This document shows positions 1 through 64,000 of a DNA stretch of 64,000 nucleotides, one piece after another. The position numbers were made by a program, and so were the translations under genes. A model generated the notes under the pieces. It made no database searches and was not told the origin of the DNA. It saw only the letters and a program-made list of their open reading frames with translations. How positions within the stretch are numbered: position 1 is the first letter of the stretch; the number at the start of each line of letters is the position of its first letter. Source of the stretch: Bacillota bacterium (lineage in GTDB: Bacteria; Bacillota; UBA5301; Bu52); assembly GCA_014896355.1 (NCBI GenBank), contig JADBKO010000006.1, positions 17,405-81,404 on the forward strand, given 5' to 3'.

Positions 1-2029
1 GCCTGAGGAGCTCTTTCTTGCGCTTGGGCCCGATGCCCGGCACGTCGTCCAGGAAGGACTTCACAGCCCGCTTCCCCCGCAGCCTGCGGTGATAGGTGAT
101 GGCGAAACGGTGGGCTTCGTCCCGCACCTGCTGGAGGAGATAAAGAGCCGGTGAATGGGGGGAAAGCCGCAGGGGCTGCGGCCGGTCCGGCAGGTAGATC
201 TCCTCGAACTGTTTGGCCAGGCCCAGGACGGGCACGCGCACTCCTGCTTCCGCCATGCCGGCGAGGGCTGCGTTGAGCTGCCCGCGTCCGCCGTCGATGA
301 GGACCAGGTCCGGGAAGCGGGCGAAACGCGGGCGCCGCCGGGAAGCCCATGCTTCCGGCAGCTGCGGCGCAAGCCCCGGCTCAGGGCCGGACTCCGCTGC
401 GCCCTCCCTCGGCCCCTGAGGCGCGGGGGTGTCGTCTGGCCCCGCCAGGCGGCCCTGTTCCTGCAGGAGGGCCCGTTCCTCCAGGCCATGCTGAAACCGG
501 CGGCGCACCACCTCTTGCATGGAGGCGAAGTCATTGGGACCCTCCACGGTCTTGATGCGGAAGCGCCGGTATTCCGCAGGCTGTGGATGCCCCCCTTCCA
601 GCACCACCATGGAGGCTACGCTTTCCGCCCCCTGGGTATTGGAGATATCGAAGGCCTCGATGCGCACAGGCAGGCGCTCCAGCCCCAGTTCCCGCTGCAG
701 CTCCGCCAGGCCTTCGCGGATACGCTGGGCCTCCAGGTCCCGCTGGGCAGCGATCTCCTTCAGGGTGAGGCGGGCGTTCTCCGCCACCATGGCCATGAGA
801 TCTGCCTTTTCCCCCCGCTGGGGCACATGGAGATGCACGGCCCCGCCGCGGCGCCGGGCCAGCCATTCCTCCACCACCGCCGGAGATTCCACCGGATACT
901 GAAGCAGGATCTGGGGCGGCACGAACGTGGCGTCCCGGTAGTACTGTTGCACGAAGCCGCTCATGATCTCCTCAGGCGGCGTGCCATTGGCTTCCTCCAC
1001 CAGGAAATGCTCGCGGCCCACGATCTTGCCGCCCCGCACAAAAAACACCTGCACGCAGGCCAGGTCCAGGCCCGTGTCCACCGCCAGCGCCACGGCATCC
1101 CGGTCCGCCAGATCATGCGTGACGATCTTCTGCTTCTCCACCACCTGCTGCAGGGCCTGGATGCGGTCTCGCAACACCGCCGCCCGCTCGAACTGCAGAT
1201 CGGCCGCTGCCTGCTCCATCTCCCGGCGCAACTCGGCGATGATCTGATCCTGGCGCCCCTCCAGGAACAGAACGACCTGGCGGATCATCTCCCCGTAGCT
1301 TTGGCGGTCGATGAGGCCGGCGCACGGCCCGGGACAGCGATGAATGTGGTACTCCAGGCACGGCCGCAGACGCGTGTTTTCGTCGATGGGCAGGCGGCAG
1401 GTGCGGACGGGAAAATACTTGCGCAGAAGGGTGATGGTCTCCCGCACGGCGCCAGCGTGGGGGAAGGGGCCAAAATAACGGGCTCCGTCCGGCTTGGCCC
1501 GCCGCACGATGGAAAGCCGCGGGAACGGCTCCTCCAGCGACACCCGCAGGTATGGGTAGTGTTTGTCATCCTTGAGCCGCACGTTGAAGCGGGGGGAGTA
1601 CTCCTTGATCAGGTTGGACTCCAGGATCAAGGCTTCCACTTCGGAATCCGTGACGATGTAGTCGATACTGGCGATGTGGGCGACCATCCGCCGCGTGCGG
1701 GGTGGATGGGCGCGGCTGGACTGGAAATAGCTGCGGACCCGGTTGCGCAAAGACATGGCTTTGCCCACGTAGATGACCTCGCCGGCGGCGTTTTTCATCA
1801 GATAAACGCCCGGCCGCGTGGGCAGGCGGGACAACTCCTCGCGCAAGGCCTGCAGCCGCCCGGGGTCCCGGGCCAGTTCCGGCACGAGCTCGGCGGGGAA
1901 TTCCTCCGAGAACTCCTCGTCATCCACCGCCTGCTGCGGGGACAAGGCTTCCTCCTGCCCGCAGGGCGGCTGCTCCGCCCGTTCCCGCTGCTCCCGGGAC
2001 TCCGGATCCCGCGGTACCCGCTTTCCCAT
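1..2029 (-). CDS. uvrC: UvrABC excinuclease subunit C, 3' end cut by window edge
   Basis: UvrC makes both incisions around DNA damage handed over by UvrA and UvrB. Reading left from an ATG at 2029, an N-terminal extension rich in Glu and Pro is followed by the GIY-YIG nuclease domain (RPGVYLMKNAAGEVIYVGKA), a cysteine-bearing linker (RTCRLP, RPCLEY), a UVR segment (ADLQFERAAVLRDRI), and the RNase H-like nuclease half with EAFDISNTQG and LVLIDGGRGQ. The frame is still open at base 1 inside the helix-hairpin-helix (DVPGIGPKRKKELL), so only a few dozen C-terminal residues are missing. uvrA ends 36 bases upstream. A TTG at 2047 behind CAGGGG is an alternative start. The family call is certain; the start is not. 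Confidence 0.95.
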   Translation of the reverse strand, partial: MGKRVPRDPESREQRERAEQPPCGQEEALSPQQAVDDEEFSEEFPAELVPELARDPGRLQALREELSRLPTRPGVYLMKNAAGEVIYVGKAMSLRNRVRSYFQSSRAHPPRTRRMVAHIASIDYIVTDSEVEALILESNLIKEYSPRFNVRLKDDKHYPYLRVSLEEPFPRLSIVRRAKPDGARYFGPFPHAGAVRETITLLRKYFPVRTCRLPIDENTRLRPCLEYHIHRCPGPCAGLIDRQSYGEMIRQVVLFLEGRQDQIIAELRREMEQAAADLQFERAAVLRDRIQALQQVVEKQKIVTHDLADRDAVALAVDTGLDLACVQVFFVRGGKIVGREHFLVEEANGTPPEEIMSGFVQQYYRDATFVPPQILLQYPVESPAVVEEWLARRRGGAVHLHVPQRGEKADLMAMVAENARLTLKEIAAQRDLEAQRIREGLAELQRELGLERLPVRIEAFDISNTQGAESVASMVVLEGGHPQPAEYRRFRIKTVEGPNDFASMQEVVRRRFQHGLEERALLQEQGRLAGPDDTPAPQGPREGAAESGPEPGLAPQLPEAWASRRRPRFARFPDLVLIDGGRGQLNAALAGMAEAGVRVPVLGLAKQFEEIYLPDRPQPLRLSPHSPALYLLQQVRDEAHRFAITYHRRLRGKRAVKSFLDDVPGIGPKRKKELLR

Positions 2030-2065
2030 CCCTCGTATCCCCCGCAATTTCAGCCCCTGCTGGGT

Positions 2066-4978
2066 TCAAATGCGCCCCGCCGCAGCGCCCGCCTCCGCCC
2101 GGCCCGGCAAGGGCATCCCCAACAGGGGCGCCAGGTATTGGCCGGTATACGAAGCCGGGTAGGCGGCCACCTCCTCCGGGGTGCCGGTACAGACCACGCG
2201 GCCCCCCTGCTCGCCCCCTTCGGGCCCCAGGTCGATGATGTAGTCCGCGGTCTTGATCACATCCAAATTGTGCTCGATGACCACCACCGTGTCTCCCGCG
2301 TCCACCAGGCGGTGCAACACTTCCAGCAGCTTCTGGATGTCCGCCAGGTGCAGGCCGGTGGTCGGCTCATCGAGAATGTACAAGGTACGGCCGTCGCTGC
2401 GCCGGGAAAGCTCCGCGGCCAGCTTCACCCGCTGTGCCTCTCCGCCTGAAAGCTCCGTGGCCGGCTGGCCCAGCTTCATGTAACCCAGCCCTACATCATA
2501 CAATGTCTGCAGCTTCCGTTCAATGCGCGGCAGGGCGGAAAAGAAATCCAGGGCTTCCTCGATGCGCATGTCCAGCACGTCCGCGATGCTCTTGCCCCGG
2601 TAGCGGATTTCCAGGGTCTCCCGGCTGTAGCGGCGGCCCTGGCACACTTCACAAGGCACATACACGTCGGGGAGGAAGTGCATCTCGATCTTGATGATGC
2701 CATCGCCCTTGCAGGCCTCGCAGCGCCCTCCCTTTACATTGAAGCTGAAGCGTCCCGGCGTGTAGCCCCGGGCCCGGGCATCCGGGGTGAGGGCAAAAAC
2801 CTCCCGGATGAGGTCGAACACCCCGGTGTACGTGGCGGGATTCGAGCGGGGCGTACGGCCGATGGGTGACTGGTCGATGGCGATGACCTTGCCCAGCTGG
2901 TCCATTCCCAGGATGGCCGTGTGGGCGCCGGGGCGGGTCGCGGCGTGGTTCAGGTCATGAGCCAGGCGCTTGTACAGGATGTCATTGATAAGGCTGCTTT
3001 TGCCGGAACCGGACACGCCCGTCACACACACGAACAGCCCCAACGGAATGCGGACGTCGATGTTTTTCAGATTGTGCTCGCGAGCGCCGCGAATCTCCAG
3101 CCAGCGGCCGTTGGGCTGACGGCGCCGGGCGGGGACCTCGATGCGGCGCTTGCCGCTGAGGAACTGGCCCGTGATGGATTCCGGGCAATTCATCACGTCC
3201 TGCAGAGTCCCCGCCACCACCACCTGCCCGCCGTGGGCGCCGGCTCCCGGGCCGATATCCACGATGTAATCCGCAGAGCGGATGGTGTCTTCGTCGTGCT
3301 CCACCACGATGACGGTGTTGCCGAGGTCCCGCAGATGCTCCAGAGTGGCCAGCAGGCGGTGGTTATCCCGCTGGTGCAGGCCGATGCTGGGTTCATCCAG
3401 GATGTAGAGGACCCCCACCAGGCCGGAGCCGATCTGCGTGGCCAGCCGGATGCGCTGCGCCTCCCCGCCGGAAAGGGAGCCGGCGGCGCGGTCCAGGGTC
3501 AGGTAGCCCAGGCCCACGTCCTCCAGGAAGCGCAGGCGGGCCCGGATTTCCTTCAGGATTTGGTGGGCAATCCACTGTTCCCGCTCGCTGAGGGTCAGGC
3601 CTGCGAAAAACCTGCCTGCCTCCGCCACCGACATGCGGGTCACGTCCACAATGGATTTCTCCCCCACGGTGACGGCCAGGCTTTCGGGCCGCAGCCGGGC
3701 GCCGTGGCAGGCCGGGCAGGGGTGGGAGCTCATGAACGCTTCGATCTCCTCCTGCACGAACTCCGACTGGGACTCGCTCATGCGCCGCTGCAAATAGGGG
3801 ATCAGGCCTTCAAAGGGCACCTCAAAGGTGCGCCGCCGCCCTTCCCGGTTCTCATAGTCAAAGCTCACCGTCTCGGTGCCGGAGCCGTACAGCAGCACCT
3901 GACGGGCTTCCGGGCTTAGCTCCCGCAGGGGCCGGTTGGGGTCCACGTGCCAGCGGCGCATAAACCCCTGCAACATGCCCTGGTACCATTGGCTTTGGCT
4001 ACCCCGCCAGGGTACGATGCCCCCTTCGTTGATGGAAAGGCTGTCGTCCAGGATCAGCTCCGGGTCGAACTCCCGCTTCTCCCCCAGGCCCGTACACTCC
4101 GGACAGGCACCGAAAGGACTGTTGAAGGAAAACATGCGGGGGCTCAGCTCCTCGAAGCTGATGCCGCACTCCGGGCAGGCCAGTTTCTCACTGAACAGCA
4201 TCTCATGGCCATCCTCTTTGTCGGCCGCGCCGCCTGCGGCAGGAGAAGCATCGGGCGATGGCAGCACCTGGACAATGACCAATCCCTGGCCGATCTTGAG
4301 GGCGGTCTCCAGGGAATCCGCCAGCCGGGTGGCGATACCCGGCCGCAGGATCAGCCTGTCCACCACCACTTCAAGGTCATGCTTGCGCTTTTTGTCCAAA
4401 AGGATCTCTTCCGACAGGTCGCGCACCTCCCCATCGACCCGCACCCGCACAAAGCCATCCCGGCGGATCTGCTCCAAGACCTTGCGGTATTCCCCCTTGC
4501 GGCCCCGCGCCACCGGTCCCAAAATCTGCAGGCGGGTCCGCTCCGGCAGCGCCAGCACTTGGTCCACAATCTGCTGCACAGTCTGGGAGGCGATGGGCCT
4601 GCCGCACTGGGGGCAATGGGGATGCCCTACGCGGGCATACAGCAGCCGCAAATAATCGTAGATCTCGGTGACCGTGCCCACGGTGGAGCGTGGATTGCGG
4701 TGGGTGGTCTTCTGATCGATGGAGATGGCCGGAGAAAGGCCGGAGATGAAGTCCACGTCCGGTTTGTCCATCTGGCCCAGGAACTGCCGGGCATAGGCCG
4801 ACAGAGATTCCACGTAGCGGCGCTGCCCCTCAGCGTACAGGGTATCGAACGCCAGCGAGGACTTGCCCGAGCCGCTCAAGCCCGTGAAAACCACCAACTT
4901 GTCACGGGGGATCTCCAGGGAGATGTTCTTCAGATTATGTTGCCTGGCCCCTTGAATGACGATTTTGTCCTTGCTCAA
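2066..4978 (-). CDS. uvrA: UvrABC excinuclease subunit A
   Basis: UvrA is the damage-sensing ATPase that loads UvrB on DNA. The 970-residue protein has the full two-cassette layout. The first Walker A is GLSGSGKSS near residue 32. A zinc module (CPECGISF to GACPEC) lies near 270, followed by the first signature [11 protein letters not shown] near 500. A second Walker [10 protein letters not shown], lies near 655. The second zinc finger ([14 protein letters not shown]) lies near 755-780, and [11 protein letters not shown] with the Walker [12 protein letters not shown] follows. The start is TTG at 4978, chosen because GGAAGGAG lies nine bases ahead and [19 protein letters not shown] matches the family N-terminus. 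The gene overlaps the end of uvrB by 44 bases, which suggests translational coupling in a uvrB-uvrA-uvrC operon. Confidence 0.97.
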
Positions 4979-7127
4979 GCCGCACTGACTCCTTCCGTTC
5001 CGGAAGCTCCGCCCCTTCCTTGACGAGCAAAAGCTCCCTCCGCAAGGCCATGATCTCGTCGCGGACCTTGGCCGCCTCTTCGAACTGCAGGTCCCGGGCC
5101 AGGGCGTGCATGACCTTCTCCCGTTCCTTGATGTAGCGGGCCAATTCCAGCGGGCTCATGCGCTCCAGCCGCTGGCGCAGGCGGGCTGCCTCCTCCGGGC
5201 CTCCAAGCCCGGCCGGTACGCCGCCCATCCCATCCAGGCCGGGGCTGAGGGCAGAGACTGCGGCGCCGGCGCCCCCTGCTGCCACGCCTGCACCGGCGGC
5301 GCGGACATCGTACGCTCCCGCTCCTTCCGCCACGGCTTCCACGTGGATGCTGTCGCGGATGGCCTTCTGCACCGTCTCCGGCGTGATGCCGTGCTCCCGG
5401 TTGTACGCCATCTGGATGGCCCGGCGGCGATTGGTTTCCTCGATGGCCTGCCGCATGGAATCCGTGATGGTGTCCGCATACATGATCACGGTTCCGTGTA
5501 CATTGCGGGCAGCCCTGCCGATGGTCTGGATCAGCGAGGTGGTGGAGCGCAGAAACCCCTCCTTGTCGGCATCGAGGATGGCCACCAGCGAGACCTCGGG
5601 CAGATCCAGCCCTTCCCGGAGCAGATTGATCCCCACCAGCACGTCGAATTCGCCCAGGCGCAGCCCGCGCAGGATGTCCACCCGCTCCAGGGCTTCGATC
5701 TCCGAATGCAGATAGCGCACGCGCACGCCGACTTCAGCCAGGTACTCCGTGAGATCCTCGGCCATCTTCTTGGTCAGAGTGGTCACCAGCACCCGCTCGT
5801 GCGCCTCCACCCGGCGCCGGATCTCATGCAGCAAATCGTCCACCTGGCCCTTGACCGGGCGCACCAGGACCTCAGGATCCACCAGCCCGGTGGGGCGGAT
5901 GATCTGTTCCACCACCTGCTGGCTCTTGCGCATCTCATAGGGCCCGGGAGTGGCAGAGAAAAAGATGACCTGGTGCAGGTGCTGCTCAAACTCATCAAAG
6001 CGCAGCGGCCGGTTGTCCAGGGCTGAGGGCAGGCGGAAGCCATATTCCACCAGGACTTCCTTACGGGAACGGTCGCCTGCATACATTCCCCCCACCTGGG
6101 GGATGGTCTGGTGCGACTCGTCAATCAGCATGAGGAAATCCGGCGGGAAATAGTCCAGCAGGGTGGCGGGAGGCTCCCCCGGCTGGCGCCCGGAAAGATG
6201 CCGCGAGTAGTTCTCGATGCCCTGGCAATAGCCGATCTCCGCCAGCATCTCCAGGTCGTAGCGGGTCCGCTGTTCCAGGCGCTGGGCAGCCAACAGGTCG
6301 CCCTTGGCCCGCAGCTCCGCCAGGCGCTGCTCCAGCTCCTGCTCGATGGACTGCAACGCCGCCTTGCGCTTGTCCTCGGTGGTGACGTAGTGGCTGGCCG
6401 GATAGATCTTCACTTCCTCCGGCTGGCCCACGATCTCGCCGGTGACGGGGTCCAACTCCTGGATGCGCTCGATCTCATCGCCGAAAAACTCAATGCGCAA
6501 CACATTCTCGCCGTAAGCCGGCACGATCTCCAGCACATCCCCCCGCACGCGGAAGGTGCCGCGGCTGAAGCCGTAGTCGTTGCGGACGTACTGGATGCCC
6601 ACCAGGCGCCTGAGAATACGGTCCCGGTCCCGGACATCGCCGGGCTTCAGGGACAGCGTGAGGCCCACATAGTCCTCGGGCGCCCCCAGGCCGTAGATGC
6701 ACGAGACACTGGCAACAATCAGCACGTCCCGGCGCTCGAACAGGGAGCTGGTGGCGGCGTGGCGCAGCCGGTCGATCTCGTCGTTGATGGAGGCGTCCTT
6801 CTCGATGTAGGTGTCTGTGGTGGGCACGTACGCCTCGGGCTGATAATAGTCGTAGTAACTGATAAAATAGTGCACCGCGTTATGCGGGAAAAACTCCTTG
6901 AATTCGCTGTACAGCTGGGCGGCCAGGGTTTTGTTGTGGGCCAGCACCAGGGTCGGCTTTTGCACCGCCTGGATGATATTGGCCATGGTGAAGGTCTTGC
7001 CTGTGCCCGTGGCGCCCAGGAGAGTCTGAAAACGCAGGCCCCGCCGCAGCCCGTCCACCAGCCGCGCGATGGCTTGCGGCTGGTCGCCGGTGGGCTCATA
7101 CGGGGCCACCAGTTGAAACGAAGGCAT
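4935..7127 (-). CDS. uvrB: UvrABC excinuclease subunit B, with Ala/Gly-rich insertion
   Basis: UvrB is the helicase-like damage-verification subunit. The protein has Walker A GATGTGKT near residue 40, the beta-hairpin region [12 protein letters not shown], the DESH box, helicase motifs through QTIGRAARN, and a C-terminal UVR motif ([16 protein letters not shown]) that contacts UvrC. The ATG at 7127 gives the standard start [20 protein letters not shown] and has GAGAGG ahead; the longer open frame upstream is not conserved. At 730 residues it is about 60 longer than is usual. The excess is a low-complexity Ala/Gly-rich stretch, coded at about 5215-5345, between the helicase core and the UVR motif. 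A TATAAT box lies about 50 bases upstream. Confidence 0.96.
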
Positions 7128-7175
7128 AGCCGTACCTCTCCCTCGGCGCAACACGCCAGCGGTAAATCCGCATCT

Positions 7176-7181
7176 ATTATA
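7176..7181 (-). promoter_or_regulatory. -10 element ahead of uvrB operon
   Basis: Perfect TATAAT on the minus strand, about 50 bases ahead of the uvrB start. The -35 region is weak (TATGTT at 17 bases). I saw no clear LexA-type box beside it. Confidence 0.5.
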
Positions 7182-7212
7182 GCATAGGCGCCGGGAAAAA
7201 CATACGTTCGCT

Positions 7213-8301
7213 TTACTTTCCTGCGCGGGGCGCACGGCCCGGGAGCGGGGAAGCCGGATGGCGCAGAGTGTGCAGCCAGGCCCGGTAGCGCGTCCAGGCC
7301 GCCGCGTCTGCGGCCACCTGGGACACCGGGACCAGCCGGATGCCCTCCGCAACCAGCCTGGGAAGTGTGTTCTGCAGGGCCCGCAGGGTGTCCGGGCGCA
7401 GATGCCCGATCCCTACGGCGACACCCCAGCGGCGGGCGGACACCGCCAGCTCCTGCAGCCTGCGCTCTACAGCGGCCACGCCGGGCTGGCTGTCCAGGAA
7501 GCCTTGATTGATGACGCAGGGGACGCCGTAACGCCAGGCCGTGTCGGCAGCCACGGAAAACGGAGTGGTGCGGGAATCCAAGAAGAACAGGCCTCTGCCC
7601 GCAAAGACGGAGAAGAACCGCTCCATGACCGCCCGATTGGCAGTGGCCAGGGACCCCATGTGGTTGTTGGCTCCCACGGCCATGGGGATCTCCTTCTGCG
7701 CAGCGTCCAGAAGGGCGGCGATCTGTCGAACGCCGCTGGCCAGCGTCACCCCGGCCCCACCCATGGGCCGGCCGTCCGCAGGCTGCATGGGGATGTGTAG
7801 GATCACCTGCCAGCCGTGGGCCTGCCCCAGGCGAGCCTGGAGGGCGCTTTCCGGCAACCCGGGCAACACCGACATGGTGAGGGGATACGGGAGGTCTAAG
7901 AAACCGGCAGCCTCCGGACGGGGATAGCCCCAGTCATCAATGATGATGGCCAGGCGCGGCTGCCGGGCCGGCGGTGGCCCGGGGAATCCCGTGCCGGGAG
8001 CCGCCGGCTCCGGGGCGGAAGGCGGCTGCGGCGCAGCTGGAAGGCCTGTAGGCGCCGGCGGGCGCTGGCCCGGTTGCACGCCGGCCGCCGGGCTGGTCTG
8101 GACAGCGTCCACCCGGACCCGGTGCGACAAGGCCGGTTCCGCAGGCCCGGGGTTGGAGGTCCGGAGCCAGGCCGCGTCGCTCGACACCCGGCCGTCCTCC
8201 GCCAGACCCCGGGCATAAGCCCACAACGCAACCCCGGTCACGGAAACCCAAGCAACGAGCGCGATGCCGGCACAAACTGCCGTGGCGACCTCACGCCGCA
8301 T
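7213..8301 (-). CDS. divergent polysaccharide deacetylase family protein (YibQ/DUF610)
   Basis: Predicted secreted or membrane-anchored protein of the divergent polysaccharide deacetylase family, which keeps the NodB-like barrel but departs from the classical metal motif. After an N-terminal hydrophobic segment ([20 protein letters not shown]) and a Pro/Ala-rich linker comes the domain, with [24 protein letters not shown] and the late [10 protein letters not shown]. The start at 8301 overlaps the end of the ctpA gene by 11 bases; an ATG at 8325 is possible but has no spaced binding site. Neighbouring genes for an M23 peptidase and CtpA form the same trio as envC-ctpA-yibQ in other bacteria, which supports a role in envelope turnover. 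The exact substrate is unknown. Confidence 0.85.
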
Positions 8302-9781
8302 GGTCCCCCCAGCCCGCCGCCACATCCTTCTGACCGGCCCAGGACCCGATCCAGGCCACCTGCTTATGGGCCAGCTTCGCCTTCAGGATCTCCAGGGCCT
8401 TGTCGAGCTGGGGATCAGGCTGCTGCGTGCCCGCCCCGGGCTGCGCCGGAGCCGCCGGGGTCTGTCCCGGGGTGCCGGGCTGAGCCGGAGCCTGGCCTTG
8501 AGCCGGGGACTGCGCCGGAGGCTGCCCGGCCCCCTTCTGCTCCGTGCCCGTCCCGCCCTTGGGGCCTGCCGTCTGCCCGCCCTTGCCGGACGGTGCGCCC
8601 TGGCCTGCCTGGGCGGTGGAGCCGCTCTGCAGGCTTCGCAGCTCCTGCTCCATCTCCCGGTCGCCGGGGTTGTAGACGACCACATCGGGCTGGACGCCCA
8701 CCTTGTGGATGGAGTGGCCCCCCGCCGTGAGGTAGCGTTGGGTGGTGACGGCCACGGCGCCGCCGTTCCCCAGCGTGAACACCGTCTGCACCAGGCCTTT
8801 GCCGAAGGTGCGGGTTCCCACCAGCGTGGCCCTGCCGGTGTCCTTCAAAGCGCCGGAGACGATCTCCGATGCGCTGGCGCTGCCCATGTTCACCAGGACC
8901 ACCATGGGATAATCGGGATGGGTGCCGCTGCCGGAAGCGTAGATGGCCTGTTTCTTGCCATCCCGGCCTACGATGTACATGATGGGGCCCCGGCGGATGA
9001 AATCATTGGCGATCTGAATGGCTGCCGGCAAATAGCCGCCGGGGTTGAACCGCAGATCGAGAATCAGCCCCTTCATGCCCTGGCTCTCCAGGTTCCGCAG
9101 GGCTTTCTCCATCTCCTCAGGGCTGGTTTCGCCGAAGAGGTCCAGCTTGATATAGCCGATGCGGCCGGCCATGAGCTTGCTTTCCACGCTGGGCGGCTGA
9201 ATGATCTCCCGCACCATGCGCACACGGATGAGAGCCTTCACTCCCGGCCGCTCGAGCTCCAACTCCACCGCCTTGCCCGCCGGCCCTCGCATGAGGCTCA
9301 CCGCTTCGTCCACGCTCATGTTCGCCGTGGAACGGCCGTCTACAGCCCGGATCTTGTCACCGGCCTTGACGCCGGCGCGGTCCGCCGGAGTGCCACGGAT
9401 GGGTGCCACCACCGTGATGGCATCCCCCTGCATGCCCACGTACAGGCCAATCCCCCCGTACGCCTTCCCGGTCTCGATCTGCATGTTCTCATAGGCCGCC
9501 GGGCTCATATAGCGGGTGTAAGGGTCATCCGGCAGGGTCTTGCGCAGCATGCCGTTAATGGTCCCGGCATGTACGTAATTGTTGGCCAGAACCAGCAGGC
9601 TCACGGGATCCACGTATTGCGATTTCACCAGCGTCATGACTTCCAGCGCGCTGGCCAGGCTCTCCCCCGTGCTGCTGTCGGCATGGCCGGGCCGTGAGGC
9701 CGCGGCCAGAAACCCCACAGCCACCACGGTGGCCAAGACCAGCACCACGGCCCAGATGCGCCGGTTCGAGCTCCTGTTCAT
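8291..9781 (-). CDS. ctpA: S41 family C-terminal processing peptidase
   Basis: Serine protease with a Ser-Lys dyad that trims or degrades exported proteins by their C-termini. It shows an N-terminal membrane or signal segment (AVVLVLATVVAVGFLAAA), a PDZ domain (GGIGLYVGMQGDAITVV to VKAGDKIRAVDG), and the S41 core with the nucleophile Ser in GSASASEIVSG and the general-base Lys in TFGKGLVQT. About 65 residues of Pro/Ala/Gln/Gly-rich sequence follow the core, then a short C-terminal segment. The ATG at 9781 was chosen because GGAAGG lies ahead; the longer frame starts with GTG at 9811. In FtsEX-linked loci such proteases can control the associated cell-wall hydrolase, which is my inference here. 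Confidence 0.93.
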   Translation of the reverse strand: MNRSSNRRIWAVVLVLATVVAVGFLAAASRPGHADSSTGESLASALEVMTLVKSQYVDPVSLLVLANNYVHAGTINGMLRKTLPDDPYTRYMSPAAYENMQIETGKAYGGIGLYVGMQGDAITVVAPIRGTPADRAGVKAGDKIRAVDGRSTANMSVDEAVSLMRGPAGKAVELELERPGVKALIRVRMVREIIQPPSVESKLMAGRIGYIKLDLFGETSPEEMEKALRNLESQGMKGLILDLRFNPGGYLPAAIQIANDFIRRGPIMYIVGRDGKKQAIYASGSGTHPDYPMVVLVNMGSASASEIVSGALKDTGRATLVGTRTFGKGLVQTVFTLGNGGAVAVTTQRYLTAGGHSIHKVGVQPDVVVYNPGDREMEQELRSLQSGSTAQAGQGAPSGKGGQTAGPKGGTGTEQKGAGQPPAQSPAQGQAPAQPGTPGQTPAAPAQPGAGTQQPDPQLDKALEILKAKLAHKQVAWIGSWAGQKDVAAGWGDHAA

Positions 9782-9920
9782 CCAGGCATCAACCTTCCTT
9801 CCCCGCCCCACTGTTCAAACCTATGCCGGCAATGGTCCCGTATACCCGGGCTGCGCCTGCAGGTTTTCCGGGGGCTGCGGCACAGGCCCGCGGCGCAGGG
9901 GGGCGGCGGCATCGGTTGCC

Positions 9921-11222
9921 TCACGGCAGCCAAGGCAGCGGGTTTTCCGGCGCGCCGTTGCGCCGCACCTCGAAATGAACGTGCGGTCCGGTGGCCAAAC
10001 CCGTGGCCCCTGCCCGGGCAATCACTTCCCCTTGCTGGACCTGTTCCCCTGCCTGGACCAGCAGAATGGAATTATGCCCGTACAGGGTGGAGATTCCGTT
10101 CCCGTGGTCGATGACGACCGTCTTCCCGTAGCCGTTGACCCAGCCGGCCATGACCACGTCTCCGGCGGCCACGGCCCGCACCGGGGTTCCGTAGGGGACC
10201 GCGATGTCGATCCCGGTGTGGAGGATGGCCCGGCCCAATATGGGATGGACGCGGTAGCCGTACGGTGAGGTGATGGGTCCCTGCACCGGCCAAATGAAAG
10301 GCTGCAGCCCGCCGGGCACAACCCGGCTCTTACGCTGCTGCAACATCCGCTGGATCTGCTCGGACGAGCGTTGCAGCGCAGCCAGATCCTCTTCTATGGC
10401 GGCCCGTTCCGAGCGGACGCTGGCCAGAGCAGACCGCTGCGAGGCAATCTGGCGGTTCAGATCTGCGATGGCCTGGTTGGTCTGATCCTGCAGCTGCGCC
10501 AGCCTCTGGCGCTGGGAATCCAGGGCCGCCTGGCGGGCTTCCAGATCCTGCCGGGCCTGGGCCACCTGCTGCTGAGCCTGAGCCAACTGGCGTAGCAAAG
10601 ACAGATCGTAACGCAGAATGTAACCCAGGTATTCCGCCCGGACCATCAGGTCATCGAGGCTGCGGGCATTGAACAGAAGCTGGAAATAGCTCACGCCGCT
10701 CAGCTGGTAGATGCTGCGCAACCGGGTGCCCATGACGTCCTGCCGCTGGATCAGCTGCTGCTGCAGGCGCTCCTCGCGTGCGCGGGCCTCGGCAATGGCC
10801 TGCTCCGTCTGGCGTATCTGCGTCTTGACCGCGAAAAGCTGCGATTCCAGCTGATCCAGGCGGGCCTGGGTCCGCTGATAGGCCTGCTGCGTGCCTTGCA
10901 GAGTCTGGGCGATACGGCTTTCCTCGCGCTTCTTGCCCATCACCCGCTCCTTGAGGGCGCGGATCTGCTGCGTGATCTCCTGCAGCTGCTGGTAGGGGTC
11001 CTTGGATGCAGCCAGCACCGTATTGGACGTCAGAGGGACCCCGTCCCGCACCAGGCTGAGCCGGAATGCGCCGCTGGCCAGAACAAACGCTGCAGCCAGT
11101 AGGACAACCACCGCCAGCGCCGCACCACGGGCGGGGAAGGAGGCGCGGCTCCGCGTGGCCCGGCATCCGGGGCCCGGTCTATGGCTGGACAGCCGTTGTC
11201 GGGGAGTCTGTTCAGGATTCAA
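9921..11222 (-). CDS. M23 peptidase with coiled coil (EnvC/CwlO-type FtsEX partner)
   Basis: Secreted 433-residue protein. It has an N-terminal signal or anchor segment (GAALAVVVLLAAAFVLASGA), a long Gln/Arg-rich coiled coil from about residue 75 to 290, and a C-terminal lysostaphin-type M23 domain (PITSPYGYRVHPILG, HTGIDIAVPYG, HGNGISTLYGH, GPHVHFEV). The zinc-ligand His residues of the M23 fold look intact, so it may be an active endopeptidase rather than a pure activator like E. coli EnvC. The start is TTG, eight bases after GGAGG, and that GGAGG overlaps the ftsX stop region. Position directly after ftsX implies that FtsEX gates this protein across the membrane. Confidence 0.9.
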   Translation of the reverse strand: MNPEQTPRQRLSSHRPGPGCRATRSRASFPARGAALAVVVLLAAAFVLASGAFRLSLVRDGVPLTSNTVLAASKDPYQQLQEITQQIRALKERVMGKKREESRIAQTLQGTQQAYQRTQARLDQLESQLFAVKTQIRQTEQAIAEARAREERLQQQLIQRQDVMGTRLRSIYQLSGVSYFQLLFNARSLDDLMVRAEYLGYILRYDLSLLRQLAQAQQQVAQARQDLEARQAALDSQRQRLAQLQDQTNQAIADLNRQIASQRSALASVRSERAAIEEDLAALQRSSEQIQRMLQQRKSRVVPGGLQPFIWPVQGPITSPYGYRVHPILGRAILHTGIDIAVPYGTPVRAVAAGDVVMAGWVNGYGKTVVIDHGNGISTLYGHNSILLVQAGEQVQQGEVIARAGATGLATGPHVHFEVRRNGAPENPLPWLP

Positions 11223-11234
11223 CCGGTGCTCCTC

Positions 11235-12119
11235 CTACGTCCGCAAGTACCGGCGGATCGCCACAAGCCCTGCCAGGACGCCGATGAACGCCCCGGCCGC
11301 CACCAGCGCCAACAGGGCGTTCCCCAGCATGGGACCGTTTCCCAGCAATGGCAGCACCGGCAGGGCCTTTTCCAGGCGGGTGGCCAGGGCCAGATAGGCC
11401 TGCCGTAGAGCCACAGCCGATAAGGCGGCTGCCGCCAGGGAGACGGCGAAACTCTCGAACACGAAAGGAAGGCGGATGTAGCCGCTGCTGGCGCCCACCA
11501 ATTGCATGATCTCGATCTCGCGGCGCCGCGCCAGGATCGTCAGCCGCACGGTGTTCACGATCAGAAAGAGAACCCCCACCGCCACCATGGCCAAAACGGC
11601 CAGCGCCCCTACGCTCAGGGTCCGGGCCAGCTGCAGCAGCCGATCCAGCCAAGCTTTACCGTAGTCCACCTTGTCCACGCCGGCCAGACCTTCGATGCGG
11701 TGTGCCAGCTTCTCCAGCTGCTCCGGGCGCTCCGCCCGCACCCGCAGAGCGTCCGGCAGGGGATTGCGGGGCAGCCCCGCAGCCAGGGCATCCCCCACCC
11801 CGGTCAGGTTGGACATCATGGCCAGGGCTTGCTCCTTCGTCACCAGCTGCACGCTTTTGACTCCAGGCAACCCGCGCACCACGGCGGCCAGCTCCAGGGC
11901 CTGCTGGCGCGTGGCATCCGGCTGCAGATACACCCGGGCTTCCAGCTGGCCCAGGAAAACCTGGCTGGCATAAGAAAGGTTCATTACAAATAAGACAGAA
12001 GCCCCTAGCATAAAAAATGTAATAAACGCGCTGGTGAACGTGATGAAGGTGGCGGTCCAATTCCGCGCCAGATTCACCAGACCTTGGCCACACAAGCGCC
12101 CGATGGTGCTAATCCGCAT
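11235..12119 (-). CDS. ftsX: cell division ABC transporter permease FtsX
   Basis: Membrane half of the FtsEX complex, which passes ATP-driven conformational changes to cell-wall hydrolases. The 294-residue protein has the family layout: one transmembrane helix near the N-terminus (FITFFMLGASVLFVM), an extracytoplasmic domain (ARVYLQPDATRQQALELAAV), then three helices including GALAVLAMVAVGVLFLIVNT, with the cytoplasmic RRREIEIMQLVGAS motif. The ATG at 12119 overlaps the last 11 bases of ftsE, so the two are almost certainly co-translated. Confidence 0.95.
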   Translation of the reverse strand: MRISTIGRLCGQGLVNLARNWTATFITFTSAFITFFMLGASVLFVMNLSYASQVFLGQLEARVYLQPDATRQQALELAAVVRGLPGVKSVQLVTKEQALAMMSNLTGVGDALAAGLPRNPLPDALRVRAERPEQLEKLAHRIEGLAGVDKVDYGKAWLDRLLQLARTLSVGALAVLAMVAVGVLFLIVNTVRLTILARRREIEIMQLVGASSGYIRLPFVFESFAVSLAAAALSAVALRQAYLALATRLEKALPVLPLLGNGPMLGNALLALVAAGAFIGVLAGLVAIRRYLRT

Positions 12120-12795
12120 AGCTGTAGACGCCCCGCTGCTCGTCGCGCATAATACGGCCATCTTCCAGAGCCACCACCCGTTTCTTCATGCGGTTCACGA
12201 TCTCCCGATTGTGGGTCGCCATGAGAATCGTGGTCCCGCGGCGGTTGATTTCCAGAAGGAGATCCATGATCTCCCAGGAGGTGTCCGGATCCAGGTTCCC
12301 GGTAGGTTCGTCCGCCAGCAACACCAGCGGGCTACCCACCACGGCCCGGGCCAAAGAAACCCGCTGCTGCTGCCCGCCGGACAGCTCGTGCGGGAACGCG
12401 TGGGCCCTGTCCGAGAGACCCACCAGCTCCAGGACCGAAGACACCCGGCGGTGGATTTCCCTGCGCGTCATATCCAGCACTTCCAAGGCAAAGGCCACGT
12501 TCTCAAAGACCGTCCGGTCCGGCAAAAGCTTGAAATCCTGAAAAATGTATCCCACGCCGCGGCGTAGGGCAGGGAGATCCCTGGGCCGGAGGCGGGCGAC
12601 GTTGTGGCCGTTCACATTCACCTGGCCCACCGTGGGCGTCTCACGGCGAACGATGAGGTTCAGAAGCGTCGATTTGCCGGCCCCACTGGGTCCCACCAAA
12701 AAGACGAAATCGCCCTTCTCCACATAGAAACTGACGTCCTTCAGTGCCTTCACTCCATTGGCGTAGATCTTGGTGACATGAAGGAACTGAATCAT
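12109..12795 (-). CDS. ftsE: cell division ATP-binding protein FtsE
   Basis: Cytoplasmic ATPase of FtsEX, 228 residues, the normal family size. Walker A is GPSGAGKST, the signature is [14 protein letters not shown], Walker B is VLLADEPTGNLD, and the switch His lies in MATHNREIV. The FtsE-typical GYIFQDFKLLPDRTVFENV is present. The ATG at 12795 has GGGAGGT seven bases ahead; the longer open frame to 12984 runs through the promoter and is not coding. It is the first gene of the ftsE-ftsX-M23-ctpA-deacetylase operon. Confidence 0.97.
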   Translation of the reverse strand: MIQFLHVTKIYANGVKALKDVSFYVEKGDFVFLVGPSGAGKSTLLNLIVRRETPTVGQVNVNGHNVARLRPRDLPALRRGVGYIFQDFKLLPDRTVFENVAFALEVLDMTRREIHRRVSSVLELVGLSDRAHAFPHELSGGQQQRVSLARAVVGSPLVLLADEPTGNLDPDTSWEIMDLLLEINRRGTTILMATHNREIVNRMKKRVVALEDGRIMRDEQRGVYSYAD

Positions 12796-12862
12796 CCCGC
12801 TGACCTCCCTGAAACCTGGCTTGGCAAGGCAATATTTCCCTGTGCCATAGTGGCTCGTCCAC

Positions 12863-12892
12863 ATTATAGACCGGCCTTGCACGGCCCCGCAA
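12863..12892 (-). promoter_or_regulatory. sigma-A type promoter of the ftsEX operon
   Basis: TTGCGG (12887-12892), an 18-base spacer and a perfect TATAAT (12863-12868) on the minus strand. The -10 lies about 70 bases ahead of the ftsE ATG. Confidence 0.65.
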
Positions 12893-13004
12893 CCCGCCGG
12901 GCTCCTGTCCTCTGCTTTTGGCGCTGCCGGTTTCTGCCAGACCCTCCAGACGCGGTTGCGGCACGCGCAAACTGCGGGCGCCAACCCGCACGGGCCGCGG
13001 ATGT

Positions 13005-13041
13005 CAGCCTGCGCAGGCCGCTGCCCGGTCTGCGCAGGCTG
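13005..13041 (-). terminator. perfect 12-bp stem-loop after the transketolase genes
   Basis: CAGCCTGCGCAG (13005-13016) and its exact reverse complement (13030-13041) are separated by 13 bases, 26 bases beyond the transketolase stop. There is no U-tract, so it may be an RNA 3'-end stabiliser or a factor-aided terminator. Confidence 0.35.
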
Positions 13042-13066
13042 CAGGGCCCGGCGCCCGGCGCGTCCC

Positions 13067-14089
13067 TCAGCGGCCTTTGCGGGCCACGACCTGGCGGGCG
13101 GCGGCTTCCACGTCGGCGGCGGTCAAACCGTATTCTTCCAGCAATTCCAAGGGCTTGCCGGATTGGCCGAAACGGTCCTGCACGCCCACCAGGGCCATGG
13201 GCACCGGCCTGCGCTGCACGACCACCTCGGCCACGGCGCTGCCCAGGCCGCCCAAGACGTTATGCTCTTCCGCGGTCACCAAGGCGCCGCATTCCCGGGC
13301 GGCGGCCTCGATCTCCTCTGCATCGATGGGCTTCACGGTGCTCATGTTGATGACCCGGGCCTCGATCCCGTCCCGGGCCAGGCGGTCAGCAGCCTCCAGC
13401 GCCGCCGCCACCATGACGCCGTTGGCGATGAGGGCCACATCCCGGCCTTCGCGCAACCGCACGGCCTTGCCGATCCGGAAGGGATACCCCTCGTCGAACA
13501 GCACGGGGACGTCCAGGCGCCCCAGGCGCAAATAGACGGGGCCCTCCCACGCCGCTGCCGCCTTCACAGCCAGCCGGGTTTCCGTGGCATCGGCGGGTAC
13601 CACCACCGTCATGTTGGGAATCGACCGCATGAGCGCCACATCCTCAATGGCTTCATGCGAGCCCCCGTCCTCGCCCACGGTGATGCCGGCGTGGGTGGCG
13701 GCGATTTTTACATTCAACGCCGGATAACAGATGGTGTTCCGCACCTGATCGAACGCCCGGCCCGTGGCAAAGATGGCGAAACTGCTGGCGAACACCGTCT
13801 TGCCGCAGAAAGCCAGGCCGGCGGCGGTTCCCATCATATCCTGTTCGGCGATGCCCATGTCGAAGAAACGTTCCGGGAACTCTTTGGCAAAAGCCCCCGT
13901 GTGGGTGGACTTGGACAGGTCCGCGTCCAGAACCACCACTTGCGGATTCTCCCGGCCCAGCTCCAGCAGGGCCTTTCCGTATGCCACGCGGGTGGCCTCT
14001 TTCTGGCTGCGGTCCCGCCGCAAAAAGGCGGGGCCGCCCTCCGCCTGTCCGCGCCGATCCTGCGCCTCGTCGATCTGCTCCAGATTCAC
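13067..14089 (-). CDS. transketolase C-terminal subunit
   Basis: C-terminal half of a split transketolase: the pyrimidine-binding domain and the C-terminal domain. Visible motifs are FFDMGIAEQDMMGTAAGLA, with the Glu that activates thiamine diphosphate, HAGITVGEDGGSHEAIEDV, and a C-terminal GGLGSAVAEVV segment. The start is GTG at 14089; its GTGA overlaps the stop of the N-terminal subunit, with GGAAGGAGG ten bases ahead. At 340 residues it is slightly longer than most such subunits. With its partner it moves two-carbon units between sugar phosphates in the pentose phosphate pathway. Confidence 0.93.
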   Translation of the reverse strand: MNLEQIDEAQDRRGQAEGGPAFLRRDRSQKEATRVAYGKALLELGRENPQVVVLDADLSKSTHTGAFAKEFPERFFDMGIAEQDMMGTAAGLAFCGKTVFASSFAIFATGRAFDQVRNTICYPALNVKIAATHAGITVGEDGGSHEAIEDVALMRSIPNMTVVVPADATETRLAVKAAAAWEGPVYLRLGRLDVPVLFDEGYPFRIGKAVRLREGRDVALIANGVMVAAALEAADRLARDGIEARVINMSTVKPIDAEEIEAAARECGALVTAEEHNVLGGLGSAVAEVVVQRRPVPMALVGVQDRFGQSGKPLELLEEYGLTAADVEAAARQVVARKGR

Positions 14090-14997
14090 GCTTGGGCAGC
14101 CTCCTTCCCACCGGCACCCAACTGCGCCAACGCCTCTTTGGCCTGATCCGGTTTGGGCGCCGTGCCGTGCCATTCGACCTGGTCTTCCATGAAGGGCACA
14201 CCCTTGCCCTTGATGGTGTGGGCCACAATGAGGGTGGGCCGGCCCTTGGTGCGCTGGGCATCCTGCACAGCCGCATGGATGGCGTCCAGGTCATGCCCGT
14301 CGATCTCCAAGACGTGCCAGCCGAAGGCGGCAAAGCGCCTGCCCACGTGGGTGAGGGATTTGATATCCGTGACACGGCCGTCGATTTGCAGCTGGTTATA
14401 ATCCACAAAGGCCGTCAAATTGTCCAGGTGCCGGTGCACGGAGGTCATGGCTGCTTCCCAGACCATGCCTTCCTGGATCTCTCCGTCCCCCATGAGGACG
14501 TAAACCCGGTAGTCCCTGCCATCCAGCTTACCTGCCAGCGCCATGCCATTGCCGATGGAGAGGCCCTGGCCCAGGGAGCCGGTGGACGCCTCCACGCCGG
14601 GAAGCTTGCGCATGTCCGGATGCCCCTGCAGGGGGGAATGCAGCCTGCGCAGAGTTTGCAACTGTTCGCGGGGAAAGTAGCCGGCCTCGGCCAGCGCCGC
14701 GTACAGGACAGGCGCCGCGTGCCCTTTGGAAAGCACGAACCGGTCCCGGTCCGGCCAGTGCGGGTCCTGGGGCCGGTGCCGCAGGATGGAAAAATACAGG
14801 CAGGTCACGATGTCTGCCGCGGACAACGACCCCCCCGGATGGCCGGACTGGGCCGCCGCCGTCATTTCAATGATGTCCCGCCGCAGAGTCAGGGCGATGC
14901 CCTGCAGCCGGTTGCGCTCCTCCGCGCTCAACACCGGCTGCGCCGGGCGAAACGCATATTCCGGATCCAGCAATTGGGTGCTCAACTGAGTGCTCAA
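14086..14997 (-). CDS. transketolase N-terminal subunit
   Basis: Diphosphate-binding half of a split transketolase. It has QSGHPGGSLS near the N-terminus, SKGHAAPVLYAAL, the STGSLGQGL loop, and the thiamine diphosphate/metal motif GDGEIQEGMVWEA, closing with IVAHTIKGKGVPFME. The start is a TTG at 14997 behind AAGGA; the N-terminus is a small STQL repeat, so other in-frame TTG codons nearby are possible. Translation runs directly into the C-terminal subunit. Splitting of transketolase into two genes is common in Bacillota, Archaea and thermophiles. Confidence 0.93.
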   Translation of the reverse strand: MSTQLSTQLLDPEYAFRPAQPVLSAEERNRLQGIALTLRRDIIEMTAAAQSGHPGGSLSAADIVTCLYFSILRHRPQDPHWPDRDRFVLSKGHAAPVLYAALAEAGYFPREQLQTLRRLHSPLQGHPDMRKLPGVEASTGSLGQGLSIGNGMALAGKLDGRDYRVYVLMGDGEIQEGMVWEAAMTSVHRHLDNLTAFVDYNQLQIDGRVTDIKSLTHVGRRFAAFGWHVLEIDGHDLDAIHAAVQDAQRTKGRPTLIVAHTIKGKGVPFMEDQVEWHGTAPKPDQAKEALAQLGAGGKEAAQA

Positions 14998-15058
14998 CGG
15001 GATTCCTTGGCTCCTTTCCCGGGTCCTTCTCTATCTTTATCTTTCTACCCCGACGGAG

Positions 15059-15958
15059 CTATTTGACACCTGTTCTCCGCATTCCTCTGAATCCTTCCCC
15101 CAAGACCTCGTGGGTATCGCTGATCACCATGAAGGCATCGGGATCCAGCTCGCTGACGATTCTCTTCAGCTCCGCGATCTCCGCCCGGGCCACGATAATA
15201 AAGAGAACCGGCCGTTCCTGCTGGGTGTACATCCCGACGCCATGAAAGGCCGTGACTCCTCGTTCCAACTGAGTCATGACCGCCTGGGCGATGGCCTCCG
15301 CGCGGTCAGTGATCACATAAGCGGCCTTGGCATAAGGCAGGCCCTCCTGGACCACGTCCACCGCCCGGGAGCTGATGAACAGCGAAAGCAGCGCCCACAG
15401 AGCCAACTCCGGGCTGAACACCACCCCGGACAGGGTGATGATGCCGAAATCCACGATGAGCAGGGACCAGCCCACGCTGCTTTTTCGGTAATAAGTCCAC
15501 AGCAGGGCAGCCAAATCCGTTCCACCCGTGGAGCCGCCCCACTTAAACGTGATCCCCAGGCCGATGCCGGAGAGGACGCCGCCGTAAAGAGCGGCCAATA
15601 AAGGATCGTGGGTCAGAGCCCGGGTATACGGCGCCAGCAGATCGGTGAAAAGCGACAGCGCGACCGTGCCGATAATGCTTTTTATGCCGAATTCGTGCCC
15701 CAGCACGCGCACAGCCGCCAGAAAAAGCGGCACATTCAGCGCCAGCATGACCAGGCCCACGGGAAGGCCCCAAAGATAGTAGGTGATGGTGGCCAAGCCA
15801 CTGATGCCCCCGGCAGCGATGCGATTGGGCACCGTAAACCAATCCAGGGACAGCGCCGTGATCAGGGCGCCTACCACCACGGCGCCGTAGCCTTCCAGCA
15901 CATACAGAACCCGGCGCACCCTGCTGCTGGAAAAAATGCGGAAACGCAGCGGCCTCAC
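15059..15958 (-). CDS. YitT family membrane protein (DUF161 plus DUF2179)
   Basis: Integral membrane protein of the YitT family; the transported substrate is not known for this family. About five or six hydrophobic helices (GAVVVGALITALSLDW, GLVMLALNVPLFLAA, IIGTVALSLFTDLLA and others) contain the family signature FKWGGSTGGTDLAA. They are followed by a soluble C-terminal DUF2179 domain of about 80 residues (TAFHGVGMYTQQERPVLFIIVARAE is its core pattern). The start is GTG at 15958, directly after GGAGG with no spacing, so the true start may lie a few codons inside. The gene is 30 bases after the CsaB-WecG fusion, probably the same transcript. Confidence 0.88.
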   Translation of the reverse strand: MRPLRFRIFSSSRVRRVLYVLEGYGAVVVGALITALSLDWFTVPNRIAAGGISGLATITYYLWGLPVGLVMLALNVPLFLAAVRVLGHEFGIKSIIGTVALSLFTDLLAPYTRALTHDPLLAALYGGVLSGIGLGITFKWGGSTGGTDLAALLWTYYRKSSVGWSLLIVDFGIITLSGVVFSPELALWALLSLFISSRAVDVVQEGLPYAKAAYVITDRAEAIAQAVMTQLERGVTAFHGVGMYTQQERPVLFIIVARAEIAELKRIVSELDPDAFMVISDTHEVLGEGFRGMRRTGVK

Positions 15959-15988
15959 CCTCCAAATTCGTCTTGCAAGAAAAGATTC

Positions 15989-18025
15989 TTAGCCCCGCCG
16001 GCGGCGTTTTTCCCGCCACACGGTCCAGACGAAGCGGGGCAAAGCCAACCCCCGGCGCCAGCGGCGCGGGTCCCGCGCCAACCGGTAGAGCCACTCCAAA
16101 TGCCAGCGTCGGAAAAGCTCCGGAGCCCGGGGAACCTTCCCGGCCAGCACATCCAGGGATCCCCCGACGCCGATCCCCACGGGCACCCGCAGCTCCCCCA
16201 AATGTGCATCGAGCCAAAGCTCCTGCCGGGGCGCTCCCAGGGCCGCCACCAAAATGTCGGGACGGGCCTCGCGAATGGATGCCAGCAGCGCCGGCTCGTC
16301 CCGGGAGCTGAAATATCCGTGATGGTGGCCACAGACCTGCAGCCCGGGATAACGCGCCGCCAGATGCAGCGCCGCACCTTCCGCCACTCCCGGCTCGGAG
16401 CCCAGGAAGTAAAACCTCCAGCCGGCGCCGGCCCCTGCGGCACACAGGGCGGTCAGCAGATCGATGCCTGCCACCCGCTCCGGTACTCCGCTGGCCAGCT
16501 GGCGGGCGGCCCAGACCAAACCGACCCCGTCGGCGGTGACCAGAGCGGCCTTGCGGATGGCCCGCGCCACCTCAGGCCGGCGGTGGGCCTGCAGGACGAT
16601 CTCCGGGTTGGCCGTCACGATCAGGTGGGGCTCGACGGGGCCGGCACCTGGCCGCCGGGCTTCCCGGATCCAGGCTGCCACCCGGTTCACGGCCTCGTCC
16701 TGCGTGACGCGGTCCACGGGGATGCCCAGGACTTCCACGCGATCCTCGGCAGCCGGAGGGGCTTCGCCCGGCAGCGGGCCCGCCGCGCTCCGGCGTACTG
16801 TGGTCTTTTGCCGGGCCTGGGCCAGATGCAAGACCCGCTCCGCCAGATCCGCCGCCGCCTGCTGCCAATCTGGCGCCTGCTCCCGCAAGTGTTGGGATAG
16901 GCTGGCACGTCCGTTCCAGGCTTGCTGCAACGCTTGCCGAAGGCCGTCTGCCTGGAGCTCCGCCACCGGTCCAGCACTGGGCAGGCCCACTTGACGCGCG
17001 AAACTCCGCACCTTGGGGTCATACTCGATGGCCAGGGCCGGCACCGCCGCCCTGGCTGCCAGGATGAGGCTGTGCAGCCGCATCCCCAGCAGCAGATCCA
17101 GGTTCGCCACGGCGGCGGCGGCTTCCCGGAGACGTAGGGGACCCTCCTTCTCCAGCCAGCGGGCATCAATCTGGCTTTTCGGCAGACCCTCTGCCACCAG
17201 CGCAGATCGGAGTTCCCGCGCCAAAGGAGCGTCCACTGGGGCATGGAATGGCAGCAGGACCACCTGCCATCCGCCTTCCCGGGCCAGCGGTGCCACCGCT
17301 TCCGAGACTGCGCTGACCAGGTTGCCGGCCTCCGCCCAAGGCCGCAAAGCCAGCCCTATCCGGGCCGGTCCTGCCCCGGCCCGCTCTCCGGTCCGGCCCG
17401 CATTCCCACCCCCGGCGGCGGAATACCCTTGCCCGGGGCCCGGTGCAGCGGCGGCCGCGTCCGCAGTGGGCAGCCTCCGCTCCTCCTGCCAGGCCAGAAC
17501 CGGATCCACCGCCAACTCCACCTGGGCCAGGGCCCTGCCGCTCAGTTCCGCCAAAAGGCGGGCGGACTCCGCATCCCGGGCGCTGAGCAACGCGGCCCTG
17601 CCGGCAGCTATGGCCGTCAGCCGGCGCGATATACGCCGCTGCAACGGGCCCACGCCTTGGGCGTAAAACACCACGGGGCATCCGGCCCAGGCGGCCAGCA
17701 AGGCCAACGCCGCATAGTAGGCCACGCTGCGGACGCTGGTGGCATCCTGAAAAAGGCTCCCGCCTCCCAAAAGGAAGGCATCGGCCCGGCGGATCTCTTT
17801 CCGGAAGGCCCTCCAGTCCATGCGGCCAATAGATTCAATGCCCAGATTGCGGGAAGTCTCGCCGGGCTGCCCGGACAAAGCCACCAGGGAGAGACCTTCG
17901 TCGCCTGCAGGCGCGAGGCCGCCGCCGCTGGACGCAGCCGCCTGCAGCTGCTGGACCATGGCCTCCAGGATGGCGTCATCTCCCAGGTTTCCCATGCCGA
18001 AATATCCGGCCAGCAACAGACGCAT
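15989..18025 (-). CDS. csaB: fused polysaccharide pyruvyltransferase CsaB and WecG/TagA/CpsF glycosyltransferase
   Basis: Two enzymes in one 678-residue chain. Residues 1 to about 400 are CsaB-like (LLAGYFGMGNLGDDAI, FLLGGGSLFQD, DLLLGMRLHSLILAA). CsaB adds ketal-pyruvate to a cell-wall polymer, the ligand of SLH domains. Residues about 428-678 are WecG/TagA-like (VLGIPVDRVTQDEA, HLIVTANPEIVLQ, VTADGVGLVWAA, ALGAPRQELWLDA, WHLEWLYRLARDPRRWRR), a family adding ManNAc-type sugars to a lipid-linked acceptor. A Pro-rich linker joins them. The two activities are usually separate neighbouring genes. The fusion suggests that one surface-polymer repeat is both glycosylated and pyruvylated. In diderm Bacillota the pyruvylated polymer anchors SLH-bearing outer-membrane proteins. 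A DUF5693-type gene ends ten bases upstream. Confidence 0.88.
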   Translation of the reverse strand: MRLLLAGYFGMGNLGDDAILEAMVQQLQAAASSGGGLAPAGDEGLSLVALSGQPGETSRNLGIESIGRMDWRAFRKEIRRADAFLLGGGSLFQDATSVRSVAYYAALALLAAWAGCPVVFYAQGVGPLQRRISRRLTAIAAGRAALLSARDAESARLLAELSGRALAQVELAVDPVLAWQEERRLPTADAAAAAPGPGQGYSAAGGGNAGRTGERAGAGPARIGLALRPWAEAGNLVSAVSEAVAPLAREGGWQVVLLPFHAPVDAPLARELRSALVAEGLPKSQIDARWLEKEGPLRLREAAAAVANLDLLLGMRLHSLILAARAAVPALAIEYDPKVRSFARQVGLPSAGPVAELQADGLRQALQQAWNGRASLSQHLREQAPDWQQAAADLAERVLHLAQARQKTTVRRSAAGPLPGEAPPAAEDRVEVLGIPVDRVTQDEAVNRVAAWIREARRPGAGPVEPHLIVTANPEIVLQAHRRPEVARAIRKAALVTADGVGLVWAARQLASGVPERVAGIDLLTALCAAGAGAGWRFYFLGSEPGVAEGAALHLAARYPGLQVCGHHHGYFSSRDEPALLASIREARPDILVAALGAPRQELWLDAHLGELRVPVGIGVGGSLDVLAGKVPRAPELFRRWHLEWLYRLARDPRRWRRGLALPRFVWTVWREKRRRRG

Positions 18026-18035
18026 CCTGCCCGCC

Positions 18036-20396
18036 CTACCTTTGCGGCGCCTGGGGATGCGGGTGCCAGACTCTCAGCACCAGCCCCAGCAACGCCACGA
18101 CCAAACTGGCTATGACAGTCCCCAGCCAAAGCCCGTTGAACGTACGCCACAAGGAGATTTCCAGCGGTGTGTGAATGTGGCTGAACGTGTTGTTCAGGGA
18201 GACCAGCGGGATCAGGGCGCCGGACGCCGCAGCCAGCCAGAGCAGGCGCAGGGCCGTCTGGCACCACGGAGGGGCCTCGGCTGCCCACCCCCGCACCCGC
18301 GGGCTGGCCAGCGCATACGCGGCCAGCAGAAACGCCGGATAGCCGATGAGAAACTCCTTGGTCCGGGGCCGGATGGCCAGCAGATTGGTGAGGCCGCTGC
18401 GCATGGCCTGTTCCAGGCCCGTTACGGGCACCGGCGCATCATTGCCGGTGCGCGTCAGATAGACATACACCACCACGAAGGCCACCAATCCCACGGCCAG
18501 ATGCCAATACTTCAACGAACTCTTTCCCCAACGCCGGACCGTAGCGCCCAGGCTGCGAAGGGACCAGGGGGGAACCGGCAGCGGGCGGCTGATGCGCCAT
18601 CCTGCCAGCAGCACCGCCAGCAGCAGGGGTAGCAGATGCGCCACCTTGACGCCGGCAAAGGGATAGATCTGGACCATGAAGCGCGTTTCGCCCAACAAGC
18701 CCACGATGAACAGGCATCCCACCAGCGCCAGCGCCGCCGCCAGCCACATGCGGCCTACGGCCCAGAGCCAGGCCTTCCACTCGCCGGCCGCAGGGGGAAC
18801 CGGCTCTGCCGCAGGGCCGGCCTGCTGCCGGCCGGCTTGGTCCGCCGGTGTTTCAGACGGTGCGCTGAGCCAGGCAACCCCGCCGGAGAGCCGCATGAAG
18901 GCATACCACCAGGCTGAGGCAGGAAAAACCAGTGCAGCGCCCAGAGCCCAGAGCTGGCGGTCCAGCACTGTGTAGCCCTTGAGGTAAAGCGCCAGGGCCC
19001 CCAGTTCACCCAGAACCCACAACAGGGCCCACCCACCCGGTGCGCTGTAGCCGAACATCCGGGTCAGCAGCCAGATGGCCGCCGCCATCACGGCGCCCGC
19101 CATGAGCATAATGCTGGCCGGGGCCCATCGCGGCGTTACCAGAGCAGGCAAAGGCTGCGCGATGCCCGTGGTAAACCCTTCCCGGGCCAACGATTCCCGT
19201 AGCCGGCCAAGAAAGTGGAGGTTGTCCTCCCACAGCTGCCTACCGGTCTCCGGTGCCGAACCCTGGCCCTGGGGCGCCGCCGGCATCTCATCCATGCCGG
19301 CCACGGCTGTTCCGGTCTGGTCCGGGAGCGATCCTTCGGTACTGGTCCCGACCATCCCGCCGGGTGCGGAGGACGGCAAGCCCGGCGGCGCGGCAGAGCC
19401 CGGCAGTATTCCCGCCATGGCCACGGGGCGCAAATAGAGCAGGCGGATCCCCCGCTCCCGGACAGCCAGGAGATAGCGGTCCAGCAACGCAGGTGGGCTC
19501 ATCTCCGCCTGTTGGGCGGGCGGAACACTATGCGCCCGAACCACCTGGTAACCCAGGCGCTTGGCGAGCCCGTTCATCCCCTTCTGCGCCGAGAACTCCA
19601 CAGTAACCAGGGGCCAGCCCCGTTCCCGCAGAGCCTTGGCCATCGGCTCCAACAAATTGGGATACCCCAAGGCCTCCCCGCCGGCAAAGATCACCCGGTC
19701 GCGACGGGACTGCGCTCCTGTGGGCCAGGTGGCGAGCCACTGGCGCAACAGCTCGGGCGTCAGTCCTGGGACGTTGGCGGTGCGCAATACTACAGCCAAG
19801 CCGGCCGAGCGGGCCAACGCCAGCTGCCGCTGGTTGACTCCCAACCCCAGAGCCAACACTGTGTCCAGATTCAGCGGGATGGCCAGCACCCTCCCGGTGT
19901 CCCGGCCCGGGCCCAACGTCTGGGCGCCGAGGATCTGTGTCCGCAGGCGCAAAGCCTCCCAGGCCTGGTTGGCTGCACCCTGGGGGGCGCCTGGGGCAAC
20001 GCGGACGTAGGTGTAATCAGGATAGATATGGTTCCATCGCAATTCCTGCCAGGCCGGAGGAAGCCTGCCGCTCAACGCCTGCCATCCGGCCAGGTCCTGG
20101 CCGCTGACGGCCTGCAACACCCCGTCCGCCACATAATCGGCCACAGTCTGCTCACCGATGGCCAACGCGTTCACCCCGGCGGAGGCTACGGCCCGCACCG
20201 CCTGCGCCACGGGCACCCCTGAAACCAGGCTCAGCTCATAGAGGGACGGGTAGTCCATCACCAGCTCGACGGTACGAGAGCGGGCCTCGCTCCGCCAGCG
20301 GTCCACCGCAACGGCCAGGGCCACGAGGGAACCTGCCAGAAAGACCAGCAACAAAAAAACCGAAAATACGCGCCATCCCCACTGCTGCTTCTCCAT
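18036..20396 (-). CDS. DUF5693-type polytopic membrane protein
   Basis: A 786-residue protein with one N-terminal transmembrane helix (VFSVFLLLVFLAGSLVALAV) and an extracytoplasmic domain of about 380 residues (ELSLVSGVPVAQAVRAV, ALAIGEQTVADYVADG, VILRT-like strands). A C-terminal half of about ten hydrophobic helices extends from residue 440 to the end. I associate this architecture with the DUF5693 family, often found next to csaB in Bacillota; its biochemical role is unknown. Tight spacing to the CsaB-WecG fusion points to a role in making or exporting the same surface polymer. The acceptable start is ATG at 20396, after a G-rich but not classical binding site. Confidence 0.72.
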   Translation of the reverse strand: MEKQQWGWRVFSVFLLLVFLAGSLVALAVAVDRWRSEARSRTVELVMDYPSLYELSLVSGVPVAQAVRAVASAGVNALAIGEQTVADYVADGVLQAVSGQDLAGWQALSGRLPPAWQELRWNHIYPDYTYVRVAPGAPQGAANQAWEALRLRTQILGAQTLGPGRDTGRVLAIPLNLDTVLALGLGVNQRQLALARSAGLAVVLRTANVPGLTPELLRQWLATWPTGAQSRRDRVIFAGGEALGYPNLLEPMAKALRERGWPLVTVEFSAQKGMNGLAKRLGYQVVRAHSVPPAQQAEMSPPALLDRYLLAVRERGIRLLYLRPVAMAGILPGSAAPPGLPSSAPGGMVGTSTEGSLPDQTGTAVAGMDEMPAAPQGQGSAPETGRQLWEDNLHFLGRLRESLAREGFTTGIAQPLPALVTPRWAPASIMLMAGAVMAAAIWLLTRMFGYSAPGGWALLWVLGELGALALYLKGYTVLDRQLWALGAALVFPASAWWYAFMRLSGGVAWLSAPSETPADQAGRQQAGPAAEPVPPAAGEWKAWLWAVGRMWLAAALALVGCLFIVGLLGETRFMVQIYPFAGVKVAHLLPLLLAVLLAGWRISRPLPVPPWSLRSLGATVRRWGKSSLKYWHLAVGLVAFVVVYVYLTRTGNDAPVPVTGLEQAMRSGLTNLLAIRPRTKEFLIGYPAFLLAAYALASPRVRGWAAEAPPWCQTALRLLWLAAASGALIPLVSLNNTFSHIHTPLEISLWRTFNGLWLGTVIASLVVALLGLVLRVWHPHPQAPQR

Positions 20397-20570
20397 GCCG
20401 CCTGCCCTGCCCCTCTCGAAGAAAGGCTGTTCTTCGGGGCCTTGAGCCCGCCGGCTCTTCCAGCCTCGTCAACCGCCTGTATTCTTCCACACGGTCCCAG
20501 CGATTCCTGCCCCTGGCCAGCCCACCGGCGCCCCGGCCCCTGCGTTCCGGCGCCTTTGGTGGCCCGGATT

Positions 20571-21425
20571 TCACTGCGGCGGTGCCGGCTCTGCGTGGCT
20601 GCTGACCTGTAAAACCAGCCGGCCCTCCTCCGTCTCCACAGACCGGATATAAAGAGGGATCGGCCCCTGCCACACTTGTACAGGCAGGCTCAACAGATCC
20701 GGAAACAGTTGGTCCAAAAACGAAGCCGGCCAGGATCTCCCTGCCACCTGCAACTGGTCCACCGTGAAGTGCAAACGGTCTCCAGACACCGGCAGGAAAT
20801 GCCCCTCCAGCACCAGCGGCACCGCTTTCGCCCCCGGCAGGGGCCAGCTTCCCTCCAGGCGGACCCGCCCCGGCTTCAGGCGCCAGTGAACATGCCGGCC
20901 CGGGTCCATCTGGGACCAAAAATAGTCGTTGAGCCCGGCTTCGTCCACAGTGAGTGTCCCCTGAACGCTTTGGGCGGACCGCAGAGCCTGAGTGAACGGC
21001 GCGTGGCGCCGCAAAGCGTCTAAATCGACCACCAAGCCCGTAGCTGTCACGCGGGCCTGCGCCACCTGCAACTGCCCGTACCAGCCGTCGCGTAACCAAA
21101 TGTCCACCTGGTCCAGCCGGCCCTGCAAAAGTCTGCTGGCCGGCATGGCCTGCACCTGCACCCGGGCGTCCTGCGCCCGAGTGGCCTCCTGCAGCGCGGT
21201 ACTCAGCCGGCCGGACACCCACGCCGGCAAAGCCCATTGCCCTACGGCCAGAAGCACGGCCAGCGCGCCGATGGCCACCATTCCGGCCACGGCAGCGCTT
21301 CCTGAATGTTCCCCCCGGCCCGCCCGCCGCCTTGGGCAGGCATCCCGATCCATCCACATCTTTTTCGTCCGGGTGGCCTCCGGTTCGGCAGCCTGCCGTT
21401 GACCTGCAGACTCCCCCGCGCCCAT
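20571..21425 (-). CDS. DUF2993/LmeA-like lipid-binding domain protein
   Basis: Predicted exported or membrane-anchored 284-residue protein. A charged N-terminus is followed by a transmembrane or signal helix (VAGMVAIGALAVLLAVGQWA) and one domain with the DUF2993 pattern (VQVQAMPASRLLQGRLDQVDI, a beta-strand pair near GLVVDLDALRRH, then LNDYFW and LVLEGHFLPVSGDRLHF). Members in Actinobacteria, such as LmeA, bind phospholipid in the envelope. The ATG at 21425 was chosen because GGAGG lies about seven bases ahead. It is probably the first gene of the run through the DUF5693-type gene and csaB, 174 bases apart. Confidence 0.75.
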   Translation of the reverse strand: MGAGESAGQRQAAEPEATRTKKMWMDRDACPRRRAGRGEHSGSAAVAGMVAIGALAVLLAVGQWALPAWVSGRLSTALQEATRAQDARVQVQAMPASRLLQGRLDQVDIWLRDGWYGQLQVAQARVTATGLVVDLDALRRHAPFTQALRSAQSVQGTLTVDEAGLNDYFWSQMDPGRHVHWRLKPGRVRLEGSWPLPGAKAVPLVLEGHFLPVSGDRLHFTVDQLQVAGRSWPASFLDQLFPDLLSLPVQVWQGPIPLYIRSVETEEGRLVLQVSSHAEPAPPQ

Positions 21426-21562
21426 GTGCATCCCTCCACTTCGCGGCCGGTCCCTCCACGGCCTGGGCCTCCGTTTTGAGAAATTCCGGCCGGGCAGGGA
21501 TTCCCTGGCTCCCGTGGAATATCCCTTTGCGTACAAACGATTTCACCCTGGGAGGCTTTTTT

Positions 21563-23995
21563 ATGGGAAACAATCGCCGTCGCCCGGCCTCACTCATGCG
21601 GCAACGTTGGCACCGTCGGTTCCCAGCCTTGGTGGCAGCATTCATGTTTTTGGCCGCCTTCAGCGCGCTGGTTCTGGCGGCCTCCCGCGCCACCGCCGCC
21701 GATGTCACGTTCCGCTACGTCCCGCCAGCCGGAGAGCAGGTCACGTCGGTCTCGCTGCGCGGGAGCTTCAACAGCTGGGGCGAGACCCCTATGGCCAAAA
21801 GCCCGGATGGGAGCTGGAGCGTCACGATCCAGCTGGCACCCGGCGAATACCAGTACAAGTTCTTCATCAACGGCCAGTGGCCCCGGGACATGGCCAAAGG
21901 CCCGGATGGCAGACCCATTGATCCTGCAGCCGACGGCTATGTGGACGACGGCTACGGCGGCCAAAATGCCGTGCGCTATGTGGGCGGGGGGTCGGCTCAA
22001 AACCAAACCGTGGCCCTGGGCGATGGGAAAATCGCCAGCGGCTTTCTCCACCACGCGCCGCAGGATCTGAGCTACTCCAGCCTCTCGCCCGACGGGCAAT
22101 GGGTGGTCCGGGCCAACAGCGCCGCCGGCGACGTGCAGCGGGCGGAACTGGTCTATTTCCCGGCCGGCGGCCCGGAAGCGAGCTCCGCTGCCCAGACAGC
22201 GCCCATGCACGTGGTGGCCACTGCAGGCAAAATTGCCACCTGGGAGGCACGCCTGCCCCTGCCCGCCCTGCCTGTGAAATACTATTTCCAATTCCAGGAC
22301 GGCCAAGCCACAGCTACACTGGGCCAGAAGGAACCCGCCCAGGAACACCCGTTCGAGGCCGGCGCCACGCAGCTCAACACGCAGCGCTTCCCCTTGGTCA
22401 GATGGACCCAGGGAGCCGTCTTCTACCAGGTGTTCCCGGATCGTTTCGCCGACGGGGACCCCCGCAACGACCCGGCCAACGTCACACCGTGGAACGGGCC
22501 CGTGCGCCGCGACACCTCCGGCCAATACTTCGGCGGCGACTTGAAAGGCCTGACGGACCGGCTGCCGTACCTGGCGCAGCTGGGAGTCACCGCCCTTTAT
22601 CTAAACCCCATTTTTGCTGCGCAGAGTTCCCACCGCTACGACACCGTGGATTACATGAAGATCGACCCCATGCTGGGCACGCTGGACGATTTCCACGCCT
22701 TCCTGAACGCCGCCCATGCCCTGGGCATGCGGGTCATCCTGGACGGCGTCTTCAACCACACGGGAACCGGGTTCTGGGCCTTCCAGGACGTGCTGAAAAA
22801 CGGCGCCAGGTCCCCGTATGCCAAGTGGTACTACTTCAAAGGCTTCCCCGTCACCATGTCCCCGCCCAACTACGAAGGATGGGCGGGCTTGGCGTCGCTT
22901 CCCAAATTGAACCTGGAAAACCCTGAGGTGCGGGATTACATCCTGAACGTCGTGCGCTATTGGACCGCGCAAGGCATCGACGGCTGGCGGCTGGATGTGC
23001 CCAACGAAATCCGCGCCCCCGGCTTCTGGGAAGAATTCCGGCAAACGGTGAAAGCCATCCACCCCAACGCCTACATCGTGGGCGAAATCTGGCAGGTGGC
23101 GCCGGAGTGGCTGCAGGGGACCCGCTTCGACGCGCTGATGAACTATCCCATCGGCTACTATGCCCTGCGCCCCACCTTCGCCGGCCAAGCGGGCTGGAGC
23201 CTCCGCCGCATGGACGGGGAGATCCACCGCGTGCTGGCCAGCTATGCCGATGTGGCGGATGAGATGAACTTCAATCTGGTGGACTCCCACGATACGGAGC
23301 GCATCCTGACGGCTCTGGGCGGCGGCAACCTCGGAGATACCCCGGCTCCCGCGGCCATCACCCGCCTGAAGCTGCTCACAGCCATTCAGTTCACTCTGCC
23401 GGGGGTGCCGGTGATCTGGAACGGCGACGAGCGCGGCATGCTGGGGGAAAAAGGCGATAATTGGGATGCCCAGAGGGCCCCGATCCAGTGGGATCAAAAA
23501 GACGAAGGCGTCTTCGCCTATTACCAGCGGCTGATCGCCCTGCGCAAAGCGACCCCCGCTTTGTGGGGCGCCGACTTTACCACCCTCTGGCTGGATGACC
23601 AAGGCCAGACTTACGCGTACCAACGCGGCCTGGGGAAGGATGGCGTCATCGTGGCCCTCAACAACGGCGCCGAGACGGCACGCATTGCCGTGACGCCGGT
23701 GGGAGCCTTGGCCCAAGCCCTCCGTGCAGCGGTGGCCTCGACGCAGGTTCCGCCGACGGCGGATGCCGCTTCCGCCCCAGCGGCCCCGGCTGCGGCGGGC
23801 CCTGCAGGACTGGTGATGCGCGACCTTCTCACAGACCAGCTGGTGCCGGCCACAGCCGGAGTCGACGCCGGCGCCGGCCCGCCGGAGCCCACCGCAGCGG
23901 AAGGATCCCGGCAGGGTGCCGGAGCCAGCGCTCCTCTGGCCAGCTTGTCCTTCCTGATTCCGCCGGGAGAGGCGTTCATCCTGCAGCTGCCTTAG
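21563..23995 (+). CDS. secreted GH13 alpha-amylase family enzyme (neopullulanase/cyclomaltodextrinase-like)
   Basis: The only confident plus-strand gene between 7 kb and 54 kb. The ATG at 21563 follows GGGAGG by seven bases. The 810-residue product has a signal peptide (LVAAFMFLAAFSALVLAASRATA), then a CBM48/E-set domain (VSLRGSFNSWGETPM, GEYQYKFFINGQW). A second beta-rich N-terminal domain of cyclomaltodextrinase type ends near residue 275. The GH13 barrel follows: FYQVFPDRFADGD, DGVFNHTG, the nucleophile Asp in GWRLDVPNE (about 478), the acid Glu in VGEIW (about 506), and NLVDSHDTERI (about 575). The C-terminal domain is interrupted by Ala/Pro-rich low complexity. It probably degrades starch-type glucans outside the cytoplasm. 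Confidence 0.9.
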   Translation: MGNNRRRPASLMRQRWHRRFPALVAAFMFLAAFSALVLAASRATAADVTFRYVPPAGEQVTSVSLRGSFNSWGETPMAKSPDGSWSVTIQLAPGEYQYKFFINGQWPRDMAKGPDGRPIDPAADGYVDDGYGGQNAVRYVGGGSAQNQTVALGDGKIASGFLHHAPQDLSYSSLSPDGQWVVRANSAAGDVQRAELVYFPAGGPEASSAAQTAPMHVVATAGKIATWEARLPLPALPVKYYFQFQDGQATATLGQKEPAQEHPFEAGATQLNTQRFPLVRWTQGAVFYQVFPDRFADGDPRNDPANVTPWNGPVRRDTSGQYFGGDLKGLTDRLPYLAQLGVTALYLNPIFAAQSSHRYDTVDYMKIDPMLGTLDDFHAFLNAAHALGMRVILDGVFNHTGTGFWAFQDVLKNGARSPYAKWYYFKGFPVTMSPPNYEGWAGLASLPKLNLENPEVRDYILNVVRYWTAQGIDGWRLDVPNEIRAPGFWEEFRQTVKAIHPNAYIVGEIWQVAPEWLQGTRFDALMNYPIGYYALRPTFAGQAGWSLRRMDGEIHRVLASYADVADEMNFNLVDSHDTERILTALGGGNLGDTPAPAAITRLKLLTAIQFTLPGVPVIWNGDERGMLGEKGDNWDAQRAPIQWDQKDEGVFAYYQRLIALRKATPALWGADFTTLWLDDQGQTYAYQRGLGKDGVIVALNNGAETARIAVTPVGALAQALRAAVASTQVPPTADAASAPAAPAAAGPAGLVMRDLLTDQLVPATAGVDAGAGPPEPTAAEGSRQGAGASAPLASLSFLIPPGEAFILQLP

Positions 23996-24061
23996 TGCCA
24001 GCGGCCAGCGCTCGCCCCGCACAGGCCGTGAGCGCCCAGCAGGGGGGCGCCTCGGCGGGGC

Positions 24062-24106
24062 AAAAAAACCGGCTGGCCCGGGTTTCAACGCCTGGAGCCA
24101 GCCGGA
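24062..24106 (-). terminator. rho-independent terminator of the zinc-ribbon gene
   Basis: Arms CCGGCTGGC and GCCAGCCGG are followed on the minus strand by seven T residues (24062-24068). It lies about 70 bases beyond the zinc-ribbon stop. It lacks a T-run for the plus strand, so it does not clearly serve the amylase gene. Confidence 0.75.
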
Positions 24107-24174
24107 AAATCACCACAATGCCGCGGCTTGTGGTGCGTGATTTACTGCGAAAGGTCTGCGAAGCAGAGGGCTGA

Positions 24175-24351
24175 TCAGACTACCGTACGCAGATACACGC
24201 GCTTGGTCAGGGAATCGAGGGTCTTGCGCAGGCCCGACTTCTTCGGAACCGCTCGCCCACTGTTCTTGCCAGTGAGCTCAGCGCCGCACTTGGTGCAGTA
24301 GCTCTGCCAACTGCCGTTCTCCTGGCCGCAATCAGGGCACCGCTTACTCAT
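24175..24351 (-). CDS. small zinc-ribbon protein
   Basis: A 58-residue protein with one double-CxxC zinc ribbon (CPDCGQENGSWQSYCTKCG) followed by a basic tail (KKSGLRKTLDSLTKRVYL). The ATG at 24351 has AAAGGAGA ahead; the longer frame adds a non-conserved N-terminus. Function unknown; short zinc-ribbon proteins of this kind are often nucleic-acid or protein-binding adaptors. It has its own terminator and stands alone between the amylase and the amino-sugar operon. Confidence 0.7.
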   Translation of the reverse strand: MSKRCPDCGQENGSWQSYCTKCGAELTGKNSGRAVPKKSGLRKTLDSLTKRVYLRTVV

Positions 24352-24430
24352 GGTTTCGTCGTCTCCTTTGGTTTTTCCAACCTTTTTTCTTTGTACGGCT
24401 TCATCATAGGTCTGCCATGTTGCGGCCACT

Positions 24431-24458
24431 TTGACAAAAAGTTAACAATGTGTTAAAT
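24431..24458. promoter_or_regulatory. AT-rich palindrome with promoter-like boxes
   Basis: The plus strand reads TTGACA, 16 bases, TTAAAT. Inside is a perfect inverted repeat, TTAACA-ATG-TGTTAA. It lies in a sharp AT-rich dip that also contains the stop codon of the aldolase stump. No plus-strand gene follows, so it may be an operator, or sequence left at a deletion junction. Confidence 0.3.
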
Positions 24459-24512
24459 CTGTCCCCCGGCCACCGCCTGGGGGAGGACCTCATTCAGCGT
24501 GGCGAGCGGCAT
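24453..24512 (-). pseudogene. 5' stump of a class II (fructose/tagatose-bisphosphate) aldolase
   Basis: A good ribosome binding site (GGAAAGGAGA) and ATG start a 19-codon frame whose product MPLATLNEVLPQAVAGGQI matches the conserved N-terminus of class II ketose-bisphosphate aldolases, which normally continues as GGYAVGAFN. Here it stops at codon 20, where the base composition changes abruptly to AT-rich. The natural last gene of the upstream sugar operon therefore appears to have been deleted from codon 18 on. An aldolase would complete a galactosamine/tagatose-6-phosphate type pathway with the SIS and PfkB proteins. The match is from memory of the family, not an alignment. Confidence 0.6.
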
Positions 24513-24535
24513 GGTTTCGTTCTCCTTTCCTCGCC

Positions 24536-25612
24536 TCAAGCCGGCGGGTCGAGCCGGGTGACAGCCGACAGGTGGACCGGCCGGTCGGGGTCGAGGCCCT
24601 TGGCTTGGGCCAGGAAAAACCCGAGCCACTGCAGGAACGGCAAGTAAAGCGCACCGCAGGCGGGCTGGGCCAACCCCGATTCCAGCACGAGCTGGGCCTG
24701 GGGCGGTAGACCCGGCAACGGGCGCTCGGTGACCGCCAGGACCCGCGCTCCCAAACCGGCCAATTCGAGTGCCACCGGGAGTTCGAGATCCCGGCCTTCT
24801 TCCGTGGCGAGATAGACGACCAGGCTGTCCGGGGAGATCAGCGCTTTCGGACCATGTCGGAACTCCAACGGATGGTAAGCCTCTGAGTTCTGGATGGCCA
24901 TCTCCTTCACTTTCAGCATCCCCTCGCAGGCCAGGCCGTAGCACGGCCCGCCGCCGAGAAAGAACACCGTGTCCGGACGGCCGGCGGCCACCGTGGTTTC
25001 AGCCAACGCCCGCCCCTGCTCTACGGCCGCGCGGCCCGTGCCGGGCAAACGCTCCAGGTCCGCCAGGACTTCCGTCCGCCCCGCCGCCGTGGCCGCTGCA
25101 TACTGCGCGTAAAGCAGCATGCTGGTGAAGGACTGGGTCATGACCACACTGTCCTCGGTCACTCCCCGGAGCACGAACGCCTCAGCGCACGCCCCGGGCA
25201 ATGGGGTGCCGGGAGAGCAGGTGATGGCGACGGTGCGGACGTCGCCGCGTGCCCCCAGGGCCTCGGCGGCTCGCACGGCTTCGGTCGTCTCCCCCGAGCG
25301 GGAGAAGAGCACGGCCAGATAAGGGCGGGATGATTCGAGGGCGGCCTGGGGGTACAGGAGGATCTCCGAGGCTGGGAGAGCCCGGGCCGCCCGGCCCGTG
25401 AGGAGGCGGAACCCGGACGCTGCCGCAAGGGCGAGGTAATAGGAAGTGCCACAGCCGATGAACAGCGTCTCTTCGCCGTCCCCGGCGGCGAAGACCCGCC
25501 GCAGGCGCCCGGCGTCGAGCGCCGCTCCTTCCAGCACCTGCCGCCACACCTCCGGCTGTGCGCTGATCTCCCGGCGGGTCTTGGCCCCGGGCATTCGCTC
25601 GTTCTGATTCAT
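24536..25612 (-). CDS. AgaS-like double-SIS sugar isomerase/deaminase
   Basis: A 358-residue protein with two SIS domains. Phosphosugar-binding signatures are FIGCGTSYYLA, LFSRSGETTEAV and TQSFTSMLL in the first half, then LGGGPCYGLACEGMLKVKEM and YHPLEFRHGPKALI in the second. This pattern is that of AgaS/GlmS-type amino-sugar-6-phosphate deaminase/isomerases without the glutaminase domain. The ATG at 25612 is nine bases after GGAGGA and two bases after the stop of the GH57-like gene. With PfkB and the aldolase stump it suggests catabolism of an amino sugar such as galactosamine-6-phosphate via tagatose-6-phosphate; the substrate is inferred. Confidence 0.83.
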   Translation of the reverse strand: MNQNERMPGAKTRREISAQPEVWRQVLEGAALDAGRLRRVFAAGDGEETLFIGCGTSYYLALAAASGFRLLTGRAARALPASEILLYPQAALESSRPYLAVLFSRSGETTEAVRAAEALGARGDVRTVAITCSPGTPLPGACAEAFVLRGVTEDSVVMTQSFTSMLLYAQYAAATAAGRTEVLADLERLPGTGRAAVEQGRALAETTVAAGRPDTVFFLGGGPCYGLACEGMLKVKEMAIQNSEAYHPLEFRHGPKALISPDSLVVYLATEEGRDLELPVALELAGLGARVLAVTERPLPGLPPQAQLVLESGLAQPACGALYLPFLQWLGFFLAQAKGLDPDRPVHLSAVTRLDPPA

Positions 25613-25614
25613 GT

Positions 25615-26826
25615 CTATCGTTCCTCCCCCGTCGGCCTTTTCGGCACCAGGGACAGGGCTTCACCGGCCAGGCGGGTCGCCTCCAGCGCCGCCGTGGCGA
25701 CCGCCAGCTTCCGGGTCGGATGGGGGACAAAAGCCCGGCCGTCGCTGTTCTCAGCCAGCATGAGCTGGCGGCGGCCTTCCCGGAGGACCGCCTTCGCTTC
25801 GCCGGTGGCCAAGCCGAGCCGCTCCGCCAAGCGCAGGGCGTACTCCGCCGCGGTGAGCGACTGTCGGGCGGCGTCGGTCAAGACGTTCAGCCGCTCGCGG
25901 CCCTCCCCCCTGAGCCACGCATCCATCCCGGCATGCCCGGAGATATTCTCGGCGTAGACCGTCTCGGCCGGCGGATGTCCCGCCAGAAAGCTCCCGATGG
26001 TGGTGAACTCCACTTCGGGCAACGTCTCCAGGTAAGACCAGAGTTCGTCGAGGCGGTCGGCCGCCTCCACCTCGGGCAGTGGATCGCCCCACCGGAGGCG
26101 GCCCTTCTCCCGGTAGTACTCGATCGAGGTGAAGTACAACACTTCGGCGTCCTGTTTGACCAGAAGGAGCTGGTCCCTGCCCGGCCGCCCGGCCTGCCGC
26201 AGCTCTTCGATCAGCTTGGCGAGGCGGGGCAGCCCCAGCTCGCCCCGGAGAAAGGCCTGAATCTGTTTGCCGAGGACCCGGTGGCCCAAGACCGCCGGTA
26301 CAGTCGCGCCACCGGCCCCCTGGACCAAGACCGACCCAGGGAAGTCCGGCGCCTCGGCGTACTTCGGGACGATTTCCTTATAGATCGCCACCCACTTGAG
26401 TCCGGCAAGTTCCATGGCGCGGGGCAAAGCGACGTCCCAGGCGACTTCCGGCAGGAGGAAGCCGGCCGGCCGGATGCCCCAGGTGGCCTCGTCCGCCTCG
26501 AGGCCCAGGAGGATCTGCTCCACCACGTCGGCGAAGGGGATGAGCGACAACACGGGGTGGGCGTAAGTATAGGTTCCCAATCCGAACTGGCCACGGCCCA
26601 GCCCGGCCTTTACCCGCGCGATGACGTCCGAGGCGTGGTCGCGCAGGTACTCATCGGTCACGCCGGTGAAGAAGAGATCGGCCTTGAGGCGCGGGTGGCG
26701 CTCCAGCAGGTCGAGAAGCGGGCGGTGCCCCTGTTCGACCAGAAGCCGGGTCTGGTCGACCGGCATCTCGGCGAACTGCAGGTTGAAGTTGAACATGTGG
26801 CCGATGAAAAGCTTGGGGAGACTCAT
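25615..26826 (-). CDS. GH57-like (alpha/alpha-toroid) glycosidase domain protein
   Basis: A 403-residue cytoplasmic protein (no signal peptide). The middle region resembles family 57 glycoside hydrolases and relatives: FNFNLQFAE in the first-strand position, GLGTYTYAHPVLSLIPFADV, and WGIRPAGFLLPEVAWD, where the Glu of PE fits the GH57 nucleophile. A helical C-terminal part follows from about residue 300. The start at 26826 gives MSLPKLFIGHMFNFNL; the open frame continues upstream through the PfkB gene but is not conserved. Intracellular placement beside a sugar kinase and an isomerase suggests hydrolysis of an imported oligosaccharide or glycoside. The family call is from motif memory and needs a profile search. 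Confidence 0.62.
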   Translation of the reverse strand: MSLPKLFIGHMFNFNLQFAEMPVDQTRLLVEQGHRPLLDLLERHPRLKADLFFTGVTDEYLRDHASDVIARVKAGLGRGQFGLGTYTYAHPVLSLIPFADVVEQILLGLEADEATWGIRPAGFLLPEVAWDVALPRAMELAGLKWVAIYKEIVPKYAEAPDFPGSVLVQGAGGATVPAVLGHRVLGKQIQAFLRGELGLPRLAKLIEELRQAGRPGRDQLLLVKQDAEVLYFTSIEYYREKGRLRWGDPLPEVEAADRLDELWSYLETLPEVEFTTIGSFLAGHPPAETVYAENISGHAGMDAWLRGEGRERLNVLTDAARQSLTAAEYALRLAERLGLATGEAKAVLREGRRQLMLAENSDGRAFVPHPTRKLAVATAALEATRLAGEALSLVPKRPTGEER

Positions 26827-26849
26827 CAGGGTTCCACTTCCATTCACAC

Positions 26850-27797
26850 TCAGATTGGACGAGGTCTGGCCTCGGTCAGGAACTGCTCGACTTGGCGCAA
26901 ACCGGCAAACCCCTCCGCACCGCCGACGGCCTGGACGGCCAGGGCCCCACAAGCGGCCCCCAGGCGCAACGATTCCTCCAGGCCGCGGCCGGTGAGCCAA
27001 CCGTAGAGGAAACCGGCGTCGAAGGAGTCGCCTGCCCCAGTCGGGTCCACGACCTCCACCTCAAAGGCAGGGATCTGCGCCCTGTAGCCCCGTCCAACGG
27101 CCACCGCGCCCCGCCCCCCGCACTTCACCACGGAGAGGGGCCCGGCTTGGCTCAGCCGGTCCAGGGCTTCGTCGAGAGTGGTCGAGCGGGTCAGGGCCAG
27201 CGCCTCCGCCTCGCTCGGCAGGAAAAGGTCGAGGTGGGGCAGCAGCGGATCCAGCGGCGGTGCGAACCGTTCTTCGGGGTCCCAGCCGGGGTCCAGCGAG
27301 GTGGTGAGGCCGAGGGCCTTCGCCCGGGCGAAGAGCGCGGCATAATCCTCCCGGAGGTTCCGGTGGAGGAAGTACGACGAGAGGTGCAGGTGCCGGGCTC
27401 TGAGCAGTAGATCGTCGGGGAGGTCGCCGGCGGTCAGGTCGCCCATGACCCCCGGGAATGTGAGGAGAGCCCGGTCCCCGGCGTAGGCGAGGGAGACCGT
27501 GAAACCGGTGGGCTGGTCGGGGTGCAGCTTGACCCGGGACACGTCGACCCCGCAGCGGGTCAGGTAGTCGAGGCAGAACCGCCCGGCGACGTCCTCGCCC
27601 ACATGGGCGACCAGCGCCACCGGCAGGCCGAGCTTGGCGACCCCGGCTGCACAGATGGCGGTGGAACTGCCCAAAGTCAGACGGGCGCCCCGGACGAAGA
27701 CCTCCCGCCCGGGAACCGGCGGCTGTCCAAGCCCCGTGACGATCAGGTCGGGGTTCAGCTCGCCCACGGCCAAAAGAGCAAACTCCTTTTTCATCAT
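26850..27797 (-). CDS. PfkB family sugar kinase
   Basis: Ribokinase-fold kinase, 315 residues. It has the N-terminal GELNPDLIVTG, the Gly-rich LGSSTAICAAGVAKLG, and the catalytic C-terminal signature VVDPTGAGDSFDAGFLYGW, whose Asp in GAGD is the base. The start is one of two adjacent ATG codons (27797, 27794) after GGAGG; spacing favours the second. In context it probably phosphorylates tagatose-6-phosphate, fructose-type ketose phosphates or a free ketose. Confidence 0.88.
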   Translation of the reverse strand: MMKKEFALLAVGELNPDLIVTGLGQPPVPGREVFVRGARLTLGSSTAICAAGVAKLGLPVALVAHVGEDVAGRFCLDYLTRCGVDVSRVKLHPDQPTGFTVSLAYAGDRALLTFPGVMGDLTAGDLPDDLLLRARHLHLSSYFLHRNLREDYAALFARAKALGLTTSLDPGWDPEERFAPPLDPLLPHLDLFLPSEAEALALTRSTTLDEALDRLSQAGPLSVVKCGGRGAVAVGRGYRAQIPAFEVEVVDPTGAGDSFDAGFLYGWLTGRGLEESLRLGAACGALAVQAVGGAEGFAGLRQVEQFLTEARPRPI

Positions 27798-27860
27798 CCG
27801 GCCTCCGCTATCCCTTGAGCCCGGTCAGGCTCATGCCTTCCCACGTAGATGGCAGCGATG

Positions 27861-28595
27861 TCACTCCTCGGGCAGTTCGACGGAGAAGCGGCACTTGTCG
27901 CCCCGGACGATGCTGGTGCAAAACTCGACGCACCGCCCGTTGGCGGCGAAGGCGACCCGCTCGACCAGCAACGCCGGCGAGCCAGGTTTGGCTTGCAGGA
28001 TCTTGGCCTGGTGGTCACGCAGCAAGACGGGCTCGAAGGACTCTCTGGCTTTGACCGGGCGGATCCCGTACTTCTCGGCCATTAGCGTGTAGAGCGGGAC
28101 GTGGGCATGGTCATCGGTGAGCATCTCCGGAAACAGATCCGCCGGCAGGAAAGAAGTTTCGAGCATGACCGGCTCCTCGTCGGCCAGGCGCAGACGGGTC
28201 AGGCTGAGCACGGGCGTCTCCGGCGCCAGACGCAACTGAGTGGCGACCCTGGCGGAAGCGGGGACTTTCACCAACTTCAGGACCTGCGAGCGAGGAGTGC
28301 GGCCGAGCCGCCGCATGTTCTCGGTAAAGCTGTAGAACCTGGAGAGGCCTTGTTCCAACTTGGGCGGAGCGACAAAACTGCCCTTGCCCTGGCGGCTTAC
28401 CACCAAGCCCTCGCTGGCGAGTTCGGCGATCGCCTGGCGGACCGTGGCCCGGCTGACGCCGTAGGTCTCGAGCAACTCCCGCTCCGAGGGGAGTTTCTCG
28501 TGCGGCCGCAGCCGGCCGGAGAGGATCTCCTCTTTGAGCAGCTCTTTCAACTGATGGTAGAGAGGGACCGCACCGGTGGGGTCCAGCAAGGTCAT
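27861..28595 (-). CDS. GntR/HutC family transcriptional regulator
   Basis: A 244-residue regulator with an N-terminal winged HTH of GntR type (PLYHQLKELLKEEILSG, LPSERELLETYGVSRATVRQ, GKGSFVAPP) and a C-terminal UTRA ligand-binding domain (LSLTRLRLADEEPVMLETSF, LLVERVAFAANG). UTRA regulators of this group sense phosphorylated sugars, mostly amino sugars, which fits the downstream SIS/PfkB genes. The ATG at 28595 follows AGGGG. It is the first gene of the operon, so it is probably self-regulated through the repeats just upstream. Confidence 0.9.
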   Translation of the reverse strand: MTLLDPTGAVPLYHQLKELLKEEILSGRLRPHEKLPSERELLETYGVSRATVRQAIAELASEGLVVSRQGKGSFVAPPKLEQGLSRFYSFTENMRRLGRTPRSQVLKLVKVPASARVATQLRLAPETPVLSLTRLRLADEEPVMLETSFLPADLFPEMLTDDHAHVPLYTLMAEKYGIRPVKARESFEPVLLRDHQAKILQAKPGSPALLVERVAFAANGRCVEFCTSIVRGDKCRFSVELPEE

Positions 28596-28639
28596 GTCGC
28601 ACATCCCCTGTCACAGGCTGGTTCGCTTAACCGGTCATC

Positions 28640-28665
28640 AGCTTATCCGTACCACCTAGCTTATA
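28640..28665 (-). promoter_or_regulatory. promoter and candidate operator of the GntR operon
   Basis: Minus-strand -10 candidate TATAAG (28660-28665). The heptamer AGCTTAT (plus strand) occurs at 28640-28646 and 28658-28664, 18 bases apart, one copy overlapping the -10. This layout fits repression by the adjacent GntR protein. The -35 is poor. Confidence 0.4.
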
Positions 28666-28718
28666 ATTTCCACGCCAACCCGCAAAGTCCTGCCGACCTG
28701 CGAACTGCCTGCAGCGTA

Positions 28719-28746
28719 CGACCAGACGTCGGGTTGCGACCAGACG
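28719..28746. repeat. direct repeat CGACCAGACG, period 18
   Basis: Two identical copies of CGACCAGACG at 28719-28728 and 28737-28746, between the GntR promoter and the end of the SprA-like gene. The 18-base period equals that of the AGCTTAT pair, so it may be a second regulator site. Nothing else is seen in 28596-28805. Confidence 0.45.
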
Positions 28747-28805
28747 CCGGGGAATGTTTCCGACAGCGGGATGCCTCGGTTCCAGGCCGACAGAATGAGG
28801 GGAGC

Positions 28806-31800
28806 CTAAAAACCGGCCTGGATCATGGCCTCCGCCACATACGTCCTGTATGGCGCCTGCGGCGGCTTGCGGCCGAATACCACGCTGGTCGCGGCTGTGG
28901 CGCTCCAGACCGGGGAGAATTGGTGGGCAAGGCCGCCTCCCAGCTTCAGCTTCTGGCTGCTGTCCGGCCGGCCTCCGCTCATGCCTGCGGTCTGCGCCAA
29001 CTCTCCGTCCAGCTGCAGGGACCAGGACGGGCCCAGGGCAAAGGCCACCTGCGTCTGCAGGCCATAGGTGGAGACCGCCGTTTGATCGGCCGGATTCTCC
29101 TGGCGCTGCCAAGTCAGGAGGCCCGTGGTCTGCACGGCAGGGGACAAGAGCCAGGTCAAGCGCAGACCGGAATAGGCCTCGGAACTGCCCTGCACGCCGT
29201 ACTCCGGATGGGCCACCTGGCGCAGGTGGTAGCTCAGATCCAGCCCCGGCGTCAAGGCCGGCGTCAAGAGCACGCTCAGGTTGGCACTGAGGCGCCCCTC
29301 GGTCTCCAGCTTGGCATCGGCCGGCCAATGCGTGCGGGTCCAGGTCAGGGCCACGGACGGCAGGATGGTTTGGCTGCCGCCCTGCAGCGAGGCCTGGGCC
29401 CACCAGGTGCTGCGGGGATGACCGTTGGCCAGGTCCATCTCCAGCCAGCGGCCGTTCAGCGCCGGAGTCAGTCGTAGATTGCCGAGGCTCAGCCCGGGCG
29501 CAGCCAGCCCCAGGTTGGCTTCCTGGACGAGTTGGCGCCGGGAGGGCTGCGCAGGCGTCGCCCCCAGGAGCACGTTCGTCCGCTGCCGGTAAGACGCCTG
29601 GGTCCGCACCGGGCCGAGCCCCTTGCCGTTCTGGCCGCTGCCCGCGCTGTTCCAGGCCAGCCCCCAGTCCAAGGATTCATTGCCCTGCCAGGCAGCGTCC
29701 CATCCTACGTCCGCGGGCTGCGACTCGGCGGCCTGGGCCTGAACCCAACGGATCTGGAAAGGGCGGCGGTAATGGGCATCGGCCGTGAGGCCCGGGAGCA
29801 GAGCGGCGCTGATACGGGCATCCCAGGTCTGCCCCTGCCAGGTCCATGGGCCCTGCCAGCCCAGGCCCAGCTGGCCAGCGTCGTAGCCCAGGCTCCAGCG
29901 CAGCCGGTTCTCCCACCAGGAGGCGGACACGCTGGTTCCCACCGTGCTCCCCACCTCGTCGAAATCCGGGGAGCCGGTGCGGTCCAGCCGGTTGAGGGAG
30001 GCGCGGGCCCCCAGCCGGATGCCGGTGGCGCCCACCTGCCAGTCGGCGTTTACTCCGTCCGTGACGGTGCGCACGGGGCGCTCTTCCCAGGCCCCGCTCC
30101 AATCCCGCCTGCGCACGGCCTTATCGCCATGTTCCAGCGACACCTGCGCCTTCCCGTCCGCCAGTTCCAGCCGGCCGCCGGCAGACCACTGGCGCTGATC
30201 CAGGCGTTCCGTGCGGCCAATGGCCGTAAATCCGGGTTGCAGGGACTCGGCCTGCAGCCATAGGCCCAGTGGGCCCAACTTCTGTTCCAGATAAAGGCGC
30301 GCCGCCGCTCCCCGGGCGGTATGTGTGCCGGGGTCCAGATCTGCGTAAGCGCCGCTGTCTTCCAACGGCACACCGGTCTGGCTGCTGGCAAAGCGGACAA
30401 TACCCGCAGCGCCGCTGCCAGGGCCGGGGCCGGACCCGGACCCGGCGCCGTTTCCCGGCTCATAGAGCCAAAGCGGGAGATCCCCCTGGCCGTCCGGCCC
30501 GGGGCCCGCTTGGCTGCCGGCCCAAACCTGATCCGCCGGAACGTAGGGAAAGGCCGCCGTGGCCAGGGCAGTCATGGGTTGGTCACTGGGCACGCAAAGC
30601 CACCAGTCCCCGGGCCCTGCCGGCAGACCCGCCACAGTGGCATACAAGCCGGCCGTGGTGGCCGCATAGAGGCTTGTTCCGCCGCCGGAATCCAGCCAGG
30701 CCAAAGCCAGCACCGGGGCCGGCGGCGGGCTGAGGCGGCGCGTCTGGTATTCAGCCGGGCCGCCGGCGGCCGGCCGGATCTCCTCCACGCTCCACAGCTC
30801 GCCGCTGGCCAGCACCGTCGCCACGATCTCCCCGCTGCCGCCAGGCTCCGCTGGCACAGCCGGCGCCGCTCCCGGTCCCGGTACGGCCAGGGATTGCACC
30901 GCCCGCCCCGGCAGCAGGATGGACGCAGGCCCGGAACCCCCATCCTGCCAAACGGCCAAACCTTGGGGCGTTCCTGCCCATACCCGACCCCGCAGCGGAT
31001 CCGCAACCAAAACAGAAACCTCTTGGGAGGGCAAGCCTGCCTGCAACCGGTGCCAGGTGCCCAGGCTGGATTCTGCCGCCCATGCCAGACCCAGTGGCGT
31101 CCCGACCCAGATCCGGCCCGTGGCCGAATCTGCCGCCACGGCGGTCACTTGGCTGGAGGGCAGGCCGTCCGCGGCATAATAGCGATTCCAGTTGACGGCC
31201 TGGTCGAAAGGGCTGGCCCCGGGCAGGCTGGAGGCTTTGGCCACCCGGGTCAGCCCGCCGTTGGTGGCGATATACCACGCTGTCTCCGTCTGGGCCAGGG
31301 CCCGCACGTCGTTGCCGGCCAGGCCCGCAGCCAGGGTGTAAAGGCGCCACTGCCCGCCCCCGGCGCCGGCAGCCGCCTCCTGCTCCGCCGGCCCGGCGTA
31401 CACCGTCAGGCCGCTGCGGTGCCCGAACAGCACGTACGGCCGCCCGTCCGGCGCCGTCCCGGCACTCACCGCCTGCACGACGTTCGGCAGATGCTCCCGT
31501 TGGTTGTCGTCAAAGGGGAAGACGTTCTGGCTGAAGGCTGCATCCACCTGGGCTGAGAGGCCCCCGGCTTGCCAACGGCCGCTGGCGCCCACCACTGTGT
31601 GGGCCCCCGGCATGACCGGCACCTTGGCGGCTTCCGCCGGCGGCAAGGGCCGCTCCGCCGCGCGCACCACATCCAGCTGCAGGCGGTGCCCGGCGTCCGG
31701 GCTCCAGCCCAGGGAACACCCGAGCACGTCTTCCTGATAATATCCCGCCACCCCCAGGGCGCCGCGAAAGTATTCATAGTCGATGCGCAGAACGTCCTGG

Positions 31801-33452
31801 GGCCCTGCATCGCGCAGGAGTACCAGGATGCCGGCCTCATAATCCAGAGTATAGTCCGTGTCCCGCTTCAGAAGGACTCCGTTCAGATACACCCGTTCCG
31901 AACCGTGCGCCACCGCCACTCCCAGGGGATAGACGTTGTCCGTCACCCGATAGCGGTACTGCACCCGCACCCGGTCCGCCGCCGGATCCCACTGGCCTGG
32001 CGGCGGAAACTGGATCCGCATCATCCCGGCGTCGTAATAGATCTGCCAGGAAAAGCCGGCGATCTGCGCCGCAGGCCGCCACAGGCCCTGGATCTGCACT
32101 TCTACCTGCTCCGAGCCCGGCTCGATCCCTTGGTTGCCGAGGTCATAGAAGCCCCAGCCCTGGCGCAGCCGCGGGTCCGGCGGCGGCTGCGGCTGGAACA
32201 ACCCGGGGTCGCCGGGCGCCGGATACAGCACGCCGGCTTCGGGCCCGTCCCCTTCCGGCTGGCGGGCCACCCGCAGAAAGCTATAATCGGACAGCAGGGT
32301 GCCCAAAAATTGCGCTTCCAGCTGGGAGCCCTCCACGAACGGATAGGTCTTGGCCTCTGCCCCCCGCAGGCTATGCAAACGATTGTATTCATTGAGAATC
32401 GCCTGGATCAGCGTGCGCAAAACCGCCTCCGGCGGGCGCCGTAGAACGAGATAGCCTTGTCCCTGGTATTCCAGCGCCGCATAGGTGCCCGGGGAAATGC
32501 GGCGCAGGGTGCCTTCCACCAGTGTCCCTTCGGTCTCGCCGCTGCTGCCGGCGCCCAGAAAGCCCAAACCATACGCCTCCAAAAACTCCTGCAATGGCCG
32601 CGACGCCGTGGGCGTGCGTCCAAAGCGCACCCAGACCCGGTGAAAGTCCGAGTCGAAGCGCGGGGCGGCCAAAGCATACCAGAATGCCCCCCGGATGGAC
32701 GCGGTGAGGGAACCGTTCTCCCGGACCGGCGCGTAGGGCCCGTCCAATCCGGAATAGACCACCTGGTCGCTGCTGGCACCCCCGGTAAAGGTTTTGCTGG
32801 CCGGGATTCCCTGGCCTTGCGCCACAAACGCCCGGCCAAACCAGGGACCCTGGTGGGCCTGCAGCTCCACCCCCCGCAAGCTGGGGCTGTAGCCCAGGTA
32901 CGGGTTGGGGCTCTGCCAAAGAAAATCCCCGAAACGGGCTTGCCAGGGACCGTGGGCCAGAGTGAACGAAGCCAGCTGCAGATTGTCGGATTTGGCGTTA
33001 TCCACGTGGGCATCCAAGGCCAGGACGTCGCCTACATTGCCGCCGACGTCCACGGCGATGCGCTGCTTGAGGGTCAGCTGGCCGGGGACCAGGTCTTTCC
33101 GGCCTTCCAGGCCTGCCGGGTCCCCCCAGGCGTAGCCTCCCAGCCATTCCAGATGGCCGTTGAGCTGCCAGCCCGACGCCGCCCCGGCCGCCAGTGGGGG
33201 CTCGCCCGGCGCAGATTGCGCGTCCGCTGTCCCCCCCGGTGCGGACTGCGCGGGTGCCGCATCCGAAGCGGTCTGTCCCGTGGCAGCGTGGCCGCCCAGG
33301 TCTCCGGCAGGCTCCTGAGCAAGGGCCAGGGCGGAAAAACTGAGCCCCACCCCCGCCCCGAGCAGGATCCAGAAAAACGCTGCCATGGCTAGGGCGGCCC
33401 GGAACCCCCGCCCACCGTTCCGGATCTGCTGCCATGCCCGCCGCCGGCCCAT
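28806..33452 (-). CDS. SprA/Sov-like outer-membrane protein with inserted beta-propeller
   Basis: A 1548-residue exported protein. It has a signal peptide (AAFFWILLGAGVGLSFSALALA) and an Ala/Pro/Gly-rich stretch. Residues about 95-510 carry the order of motifs I associate with SprA-family channels (LTLKQRIAVDVGGNVGD, FGDFLWQSPNPYLGYS, RGVELQAHQGPWFGRAFVA, SKTFTGG). Next, near 515-550, comes GSERVYLNGVLLKRDTDYTL. Residues about 670-985 contain repeats of the two-component-regulator propeller type (DVRALAQTETAWYIATNGGL, RIWVGTPLGLAWA, RVWAGTPQGLAVW). From about 1040 to the end the chain is alternating amphipathic beta strands with many Trp/Tyr, finishing in the barrel-type terminus AEAMIQAGF. 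The ATG at 33452 is eight bases after GGAGG. SprA of Bacteroidota is longer (over 2000 residues). Outer-membrane location is well supported; the SprA link is an inference. Confidence 0.62.
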   Translation of the reverse strand: MGRRRAWQQIRNGGRGFRAALAMAAFFWILLGAGVGLSFSALALAQEPAGDLGGHAATGQTASDAAPAQSAPGGTADAQSAPGEPPLAAGAASGWQLNGHLEWLGGYAWGDPAGLEGRKDLVPGQLTLKQRIAVDVGGNVGDVLALDAHVDNAKSDNLQLASFTLAHGPWQARFGDFLWQSPNPYLGYSPSLRGVELQAHQGPWFGRAFVAQGQGIPASKTFTGGASSDQVVYSGLDGPYAPVRENGSLTASIRGAFWYALAAPRFDSDFHRVWVRFGRTPTASRPLQEFLEAYGLGFLGAGSSGETEGTLVEGTLRRISPGTYAALEYQGQGYLVLRRPPEAVLRTLIQAILNEYNRLHSLRGAEAKTYPFVEGSQLEAQFLGTLLSDYSFLRVARQPEGDGPEAGVLYPAPGDPGLFQPQPPPDPRLRQGWGFYDLGNQGIEPGSEQVEVQIQGLWRPAAQIAGFSWQIYYDAGMMRIQFPPPGQWDPAADRVRVQYRYRVTDNVYPLGVAVAHGSERVYLNGVLLKRDTDYTLDYEAGILVLLRDAGPQDVLRIDYEYFRGALGVAGYYQEDVLGCSLGWSPDAGHRLQLDVVRAAERPLPPAEAAKVPVMPGAHTVVGASGRWQAGGLSAQVDAAFSQNVFPFDDNQREHLPNVVQAVSAGTAPDGRPYVLFGHRSGLTVYAGPAEQEAAAGAGGGQWRLYTLAAGLAGNDVRALAQTETAWYIATNGGLTRVAKASSLPGASPFDQAVNWNRYYAADGLPSSQVTAVAADSATGRIWVGTPLGLAWAAESSLGTWHRLQAGLPSQEVSVLVADPLRGRVWAGTPQGLAVWQDGGSGPASILLPGRAVQSLAVPGPGAAPAVPAEPGGSGEIVATVLASGELWSVEEIRPAAGGPAEYQTRRLSPPPAPVLALAWLDSGGGTSLYAATTAGLYATVAGLPAGPGDWWLCVPSDQPMTALATAAFPYVPADQVWAGSQAGPGPDGQGDLPLWLYEPGNGAGSGSGPGPGSGAAGIVRFASSQTGVPLEDSGAYADLDPGTHTARGAAARLYLEQKLGPLGLWLQAESLQPGFTAIGRTERLDQRQWSAGGRLELADGKAQVSLEHGDKAVRRRDWSGAWEERPVRTVTDGVNADWQVGATGIRLGARASLNRLDRTGSPDFDEVGSTVGTSVSASWWENRLRWSLGYDAGQLGLGWQGPWTWQGQTWDARISAALLPGLTADAHYRRPFQIRWVQAQAAESQPADVGWDAAWQGNESLDWGLAWNSAGSGQNGKGLGPVRTQASYRQRTNVLLGATPAQPSRRQLVQEANLGLAAPGLSLGNLRLTPALNGRWLEMDLANGHPRSTWWAQASLQGGSQTILPSVALTWTRTHWPADAKLETEGRLSANLSVLLTPALTPGLDLSYHLRQVAHPEYGVQGSSEAYSGLRLTWLLSPAVQTTGLLTWQRQENPADQTAVSTYGLQTQVAFALGPSWSLQLDGELAQTAGMSGGRPDSSQKLKLGGGLAHQFSPVWSATAATSVVFGRKPPQAPYRTYVAEAMIQAGF

Positions 33453-33489
33453 GGAGTCCACCTCCTACCGCTGCCACTGTCCCGCCGGC

Positions 33490-33543
33490 GCAGGCCGGGC
33501 GAGGCGCCCTTTTCCCGTGTACGCCAGCGTCTCGCCGGCCTGC
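33490..33543 (-). other. stem-loop between PorV-like and SprA-like genes
   Basis: Arms GCAGGCCGGGCGAG (33490-33503) and CTCGCCGGCCTGC (33531-33543) pair over 13 bases with one bulge. There is no U-tract. It could slow transcription into, or protect RNA ahead of, the SprA-like gene. Confidence 0.5.
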
Positions 33544-33559
33544 ATCCCAGCCTGGGGGC

Positions 33560-34477
33560 TCAGAACCGCAGTACCGCGCCCAACCGATGGGCGGCCTTGC
33601 TGACAGGATGGGCCTCAAAGGCATAATCCACCTGGATCGCCTGCCAGCGCAGGCCGAGGCCCAGGGTCAGGGCCCAGCCCGAACCGGGGTTCCAAGCTCC
33701 ACAACGCAGCTCTGCGGGCCCGAAATCATAAGCAGCGCCAGTATGAACCACGGTGCCCACGGACGGCTGCGACTCCACATCTGCGGCCAGCAGCAGGTTC
33801 CCCATCTGGTAGCCGGCGCCCAGCACCCAGGTGCGCTCGAACGGATCCAGCACACCGCTGGGCTCGTACCGGACACCGCCCAACGCATTGCGGGCCACAA
33901 GGCCCAGGCGCAGATTCTCCAGCTCATAAGCGGCGCCCACATCGGCGGTGAAACCGTGGCCTCTCGTATTTGGCAGCGTTTGGCTGAAATACTTCCCCGT
34001 GACGCCCACGGCGAAGCTGGGGGAGAAGGCCCAGCCCGCGCCGGCCAGGGAAGCCAGCTCTTCCACCCGGTACGACGGACCCGGATTGCCGAATTCGTCG
34101 GCTCCCTCGCCGCCGGCGGCCATGCGCAGGATCCCCACCCCCAGGTTGGGCCGGGCATAAGCCAGGTTCAGATAACCGAGAGCGCCCCAATTGGACGCAT
34201 AGCTGGAAACCACGCTGTTGCCGTATAGCAGGGCCAACAGGGCCGGATTGTAATAGACCGCGCTGGCGTCCGTGGCGATGGCCGCGGCAGCGCCGCCCAT
34301 CCCCATGGCCCGGGCGCCCAGGCCCTGGTTGAGCAGGGCCGCGGTGTGGCTGTAGTCCTGGGCTGGCGTTTCTTCCGCCTGCACGGGCAGCAGGGCGCCC
34401 ACAGCCAGCAGAATGCCGAGGGCCAGGACCACGCATCCGGCTACGGCCGGTAACGAGCGGCAAACCCTCTTTATCAT
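33560..34477 (-). CDS. PorV/PorQ-like outer-membrane beta-barrel protein
   Basis: A 305-residue exported protein. It has a signal peptide (VVLALGILLAVGALLPVQA) followed by the PorV/PorQ-type N-terminal signature (LLNQGLGARAMGMGGAAAAI, DASAVYYNPALLALL). Alternating strands of a 14-stranded-type barrel run to the C-terminal LGAVLRF, which ends in Phe like outer-membrane barrels recognised by BamA. In Bacteroidota PorV plugs or binds the SprA channel and carries cargo to the attachment complex. The ATG at 34477 follows GGAGGGAGG. It lies between the giant protease and the SprA-like barrel, on the same strand. The family relationship is strong by motif; the function in this organism is inferred. 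Confidence 0.78.
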   Translation of the reverse strand: MIKRVCRSLPAVAGCVVLALGILLAVGALLPVQAEETPAQDYSHTAALLNQGLGARAMGMGGAAAAIATDASAVYYNPALLALLYGNSVVSSYASNWGALGYLNLAYARPNLGVGILRMAAGGEGADEFGNPGPSYRVEELASLAGAGWAFSPSFAVGVTGKYFSQTLPNTRGHGFTADVGAAYELENLRLGLVARNALGGVRYEPSGVLDPFERTWVLGAGYQMGNLLLAADVESQPSVGTVVHTGAAYDFGPAELRCGAWNPGSGWALTLGLGLRWQAIQVDYAFEAHPVSKAAHRLGAVLRF

Positions 34478-34543
34478 CGGAGCCTCCCTCCAAACGCGCC
34501 TGCCGGGGCAGGCAAGATGGCACTGGGCCGGTCTTTCGGCAAA

Positions 34544-34583
34544 CGGCGGGGACCAGGGCCAGGATGCGCCCGGTCCCCGTCGG
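34544..34583 (-). other. strong stem-loop ahead of the PorV-like gene
   Basis: Arms CGGCGGGGACCAGGG (34544-34558) and CCCGGTCCCCGTCGG (34569-34583) pair almost perfectly around a ten-base loop, about 65 bases ahead of the PorV-like start. It is a candidate RNA processing or attenuation site. Confidence 0.5.
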
Positions 34584-34610
34584 AAACCAACTTTCCATTT
34601 CGACGCAGGC

Positions 34611-34653
34611 GGGGCGGCTTCTGCAAACGTTTGCTGGCCTGCGAAACCGCCCC
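34611..34653 (-). terminator. stem-loop directly after the giant protease stop codon
   Basis: Arms GGGGCGGCTTC (34611-34621) and GAAACCGCCCC (34643-34653) flank the perfect palindrome GCAAACGTTTGC (34623-34634), about ten bases past the stop. The position is that of a terminator but there is no U-tract, so partial read-through into the PorV-like gene is likely. Confidence 0.4.
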
Positions 34654-34663
34654 AACCCTGGGG

Positions 34664-37600
34664 TTAGCGCTCGACCACCAGCTTCAGCACCGGCGACGAC
34701 CGCCCGCTGTTGGTGACCAGGACGTAGAGGTACAGCCCCGGAGCCAGCGGCGTGCCGTGGCTGTCCGTCAGATCCCAGAGGTAGTGGGTCTCGCCCTCCG
34801 CCACCTCGTGCCGGTAGGCCAGGCGTCCGGCGCTGTCGTAGACGTAGAGCGTGCCGCTCACACCTTGGGCGAAGTAGAAGGTCACGGTGCGATCGGCCGG
34901 GTTCGGGCCGGCAGCCACCAGGCCGGAGAGCTTCACGATGGTGAAGACCGGGCTGACGGCGCTGGCCTTGGCTCCCTGCGTATCCGTGACCGTCACCTGC
35001 ACTTGGTAGAGCCCGCCCTTGGGCACCACGGCTGTATCCCAGAGGTAGGTGCCATCGTTGGCCTCGCCGGCTGCGATCTCCGTCCAATGGGTGCCATCGG
35101 CGGAGAAGGCCAGGCGGATCTGGAGGCTTTCCGCCGGATCATCGGGATCCGTGGCCGTCCACCGGATGGCCTCCTTGCCGGTCCAGACCGCACCGGCAGC
35201 CGGGGCGGTGATGCTCACCTGCGGCGGCAGATTCACGACCTCCACCTTCTGGCGGGCAGGCTCGACGCTGGGGGCGCCGGTGCTGTCCCAGACGGTGAGC
35301 GCCACCCAGTGGCTGCCTTTGGTGGTGTAGCGGTGCTGCGGGTTCTGCTCCGTACTGGTGGTGCCATCGCCGAAGTCCCAATGCCACGCCACAACCTCGC
35401 TGTCGCCCGGCTGCGACGCATCCCGGAATTGCACCGTATCCTGGATGGTCGGTTGAGCCGGGGTGAAGCTGAAGCCCGCCGTGGGCGCCACATGCGACAC
35501 CCCGGCTGCGAGGATGGCGCCGCGAAGCTGGTTCAGGCTGGGCGACGTGTCTGGGCCGATCTCCATGCGGATGAAGCCACCGTACAGGCCGCCCTCGCTG
35601 GAGTCCCGGTAAGGTACAGCGGACTGCTGGCTGACCGGCGCCCACTGCCCGGTGGCAGCGTCGAACCAGTAGAGAGCCAACCCTTGCGGATCCATCCCCT
35701 GCGGCCAGTACCAGTTGAGAACGATCCTTCCGATGCCGCTGACGCCGTCCGGGCCGGCCACAGCCTCCGTCGGTTGCAGAGCGAAGTAGGCATTGCGGCT
35801 GTTGAACAGGGCGGCGTGCGATGCCACCGGGTTGCCGCCGAAGCAGGTCAAAACGATCTCCGGCAGGTTCCCGTCGCCCGGGACCTCCGTGGGCTGCTGG
35901 GCCCGCTCATACCACAGGCGCAGGTCTTTCAGCGGATAGCCGTCAGTGACTGGCTCCATGATGAAGAGCGTACCCGTCACCGGTGCCGCCGGGCTGCCCA
36001 CCACCAGGGTCTGCCAGGCCGTGCTGCTGCGGGCGCCCAGGTTATCCGTGACCCACAGCTGCACCGTGTAAATGCCACCCTGGGCGTAACGGTGCTGCGG
36101 GTTTTGGTCCAGGCTGGCGGCCCCGTCGCCGAAGTCCCAGTGCCAGGCGGCTACGCTGCCGTCCGGGTCGTGGGAACCATCGCTGAATCGCACGGGTTCT
36201 TCTGTACCCCGGCTCTCCAGGCCCGGGTGGTTGTAGGTGAAGGCCGCCACCGGCGCCTGGGTCACCGTGAATTGCGGGCTCACGACCACCGTGGAACCGC
36301 GGTCCTTGTCGGTGACGGTGATGCGCACCTGCACCCGATCACTGGGCCCTACGCCCGCGAGATTCCAGGTGTAGCTGCCGCTATTGGGCAGGTTTTGTTT
36401 GATGCGGCTCCAGGTCTCGCCGCCATCCTTGCTGTATTCCAGGGCGACGGCGAGTTCAGTGCCGTCCTCAGGATCGCTGGCGTTCCACCGGATCTCCAGG
36501 CTGGGTGTGGTCACGATCTCTCCGCCCGCGGGTACAGTCAGTTCCACCTGCGGCGAACGATGGAGGGTGAAGTTGCCGCTCTGGGCTGTGGCGTGTTGCC
36601 CGTACGGATCCTTGACCGTCACCTGCACCTGGTAGAGATCGCCTACGGGCAGGCCGTTGGTATCCCAGTCATAGCGGCCGCTGTTCTCGGCATCCTGCAC
36701 CAGCACCGTCCAGGTCTGGCCGCCGTCGCCGGAATAGGCGAGATCCACGGTCAGCGCCTGGTCATCGCGGGCCGTCCACTGGATGGGTGTCACGCCCTCG
36801 ACCACCGAGCCGGCAGCGGGTTTCTGGATGCTCACCCGGGGGATGCCATTGATGGTCAGGTCCACCGGTACCACCGCCACCGGGCGATAGGGATCATCCG
36901 CCATGACTCGGATGCCCGTGTGGTACACGCCCGGCGCCGCCGTGGGCGAGCCGAACGTCACGACGACATCCTGGCTCTTGCCCGGCAGCACCTGCCCGGA
37001 ATCGGGATTCACACCCACCAGGCTGCCGATGGGCGTGAAGCCCACGGCCAAGCCGTCTTTCACGTACTGCGCGTTGTAGACCACTTCCAGGCCCACGCTG
37101 CCACGGGCGTTCTCGATGCCCACCGTGGCGCTAGTGAGGTCTCCGCGCATGGACTGGTACTGGTAGAGAATGGTCCCGTCCGGCTTGAGAATGATCTGGA
37201 ACGTATAGCCCACCTGGGCACCCCACTGCGGCACGTCTTTGAATTCCACGATGAAGCGCCGGTGAGCCTCATCGTAGTAGTAGTAGACATGGCCCGCAGC
37301 GCCGGGATCCAGATCGTCCCAAAACGCCGCCAGGATGTCATTGGGCTCGGCACTGTTGGGGATCGGCGCGTTCTCGAAAAAGCCCCGGATGCTCTTGCCG
37401 AAGGTCAGGTAGCCGTTGGAGCAGATGGCCACCTGGCTCTTGCTCTCCCCATAGAATGGGAAGGGGAACGGCAGAGGCACCGTGACTCCGGACTCGTCGT
37501 CCAGCGTCACCGGGGTCCCGATTTCGCTGATCTCCAGCCAGTCGTACGCCGGGCCGCCCTCTTGGTCACTGTCCATCCAGACGTAGCCGTAGGCGTCCGG

Positions 37601-40600
37601 GCCGCCGGCGCCATAGGTCACCGGCCAGCCGTGCAGCTCCTTGGCGAAGTCGCCTTTCCGGTAGGAGCGCTCTGCTGCAAAGCGCTGGTACTCCGCCGTC
37701 TCGCCGAAGCTGGGCGCCAGGGCCAGATGGAAGTTGAGAGGCGCCTTGCCGTCGTTGCGGATGGTCAGCGGGCGCTGATCCTGCTGCCCTTCGGTGAGGA
37801 ACACGTCGAAGGCATCCGGCGTGACGCCCAGGACCGGCAGCCAACGGACTTCCACCTGTACCTTCTGGGACACTTCCACGCCGTTGGCATCCTTGGCGTG
37901 GATGCTGGCTTCGTACGTTCCCAGGTTCGGGTAGACGTGGCTCGCTGTAGGTTGATGCACGGCAGCACTGCCGTCGCCAAAATCCCACCACACGTCGACC
38001 ACAGGCGCAGCACCGGCCTGCACCGTGGCGCTGAAGCGCACCTCGAGGGGCGGCTCGCCCACGGCCGGTTCGGCCTTCACATCGCTCAGCACCGGCGCAG
38101 GCAGGATGTGCACGTTGACGTCCACACCCAGCAGGGGCCGGAACGGATCATTGGTGGTGATCTCCAGGTAGTTGGTGTAGTCCTTGCCGGGCTGGCCCAG
38201 TTCACTGGCTTTCACCGTGACGGCGAGATCCTGGGTCTGCCCCGCCGGGATCGTTCCCGAGCTGGGCTCCACCTGAATCCCGCGGGAGATGGGCATATCC
38301 GTGTCCACCAGGTAGGCGCGGTTGTTCATGGCGACGACCCACAGATTGCCGTCCTCGTTCAGCTCCAGGCCGGCACCCTGGTACTCGCCGCCGGACGGGG
38401 CCTGGAACTGGTACACCACAGCCCCGTGCTCCAGATCCAACCCGAAGATCATGTCCGGCGAGCCGTTATTGGACACCCAGAGGATGCCCCCCGGATGCCA
38501 GGCCAGGCCGGCGATGCCCACCGGGAAGGACCAGGCTTCGATGACTTCGCCCGGATGGCTGTGGCTGAGACCCCGGATGTGGTAGATGATGTCCTGGTTC
38601 CAGCCGCCGATGTAGAAGGTGTCGGTGGCTGCGTCATAGGCCAGGCCGCGCTGGGAGATCCCGGTCCAGGGGCCGGAGGTGATCTTCTGCCGGACCTCGC
38701 CGGTGGCGGGGTCCAGGCCGTAGATGCCGTTGTCGCCGCCGACATTGACCTGCCAGATCAGATTGTGGTTCGGATCGTAGGCCATGTCACCCGGCCAGGA
38801 TCCGGCCCACGGCGTCGCGAAGGTCTTGCCGGTGTAGACGCCCTGCGGCGTCACCAGCGAGTCCTTCTTGACCTGTGGGTCGCTGATCCAGACATTCGTC
38901 TGATCGAAGCCGGCGCCCCAGGCCAGGGTGATCGGCGACGGCACCGGCCAGGACAAGAGCACCTGGCCCACTCCGTCGGGCCGTACGTTGCCCTGCAGGC
39001 GGTGCACCTGCTCCGGTGTGAGCGGCTGGAAGAGCCCGCGGGCCGTAAGGGCGTCAGGGTCGGCGATCTTGCCGCCAGCGATGCGCTGCGGCAGCACGAT
39101 GGCCGGCGAGGCGCCGGGCCGCACCCGCACCTTGAACTGCAGCGGAGCCTTGCCCTGGGCATTGCCCACGGTCACCGTATGGACCTGGAAGCCATTGCCC
39201 GGCAGGGTGAACTCCAGCTGCGTGGGATCCACCGTGGCCCGCGGCAGATTGCGCACGTCGACGAGAATCTGCGTGCTGGCTGTGCCGCCCAGCTGGTCCA
39301 CTGCGGTGAAGGTGGCCAGGAACTGGCCCTCTGCCGTGTAGACGTGGGAGGCATCCAGCGTGGGCTCGCTGCCCACGACCGGGGCGCTGCCGTCGCCGAA
39401 GTCCCACTTCACGCTGGCCAGCGGGGTTTCTGGCGCCTGCACCACCGCATGGAACTGTACCGTCAGAGGCGGCTCGCCGAGGGTCGGAGTGGCCGTGGCC
39501 TCCTGGATCACCGGTGCGGCCGCCACATGCAACTGCACCGGGACCACAATTTGCGGGTTCTCTGGGTCATTGGTGGCCAAAGAGACCGCGCCACTATGGT
39601 CGCCGGGCCGCAGATTGCGGGCATCCACCGTCACCGTCAGCTGCTGAGAAGCCCCCGCAGTCACGGTGCCGCTGGCTGGAGCGACCTGCAGCCACCGGCC
39701 GATGGGGCCTAGGTTGGTAGCCACCAGGTACATGGTGTTGTTGCCCTGGGAAGCGACCCACAGATTCCCATTGGCGTCGAACTCCAAGCCCGCGCCGTTG
39801 TAGTCGCCGCCCGCCGGATGGGCAAACTGCGCCACAATGGCGTGGCTCTCGGCATTGACGAAGTAGAGGGCATCCGGCGCCGCATTACTGGCCACCACCA
39901 GGATCTTCGCCCCCGGATGGTAGGCCAGTCCGGAGATGCTCACCGGCATGGACCACTGTTCCAGAACCTCGCCGGGATGATCCCAGCTCAGGCCCTTGAA
40001 GTGGTAAATGATGTCCTCGTTCCAGCCGCCGATGTAGAAGGTGTCGTCATCGGGGTTGTAAGCCAGGCCCCGCTGCGAGACTCCTGTCCACGGGCCGCTG
40101 GTGATGGAGGCCACCACCGCGCCGGTTTGCGGGTTCAGCTGGTAGATGCCGTTGTCGCCGCCGACATTGACCTGCCAGATGAACTGGCCGTCAAAGGCCA
40201 TGTCCCCTGGCCACGATCCGGCCCACGGGGTGCTCCAGGAGGTGCCGGTATAGGCGCCGGCCGGAGTCACCAGGGCGTCCATCTTCTGCTGGGGGTCCGA
40301 GATGGCCAGATTGCCGCTGTTGCGGTCCACGGCCACGCCCCAGGCCAAGGTGATGGGCGAGGGCGCGGTCCAGTGGGCCAGAATCTGTCCAGCGTCCAAC
40401 GGTTGGATGGCCCGGCGCTCCTGGTCCGCCAGCGGGGCGTAGAGGCCGCGGGCCGTGCGCGCCAGCGGGTCCACACCGCCAGCGCCGGCATTCGCCGCAC
40501 CCACCGTGCCGCCAGCTCCTGCCGTACCCGGCCGGCCCACGGGCCCGGCCAGCCGTTTGGGCAGCTGAATGCTCTGGGACGCCGCCTCGGCGCCGAAGCG

Positions 40601-43600
40601 AAGAGCCCCCGGCCCAGCGTTGCTCAGGGTCAGCGAAGCACTCCCCGTCCGTCCCTGGGCGACGCGCAGGAAGATCTGATGCGGATCCCAGCTGGCTGCC
40701 GGCGGCTGGCCCACCTCCACCTGCACCCGGGCGGTGGCCTCATACCCGTCGTTGTCCACGGCATGGAACGTGGCGGTATAAGGACCCTCGTGCCCATAGG
40801 TGTGGGTGGTGGTGAACTCGTGCACCGGCTGGCTGCCGTCGCCGAAGTCCCAGTACTGGTCGGCGATGCGGCCATCCGGATCCTGGGCCGCAGCCACGAA
40901 CTGGAACTGCGTCTCCACCGGGCCCCGGGCCGGATTGACCCCGGCGGCCGTGATGACCGGCGGCTGGTTCGGCAGCACATCCACGTGCACAGGCGCTGCA
41001 ATTTCCGGATGCAGCAGATCATTGCTGTCCAGAACCAGGCGGCCGTCCAGGCTGCCGCTGGCGATGGGCCGCAGGTCGAAGAGCACCTGCACATCCTGGC
41101 TTGCTCCCGGCGCCACGCTGCCCTGGCTGACATTGGTCGACAGCCAGGCGAAGGGGTAGAAGAGCACCGCCAGGCCATTGTGCACGTAGGGGGCGTTGAA
41201 GACCACCTCCAGGCCATCGCTGCCGTCGGCGTTCTCGATACCCACCGTGGCACTGTTGGCTTTGCCGCCGAAATTCAGCGGCGCTTCGGGCGGCCCGTAC
41301 TGGTAGAGAATGCGGCCGTCCGGGTAAAGGATGGCTTCAAAGGTCAGAGCTCCGGTATTGGGATAAAGAGGCACCTGGTACCATTCCACGACGAAGCGTT
41401 CATGGGCCGCATCGTGGTAGGTATAGACGCTGCCAGCCCGGTTGGGACTCAGGTCGTCCCAATAGACGGCCAACAGGTTGTTGGGGGTATTGTCGTCCGG
41501 AATGGGGTCGTTGCTGTAATCCCCCGTCGTGCTCCCGAAGGTCAGATACCCGTTGGAGCACACGCTCAGCGACGTATACGTCCCACCGTAGAACGGGAAC
41601 GGCCACGGCAGATCCACGGACACGCCGCTGTCATCGCCCAGGTTCACCCGGTTGCCGGTGGTGGTGATATCCACCCACTCGAAGGTGGGTCCGCCCGGCT
41701 GGTCGCTGTCCAGCCAGATCATGCCGAAGCGGTCTGGCCCACCCCTCCCCAGCCGGCCTGGGCGCGGATCGGGCTGATCCTTCGCGCCGTTCCAGTCCGG
41801 CGCATCCGGGGCCACCCTGGGCACCACCTGCGCCGGAGTGCCGGCGGTCTCCGCCCGGAGCGTGAATTCCAGGGGCACATCGCCGCTGTTGCGGATGGTC
41901 AGAGTCTCCGTACGCGTGCGGTGGGCCCGGATCGCAGCCGTAAACGAGGGCGGCGTCAGCGATGCCGAGGGCTGTGGCCGCGCCACGATGTGGATCGTGC
42001 GGGTGGCCCGCAGGCCCTCGTCGTCGATTACCGTCAACGTGGCGTCATACTCGCCCTCCGTTTCGTAGGTGTGGCTGGTGCGCAGCTGGCCATCGGAAGG
42101 CGCGCCGCCGTCCACCGGGGCGCTGCCGTCCCCGAAGTTCCACTGCGAGGCCACCACCCGGCCGTCCGTGTCCCCGACCTCGGCCGCGAACTGCACCGTC
42201 AGCGGCGTCTTGCCGGCGAAGGGCTGCGCCGTGAAGCTGCGGATCACCGGCGGGATGAGGGCATTCACATGCAGGAAGGCCTCCACGTTGATGGCCGGGG
42301 TATCCGGGTCATCGCTCTGAACCACCAGCGTGGCCGGATAATCCCCTTCCGGCCGTTGGCCGGCCTTGAAGGTGACTGCCACATCGGCACTGGCCCCCGG
42401 GGCCACCGTACCCTGGCTCGGCTCCACCGCCAGCCAGAACGGGTAAAACTCCACCGCCAGATTGTCATGCAGATAGGCCTGGTTGAAGGCCACCTGCAGG
42501 CCATCGTTGCCGGCGGCATTTTCGATACCCACTGTGGCTTGGTTCAGGGTTCCCCGCATGGTGAGATACTGGAATTTCACCGTACCGTCCTTCCGCAGGA
42601 TGACCTCGAAGGTGTTGGGCGTGCTGCTGCCCCAGCGCGGCACGTTCTTGTATTCCACCACGAAGATTCCGGCAGCGGCGTCCCCGTAGTAGAGGATCCG
42701 GCTGCCGCTTCCCGGGTTCAGATCGTCCCAGAAGGGCGCGATCAGGTCATTGGGCTGGCTCGGGTTGGGGATCGGGTCGTTGCTGTAATCGTCCCCGTTG
42801 GTCCCGAAGGTGAGATAGCCGTTGGAGCCGATACGCACCTGGGTTTTCTGCTGCCCGTAGAACGGGAAGGCAAAGGGCAGGTCCACCAACGCGCTGGCGT
42901 CATCCCCCAGGTTCACGGGAGTCCCGGTGGAGGTCAGATCCAGCCATTCAAACGCGGGCCCGGTCGGTGCGTCGCTGTCCGCCCATTGGTAGCCGGAGTG
43001 GTCCGGGCCACCGGCGCCCTCCGCCACCGGCGGGCCTTGACGCGGATCCACCTGCCCCTTGGCCACCTGCAGATCGGGGATAGCGGGAGCAGCACCCGCC
43101 GGAGCGCTGCCCGGGATGGCCAGCCCGCAGCTGTAGTGCAAATCCCCCTGGCCGCTGTTGGTGATGGTCAGGTGCTGGGTCTCTTCCTGACCCCAGTCCA
43201 GGGAAGCCTGCAGAGACGTGGGGTTCACGCCGATATGCGGCGGGAAGAACACGTGGATCCGGACCGTGGCCACAGATTCCAGGCCAGCGTTGTCCACGGC
43301 GTGGAACTTGGCCTCGAACCATCCCTGCGCCGTGTAGGTGTGCTGCGCGTTCGCGGCATGGAGCGGCGCGCTGCCATCGCCGAAATCCCACCACATATCG
43401 GCGATGGAGCCGTCCACGTCGTGGGCCGCGGCCTCAAAGGTCACGGCCAAGGGCGGTTCGCCCTGGGTCGGCGTGGCCGTGGCCCGCTCGATGACCGGCG
43501 GCAGCGAGGCCGCCAGGGCGTTGGCGGCATTCAGGCGCCCGCCCGTGACGCACTTCCCCGCCAGGGCCGGTTTGCGATCTACCGTATCCAGAATCAGGCT

Positions 43601-45106
43601 TTTCACCGACGGGCTGCCCTCGGTCCACCCCGGGGCTCCGGGATAGAGAGGCAGAGTGGGGTACTGGCTCATGACCAGGGCTGCCACGCCCGAAACATGG
43701 GGCGTGGCCATGGACGTGCCGTAGAAGAAGGCGTAGGCTTCTTCCGGCGGCTGGCCGGGCCCCGGCGGCGGATCCGGCGGCACGGTGGAAAGAATGTAGC
43801 CGCCGGGAGCGAACAGATCCACCGAAGTGGCGCCATAGCAGGTGCTCCACCAACCCGGATAGCTCGCGGGCTCGTCGTTTTGCATGGTGGCCGCCACGGC
43901 AATGATGTTTGGTGAATCGTAGCTGGAGGGATAATGCGGCGTGGCGTCATTGTTGGTGCCGCTGTTGCCAGCGGCAGCCACGAAGAGCATGCCCGTGCCT
44001 TCAATGGCGTCCTTCAGGGCTTGGCTGTAAGCGCCGCCGCCCCAGCTGTTGTTGGTGAGCTTGGCGCCGGCCTGGGCCGCATACTGCAGGGCCAGGATGG
44101 CGTCCGAGGTGAAGCCGCCTTCCGGCCCGAGGAACTTGAGGATGATGATCTTGATGTCCCAGCTGATGCCGGCCACGCCCATGGCGTTATCGCTCAGGGC
44201 GCCGATGGTGCCGGCCGTGTGGGTCCCGTGTTCATCCGCGAGATAACCGTATTGGTCCCGCTGATCCGGGTCCCACACGGTGTTGTCGCCGTCGTAGAAA
44301 TCCCAGCCGTGGATGTCGTCGACGTAGCCGTTGCCGTCATCGTCGATGCCGTTGTCCGGGATCTCCCCCGGGTTGGTCCAGATGTGGGCCGCCAGGTCCG
44401 GGTGATCGACGTAGGCCCCCGTATCGATGAGGCCCACGATCACCTCCGGCGAGTCGGTGCGGATGGACCAGCCCTCCGGCATGTCGATATCCGCGTCGGC
44501 CACGGCCGGGGCGCTGAGCTCCGGGTCATCGGCCTGAGGCGGCATCTGGCTGGCGCCGGGGTTATGCAGCCCCCACATCAGGTTGAAATACGGATCACTG
44601 GGAAAAACGGGAGCGCCGTCCCGATATACTTTATAATCGGGTTCGGCATAAAGGATCTCCGGCCGCCGGGACAACTCCGCCGCTTCTCTGCGGACGTCTG
44701 TCCCCTTGGGCACCTTCACGATGTGGATGTCCAGACCCCGCGGGAAACGCTTGCTGGGCCCGAAATGAGCAGTCTTTTCCAGCTGCAGCCCCAGGGCCTG
44801 GAAACGTTCTGCTGCGGCTTGTACCGTATTGACGGAACTGCTGTCCTTGAACCGCACGAGAATGCGCTCCGGGTTGACCTCTACGGGCCCCGCCTGCCAC
44901 CCGCCGTGGAATTTGCCAGGCGGCGGCGCCGCTGCCGCGTTGCCAGCCATCCAGACCAACCCACCCACGACCAGGAAGACCACGAGGGCTGCCAACAACA
45001 CGGCCGCCCGCCGAGCTGGTCCTGCACAGCCAGCGCCGTCTGCGGGCCACCGCGCTGCCGTCGCACCCCGTGCGGGCCGTTCCGCCCTCCCATGGTACCT
45101 TCTCAT
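34664..45106 (-). CDS. giant secreted S8 subtilisin-like peptidase with PKD arrays and C-terminal sorting-like domain
   Basis: A 3480-residue surface or secreted protein. The ATG at 45106 is eight bases after GGGAGGG. Order: signal helix (AVLLAALVVFLVVGGLVWMA); I9-like propeptide (ERILVRFKDSSS); S8 catalytic domain with Asp in GLIDTGAYVDH (about 228), His in DEHGTHTAGT (about 293) and Ser in YGTSMATPHVSG (about 463). Then follow alternating PKD domains (WWDFGDGSAP) and two large repeated modules, each closed by an ASH-like strand domain (SQGTVAPGASADVAVTF). Next come Ig-like domains (GDGGQTWTVL), more PKD domains and a final Ig-like domain. The last 88 residues (AAGPNPADRTVTFYF, LYVYDSAGRLAYRHEV, LAPGLYLYVL) resemble FlgD-Ig or type IX C-terminal sorting domains. 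All catalytic residues are present. Confidence 0.87.
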   Translation of the reverse strand: MRRYHGRAERPARGATAARWPADGAGCAGPARRAAVLLAALVVFLVVGGLVWMAGNAAAAPPPGKFHGGWQAGPVEVNPERILVRFKDSSSVNTVQAAAERFQALGLQLEKTAHFGPSKRFPRGLDIHIVKVPKGTDVRREAAELSRRPEILYAEPDYKVYRDGAPVFPSDPYFNLMWGLHNPGASQMPPQADDPELSAPAVADADIDMPEGWSIRTDSPEVIVGLIDTGAYVDHPDLAAHIWTNPGEIPDNGIDDDGNGYVDDIHGWDFYDGDNTVWDPDQRDQYGYLADEHGTHTAGTIGALSDNAMGVAGISWDIKIIILKFLGPEGGFTSDAILALQYAAQAGAKLTNNSWGGGAYSQALKDAIEGTGMLFVAAAGNSGTNNDATPHYPSSYDSPNIIAVAATMQNDEPASYPGWWSTCYGATSVDLFAPGGYILSTVPPDPPPGPGQPPEEAYAFFYGTSMATPHVSGVAALVMSQYPTLPLYPGAPGWTEGSPSVKSLILDTVDRKPALAGKCVTGGRLNAANALAASLPPVIERATATPTQGEPPLAVTFEAAAHDVDGSIADMWWDFGDGSAPLHAANAQHTYTAQGWFEAKFHAVDNAGLESVATVRIHVFFPPHIGVNPTSLQASLDWGQEETQHLTITNSGQGDLHYSCGLAIPGSAPAGAAPAIPDLQVAKGQVDPRQGPPVAEGAGGPDHSGYQWADSDAPTGPAFEWLDLTSTGTPVNLGDDASALVDLPFAFPFYGQQKTQVRIGSNGYLTFGTNGDDYSNDPIPNPSQPNDLIAPFWDDLNPGSGSRILYYGDAAAGIFVVEYKNVPRWGSSTPNTFEVILRKDGTVKFQYLTMRGTLNQATVGIENAAGNDGLQVAFNQAYLHDNLAVEFYPFWLAVEPSQGTVAPGASADVAVTFKAGQRPEGDYPATLVVQSDDPDTPAINVEAFLHVNALIPPVIRSFTAQPFAGKTPLTVQFAAEVGDTDGRVVASQWNFGDGSAPVDGGAPSDGQLRTSHTYETEGEYDATLTVIDDEGLRATRTIHIVARPQPSASLTPPSFTAAIRAHRTRTETLTIRNSGDVPLEFTLRAETAGTPAQVVPRVAPDAPDWNGAKDQPDPRPGRLGRGGPDRFGMIWLDSDQPGGPTFEWVDITTTGNRVNLGDDSGVSVDLPWPFPFYGGTYTSLSVCSNGYLTFGSTTGDYSNDPIPDDNTPNNLLAVYWDDLSPNRAGSVYTYHDAAHERFVVEWYQVPLYPNTGALTFEAILYPDGRILYQYGPPEAPLNFGGKANSATVGIENADGSDGLEVVFNAPYVHNGLAVLFYPFAWLSTNVSQGSVAPGASQDVQVLFDLRPIASGSLDGRLVLDSNDLLHPEIAAPVHVDVLPNQPPVITAAGVNPARGPVETQFQFVAAAQDPDGRIADQYWDFGDGSQPVHEFTTTHTYGHEGPYTATFHAVDNDGYEATARVQVEVGQPPAASWDPHQIFLRVAQGRTGSASLTLSNAGPGALRFGAEAASQSIQLPKRLAGPVGRPGTAGAGGTVGAANAGAGGVDPLARTARGLYAPLADQERRAIQPLDAGQILAHWTAPSPITLAWGVAVDRNSGNLAISDPQQKMDALVTPAGAYTGTSWSTPWAGSWPGDMAFDGQFIWQVNVGGDNGIYQLNPQTGAVVASITSGPWTGVSQRGLAYNPDDDTFYIGGWNEDIIYHFKGLSWDHPGEVLEQWSMPVSISGLAYHPGAKILVVASNAAPDALYFVNAESHAIVAQFAHPAGGDYNGAGLEFDANGNLWVASQGNNTMYLVATNLGPIGRWLQVAPASGTVTAGASQQLTVTVDARNLRPGDHSGAVSLATNDPENPQIVVPVQLHVAAAPVIQEATATPTLGEPPLTVQFHAVVQAPETPLASVKWDFGDGSAPVVGSEPTLDASHVYTAEGQFLATFTAVDQLGGTASTQILVDVRNLPRATVDPTQLEFTLPGNGFQVHTVTVGNAQGKAPLQFKVRVRPGASPAIVLPQRIAGGKIADPDALTARGLFQPLTPEQVHRLQGNVRPDGVGQVLLSWPVPSPITLAWGAGFDQTNVWISDPQVKKDSLVTPQGVYTGKTFATPWAGSWPGDMAYDPNHNLIWQVNVGGDNGIYGLDPATGEVRQKITSGPWTGISQRGLAYDAATDTFYIGGWNQDIIYHIRGLSHSHPGEVIEAWSFPVGIAGLAWHPGGILWVSNNGSPDMIFGLDLEHGAVVYQFQAPSGGEYQGAGLELNEDGNLWVVAMNNRAYLVDTDMPISRGIQVEPSSGTIPAGQTQDLAVTVKASELGQPGKDYTNYLEITTNDPFRPLLGVDVNVHILPAPVLSDVKAEPAVGEPPLEVRFSATVQAGAAPVVDVWWDFGDGSAAVHQPTASHVYPNLGTYEASIHAKDANGVEVSQKVQVEVRWLPVLGVTPDAFDVFLTEGQQDQRPLTIRNDGKAPLNFHLALAPSFGETAEYQRFAAERSYRKGDFAKELHGWPVTYGAGGPDAYGYVWMDSDQEGGPAYDWLEISEIGTPVTLDDESGVTVPLPFPFPFYGESKSQVAICSNGYLTFGKSIRGFFENAPIPNSAEPNDILAAFWDDLDPGAAGHVYYYYDEAHRRFIVEFKDVPQWGAQVGYTFQIILKPDGTILYQYQSMRGDLTSATVGIENARGSVGLEVVYNAQYVKDGLAVGFTPIGSLVGVNPDSGQVLPGKSQDVVVTFGSPTAAPGVYHTGIRVMADDPYRPVAVVPVDLTINGIPRVSIQKPAAGSVVEGVTPIQWTARDDQALTVDLAYSGDGGQTWTVLVQDAENSGRYDWDTNGLPVGDLYQVQVTVKDPYGQHATAQSGNFTLHRSPQVELTVPAGGEIVTTPSLEIRWNASDPEDGTELAVALEYSKDGGETWSRIKQNLPNSGSYTWNLAGVGPSDRVQVRITVTDKDRGSTVVVSPQFTVTQAPVAAFTYNHPGLESRGTEEPVRFSDGSHDPDGSVAAWHWDFGDGAASLDQNPQHRYAQGGIYTVQLWVTDNLGARSSTAWQTLVVGSPAAPVTGTLFIMEPVTDGYPLKDLRLWYERAQQPTEVPGDGNLPEIVLTCFGGNPVASHAALFNSRNAYFALQPTEAVAGPDGVSGIGRIVLNWYWPQGMDPQGLALYWFDAATGQWAPVSQQSAVPYRDSSEGGLYGGFIRMEIGPDTSPSLNQLRGAILAAGVSHVAPTAGFSFTPAQPTIQDTVQFRDASQPGDSEVVAWHWDFGDGTTSTEQNPQHRYTTKGSHWVALTVWDSTGAPSVEPARQKVEVVNLPPQVSITAPAAGAVWTGKEAIRWTATDPDDPAESLQIRLAFSADGTHWTEIAAGEANDGTYLWDTAVVPKGGLYQVQVTVTDTQGAKASAVSPVFTIVKLSGLVAAGPNPADRTVTFYFAQGVSGTLYVYDSAGRLAYRHEVAEGETHYLWDLTDSHGTPLAPGLYLYVLVTNSGRSSPVLKLVVER
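37020..42950 (-). repeat. three dispersed copies of a NIDO-like module within the S8 protein
   Basis: A module of about 180 residues occurs at about 42420-42950, 41130-41690 and 37020-37560. Shared landmarks are PFPFYG, SNGYLTFG, DPIP or APIP, FWDDL or YWDDL, ATVGIENA and LAVxFxPF. Each is followed by an ASH-like domain and preceded by a PKD domain or linker. The copies differ substantially, so the duplication is old. Confidence 0.7.
38280..40390 (-). repeat. two tandem copies of a propeller-like module within the S8 protein
   Basis: Copies at about 39710-40390 and 38280-38960 are nearly collinear: PSPITLAWG, TPWAGSWPGDMA, IWQVNVGGDNGIY, SQRGLAY, DTFYIGGWN, IIYHxxGLS and GAGLE. They read as a six-bladed or similar propeller with an ASH-like cap. 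They look more alike than the NIDO-like copies, implying a later duplication of PKD plus propeller plus cap. Confidence 0.7.
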
Positions 45107-45610
45107 CCGGCGTCCCTCCCTCGGAATACCTGCCGGGTCTTTCCAAGAACTGCCGAAGTCTCCGAAGCCTTGCTGAAGGCTGAAGTCTCGCAGCCCTGCA
45201 CCATTCAGGCCGGTGTCGTCCCGGTTTCCTCCGGGCTCCCCTGCTGCCCGCAGGCCTTTGCGCTCCCCTCCTTTCTGCGTGGCTCTGCCTTGCGGCCTTC
45301 GGCCTTCCCAGATGAAGGCGCGGGGCTGCCGGGCCGCCTTCACGTCCGACCCAGTTGGTTCCATCTTTGCCGAGACCTGACTCCGGCAAGACATATCTAG
45401 CAAATCTTGCGGGAAAATTATGTCGAAACTTCTCGAAAGCGGCCATAATGAATATGTAGCTATCAGGAATAATCCCAGGACGAGTCCTTGATCTTGCAGC
45501 ATTTCTATGAAGAGGAGAGACAAATATGTCTCCAGGTGCCGGCGTGTTGCCACGTTTGTCCGAGGGCCTGGATTGACCGGGGTTTAGGCAGGAAGCCGGA
45601 GGCAGAGAAA
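45107..45610 (-). other. long 5' leader or intergenic region of the S8 gene
   Basis: About 500 bases without a supported gene between the prfB terminator and the S8 start. The part at 45400-45530 is AT-rich relative to its surroundings and holds the hairpin GGAGA-GACAAATATGTCTCC (45512-45531). Short open frames here have no conserved features. I found no convincing -35/-10 pair. The length suggests a structured leader RNA. Confidence 0.45.
45221..45290 (-). promoter_or_regulatory. weak GEMM (c-di-GMP-I riboswitch)-like segment
   Basis: Reading the minus strand, short matches to the GEMM core occur in order: GGCAGAGCC, AGAAAG, GGGAGCGCAAAGGCC, then AGCCCGG and AAACCG. The segment is about 115 bases ahead of the S8 start. 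The internal stem does not pair well and there is an extra G after CGCAAAG, so this may be chance in GC-rich sequence. Confidence 0.18.
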
Positions 45611-45612
45611 AC

Positions 45613-45671
45613 GAAAAGGCAGGCCCCTGCAGCCGGCGGGGAGTTTCCCTACCGGCCGCAGGCACCTGCCC
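45613..45671 (-). terminator. rho-independent terminator of prfB
   Basis: A long hairpin at 45618-45671 pairs GGCAGG, GCCTGC, GCCGG and GGG with matching 3' segments around the loop AAAC. On the minus strand it is followed by TTTTCGTTTTC. It lies about 115 bases after the prfB stop and separates prfB from the S8 gene. Confidence 0.8.
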
Positions 45672-45783
45672 AGTAGCCACACCGCGACAGAGCCTCGCCC
45701 GGCGCGGCGCGGTACACCGCATGCTCCGTGCGGAGGAACCGAAAGGAGCTCAAAGGCCAAGAAAGGCTGGGAGGCCGGACGGC

Positions 45784-46894
45784 TTACGCCACGCCTGCCG
45801 CCTTGCGCTGGCGCAGAAAAGCCTCGATGAACGGATCGAGTTCCCCGTCCATGACGGCCGTGACGTTGCCCGTCTCTTCCTCCGTGCGGTGGTCCTTCAC
45901 CATCTGGTAGGGCGCGAAAACATAGGAACGGATCTGGTTCCCCCAGGCGATCTCGCCCTGCTCGCCCTGCAGCTCGCTGAGTTTTTCCTTCTGCTCCTGG
46001 ATCTTCAGCTGCATCAGACGGGCCCGCAAGAGCTTCATGGCCGCCTCCCGGTTGGAGTGCTGCGACCGCTCCGTCTGGCAAGAGACCACGATCCCCGTGG
46101 GGATGTGCGTGATCCGGATGGCGGACTCCGTCTTGTTCACATACTGGCCACCGGCGCCGCTGGAACGATAGGTGTCAATCTTCAAATCCTCCGGCCGGAT
46201 CTCCACTTCGGCGTCGTCTTCCACCTCGGGCAACACATCCACCGAAGCGAACGACGTGTGGCGGCGCGCATTGGCATCAAAGGGCGAAATCCTGACCAGC
46301 CGGTGCACCCCCCGCTCGGCCTGCAGATATCCGTAGGCATACGGCCCCTTGATGAGCAGTGTGACGCTCTTGACCCCCGCTTCTTCGCCGGGGAGCAGAT
46401 CCATGGTTTCGACCTGGTAACCGCGGCGCTCCGCCCAGCGCATGTACATACGCATGAGCATCTGCGCCCAGTCCTGGGCCTCGGTGCCCCCGGCGCCGGG
46501 GTGGATGGAGAGGATCGCGTTGCGCGCATCGTATTCCCCCGAGAGCATCATGGACAGCTCAAAGCGGTCGAGATCCGCGCGCAGGCTGGACAATCCCGCC
46601 TGGATCTCCTGGCTGACGCCTTGGTCCTCCTCTTCCAGGGCCAAGTTGTACAGAACCTCCAGGTCCTCGGCCTGGGCGGCCAGCCTCTGGTACGTTTCCA
46701 CCGGGTCTTTGAGGAGGGCAATCTGCTTGACGACCCGCTCCGCCTCCTCCCGGTCGTCCCAGAAGCCGGGCTGGGCCATCTTCGCCTCCAGCGCTGCGAT
46801 CTGCTCCTTCCGGTGCTCCAGGTCAAAGATACTCCCTCATCTTCGACAATCTGGCCGTAACGTCTCGCAGTGGCTCTCTGAGCTCCTCCAACAT
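45784..46894 (-). CDS. prfB: peptide chain release factor 2, programmed +1 frameshift
   Basis: RF2 terminates translation at UGA and UAA codons. A 23-codon first frame starts with ATG at 46894 and ends at an in-frame TGA (46823-46825); shifting +1 at CTT-TGA-C continues into the main frame (DLEHRKEQIAALEAKMAQ and on) to 45784, giving 369 residues. The stop-recognition motif is in RISPFDANARRHTSFASV, and the catalytic GGQ is in SSGAGGQYVNKTESAIRITH. Location after secA is the usual Bacillota order. Confidence 0.96.
46822..46837 (-). promoter_or_regulatory. prfB programmed frameshift signal
   Basis: The minus strand reads AGGGAGTATCTTTGAC: an internal Shine-Dalgarno-like AGGGAG just ahead of the slippery CTT and the UGA-C stop. 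This is the conserved autoregulatory element, in which low RF2 favours the shift. Confidence 0.95.
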
Positions 46895-46966
46895 CGTTGC
46901 CACCAGTCTACCCCACCTTTCATCGCCGGTATGATACCGTGCCAGCAGGACACCGTCCCATCGGGC

Positions 46967-48970
46967 TCATCGCCCGCAACAGTATTTGTATTTCTTGCCA
47001 CTGCCACAAGGGCAGGGATCGTTGCGCCCCACCTTCTTGACACGCCGTTGCCGCGGCGCCCCCGCGGATACAGCAGCGCCGCCCTCGCGGTTGGTCCGCA
47101 GATCCCGCACCCGCGCCTGCTGCCGCTGGACCTGATCCTGGGCCTGGGAAAACTGGACCCGGAACAGATACTTGACCACATCCTCCTGGATCTGCCCCAC
47201 CATGGCCTCGAACATGTTGAAGGCTTCCAGCCGGTACTCCACCAACGGGTCCCGCTGGCCATAAGCCCGCAGCCCAATGCCTTCCCGCAGCTCGTCCATG
47301 GCCTTCAGGTGGTCCATCCACTTCATATCGATCATGCGCAGCAACAGGAAGCGCTCGATGGGGCCGGCCTGATCGCCCAGCTGCTGCCGCCGGGCCTCGT
47401 ACAGCTTGCGGCCCACCTCGGTGACCTTTTCCACCAGCTCGTCGTGGTTGGCAGCCTGCAGGTCTTCGGGATGGACCAAAACACCGCCCAGCACTCCATT
47501 GATGTATTCGGCCAGGCCTTTCAGGTCCCAGTCCTCCGGATAGGCCTCCTTGCTGGCAAAGGAATGGATGCCCTGCTTGAGCACCTCCACCACCATGTCG
47601 CGCACGGTGTTGGGATCGTGCTCTCCCCGCAAGACTTTGCGGCGCTGCGCGTAGATGACCTCGCGCTGCTGGTTCATGACATCGTCATACTCCAGCACCT
47701 GCTTGCGGATGTCGAAGTTGTGGGCCTCCACCTTCTTCTGCGCATTTTCGATGGCCCGGGCCACCTGGGTGTTCTGAATGGGCATATCCTCTTCCCAGCC
47801 CAGGCGGTCCATGAAGCCGCGGATGCGGTCAGAGCCGAAGAGGCGCATCAGATCGTCTTCCAGCGAGATGAAGAACTGCGACGTGCCGGGGTCGCCCTGG
47901 CGCCCGCTGCGGCCGCGCAGCTGGTTGTCGATGCGCCGGCTCTCGTGCCGCTCCGTGCCGATGATGTACAGGCCGCCCCGCTTCACCACTTCAGCGTGTT
48001 CGGCGTCGGTCTGGACCTTGAACTGCGCCACATACTGCTGGAAACGCTTCTGCAGCTCGGCAATTTGCGGATCGCGGGACGGCAGTTTCTCGCTGGCTGC
48101 CGCCACCAGCTCGGGCTCCACACCCTCCTGGCGCAGCTTCTGGCGCGCCATGAACTCCGGGTTGCCCCCCAGCATGATGTCGGTCCCGCGGCCGGCCATG
48201 TTGGTGGCAATGGTCACAGCGCCCAGCCGCCCAGCCTGGGCCACGATCTCCGCCTCACGCTCATGGTACTTCGCGTTCAACACCTGGTGCGGCACGCCGC
48301 GCCGCTTCAGCATCTCCGACAGCCGCTCGGACTTTTCCACGCTGACGGTGCCCACCAGCACCGGCTGCCCCTTGGCGTGCAGCTCCACGATGCGGTCCAC
48401 CACGGCCTTGTACTTGGCCTGTTCGGTCTTGAACACCATATCCGGCAAATCCCGCCGGATCATCGGCATGTTGGTGGGGATCACCACCACTTCCAAGCCG
48501 TAGATCTTGATGAATTCCGGCTCCTCGGTGGCGGCGGTACCCGTCATGCCTGCCAGCTTCTTATACATCCGGAAGTAATTCTGGAACGTGATGGTGGCCA
48601 GAGTCTGGCTCTCATGCTCGATCTTCACCCGCTCTTTGGCCTCGATGGCCTGGTGCAGCCCGTCGCTGTAGCGGCGCCCGAACATCAGGCGCCCCGTGGG
48701 CGTCGACGATGATGACCTGGCCGTCCTTGACCACATCGTCTGCAGTCCGCTTCGAACCCAGACGTGCGCCCGCAGCGCCTGCCTAGGTGGTGGTGGAGGC
48801 TCAGTGCCGATACGTACAGGTTGTCGACGTTGAAACATCTTCTCGACCTTGGCCACGCCGGCCTCGGTCAGCGCGACAGTCAGGCATATTCGTCGACAGT
48901 GTAGTCTCACGCCGCCGAAGCGGCACGAGCACGCCATCGTGTAGTAGTGCTCCGTCGACTCTATCGCCAT
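46967..48970 (-). CDS. secA: SecA, C-terminal part (separated by frameshifts)
   Basis: The larger part of the preprotein-translocase ATPase. From about 48710 leftward the frame matches SecA without breaks: [32 protein letters not shown], the second nucleotide-binding fold ([33 protein letters not shown]), the helical scaffold and wing regions, and the C-terminal zinc motif [18 protein letters not shown] that binds SecB or ribosomes. The first 90 or so residues of this open frame (before GRLMFG) are not a true SecA reading but out-of-frame translation of the damaged segment. In an intact gene this would join the N-terminal part at 48961-49641. Confidence 0.9.
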
Positions 48971-49040
48971 GCCCGAGATGATGAGAGAGGGGTGCGGGCC
49001 TCATCGATAGGATCTTGTCCACCGTCGACATTGGCGTAGT
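48670..49040 (-). other. scrambled segment inside secA (many small indels)
   Basis: Fragments of the expected SecA sequence appear here in shifting frames: IDEARTPL, then [29 protein letters not shown], and nucleotides coding [10 protein letters not shown]. They are separated by single-base gains, losses and substitutions. The DEVD Walker B (expected VDEVDS) is reduced to VDGGQDP. Sequence on both sides is clean. secA is essential and no second copy is visible in the window, so a local consensus error is the likeliest cause. Confidence 0.75.
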
Positions 49041-49641
49041 AGAGCTCCCGCTGCACCATCTGCGAGACGTCCCCAATGTTGTCCCGCAGATAGTCGAAGC
49101 CGAATTCATTGTTGGTGCCGTAGGTGATATCCGCCGCATAGGCAGCCCGGCGCTGGGCGTAATCCATGTCATGCAGGATCACTCCCACCTTCAGGCCCAG
49201 AAAGCGGTAGATTTGCCCCATCCACTCGCTGTCCCGTTTGGCCAGATAATCGTTGACGGTGACCACGTGCACCCCGTGGCCGGCCAAAGCGTTCAGGTAA
49301 GCCGGCGCCGTGGCAGCCAGGGTTTTGCCCTCGCCGGTTTTCATCTCGGCAATCTTGCCCTCGTGCAGAACGATGCCCCCGATGAGCTGCACGTCGAAAT
49401 GCCGCTGCCCCAAGGTGCGAACAGCCGCCTCACGCACCACCGCAAAGGCTTCGGGCAGCAGATCATCCAGGGTTTCGCCGGCCTCCAGGCGGCGCCGGAA
49501 TTCCGGGGTTTTGGCCGCCAGTTCAGCGTCGGAAAGGGCCTGCATCTGCGGCTCCAGGGCGTTGATCTGCGCCACGATGTCGCTGCAGCGCTTGATCTCC
49601 CGCTCGTTGCTATCAAAAACCTTTTTGATAAAGTCCAGCAT
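48961..49641 (-). CDS. secA: SecA, N-terminal part (separated by frameshifts)
   Basis: N-terminal part of SecA from the ATG at 49641 ([18 protein letters not shown]), with AGAGGTG ahead. It contains the Q-motif region [20 protein letters not shown], Walker [26 protein letters not shown], and the switch region [15 protein letters not shown]. It then degrades at [18 protein letters not shown], where the frame is lost. The longer open frame to 49770 upstream is not conserved. A terminator about 60 bases upstream separates it from the preceding gene, so secA should have its own promoter, although I could not identify clear boxes. Confidence 0.9.
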
Positions 49642-49701
49642 CGTCACACACCTCTGCCCGAAGTGTCCATACCCCGCCGTAACCGCAAAAGCCCAAACTG
49701 C

Positions 49702-49749
49702 AAAAAAGGCTCCGCCTGTGGCTGATCCTGCTGCCGACCGGCCGAGCCT
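49702..49749 (-). terminator. rho-independent terminator upstream of secA
   Basis: Arms AGGCTC and GAGCCT (with inner GCC/GGC pairing) are followed on the minus strand by six T residues at 49702-49707. It ends the transcript of the nucleotidyltransferase-like gene. Confidence 0.6.
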
Positions 49750-49788
49750 CCACCTTTGGTTCCAACTCACGGGTTCGGGTTCGTGCTC

Positions 49789-49818
49789 ATGGGCCTGGGT
49801 TCACGAGTGCAGGCCCAT
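49789..49818 (-). other. stem-loop after the nucleotidyltransferase-like gene
   Basis: Perfect arms ATGGGCCTG and CAGGCCCAT around a 12-base loop, about 30 bases past the stop. The flanks carry two copies of GCCCATCACAC and near-repeats of GGGTTCG, a locally repetitive stretch with no gene. Confidence 0.45.
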
Positions 49819-49844
49819 CACACAAAGCCCATCACACGAGGCTA

Positions 49845-50999
49845 TTATACCACGAATTCTCCGCCCTCTGCCACTGCCGCCAGAACCGGCAACCCCCCGG
49901 CCACCAGGGAGTGTCCCCCCAGGAGCACCGGCAAGGGCGCTTCGGTGGCAGCCCGGGTAAAGTCCCGCAACCAAGGGGTGCGAATTTCCTGCCAGAGGCC
50001 CAGATCCGACAGAAACCGCTCTTCGGTAGGAAGAACCAGCCGCCGGTGGGCGAAAAGGACCCGGGTGTCCACCGCCAACACCTGGGAGGCTTGGCCGAAA
50101 CGGCGGAAAAAAGCAGAAGGGCCAATTTCATCCATCAAATAGCCCAGAAAGCTCACGGCCTGACCGCTTGCATCGCGCCCCAAGGCCTTCATGCCGCGCT
50201 CCTCGCTGAACACCCGCAGGCGGCAACGGGTATGCCGGTCCAGAAACCCCCAGGTCTTGGAGCCGACTCGCCCCCAGATGCTGACCTCCGCCCATTCATC
50301 CTGAAACGCCGCCATGAGTTGCCGGTAGCGTGCCAGCGGCAGCTCGCTCCATCGCGCCAGAGCAGCCCGGGTGCAGGGGCCGGTCTGCGGCGCCAGGGCC
50401 AGCACCGCCAGCTCCGCCGGGGTGTCGATGTCCAGGTGAAGGGCCAGGCTGTCGGGTGCCGGGGCCACCGGCAGGCCCGCCTGTTGGTGCAGGCGCCAGG
50501 CGAGAATATTGTCTTCGGCGGGCAGGTCAATGCTCTCCAAAGCCGCCAAAGCCGGCGCAAAACCCACGATGTCGGCGGAATATAGGTTATTGGCCACCAG
50601 CCGGCCCGGTGCAGCCCCCTCCGGGACGGCGCCAGCGGCAGCCAGGCGGGCCAGTAACGCCGGGCTGGCCAACGGAGCCGCGCCACCCCCCATATACAGC
50701 ACGCGTTCGAGGCCCAGGGATGCCACCACGTCCTTCAGGCAACGGCCGAAATGGAACGGGGTTGCGCCCGTTCGCCACACGACGAGGCCAGGCGCCTCCG
50801 CCTGTAGCGCCTGGCCCCACTCCGCATCGTCGGTTACCAGCACCACCGGATCGAAACACTGCGCCTGGCCGGCCCTCGCCAGCAAATCCTGCACTGCTGC
50901 CCGGCGCACCTGCTGCAGGCGCTTCTCCCAATACCCTGCCGCCCTGCCGCCCTCGAAGACCACCAGGGCTGGATCAGCGCTCCGGCTCCAGCAGCCCAT
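49845..50999 (-). CDS. nucleotidyltransferase-like (MobA/CofC-type GT-A fold) protein
   Basis: A 384-residue protein I cannot assign to a named enzyme. The first 230 residues read as a GT-A nucleotidyltransferase-like fold: VVLVTDDAEW, WRTGATPFHFGRCLKDV, VLYMGGGAAPLASPALL, NLYSADIVGF, then LALHLDIDTPAELAVL, which recalls the closing motif of MobA/CofC-type proteins. The rest is helical (SIWGRVGSKTWGFLDRH, SFLGYLMDEIGPSAFFRR, LGGHSLVAGGLPVLA) and may be a family-specific domain. The ATG at 50999 overlaps the end of hpf by 26 bases, with a weak binding site. Placement between hpf and secA is unusual, since these are normally adjacent. Confidence 0.6.
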   Translation of the reverse strand: MGCWSRSADPALVVFEGGRAAGYWEKRLQQVRRAAVQDLLARAGQAQCFDPVVLVTDDAEWGQALQAEAPGLVVWRTGATPFHFGRCLKDVVASLGLERVLYMGGGAAPLASPALLARLAAAGAVPEGAAPGRLVANNLYSADIVGFAPALAALESIDLPAEDNILAWRLHQQAGLPVAPAPDSLALHLDIDTPAELAVLALAPQTGPCTRAALARWSELPLARYRQLMAAFQDEWAEVSIWGRVGSKTWGFLDRHTRCRLRVFSEERGMKALGRDASGQAVSFLGYLMDEIGPSAFFRRFGQASQVLAVDTRVLFAHRRLVLPTEERFLSDLGLWQEIRTPWLRDFTRAATEAPLPVLLGGHSLVAGGLPVLAAVAEGGEFVV

Positions 51000-51552
51000 A
51001 GTTTCCGTCCCGGCGCCTGTATACCACGTTGATCTCTTCTGTTTCTGCGTTGGCAAAAACGTAGAAGTCATGCCCCAGCAGCTCCATCTGCATGGTGGCT
51101 TCTTCCAAAGACATGGGTTTGATGGGGATGTGCTTGTAGCGCACCACTTTGCCGCCGGCGAAGCCGTTGTCGTCCTCTGCGCCTGCCCCCCCGGCGGGTT
51201 CCGGCAGGAACGCCGCTTCCCCGCTTTGGCCGATTTTCGCCGCCTCTTGCCGGAGCCTGCGCAGGATCCGGGTCTTGTACTTGCCGATCTGGCGCTCCAC
51301 CTTCTCCACCGCATCGTCCACCGACGCATACATGTCGCCGGTGGTGGACTCGCCCCGCACCAGCAGGCCTCCCACCTGCATGGTGATCTCCACCACGTGC
51401 CGCTCCCGTTCTGTGCTCATGGTGACGTTGGCGATGGTGGGAACCCGGTCGAAGAAACGAAGCAGCTTCCCGACTTTCTTCTCCGCGTATTGCCGCAGCG
51501 CCGGCGTGACCTCCAGATTTTTCCCTTTGACGATGATCTGCACATCCGCCAT
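50974..51552 (-). CDS. hpf: long-form ribosome hibernation promoting factor
   Basis: Binds the decoding region of 30S and, in the long form, dimerises ribosomes into inactive 100S particles. The N-terminal S30AE domain (VQIIVKGKNLEVTPALRQYAEKKV is the family start) is joined by an Ala/Gly linker to the C-terminal dimerisation domain (VVRYKHIPIKPMSLEEA, MELLGHDFYVFANAETEEIN, VVYRRRDGNYGLLEPE). The start is MADVQ at 51552, nine bases after GGGGAG; the ATG two codons earlier (51558) is too close to that site. Confidence 0.94.
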   Translation of the reverse strand: MADVQIIVKGKNLEVTPALRQYAEKKVGKLLRFFDRVPTIANVTMSTERERHVVEITMQVGGLLVRGESTTGDMYASVDDAVEKVERQIGKYKTRILRRLRQEAAKIGQSGEAAFLPEPAGGAGAEDDNGFAGGKVVRYKHIPIKPMSLEEATMQMELLGHDFYVFANAETEEINVVYRRRDGNYGLLEPER

Positions 51553-51700
51553 TTCCATCCGCTCCCCATGACCGGCTGATGACCCTGTGGGCTGATGACC
51601 CTGTATTGGATAACTCTTCTTCCCGTCAATATAGTTCCCCGGGTTTCGCTACGATTCCTTCCCGCCGGGGAGGCGGAGGACCGGATAAGCATTTTGCTCA

Positions 51701-51727
51701 CCCCGGAGGCCTTCCGGCCGGCCGGGG
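51701..51727 (-). other. GC-rich stem-loop after the ABC ATPase gene
   Basis: CCCCGG (51701-51706) pairs with CCGGGG (51722-51727), with inner GGCC/GGCC pairing. It lies about 25 bases past the ATPase stop. No U-tract. Confidence 0.3.
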
Positions 51728-51751
51728 GCAAACCGGAGGAGCCGGCAGGGG

Positions 51752-52516
51752 CTACAATGAGAGGACCTTGCTGAGAAAAGCCCGGGTGCGCTCCTGCTGG
51801 GGCGCCCCGAACAGCCGGGCGGGGGTGTTCTCCTCCACGATCTGCCCATCGTCCATGAACAGAACGCGGTCTCCCACTTCACGGGCGAAGCCCATCTCGT
51901 GCGTGACCACCACCATGGTCATGCCCTCCTGGGCCAAGGCGCGCATGACATCCAGCACCTCGCCGATCATCTCCGGGTCCAGCGCGGATGTGGGCTCGTC
52001 AAACAGCATGACCTTGGGCCGCATGGCCAGAGCCCGGGCGATGGCGACCCGCTGCTGTTGCCCGCCAGACAGCTCATCCGGGTAACTGGCGGCCTTGTCC
52101 CGCAAACCCACGCGTTCCAACAGGGCCAGAGCCCTTTCCTGCGCCTCTTCTTTCGGAAGCCCCAGGACCTTCTCCGGAGCCAACGTGATATTCCGTATCA
52201 CGGTCAAGTGGGGGAAAAGGTTAAACCTCTGAAAGACCATTCCCATCTCCGCCCGCAGGCGGTTGAGATGCGCAGGATGATCATTGACCCGCTGGCCCGC
52301 AAACCAAACCTCGCCGGAACTGGGCTGCTCCAGCAGGTTCAGGCAGCGCAGAAACGTGCTTTTGCCGGAGCCGCTGGGCCCGATGATCACCACCACTTCC
52401 CCTTGCTGCACATGGTTCGTGATCCCCCGCAACACCTCCAGAGATCCGAAGCTTTTGTGCAAATTGCGAACCACCAGAATGGGCTCCGGCGCCGCACCCG
52501 GAGCTTCGACCCCCAT
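51752..52516 (-). CDS. polar amino-acid ABC transporter ATP-binding protein
   Basis: A 254-residue ATPase of the GlnQ/ArtP group: [19 protein letters not shown], Walker [12 protein letters not shown]-loop [14 protein letters not shown], signature [17 protein letters not shown], Walker [15 protein letters not shown], and the switch [12 protein letters not shown]. The ATG at 52516 follows GAGGGGAG; a GTG directly before it is an alternative. It is the last gene of the SBP-permease-ATPase operon and powers uptake of a polar amino acid. Confidence 0.94.
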
Positions 52517-52554
52517 CACGCCGTCACTCCCCTCGCAGATTCCCTTCCCGCTCC

Positions 52555-53220
52555 CTAAAGCCGCTGCTGGACCTTCAAACGCCGCTCGCTCCATGCCACC
52601 AGCCGCGAGATGGCCAGCGTCATCACCAGATAGATCAGCGCCACCGTGATCAGAATCTCGAAGGGCCGCAATGTGCGCCCGATAATAAGCTGCCCCTTGC
52701 GCAGCAGCTCCTCCAGGGAGATGGCCGAGACCAGCGACGAATCCTTGAGCATGGCGATGAACTCATTCCCCAGCGGCGGGATGATCCTCTTGAACGCCTG
52801 CGGCAAAATGATGAAGCGCATGGCGCCGCCGTAGGACAGTCCCAGAGAACGGGCGGCTTCCATCTGCCCACGGTCGACGGACTGGATTCCCGCCCGCACA
52901 ATCTCCGCCACATATGCCCCGGAGTTGATGCTCAAGGCGGCCACGCCGGCCAGGTAGGGATCGATGGGCCTGCCGATGATCTGCGGCAGACCCATGTATA
53001 CCAGAAAGATCTGTACCAAAAGCGGCGTCCCGCGGATGAAGTCCACATAGACCGAAGCCACACCCCGCCACAAGGGGCTGTGGGCGATACGGCCCAGGCC
53101 CGCGAAGGTCCCGATGATAAAGCCCATGCCCACGGCCAAGGTGGTCAGCTTCACGGTCATCCAAGCGCCGCTCAGCAGAACGGGCAGGCTCTGCCAAATC
53201 AAAGGCCATGAAAAGTCCAT
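52555..53220 (-). CDS. polar amino-acid ABC transporter permease
   Basis: A 221-residue inner-membrane permease of the HisMQ type: transmembrane segments near [30 protein letters not shown] and [15 protein letters not shown], with the cytoplasmic EAA loop [20 protein letters not shown] that docks the ATPase. The ATG at 53220 follows AAGAGG by eight bases. Only one permease gene is present, so it probably works as a homodimer. Confidence 0.93.
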
Positions 53221-53262
53221 GATCCAACCTCTTAAGCCTTGAAGTGAAGCTCCGAAGCGAAG

Positions 53263-53300
53263 GGCCCCGGACCCCGCTGCAAAGGCGCAGAGCCCGGGGC
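53263..53300 (-). other. stem-loop between binding-protein and permease genes
   Basis: GCCCCGG and CCGGGGC arms with an inner CGC/GCG pair lie 32 bases after the binding-protein stop. Such hairpins often keep binding-protein mRNA more abundant than that of the downstream permease. Confidence 0.5.
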
Positions 53301-53332
53301 GATCCATGCCTGCGCCACCGGCTGCCAGCGGG

Positions 53333-54151
53333 TTACTTCTTGCCCTGGCCGAACCACTTCTGGAAGATCTGCTGATACTCGCCGTTCTTGCGGATCAGTT
53401 CCAGGCCTTTGTTGATCTGAGCCAGCAGCGCCTTGTCGTTCTTCCGCACCACGATGCCATACTGCTCGTGCGTGAACGGAGGACCGGCCATCATCAGATT
53501 GGCCCCCGGGTGCTGCTTCATGAACTCCTCCGCCACGGGCGAATCGATGACCGCCGCCTGCGAGCCGCCATTCATGACGTCCTGCAAGGCCTCCGGCGTT
53601 GTGTTGAAGGTCTTGATCTGCTTGATTCCCTGGATGCCTTCGGCGGCATACTGCCCGGTGGTGTTGATCTGAACCGCCACCACCTTGCCTGCCAGGTCCT
53701 GCGGTTTCTTGATGGTGCGCTCATCTTTGCGCACCACGATCACCTGGCCGGTCTCCGCCGTGTAATAGGGCGTGGAAAAGCTCATGGTCTTGGCCCGCTC
53801 CGGCGTGATGGTCACGGCGGAGATCACGCAATCGTAATTGCCGTTCACCAGGCCGGCAAAAAGGCCGTCCCAGCCGACGTTGATGATCTGGACCTCCCAG
53901 CCCAAGGCTTTGCCCACAGCCCGGATGATGTCCACGTCAAAGCCGGTGTACTCGTTCTTGTCGTTCAAAAACTCAAACGGAGCATACGTGAGATCGGAGC
54001 CCACCTTGAGGACCCGCTTTTCCGCCGCCAAAACACCGGCGGACGCCGCCAGCAGCAACGCCACCACCAAAACCCCCGCCAGCCCGGCGCGAATCCTCGC
54101 TGTCCAGATCCGGTTCCTCCCCTGCTGCCTGCGGATGTACATCCTACTCAT
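53333..54151 (-). CDS. polar amino-acid ABC transporter substrate-binding protein
   Basis: A 272-residue periplasmic-binding-protein family 3 member. The signal peptide (GLAGVLVVALLLAASAGVLA) has no lipobox Cys, so the mature protein should be soluble; that suits a true periplasm rather than a single-membrane cell. The domain shows VGSDLTYAPFEFLNDKNE, YTGFDVDIIRAVGKALGW, YDCVISAVTITPERAKTMSF and the C-terminal YQQIFQKWFG. The substrate is not readable from sequence; the neighbouring lysine operon makes lysine or ornithine plausible. The start at 54151 follows GGAGG by nine bases; ATG 54142 is an alternative. Confidence 0.92.
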   Translation of the reverse strand: MSRMYIRRQQGRNRIWTARIRAGLAGVLVVALLLAASAGVLAAEKRVLKVGSDLTYAPFEFLNDKNEYTGFDVDIIRAVGKALGWEVQIINVGWDGLFAGLVNGNYDCVISAVTITPERAKTMSFSTPYYTAETGQVIVVRKDERTIKKPQDLAGKVVAVQINTTGQYAAEGIQGIKQIKTFNTTPEALQDVMNGGSQAAVIDSPVAEEFMKQHPGANLMMAGPPFTHEQYGIVVRKNDKALLAQINKGLELIRKNGEYQQIFQKWFGQGKK

Positions 54152-54187
54152 CCTCCTCGTCCTCCACCTCGGACCTCGGAAATCCGA

Positions 54188-54222
54188 AACCGTGTTGCGT
54201 GTGGAATCTGTAACCGTGTTGC
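54188..54222. repeat. direct repeat AACCGTGTTGC in the transporter leader
   Basis: Identical 11-base copies at 54188-54198 and 54212-54222, 24 bases apart, just downstream of the predicted transcription start. This is the usual place for a repressor operator. Confidence 0.5.
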
Positions 54223-54226
54223 CCTG

Positions 54227-54255
54227 ATTATACAGCGTGACGAATACCATGACAA
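54227..54255 (-). promoter_or_regulatory. sigma-A promoter of the amino-acid transporter operon
   Basis: TTGTCA (54250-54255), a 17-base spacer and TATAAT (54227-54232) on the minus strand: 11 of 12 consensus bases at ideal spacing. The start point should be near 54220, giving a leader of about 70 bases. Confidence 0.85.
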
Positions 54256-54544
54256 TTCCCGCCGGGCCAGAGATATCATGGAAACTGTCCGCCAGCCGGC
54301 GACATCCCACAATGACGGGACTTTCGGGGCGGCCACGCGATGTCGCCGCACCGCCGGGTCACCCTCCCGCGCCCGTCCCGTATTCGGGCAATGACTAATT
54401 ATGCCGATGTCGAATTTGTCAGTAATATCCGACCCGCCCTTGCGGGCCGAACGCTCCACCCGGCTGCAGAATAAGATGAAGCCAGGATGGACCAGCTCGG
54501 AACAGCAGCGGGATCACCGAGCTCCCGGAGGATGCCCACCTGCC

Positions 54545-55783
54545 ATGAGCGACTTTCTGGATCCAGGCGATGCCAGTCCCCAGGAACAGCCAGGGGTTCA
54601 GCCTGTGCAAACTCTGAAGGCGCCGGGCGCAGACCTGCGCGCGCTGCTACCATGGCTGGCCAGTCTGGACCCGAACAAATCGGTACTCTGGTTCATCCTG
54701 CTCATGCTGGCGGGCGCGCGCTCTGTGGAGATCTATAACGGCCTGGAACTGGTCTACCACACCATGGCGCTTCTCTTCGCCATGATTCGCGCCAATCTGC
54801 TCCCCACCGTGCCCCTGACCCCTGCCAAAGGGTTTACCCTGGGGGCGACCCTGGCGTTGTTTCTTTTCAGCGGCCTTTCTGTGGAGTTTCTGGACGCCCT
54901 GCTGGCCGCCGGTCCGTTGCTGCCCCTCCCCGGTACCCTGAAGGATGTTTTCGTAGGGCCCCCGCGGATCCCAACCGGCCCTCCCCTCATCCCCGGCGCG
55001 CCAAGGGACGGACCCGGCGGCGCTCCCCCACCCACCGACCTGCTGGTTACAGACGCGCCGCCGGCCCTTTGGGTTGCCGACCCTTCCGGCATCGTGGCCA
55101 AGGAGGGGCCCGGCACCCGCTACCCCACCAAAACCGTCCTGGCCTTCCGTCAGATTGTGCAGTACGTGGGCCACGCCGAGGGCTTTACGGACGCCGAAGG
55201 ATTCCGGTGGTTCCCTATCCGCTACTGGGACCCCAGCCTGGAACGGTGGGAAAGCGGCTTCGCCCCCGCGCAACGGCTGCGGACCGGTGCCACGCTCCTG
55301 GCCCCGCTGGGCTGCCTGGAGCAGCACCGGACCCGGCCGCAGCCGTGCCGGTCCATCTGTATCGTACGGCCGGTGAACGTGTACTCGGCCAGCGGCAGGC
55401 TCGTTGTCACCGGCTTTGCCGGCACGGCCTTCTCCTGCAGCCTGGCGCCGGTGCCCTACCGCCAACCCGATCCGGCGGCCTCAGCACCCGCGGCGGCCCC
55501 CGTGTCCAGTCCCCGGATACCCGTCTTCGTGTTCAGCCCTTTGTCGGGTCACTGGGTTGGCGGCCTGGGCAGGATGGAGCCCGAGCCCGGCCTCGGGGGC
55601 CCTTCCCATGAGGTTCTTTTCTACGATATCACAGTGGAGGGACCCATTCCGTCCTACGCCGTGGACCCGGCGCTGCCCTGTGGCCGGCCCTCCGGCAGCC
55701 CTAGGATCTGCCGGGCGGTGGCCGGATCGGCCACGGGCCTCCCCAGCTCGGCGGCGATGCGTGCCATGCGCGCCACCAGCTGA
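54545..55783 (+). CDS. unknown membrane protein with SH3-like region
   Basis: A 412-residue plus-strand frame not recognised as a known family. Two hydrophobic segments lie in the first third (VLWFILLMLAGARSVEIYNG with ELVYHTMALLFAMIRANLL, then GATLALFLFSGLSVEFLDAL). A Pro/Gly-rich linker and an SH3b-like stretch (PSGIVAKEGPGTRYPTKTVL, then GFRWFPIRYW) follow. The ATG at 54545 lies 13 bases after GGAGG, and earlier ATGs exist. The last 130 bases run antisense into the 3' end of the kce gene, and that tail is Ala/Arg-rich and shadow-like. The true C-terminus may be shorter, with a frameshift or readthrough. Codon use in the first 370 codons looks coding. Confidence 0.55.
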   Translation: MSDFLDPGDASPQEQPGVQPVQTLKAPGADLRALLPWLASLDPNKSVLWFILLMLAGARSVEIYNGLELVYHTMALLFAMIRANLLPTVPLTPAKGFTLGATLALFLFSGLSVEFLDALLAAGPLLPLPGTLKDVFVGPPRIPTGPPLIPGAPRDGPGGAPPPTDLLVTDAPPALWVADPSGIVAKEGPGTRYPTKTVLAFRQIVQYVGHAEGFTDAEGFRWFPIRYWDPSLERWESGFAPAQRLRTGATLLAPLGCLEQHRTRPQPCRSICIVRPVNVYSASGRLVVTGFAGTAFSCSLAPVPYRQPDPAASAPAAAPVSSPRIPVFVFSPLSGHWVGGLGRMEPEPGLGGPSHEVLFYDITVEGPIPSYAVDPALPCGRPSGSPRICRAVAGSATGLPSSAAMRAMRATS

Positions 55784-56535
55784 GCGTTGCTTTCCGCCAG
55801 GACCCCCCGGTGATAGTAGACATTGTCCTCCAGCCCCACCCGGACGTGTCCCCCCATGGCGATGGCCATGGCCCCCATGGGGGTCTCCCAGCGGCCGATC
55901 CCCGCCACAGACCATGTGGCGCCCGGCGGCAGCGACTCCACCAGATGTACCAGGTTCCGGGCGCCGCCGGGAATCCCGCCTCGCACTCCCAGGACCAAAT
56001 CAAAATGCAGGGGGGGCTTGATCAGCCCTTCTTTTTCCAGGCGCTGGGCAAAAGCGAGCATGCCCACGTCGAGAATCTCCAGCTCCGGGCGGATGCCCCG
56101 CTCCAGCATGCGCCGGGCCAGCTGCCGGATTCCGTCCGGCGGGTTGAGGAAAACCCCCTCGCCGAAATTCACAGTTCCGCAGGTCAGCGTGGCCATGTCT
56201 GGATCCAACTCCAGGGGCTGCGCCCGCTCCTCCAGGGTCATACCCACGGCGCCCCCGGTGGAAACCTGGATCAGGATGTCGCTTTGGGCCCGGATGAGCT
56301 CCATGGTGCGGCGGAAGACCTCCCGATCCTGGGTGGGCCGCCCTGCCTGGTCACGGACGTGCAGATGGACCATGGCTGCTCCGGCGGCCCGGGCCAGGGT
56401 TGCCGCCTCTGCCAATTCCTCCGGGGTGAGGGGAAGGTTCGGATTGTCTTCCCGCGTGGTCTCCGCCCCGCAGATTGCTGCCACGATCACGAGTGGTGGC
56501 CCGGAACTGCCCACGACACATCCCCCCTTCTGCAT
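55654..56535 (-). CDS. kce: 3-keto-5-aminohexanoate cleavage enzyme (BKACE family)
   Basis: Converts 3-keto-5-aminohexanoate plus acetyl-CoA to acetoacetate and 3-aminobutyryl-CoA in lysine fermentation. A 293-residue zinc-dependent TIM barrel of the BKACE family: VIVAAICGAETTRE at the N-terminus, metal ligands in MVHLHVRDQAGRPTQD, QVSTGGAVGM, the catalytic Glu region RPELEILDVGML, and C-terminal MGGHVRVGLEDNVYY with its zinc His. The ATG at 56535 is ten bases after GGAGGG and two bases beyond the kal stop. It is the last gene of the lysine operon. Confidence 0.92.
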   Translation of the reverse strand: MQKGGCVVGSSGPPLVIVAAICGAETTREDNPNLPLTPEELAEAATLARAAGAAMVHLHVRDQAGRPTQDREVFRRTMELIRAQSDILIQVSTGGAVGMTLEERAQPLELDPDMATLTCGTVNFGEGVFLNPPDGIRQLARRMLERGIRPELEILDVGMLAFAQRLEKEGLIKPPLHFDLVLGVRGGIPGGARNLVHLVESLPPGATWSVAGIGRWETPMGAMAIAMGGHVRVGLEDNVYYHRGVLAESNAQLVARMARIAAELGRPVADPATARQILGLPEGRPQGSAGSTA

Positions 56536-56537
56536 CC

Positions 56538-56969
56538 CTACCCGCCCTCCGCTCGCCGTTGCCGTTCCTTGGGAACCACACAGATCCCTTGGGCCACCGT
56601 GGTCACCACGGGCTCCGCCAGCACGTGCGCCCGCGAAACCTGGCCGGCTTGCGGATCGGCTGCGATCACCTTGCGGGCCTCGAACTCCATGTGGCGTGAC
56701 GTATTTCCAATGCGGGTCATTCTGGCCCGCACTTCCAGGTAGTCCCCCGCGTAGACCGGCGCCCGGAATTCCACCTTTTCGTAGGCCAGCAAAAGCCCTT
56801 CGTCCCCGTCCCAACGAATCAGCAGCTCGGTGGCTGCATCCCCGAACAACGCCAAGACCCGGGCCCCGTCCACCAGATTCCCGGCATAATGCGCATCGGC
56901 CTGGCTCATGCGCACCCGCAAAAAAGCCTCTGGCAATCCCGCGCCGGCGGGTGCCCCGTTGCCGCCCAT
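56538..56969 (-). CDS. kal: 3-aminobutyryl-CoA ammonia lyase
   Basis: Eliminates ammonia from L-3-aminobutyryl-CoA to give crotonyl-CoA. A 143-residue hotdog-fold protein: [60 protein letters not shown]. The family sequence pattern and position between kamDE and kce identify it. The ATG at 56969 follows GGGAGGG. Confidence 0.92.
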
Positions 56970-57015
56970 GGCCCCATCCCTCCCTTGAGAAGATTCAGCG
57001 GAGTAGTGAGTAAAT

Positions 57016-59619
57016 TCAGCCTTTTATGCCCGTCGCGGAGCCAGGGCCATCCCGCGGGCCAGGCGCGCGGGTGGCAGCCCGGGCCCTGGCATATACTTCC
57101 TGAGCCAGATACGCTGCGACCTGGCCCGGAAGGGTACCCGCCCCGAACCCTGCATCGTACCCCAGCTCCACGGCCAGCGGATGGCTGATGCGGGGGCCGC
57201 CAACCACCAGCACGAAACGGTCCCGCAGCCCTTCGGCCTCCAGCAAGTCCACGAGTTTCGTCAAGTTATGGATATGGACGTTCTTCTGGGTCACGATCTG
57301 GCTGACCAGGATAGCGTCCGCCTGCTCCTGGACGGCCCGGGCGATGAGAGATTCCGCCGGCACCTGCGCCCCCAGGTTGACGGCGCGGATCTCCGGATAA
57401 CGCTCCAGTCCGTACTCTCCCGCATATCCCTTCATGTTCAGGATGGCGTCGATTCCTACGGTATGGGCATCGCTCTCAATGCAAGCTCCGACCACGACCA
57501 AGCGCCGGCCCAGGTGATCCCGGATGAATGCGTTCACTTCGTCGAAGCTCATGGAGGCCATACTCGCCTGCGGCGGGCGGACGGCCTCCCAATTGACCTG
57601 GGCCTGCGTGTGCGCGTAGACGACGACAAACGAAAAATCCCTTCCCATGGGCTGCACATGGACGACTTCCGCCTGCGAGAAGCCCATCCGTTCCACCAGC
57701 TGGCGCGCAGCTTCCTTGGTTCGCGGTCCCGCAGGGGAGGGAAGGGTGAAACTCAGCTGCACCATGCCGTCGTCCTGGGTATCCCCGTAGGGTCGCAGTT
57801 CCGGACCGAAGATGGGCCGGCCCTCCCGTTCCGCCTCGCCGGTCGCCAGCAGCGGCACAGAGGACGGCCGAGAAGGCGGCGCCGGCAGCGGAACGGCGGC
57901 TTGCTCCGGCCACCGGCCCGGCTCGGAACCCGGACGGGAGCCCGGTGCCGGGACCAAAGCGCCGGGGCCTGCCGCATCGGGCGATGCGAGACCCAGCTCG
58001 CGCTCCATCTGCTCCCAGAACGGATTTCTGTAGCCAGGCCGGCGCTGTACCACACCTTCCAGCCCCCGGCCTCCGTCGGCCCGGCGCGGGATGCCGGCAA
58101 ACGCCCCCTGGGCCAGCGCCGCCTCCAGGCCGGTGGCGGCAATCTGCTCCAGCATCTCCACCGCGTCCCGCAGCACGCGCTGGGCCCGCGCCTGCAGAGC
58201 GCTACCGGGAGCAATCCGCAACGCCTCCGCCAGGTGCCGGGCTGCCCGGCGCACGTAGCGGGCGTTTTGCAAGGCCAGCCCGCGGTCGTGCAGGAACGGC
58301 GTATGAATGGCTTCCGTGAGCATACCCAGCAGCTGGATATCCTGGCCGGTCAATACACCCACCAGATTGAAAAAACCGTGCAGCATGTAAGCGCGGAATA
58401 TGTCTCCGGTGATGTGCTTCGTCGGCGGCATGTATTTCAAACGGACTTGTGGGAACACAGCGCGGATAAGGGCGGCCTGGGCCAGCTCGAACAGAAGACT
58501 GTCTTCGCGCTCGGGATCCACCTCGAAGGCATGCCCCAGCCCGATGGCTTCCTCGGGAATCCCGGCCATGAGGGCCAGCCGCTCGTTGATGAACTGGGAA
58601 GCCAAAACCGTGTGTGCGGCGGCGACGGCGTCGGCCGTTGTCAGGTAGTTGTCTTCCCCGGTGTTGATGGTGATCCCGGCGAAGGCTTGGATGACCCGGG
58701 AAAAATACTGGTCCACAAAGGTGCGCTGCATATTGATGTCGCGAAAGATGATGCCGTACATGGCGTCGTTCAGCATCATGTCCAGCCGCTCCAGCGCCGC
58801 CATGGTCGCCATCTCCGGCATGCACAGGCCCGACGCGTAGTTTACCAGCTCGATGTAGCGGCCCTGCTCCTCCGCCACCTCATCCAGGGCCCGGCGCATC
58901 AGACGGAAGTTGGCTTGGGTTGCATAGGTCCCGCCGAATCCCTCGGTCGTCGGGCCGAACGGGACATAGTCCAACAGGCTCTGGGCGGTGGAGCGGATCA
59001 CCGCGATGCAATCTGCGCCGTCCCGGGCTGCTGCCTGGGCTTGGCGGAGATCTTCGTAGATGTTGCCCGTGGCCACGATGAGGTAGAGGCGGGGCGGAGG
59101 ACTTTGCCCCAGCCGGGCCTTGCGCTCCTGCCGCTCCCGGCGCTGCCGGCGGATCTGCTCCAGCCCGGCCGGCACCAGCTCCTGCTCCACCCGGGCCAGG
59201 CGCTCCGCAGGTGCAGGCGGAAAAGAGGTAAGGTCGAGCTCGCCCCGGCCGCACGCTTCGGCCAACTCCTGGACGGGCTTCCCCGTGGCTGCCACCGCAT
59301 TGGCCAAGAAATTCCACGCGCCCCATCCCAGGCCTCCGGCAGCAGCAATCTGGTCCACCAGCACATTGGGCAACGGGTGCCCGTAGGGAGCGATCCCATC
59401 CACTCCGGCCAAGCGCAGGACGGCCCTCTCCACGGACACGGTGGTGTTGCTCTGCCACAAACGGCTCAGCTTGAGGCCGATACGCGCTGCCGCTTCCCGT
59501 GCCCGGTCCACCAGGGATGCGTCTACCTCCAGGCTGGCGCACAGCGGCCCCAGCCGGCTGCCGCGGTTCCCGGGACCCGCCCCTGCTCTACGGCCTGGCC
59601 CGGCGGGCATCGCTGCCAT
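57016..59619 (-). CDS. kamD: lysine 5,6-aminomutase, alpha (KamD) and beta (KamE) fused in one chain
   Basis: Adenosylcobalamin- and PLP-dependent mutase that moves the terminal amino group of beta-lysine or D-lysine to C5. It is normally two proteins; here 867 residues hold both. Residues 1-540 are the KamD TIM-barrel subunit ([72 protein letters not shown]). A Pro/Ala-rich linker (about 543-586) joins the KamE subunit, with its dimerisation domain ([15 protein letters not shown]) and Rossmann cobalamin domain. The base-off B12 motif is DAHTVG near 715, followed by [14 protein letters not shown], whose Lys is a candidate PLP ligand. The ATG at 59619 is seven bases after GGGGAGGG; TTG 59625 is less likely. 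Confidence 0.9.
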
Positions 59620-59660
59620 CCCCAATCCCTCCCCTCAGCGGCTGATCCGCATCTTCTTCG

Positions 59661-61001
59661 CTAGGCCCAGGCGAGCCCTTCGTCTCCGGGCGCGGACGGA
59701 TCCCTGTCCTGGCCAGTCCCGCCGGCGCTGACCAGATCTGCCACAAGGTCAAAAGCAGGGACAGGCCGGACCGCCCGGGCCACCGCCTCAAAGAAAAACC
59801 CGGCGGGGAAGCTGCGCCCACCGGGATTGAAGGGATTCACGGTCACGGCCAGCAGGGAAGGCCGCTTCCACACAGCCAAACGGCCCCCCTGGGCCACGAA
59901 ACGGCGGCAGGCCACAGGAGAGGCCAGAATGCGGGACGGATCTGCCGCCACCAGCAGGCCGCGAACCCCCCGGCGCGCCAACGCCTGGACGAGCCCATCG
60001 TGAACCGCGCCCGACACCGCCAGGGTCACGTCCTGGCGGCTGCAACGTCCGCCCGCAGTATCCGTGATCCGCCGCCAGCCCGGCGGTTGGGCCGGGGCCG
60101 GCACCGAGGCATGCGCCGCTGCGTCCGCCAACTCTTCGGCCAGGTCGAACGTGGTGGGAGCACGCCATTCCCGCACCATCTTTCCGGCTCCGCCCGCCTC
60201 ATCCGGAAAGACCCAGCATGCGGCCACGGTCCCGCCCGGCTGGGGGGAAAAAAGAGGGGAGGTGCCGAAAAATCGGCGCAGATGCTCCGTTTCCGCCGGC
60301 GTTTTGCGACCGGCCACTACCTCGGGAGCGCTCAGCGCCGGGAGCCTGAACAGCTCCGCCTGCCACGCTGCCGCCTCCAACAGGCCAGCCAAGCCCCCCT
60401 CCCCCGCCGGTGCAGCGGCGGCCCCCACCGCCAGCACCACACCGTCGGCCACCTCCGGATGAGCGCTGGCCACACGGTTTACAGCACCGTCCACCAGAAC
60501 AAGCTGCGCCCCGGCCTGCAGCATGGCCTGCACCGCCGAGGCCACCGCCTGCCTGCCGCCGGGAGCCACCAATTCCACCGCAATCTGCCGCCTGGCCCGG
60601 GCCAGCACCGGCGCCCCCAGGACCGTGGCGTGTCCCAGCCCCGCCAGAATCTCCCAGGCCGGATCCGCACTTCTATAACGATCTTCCCCGGCGCAGCCGC
60701 CTTCTCCGCGGCGGATGCCTTTCCCGCCCCAGGCATCTCCCCCGCCGCAGGCCCCTTGCAGCCGCGAATCCACCGTCACCACCAAAGCCCCCGCCGGAAC
60801 CGGCACCGCAGGCTTCGGCCAGGAAAAAACAGCGTCACGGTCCTCCCCGTCGCGGCCTGCCGAGACCAAGCCTACGCGCCGGCCGTGACGGACGGCCTGC
60901 CGCACCAGCGTGTTGAAGGCCACGGTCTTCCCCACGTTTTTGGCCAGCCCCACCACGGCCAGCCGCCGGATCCCCGAGCGGTCCACCTGCTGCCACAGCA
61001 A
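59661..61001 (-). CDS. KamB-like P-loop protein, probable aminomutase reactivase subunit
   Basis: A 446-residue protein beginning RRLAVVGLAKNVGKTVAFNT, a P-loop of the XXGK(S/T) type, followed by VGLVSAGRDGED and, further on, LVLVDGAVNRVAS. Proteins of this kind sit between kamA and kamD in lysine-fermentation operons. There KamB, with the MutS-like ATPase KamC, is thought to reactivate inactivated lysine 5,6-aminomutase by exchanging damaged cobalamin. No KamC-like gene is seen here, and the middle of the protein is Gly-rich and poorly conserved-looking. The start is TTG at 61001, with only a weak binding site. Identity rests on the P-loop plus position. Confidence 0.65.
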   Translation of the reverse strand: MLWQQVDRSGIRRLAVVGLAKNVGKTVAFNTLVRQAVRHGRRVGLVSAGRDGEDRDAVFSWPKPAVPVPAGALVVTVDSRLQGACGGGDAWGGKGIRRGEGGCAGEDRYRSADPAWEILAGLGHATVLGAPVLARARRQIAVELVAPGGRQAVASAVQAMLQAGAQLVLVDGAVNRVASAHPEVADGVVLAVGAAAAPAGEGGLAGLLEAAAWQAELFRLPALSAPEVVAGRKTPAETEHLRRFFGTSPLFSPQPGGTVAACWVFPDEAGGAGKMVREWRAPTTFDLAEELADAAAHASVPAPAQPPGWRRITDTAGGRCSRQDVTLAVSGAVHDGLVQALARRGVRGLLVAADPSRILASPVACRRFVAQGGRLAVWKRPSLLAVTVNPFNPGGRSFPAGFFFEAVARAVRPVPAFDLVADLVSAGGTGQDRDPSAPGDEGLAWA

Positions 61002-61069
61002 CTGCGCCGCCCGGCCTTGTGGCTCCTTCCCTTCTACCCCGGCAACGCCTCCACCCCCTGGGCCGGGCC

Positions 61070-62416
61070 TTAGTCAGGCCGCTTTTCCGGGTCCCCCGCT
61101 GCGCCGGGCGCCTCTGTCTGCCCGCCCGCCTGAGCCCGCCACTGCCTGCGCCGCTTCTTGCGTTCCAGCCCTTCGGGCTCCAGGTGCACCGCCTGCCCCT
61201 GCAACAGCTTCATGATGCCCACCGCCTGCGGCTGCTGCTCCTTGGGCAGGCTGCAGGCCTCGCAATGACACGAGCTCCCCTTGTCCACGGGCTCATGGTA
61301 CACCGTCATCACGCCTTCGAAGTTGCGCAGCACCACTTCCCGGTCGGACATGGACACCACATAGTTGGGCTCCACCGGAATCTTGCCGCCTCCGCCCGGC
61401 GCATCCACCACGAACGTCGGCACCGCAAACCCGGAGGTATGGCCCCGCAGGCTCTCGATGATCTCGATCCCCTTCGCCACGGAGGTTCGGAAATGCTCGA
61501 TCCCTTCCGCCATGTCGCACTGGTAGATGTAATATGGCCGCACACGGTTCTTGACCAAAAGATGCATCAACTTTTTTATCACATGCGGGCAGTCGTTGAT
61601 CCCTTTCAGCAACACGGTCTGATTTCCCAGGGGAATGCCGGCGTCGGCCAGCATGGCCAGGGCCCGCGCCGCGGCCGGAGTCATCTCCTTGGGATGGTTG
61701 AAGTGGGTGTTCAGCCAAAGCGGATGGTACTTTCGCAGCATGGCCACCAGCTGTGGCGTGATACGCTGGGGCAGCACCACCGGCGCCCGGGTGCCGATGC
61801 GGATGACTTCCACATGGGGAATGGCCCGCACCGCGGCCAGGATCTCCTCCAGCCGCTCATCGGACAGATCCAACGGGTCGCCGCCGGACACCAGCACATC
61901 CCGCACCTGAGGCGTGCGGCGGATATAATCGATGGCGCGGGAGATCTCCTCCCGCGAGATGGCTCCGTCATAGGACCCGGTGATGCGGCGGCGCGTGCAG
62001 TGCCGGCAGTACATGGCACAGCGGTCCGTCACCAAAAACAGCACCCGGTCCGGGTAACGATGGGTCAGATGGGGCACAGGGGCATCCTCGTCCTCTGCCA
62101 GCGGATCCTTCATGTCCCAGGGGGACGCATGCAGCTCCGCCAGCAAAGGCACGGCCTGCCGCCGCACAGGGCAGCTGGGATCTTCCGGGTCCATCAGCAT
62201 GGCGTAATAAGGCGGGATGGCAAAGCGGAAAACCCGGCGGGTTTTCTCCACCGCTTCCGCCTCTTCAGGCGTCACATGGATGACCTGGCGCAGTTGCTCC
62301 AGCGTGGTGATGCGGTGACGCAGCTGCCAGTGCCAGTCGTTCCATTCCTCCTCCGTCACCTGCTGCCAGAGCGGGATCTCCCGGTAAGGCCGGGGGATGT
62401 ACTCCTCCACGCTCAC
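61070..62416 (-). CDS. kamA: L-lysine 2,3-aminomutase
   Basis: Radical-SAM and PLP enzyme converting L-lysine to L-beta-lysine, the first step of the pathway. The 448-residue product has the iron-sulfur motif CAMYCRHC (about residue 135, from LVTDRCAMYCRHCTRRR), DVLVSGGDPLDLSDERL, NTHFNHPKEMTP, and the PLP-Lys region GGGGKIPVEPNYV. The C-terminus carries CHCEACSL, matching the zinc-binding Cys of the family, then a charged tail. The GTG at 62416 is the start because AGGAGG lies eight bases ahead and the protein then begins MSVEEYIPRPYREIPLW; the longer frame is not conserved. Confidence 0.95.
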   Translation of the reverse strand: MSVEEYIPRPYREIPLWQQVTEEEWNDWHWQLRHRITTLEQLRQVIHVTPEEAEAVEKTRRVFRFAIPPYYAMLMDPEDPSCPVRRQAVPLLAELHASPWDMKDPLAEDEDAPVPHLTHRYPDRVLFLVTDRCAMYCRHCTRRRITGSYDGAISREEISRAIDYIRRTPQVRDVLVSGGDPLDLSDERLEEILAAVRAIPHVEVIRIGTRAPVVLPQRITPQLVAMLRKYHPLWLNTHFNHPKEMTPAAARALAMLADAGIPLGNQTVLLKGINDCPHVIKKLMHLLVKNRVRPYYIYQCDMAEGIEHFRTSVAKGIEIIESLRGHTSGFAVPTFVVDAPGGGGKIPVEPNYVVSMSDREVVLRNFEGVMTVYHEPVDKGSSCHCEACSLPKEQQPQAVGIMKLLQGQAVHLEPEGLERKKRRRQWRAQAGGQTEAPGAAGDPEKRPD

Positions 62417-62429
62417 GCGAAACCCCTCC

Positions 62430-63485
62430 TTAGGGCTGGGAGCCATAAAGCTCGTGAAACATCGCGTACAGCACCGGGTTTTCCCGCACCGTGGCCAGGG
62501 CGGCCTCAGCGTGGCCGGTGGCGTACCCGTTTCCGATCAGCATGTCCACATCGTGCCCTACGCCCTCGGCGCCCAACGCCGCAGCAGTGAAGGATGTGGC
62601 CATGCCGAAAAAGTACACGACGCCGCGTGAGCGGGTGGCCAGGATGGAGGTCATCTCTGTGCCGGCAATGTTCACGCAGTTAATAGTAACATCCGCCCGC
62701 CAATCCGGCGCAGCTTTTTCGAGGGCCGCCAGAACTTCCAGAGGCCGCGTGGCATCTCCGGTCAATACGTGGTCAGCCGCGCCCAGGCGCCGCAGACGGG
62801 CGGCACTGGCGGGGGAATGACACAGTCCCACCACCTCGCCGCTGCGGCCCGCCCGTTTGCGGGCCTCGGCGGCGCACAGCAAACCCGACTTGCCGCCGGC
62901 GCCCACGATGAATACCTTGTGGCCCGGCTGCACTAGGCGCGCAGTCTGCGCCGGCGCGCCTGCCACATCCAGGATGGCCAGGGCCATCTCCGGCGGCATA
63001 TCCGCAGGGAGGTGGGCGTAGGTGCCGCTGGCGAACAGCACGGCGTGGCCTTTGACCCGCACTTGGTCGCGGTCCAGGTCGATTTCCTCGATGGCCTCCA
63101 GGTGCAGGGGGGTCAGTGACAAAGAAACCAGGGTCGCGATGCGGTCCCCGGCGCGGAGCGGAGGCCGGTCCCGGCGGTCTGCCAGGGCAGGACCTACCTG
63201 GCGAACGGTGCCGATCAGCATTCCGCCGGACCCGGTGACGGGATTGTGCAATTTGCCACGCTGGCGCACGATGTCCAGGATGTGCTCCGCCATGCGGTCC
63301 GGGTCGCCGTGGCAGGCCTCTTTGATCTGGGTGAAGCTGGCGGCATCCACGTTCAGGCGTTCCACGTCCAACAAGGCCTCGTTATCCAGAATCTCCGGGC
63401 GGTTATCCAGCCGCCAGGCGGCCTGCGGCAACACTCCCGCCGGTTCCAGAACCCTATGGCTCCCGTACGGGCACCCTACGCCCAT
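62430..63485 (-). CDS. kdd: L-erythro-3,5-diaminohexanoate dehydrogenase
   Basis: Oxidatively deaminates 3,5-diaminohexanoate to 3-keto-5-aminohexanoate. A 351-residue medium-chain-dehydrogenase-like protein: MGVGCPYGSHRVLEPAGVLP at the N-terminus (family hallmark), LNVDAASFTQI, NPVTGSGGMLIG, the NAD site VFIVGAGGKSGLLCAAEA near 193, and TINCVNIAGTEM. The ATG at 63485 follows GGGGGA. First gene of the operon, 13 bases ahead of kamA, behind the sigma-54 promoter. Confidence 0.94.
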   Translation of the reverse strand: MGVGCPYGSHRVLEPAGVLPQAAWRLDNRPEILDNEALLDVERLNVDAASFTQIKEACHGDPDRMAEHILDIVRQRGKLHNPVTGSGGMLIGTVRQVGPALADRRDRPPLRAGDRIATLVSLSLTPLHLEAIEEIDLDRDQVRVKGHAVLFASGTYAHLPADMPPEMALAILDVAGAPAQTARLVQPGHKVFIVGAGGKSGLLCAAEARKRAGRSGEVVGLCHSPASAARLRRLGAADHVLTGDATRPLEVLAALEKAAPDWRADVTINCVNIAGTEMTSILATRSRGVVYFFGMATSFTAAALGAEGVGHDVDMLIGNGYATGHAEAALATVRENPVLYAMFHELYGSQP

Positions 63486-63570
63486 TTCCGATCCCCCGCT
63501 TTATTCAAGGATGGCTGTGGCCCCACGGATGACAGATTGAGCGGACGAAGATTTACTGACAAAACAAACA

Positions 63571-63586
63571 AGCAAGAACTGTGCCA
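63571..63586 (-). promoter_or_regulatory. sigma-54 (RpoN) promoter of the lysine operon
   Basis: The minus strand reads TGGCAC-AGTTC-TTGCTT: the -24 TGGCAC (63581-63586) and -12 TTGC (63572-63575) at exact canonical spacing. The start point would be near 63560, about 75 bases ahead of kdd. Confidence 0.82.
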
Positions 63587-63636
63587 CGCCTTCCGGCCCG
63601 CAAAAGAGCCCTTTTACACCGGAAGGGATGCCCAAT

Positions 63637-63689
63637 TTTCGGCACTCCGGGGGTATACAAAGAAGGGGGAACCGCCGGAATTTCGGCAC
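63637..63689. promoter_or_regulatory. candidate upstream activator sites (repeat TTTCGGCAC)
   Basis: TTTCGGCAC occurs at 63637-63645 and 63681-63689, 44 bases (about four helical turns) apart, roughly 80 and 125 bases upstream of the sigma-54 start point. Spacing and distance suit binding of the Fis-type activator encoded next door. The surrounding 63690-63862 shows no gene. Confidence 0.5.
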
Positions 63690-63862
63690 CTCCCCTGCTG
63701 TGGCTCCACCCCGCCCCCGCTGCCCGGCAACGGCCCTGCCGGCGTCCGCCGTCTTTGCCATGAGCTGGATGGATCTGCCACAGCTCCGGTCCGCCTTTGG
63801 CGCCGCGAAGATGATCCTCGCCGGTTCCGGTTCTGCCCAGTTTCTTTGCGGGTGGTCCGGAA

Positions 63863-64000
63863 TCACTTTTCGTTCCGAGTCAACCTACGAAGCCTGTATT
63901 GCAGGGTTTGGCGTGGCACGCCCAAGAGTCTGGCGGCGCGGGACAGATTGCCGCCCGCCTTCCGCAGGGCGCATTGGATATAGGCCCGTTCCACCGCTGC
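63863..64000 (-). CDS. sigma-54-dependent activator, C-terminal Fis-type HTH (5' part outside window)
   Basis: Only the last 45 codons are present. The product (VERAYIQCALRKAGGNLSRA, then ARLLGVPRQTLQYRLRRL, ending NEK) is the Fis-type helix-turn-helix that ends bacterial enhancer-binding proteins. It is on the same strand as, and directly upstream of, the lysine operon whose promoter is of sigma-54 type, so it is almost certainly its activator. The AAA+ and sensor domains lie beyond base 64000, so the signal sensed cannot be read here. Confidence 0.88.
   Translation of the reverse strand, partial: AAVERAYIQCALRKAGGNLSRAARLLGVPRQTLQYRLRRLTRNEK

Follow-up and report, generated by a model that had tools for sequence, protein, structure and literature searches.

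Can a relative of the Gram-positive bacteria move proteins through an outer-membrane channel of the type IX kind? Abstracts of several papers describe the type IX secretion system (T9SS) as confined or specific to Bacteroidetes, and the accessible text of PMC12611786 calls SprA FCB-specific. The question is raised by three neighboring genes in a 64,000-nucleotide stretch of a draft Bacillota genome (the window), which a preliminary description had taken for a compact, type IX-like unit composed of an SprA-like barrel, a PorV-like partner, and a giant protease. We hold it probable that the trio encodes a compact SprA-like exporter in the outer membrane, by which the protease would reach the Bacillota cell surface, a view to which sequence profiles and predicted structures both point.

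The Gene Trio and Its Chromosomal Setting

The three genes are open reading frames on the minus strand, at the coordinates first given for them and listed in Table 1 in order of transcription. Intergenic distances are 186 bp between the protease and PorV-like genes and 107 bp from the PorV-like gene to the barrel-gene ATG.

Table 1. Features of the trio, in window positions
Feature	Position	Strand	Evidence or extent
Giant cargo protease, 3480 aa	34664..45106	-	Signal-like N terminus, S8, PKD/Ig-like domains, sorting tail
S8 subtilase catalytic domain	43580..44446	-	Residues 221-509
Type IX type-A-like C-terminal sorting domain	34664..34906	-	Residues 3401-3480
Putative PorV-like carrier barrel, 305 aa	33560..34477	-	Profile and fold matches
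SprA-like giant outer-membrane barrel (predicted), 1548 aa	28806..33452	-	ATG start, AGGAGG upstream; profile, family fold match
Direct SprA/Sov profile-match stretch	31806..31967	-	P0001 residues 499-552; motif scan pattern [RE][DGN]xDYxIDYE
Reg_prop-type propeller insert	30432..31505	-	P0001 residues about 653-1010, about 360 residues

The source genome, a draft of 2.6 Mb and 128 contigs, is 94.7% complete, and the GC content of the window is 66%. Assignment of the host to Bacillota also held up, as genomes of the same-phylum sample are identical or nearly identical, over the stretch compared, to records labeled Bacillota, Firmicutes, or Limnochordaceae. The chromosomal setting of the trio is ordinary. 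On its upstream side lie prfB, secA, and hpf; on its downstream side are a GntR-type regulator and sugar genes, followed farther on by an M23 peptidase, an S41 peptidase, uvrB, and uvrA. The orders hpf-secA-prfB and uvrB-uvrA are typical of Bacillota. In GC content by codon position, the three genes resemble their neighbors. SecA (window 46967-49770, minus strand) is encoded by two overlapping reading frames in different frames (48961-49770 and 46967-48970), which reads as a frameshift, either in the genome or in the assembly.

A Distant SprA Homologue with a Propeller Insert

The start of the barrel gene was placed at the ATG at 33452, which has AGGAGG just upstream and was preferred over a GTG at 33461. 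Against the SprA model TIGR04189, the protein scores 21.8 bits (E 2.2e-5) over the short stretch given in Table 1 and does not reach the cutoff of 200; judged by sequence, it is a distant SprA homologue and not a TIGR04189 equivalog. The sole Pfam match, to Reg_prop, is marginal. With a five-sequence family profile (A1), SprA is recovered from the PDB (E 1.8e-6) in a collinear alignment that pairs query residues 54-165 with SprA 149-265 (weakly) and 436-554 with SprA 692-807. A 17-sequence SprA-like profile finds SprA again (7.8e-7). A 2337-aa protein bearing Pfam PF14349 (SprA_N) is matched as well (4.1e-4; pairwise BLASTP 8e-10).

Structure prediction was applied to a 1035-aa relative, L021 (pLDDT 80.3, pTM 0.61). 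In a Foldseek search with this model, four SprA chains come out on top (1.8e-15 to 3.7e-11, TM 0.33-0.55 by query length); human ApoB follows at 1.6e-8, and the best outer-membrane protein other than SprA at 6.9e-8. Residues 27-1035 of the model align with SprA 132-2401 end to end, with 868 residues aligned, so that the topology of SprA is matched throughout. The model is a giant barrel of roughly 36-38 strands, counted by hand from the DSSP line. The proposed SprA-like barrel is thus borne out by profile and by the fold of a relative, and the barrel predicted for that relative is far from small.

The likeness to SprA/Sov (6H3I, 6H3J, 8GL6, 8GL8) lies in these collinear sequence stretches and in the end-to-end fold match, and extends to strand number, which is 36 for SprA in the accessible text of PMC10994853 as against the 36-38 or so predicted for L021. 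The differences are a length of about 1000-1700 aa in the SprA-like proteins compared with 2403 aa in SprA, scores below the TIGR04189 cutoff, hosts belonging to Bacillota and Bipolaricaulota, and a propeller.

This Reg_prop-type insert was absent from the preliminary description of the 1548-aa protein and is present in 16 of the 17 SprA-like proteins that were aligned. To judge from loop lengths and strand parity in the L021 model, it would sit in an extracellular loop. Within the SprA-like profile, the propeller region has a weak match to PorZ (E 0.03), and sensor-kinase propellers match far better. The PDB entry 5M11 (PG93) is PorZ, a propeller protein, and its C-terminal domain (CTD) is the second-best solved match to the cargo tails described below. 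Unlike in PorZ, the propeller here is fused into the channel protein. It is possible, as a reading of the sequence, that the channel protein carries a fused PorZ-like module; we stress that the link to PorZ is a lead only.

Carrier and Cargo

The PorV-like protein scores 79.8 bits (E 2.7e-22) against PorV_fam, just under the curated cutoff of 90, and far under the PorV equivalog model; it has no match in Pfam. When a family profile built from 13 loci (A4) was run against the PDB, PorV was the sole significant match (8.9e-15), the next being at 0.074. In a fold search with the predicted model of the window protein (pLDDT 84.8), PorV provides the two best matches (8.9e-12 and 1.2e-10) and FadL-family channels follow near behind (2.2e-10 and up). 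Sequence, rather than fold, therefore separates PorV from FadL in this case. Both lines of evidence bear out the PorV signature originally noticed in this barrel. The protein is like T9SS PorV (6H3I chain F) in all three respects, namely the profile match, the fold match, and the PorV_fam score; unlike Bacteroidota PorV, it belongs to a family with several paralogues in many SprA-positive genomes, usually adjoining a cargo gene.

The protease start at 45106 has GAGGGAGG just ahead of it, and a hydrophobic, signal-like stretch, judged by eye, lies about 30 residues after the start. Seven PKD stretches and other Ig-like domains accompany the catalytic domain. Residues 3401-3470 of 3480 score 27.2 bits against TIGR04183 (Por_Secre_tail), above the cutoff of 23. 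The protein thus combines a signal-like N terminus with a type IX CTD that FlgD_ig overlaps. The last 95 residues of 20 cargos were surveyed in the same way. TIGR04183, the type A model, matches 18/20 tails, as does FlgD_ig; Pfam Por_Secre_tail matches 12, Pfam CHU_C touches 9, and the NCBI type B model matches 1. Most tails close with a final strand like RLVIxR which, with the FlgD_ig matches, sets them apart from the T9SS type A domain that they otherwise resemble. A cargo-tail profile run against the PDB finds, in order, the PorU tail (1.4e-8), PorZ (3.2e-4), a RemZ-type CTD (6.6e-4), and FlgD (4.1e-3). T9SS domains thus outrank FlgD, which upholds the type IX-like ending first suggested for the protease. 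Each of the ten scanned cargos adjoining SprA-like genes contains a peptidase domain (eight S8 and two M6); the S8 protease of the window comes in addition to these ten.

Recurrence of the Trio across Genomes

GTDB species genomes were scanned with an alignment and one peptide pattern, and the best 80 of 116 relatives were kept. None of these 80 loci is labeled Bacteroidota. Among them are 62 loci with long-stretch matches (L070-L131). Their hosts are mostly Bipolaricaulota/Acetothermia, together with Bacillota/Firmicutes metagenome-assembled genomes (MAGs) that include Limnochordaceae, one Fraserbacteria, one "uncultured bacterium," and single records labeled Atribacteria, Thermotogae, and Neomarinimicrobiota.

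A strict rule was imposed, requiring cargo, PorV, and SprA-like genes in that order, on one strand and close together. The rule holds at 44/62 loci, and 7 are interrupted by a contig end within 1.5 kb. Of the 11 others, L103, L119, L121, L126, and L127 list all three genes and failed the rule through overlap of mechanical ORF starts. PorV precedes the cargo at L071, cargo and PorV come after the channel gene at L081, and they are convergent at L112; at L073, L076, and L123, neither cargo nor PorV was found within the stretch examined. Because the identical gene order recurs at dozens of loci, the trio is far from a chance arrangement. The family tree, rooted at its midpoint, is split between 24 Bacillota-side rows (window included) and 51 Bipolaricaulota and other rows, with a support of 99 for the separating branch.

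Several further observations were made during the scan. At L121, L126, L127, and L075, the opposite strand carries another PorV-CTD pair downstream of the channel gene. SprA-like genes without a trio occur at L020:9863-13894 and L030:1489-5526, beside genes that by eye look V-type ATPase-like, and have a very long branch in the tree. Loci L132-L149 encode proteins of mostly 1000-2100 aa with only a short SprA-type stretch in common, in Elusimicrobia, Hydrogenedentes, WOR-3, Latescibacterota, Riflebacteria, and others; five of these loci (L132, L135, L141, L142, and L145) have PorV-like or CTD matches as well.

A Second Set and Co-occurrence within the Phylum

The source genome contains a second set on contig C105 (4520 bp), comprising a gene for a sorting-tailed M6 metalloprotease, one for a PorV-like protein that scores above the PorV_fam cutoff, and an SprA-like gene of which the first 214 residues precede the contig end. 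The other CTD protein found in this genome is thus again next to PorV-like and SprA-like genes. None of the three outcomes named beforehand as damaging to the proposal, namely no profile match, a small barrel, and an FlgD-only tail with no other CTD protein, occurred. A third PorV-like gene is alone on contig C48 (L017:9378-10745), with no CTD match within the 19-kb stretch around it. It lies beside a tsaD-like gene, and groEL-groES-like genes are some kilobases away (both named by eye).

Among 398 genomes of the phylum examined for co-occurrence, 29 match the SprA-like profile; 4 of these were dropped as propeller-only, leaving 25 (G001 and G152 weak). PorV matches 69 genomes, distributed as 24/25 SprA-positive and 45/373 others; the sole SprA-positive genome without PorV, G296, has a completeness of 77%. 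At E 1e-50 or better, PorV is found in 20 genomes, 19 of them SprA-positive. No PorV directly adjoins the channel gene in G041, G339, G176, G205, G309, and G372. We also inspected what lies beside PorV. The 25 regions from SprA-positive genomes consisted of 20 extra-PorV regions, a set that omits the high-scoring places of G272 and a G248 place (C30), and five more (two of G191, and one each of G041, G018, and G152), three of which also contain an SprA-like gene. A CTD protein adjoins PorV in 25/25 of these regions; at L174, there is in addition a second, weaker PorV match with no adjoining CTD gene. In SprA-negative genomes the figure is 3/15 regions (G200 strongly, G078 and G037 weakly). The CTD matches at L197-L199 are weak (2e-9 to 3e-17). 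These counts favor the trio subfamily, since the A4 and CTD profiles were partly built from trio members, and the contrast is partly one between PorV subfamilies, since the PorVs of the 15 SprA-negative regions, G200 excepted, score lower. SprA genes are fewer than PorV-CTD pairs in several genomes; one SprA-like channel therefore probably serves several pairs, which leaves the self-contained character first attributed to the trio conjectural.

Motor, Sortase, and Outer Membrane

Components of the T9SS motor and sortase were sought in 16 SprA-bearing genomes and in control genomes. GldL is over the cutoff in 0/16, with two weak matches (best 18.2 bits vs 68.3); five controls matched, all below the cutoff. 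GldM has no match in the 16 genomes even at E 0.1, and among controls Thermotoga alone matched, below the cutoff. GldN likewise is found in 0/16 genomes at E 0.1 and in none of the controls. The C25 model (PorU) is over its cutoff in 0/16, with one weak match in G117 and none in controls. Since no control genome passed the GldL, GldM, GldN, or C25 cutoffs, absence of the motor and sortase is unproven. A MotA/ExbB-type proton channel is over the cutoff in 12/16 genomes, which are all 12 on the Bacillota side, most with two; the four Bipolaricaulota/Fraserbacteria genomes, which are MAGs of unstated completeness, have no match.

These results bear directly on a rival account, in which the organism has a complete and highly diverged T9SS, with genes for the GldKLMN motor, hub, and sortase at other places in the genome and beyond the reach of the curated models. 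This account and our best explanation agree on channel, carrier, and cargo, and differ on the motor. The channel itself is barely visible by sequence, so other parts could match its divergence, and one of the MotA/ExbB-type channels on the Bacillota side could have been recruited; the failure of every control at the four cutoffs also leaves room for it. Against it stand the empty GldL, GldM, and GldN searches and the four genomes with no MotA/ExbB-type match. We consider it unlikely; on our reading, the compact exporter, smaller than the T9SS, would run without the usual motor. Whether the system is type IX in the full sense hinges on the motor; from what is encoded, it would work like a T9SS translocon.

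An exporter of this kind presupposes an outer membrane. Omp85 is over the cutoff in 17/17 genomes (the 16 SprA-bearing ones and G002), including the source genome, and is weakest in G402. By this marker gene (BamA-type), and not by microscopy, the source organism, a relative of Gram-positive bacteria, likely has a second, outer membrane. Diderm walls are reported for cultured Limnochordia in PMC11456536, in the accessible text of which the term "type IX" does not occur; the envelope type of Acetothermia is left undecided in the corresponding text of PMC6092417. The Omp85 gene of three SprA-positive Bacillota genomes has a PorV/FadL-like gene next to it or at most about 5 kb away (G082:C81:11872-14238, G117:C3:44378-46842, and G054:C10:14982-21559). 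The Bacteroidota BAM complex includes a FadL-family subunit, BamG (available text of PMC12611786), so these Omp85-adjacent genes could encode BamG-like partners.

Discussion

The best reading of these data is that an SprA translocon of compact form, served by dedicated PorV carriers, would export or display proteases outside the FCB group. It is a real and widespread compact relative of the type IX translocon, complete with carrier and cargo, and was previously unreported in the open-licence literature: in the accessible parts of open-licence PMC texts, we found no report of SprA or a T9SS in Bacillota or Bipolaricaulota.

In Flavobacterium, according to the accessible text of PMC12618676, type A cargo all uses one PorV, and type B cargo genes frequently have a PorP/SprF shuttle gene as their genomic partner. 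Most of the cargo genes found here have a PorV neighbor of their own. The arrangement resembles that of the type B shuttles in placing a carrier gene beside the cargo gene and in having one common SprA channel; it differs in that the carriers are PorV-like and the tails fit the type A model, rarely that of type B.

In the model we propose, the protease would pass the inner membrane via Sec. Its CTD would then go from the periplasm into the SprA-like pore and dock on the loops of PorV, which would occupy an opening in the side of the barrel. Carrier and cargo could then exit together sideways into the outer membrane, where PorV might either stay as a dedicated surface anchor or free the protease. 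In Flavobacterium, the step that needs energy is deduced to be the one at which the channel lets carrier and cargo go (PMC10994853, as far as its text was accessible). For the compact system, our guess is that energy could come from one-to-one consumption of carriers and folding of the cargo outside the cell.

The same genes could instead form a display unit. The PorV-like protein would hold the CTD protease at the surface after its arrival by another route (e.g., BAM), and the SprA-like protein, its propeller on the outside, would serve as a scaffold or receptor at the surface. The surplus of PorV-CTD pairs over SprA genes, the three genomes with pairs and no SprA-like match, and the prevalence of the propeller would suit such an arrangement. 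It is opposed by the end-to-end fold match to SprA, by a carrier that is PorV-like by sequence and not a generic FadL protein, and by the recurrence of the trio in two phyla; furthermore, G200, which has the one strong pair, is a draft of 84% completeness whose channel may have been missed. We judge the display unit improbable.

That the window holds a generic barrel, an unrelated FadL-like porin, and an FlgD-Ig-ended protease with no common job is disfavored as very improbable. Taken alone, two of the three proteins do fall below the T9SS curated cutoffs, FlgD_ig does match most tails, and barrels do look alike in fold searches; against this, gene order is kept at most loci, the source genome has a second set, co-occurrence is strong, and PorV-CTD pairing is found mostly in SprA-positive genomes. 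Recent transfer or binning contamination from Bacteroidota is the least credible of all, for although T9SS parts can move between Bacteroidota (accessible text of PMC7323717), the flanks are ordinary chromosomal genes, codon-position GC in the trio is like that of the neighbors, no kept locus carries a Bacteroidota label, the family tree is deeply divided between its Bacillota and Bipolaricaulota sides, and the SprA-like gene is present in the single-contig genomes G191, G309, and G372.

For the compact exporter itself, a wider evolutionary scenario can be offered tentatively, on slightly less than even terms. SprA, PorV, and the sorting tail may be an ancient, motor-independent core of diderm Bacillota and Bipolaricaulota, with one channel serving many pairs; motor and sortase would have come later, and SprA would not be an invention of the FCB group.

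If the compact exporter is real in the sense proposed, diderm Bacillota and Bipolaricaulota would have a dedicated protein exporter, which would account for giant proteases outside the cell and would support a working outer membrane in both groups. Cultured Limnochordia exist (PMC11456536, accessible text), and the question could therefore be taken to the bench. The compact exporter would also offer a naturally reduced version of the system for probing what the T9SS motor really does.
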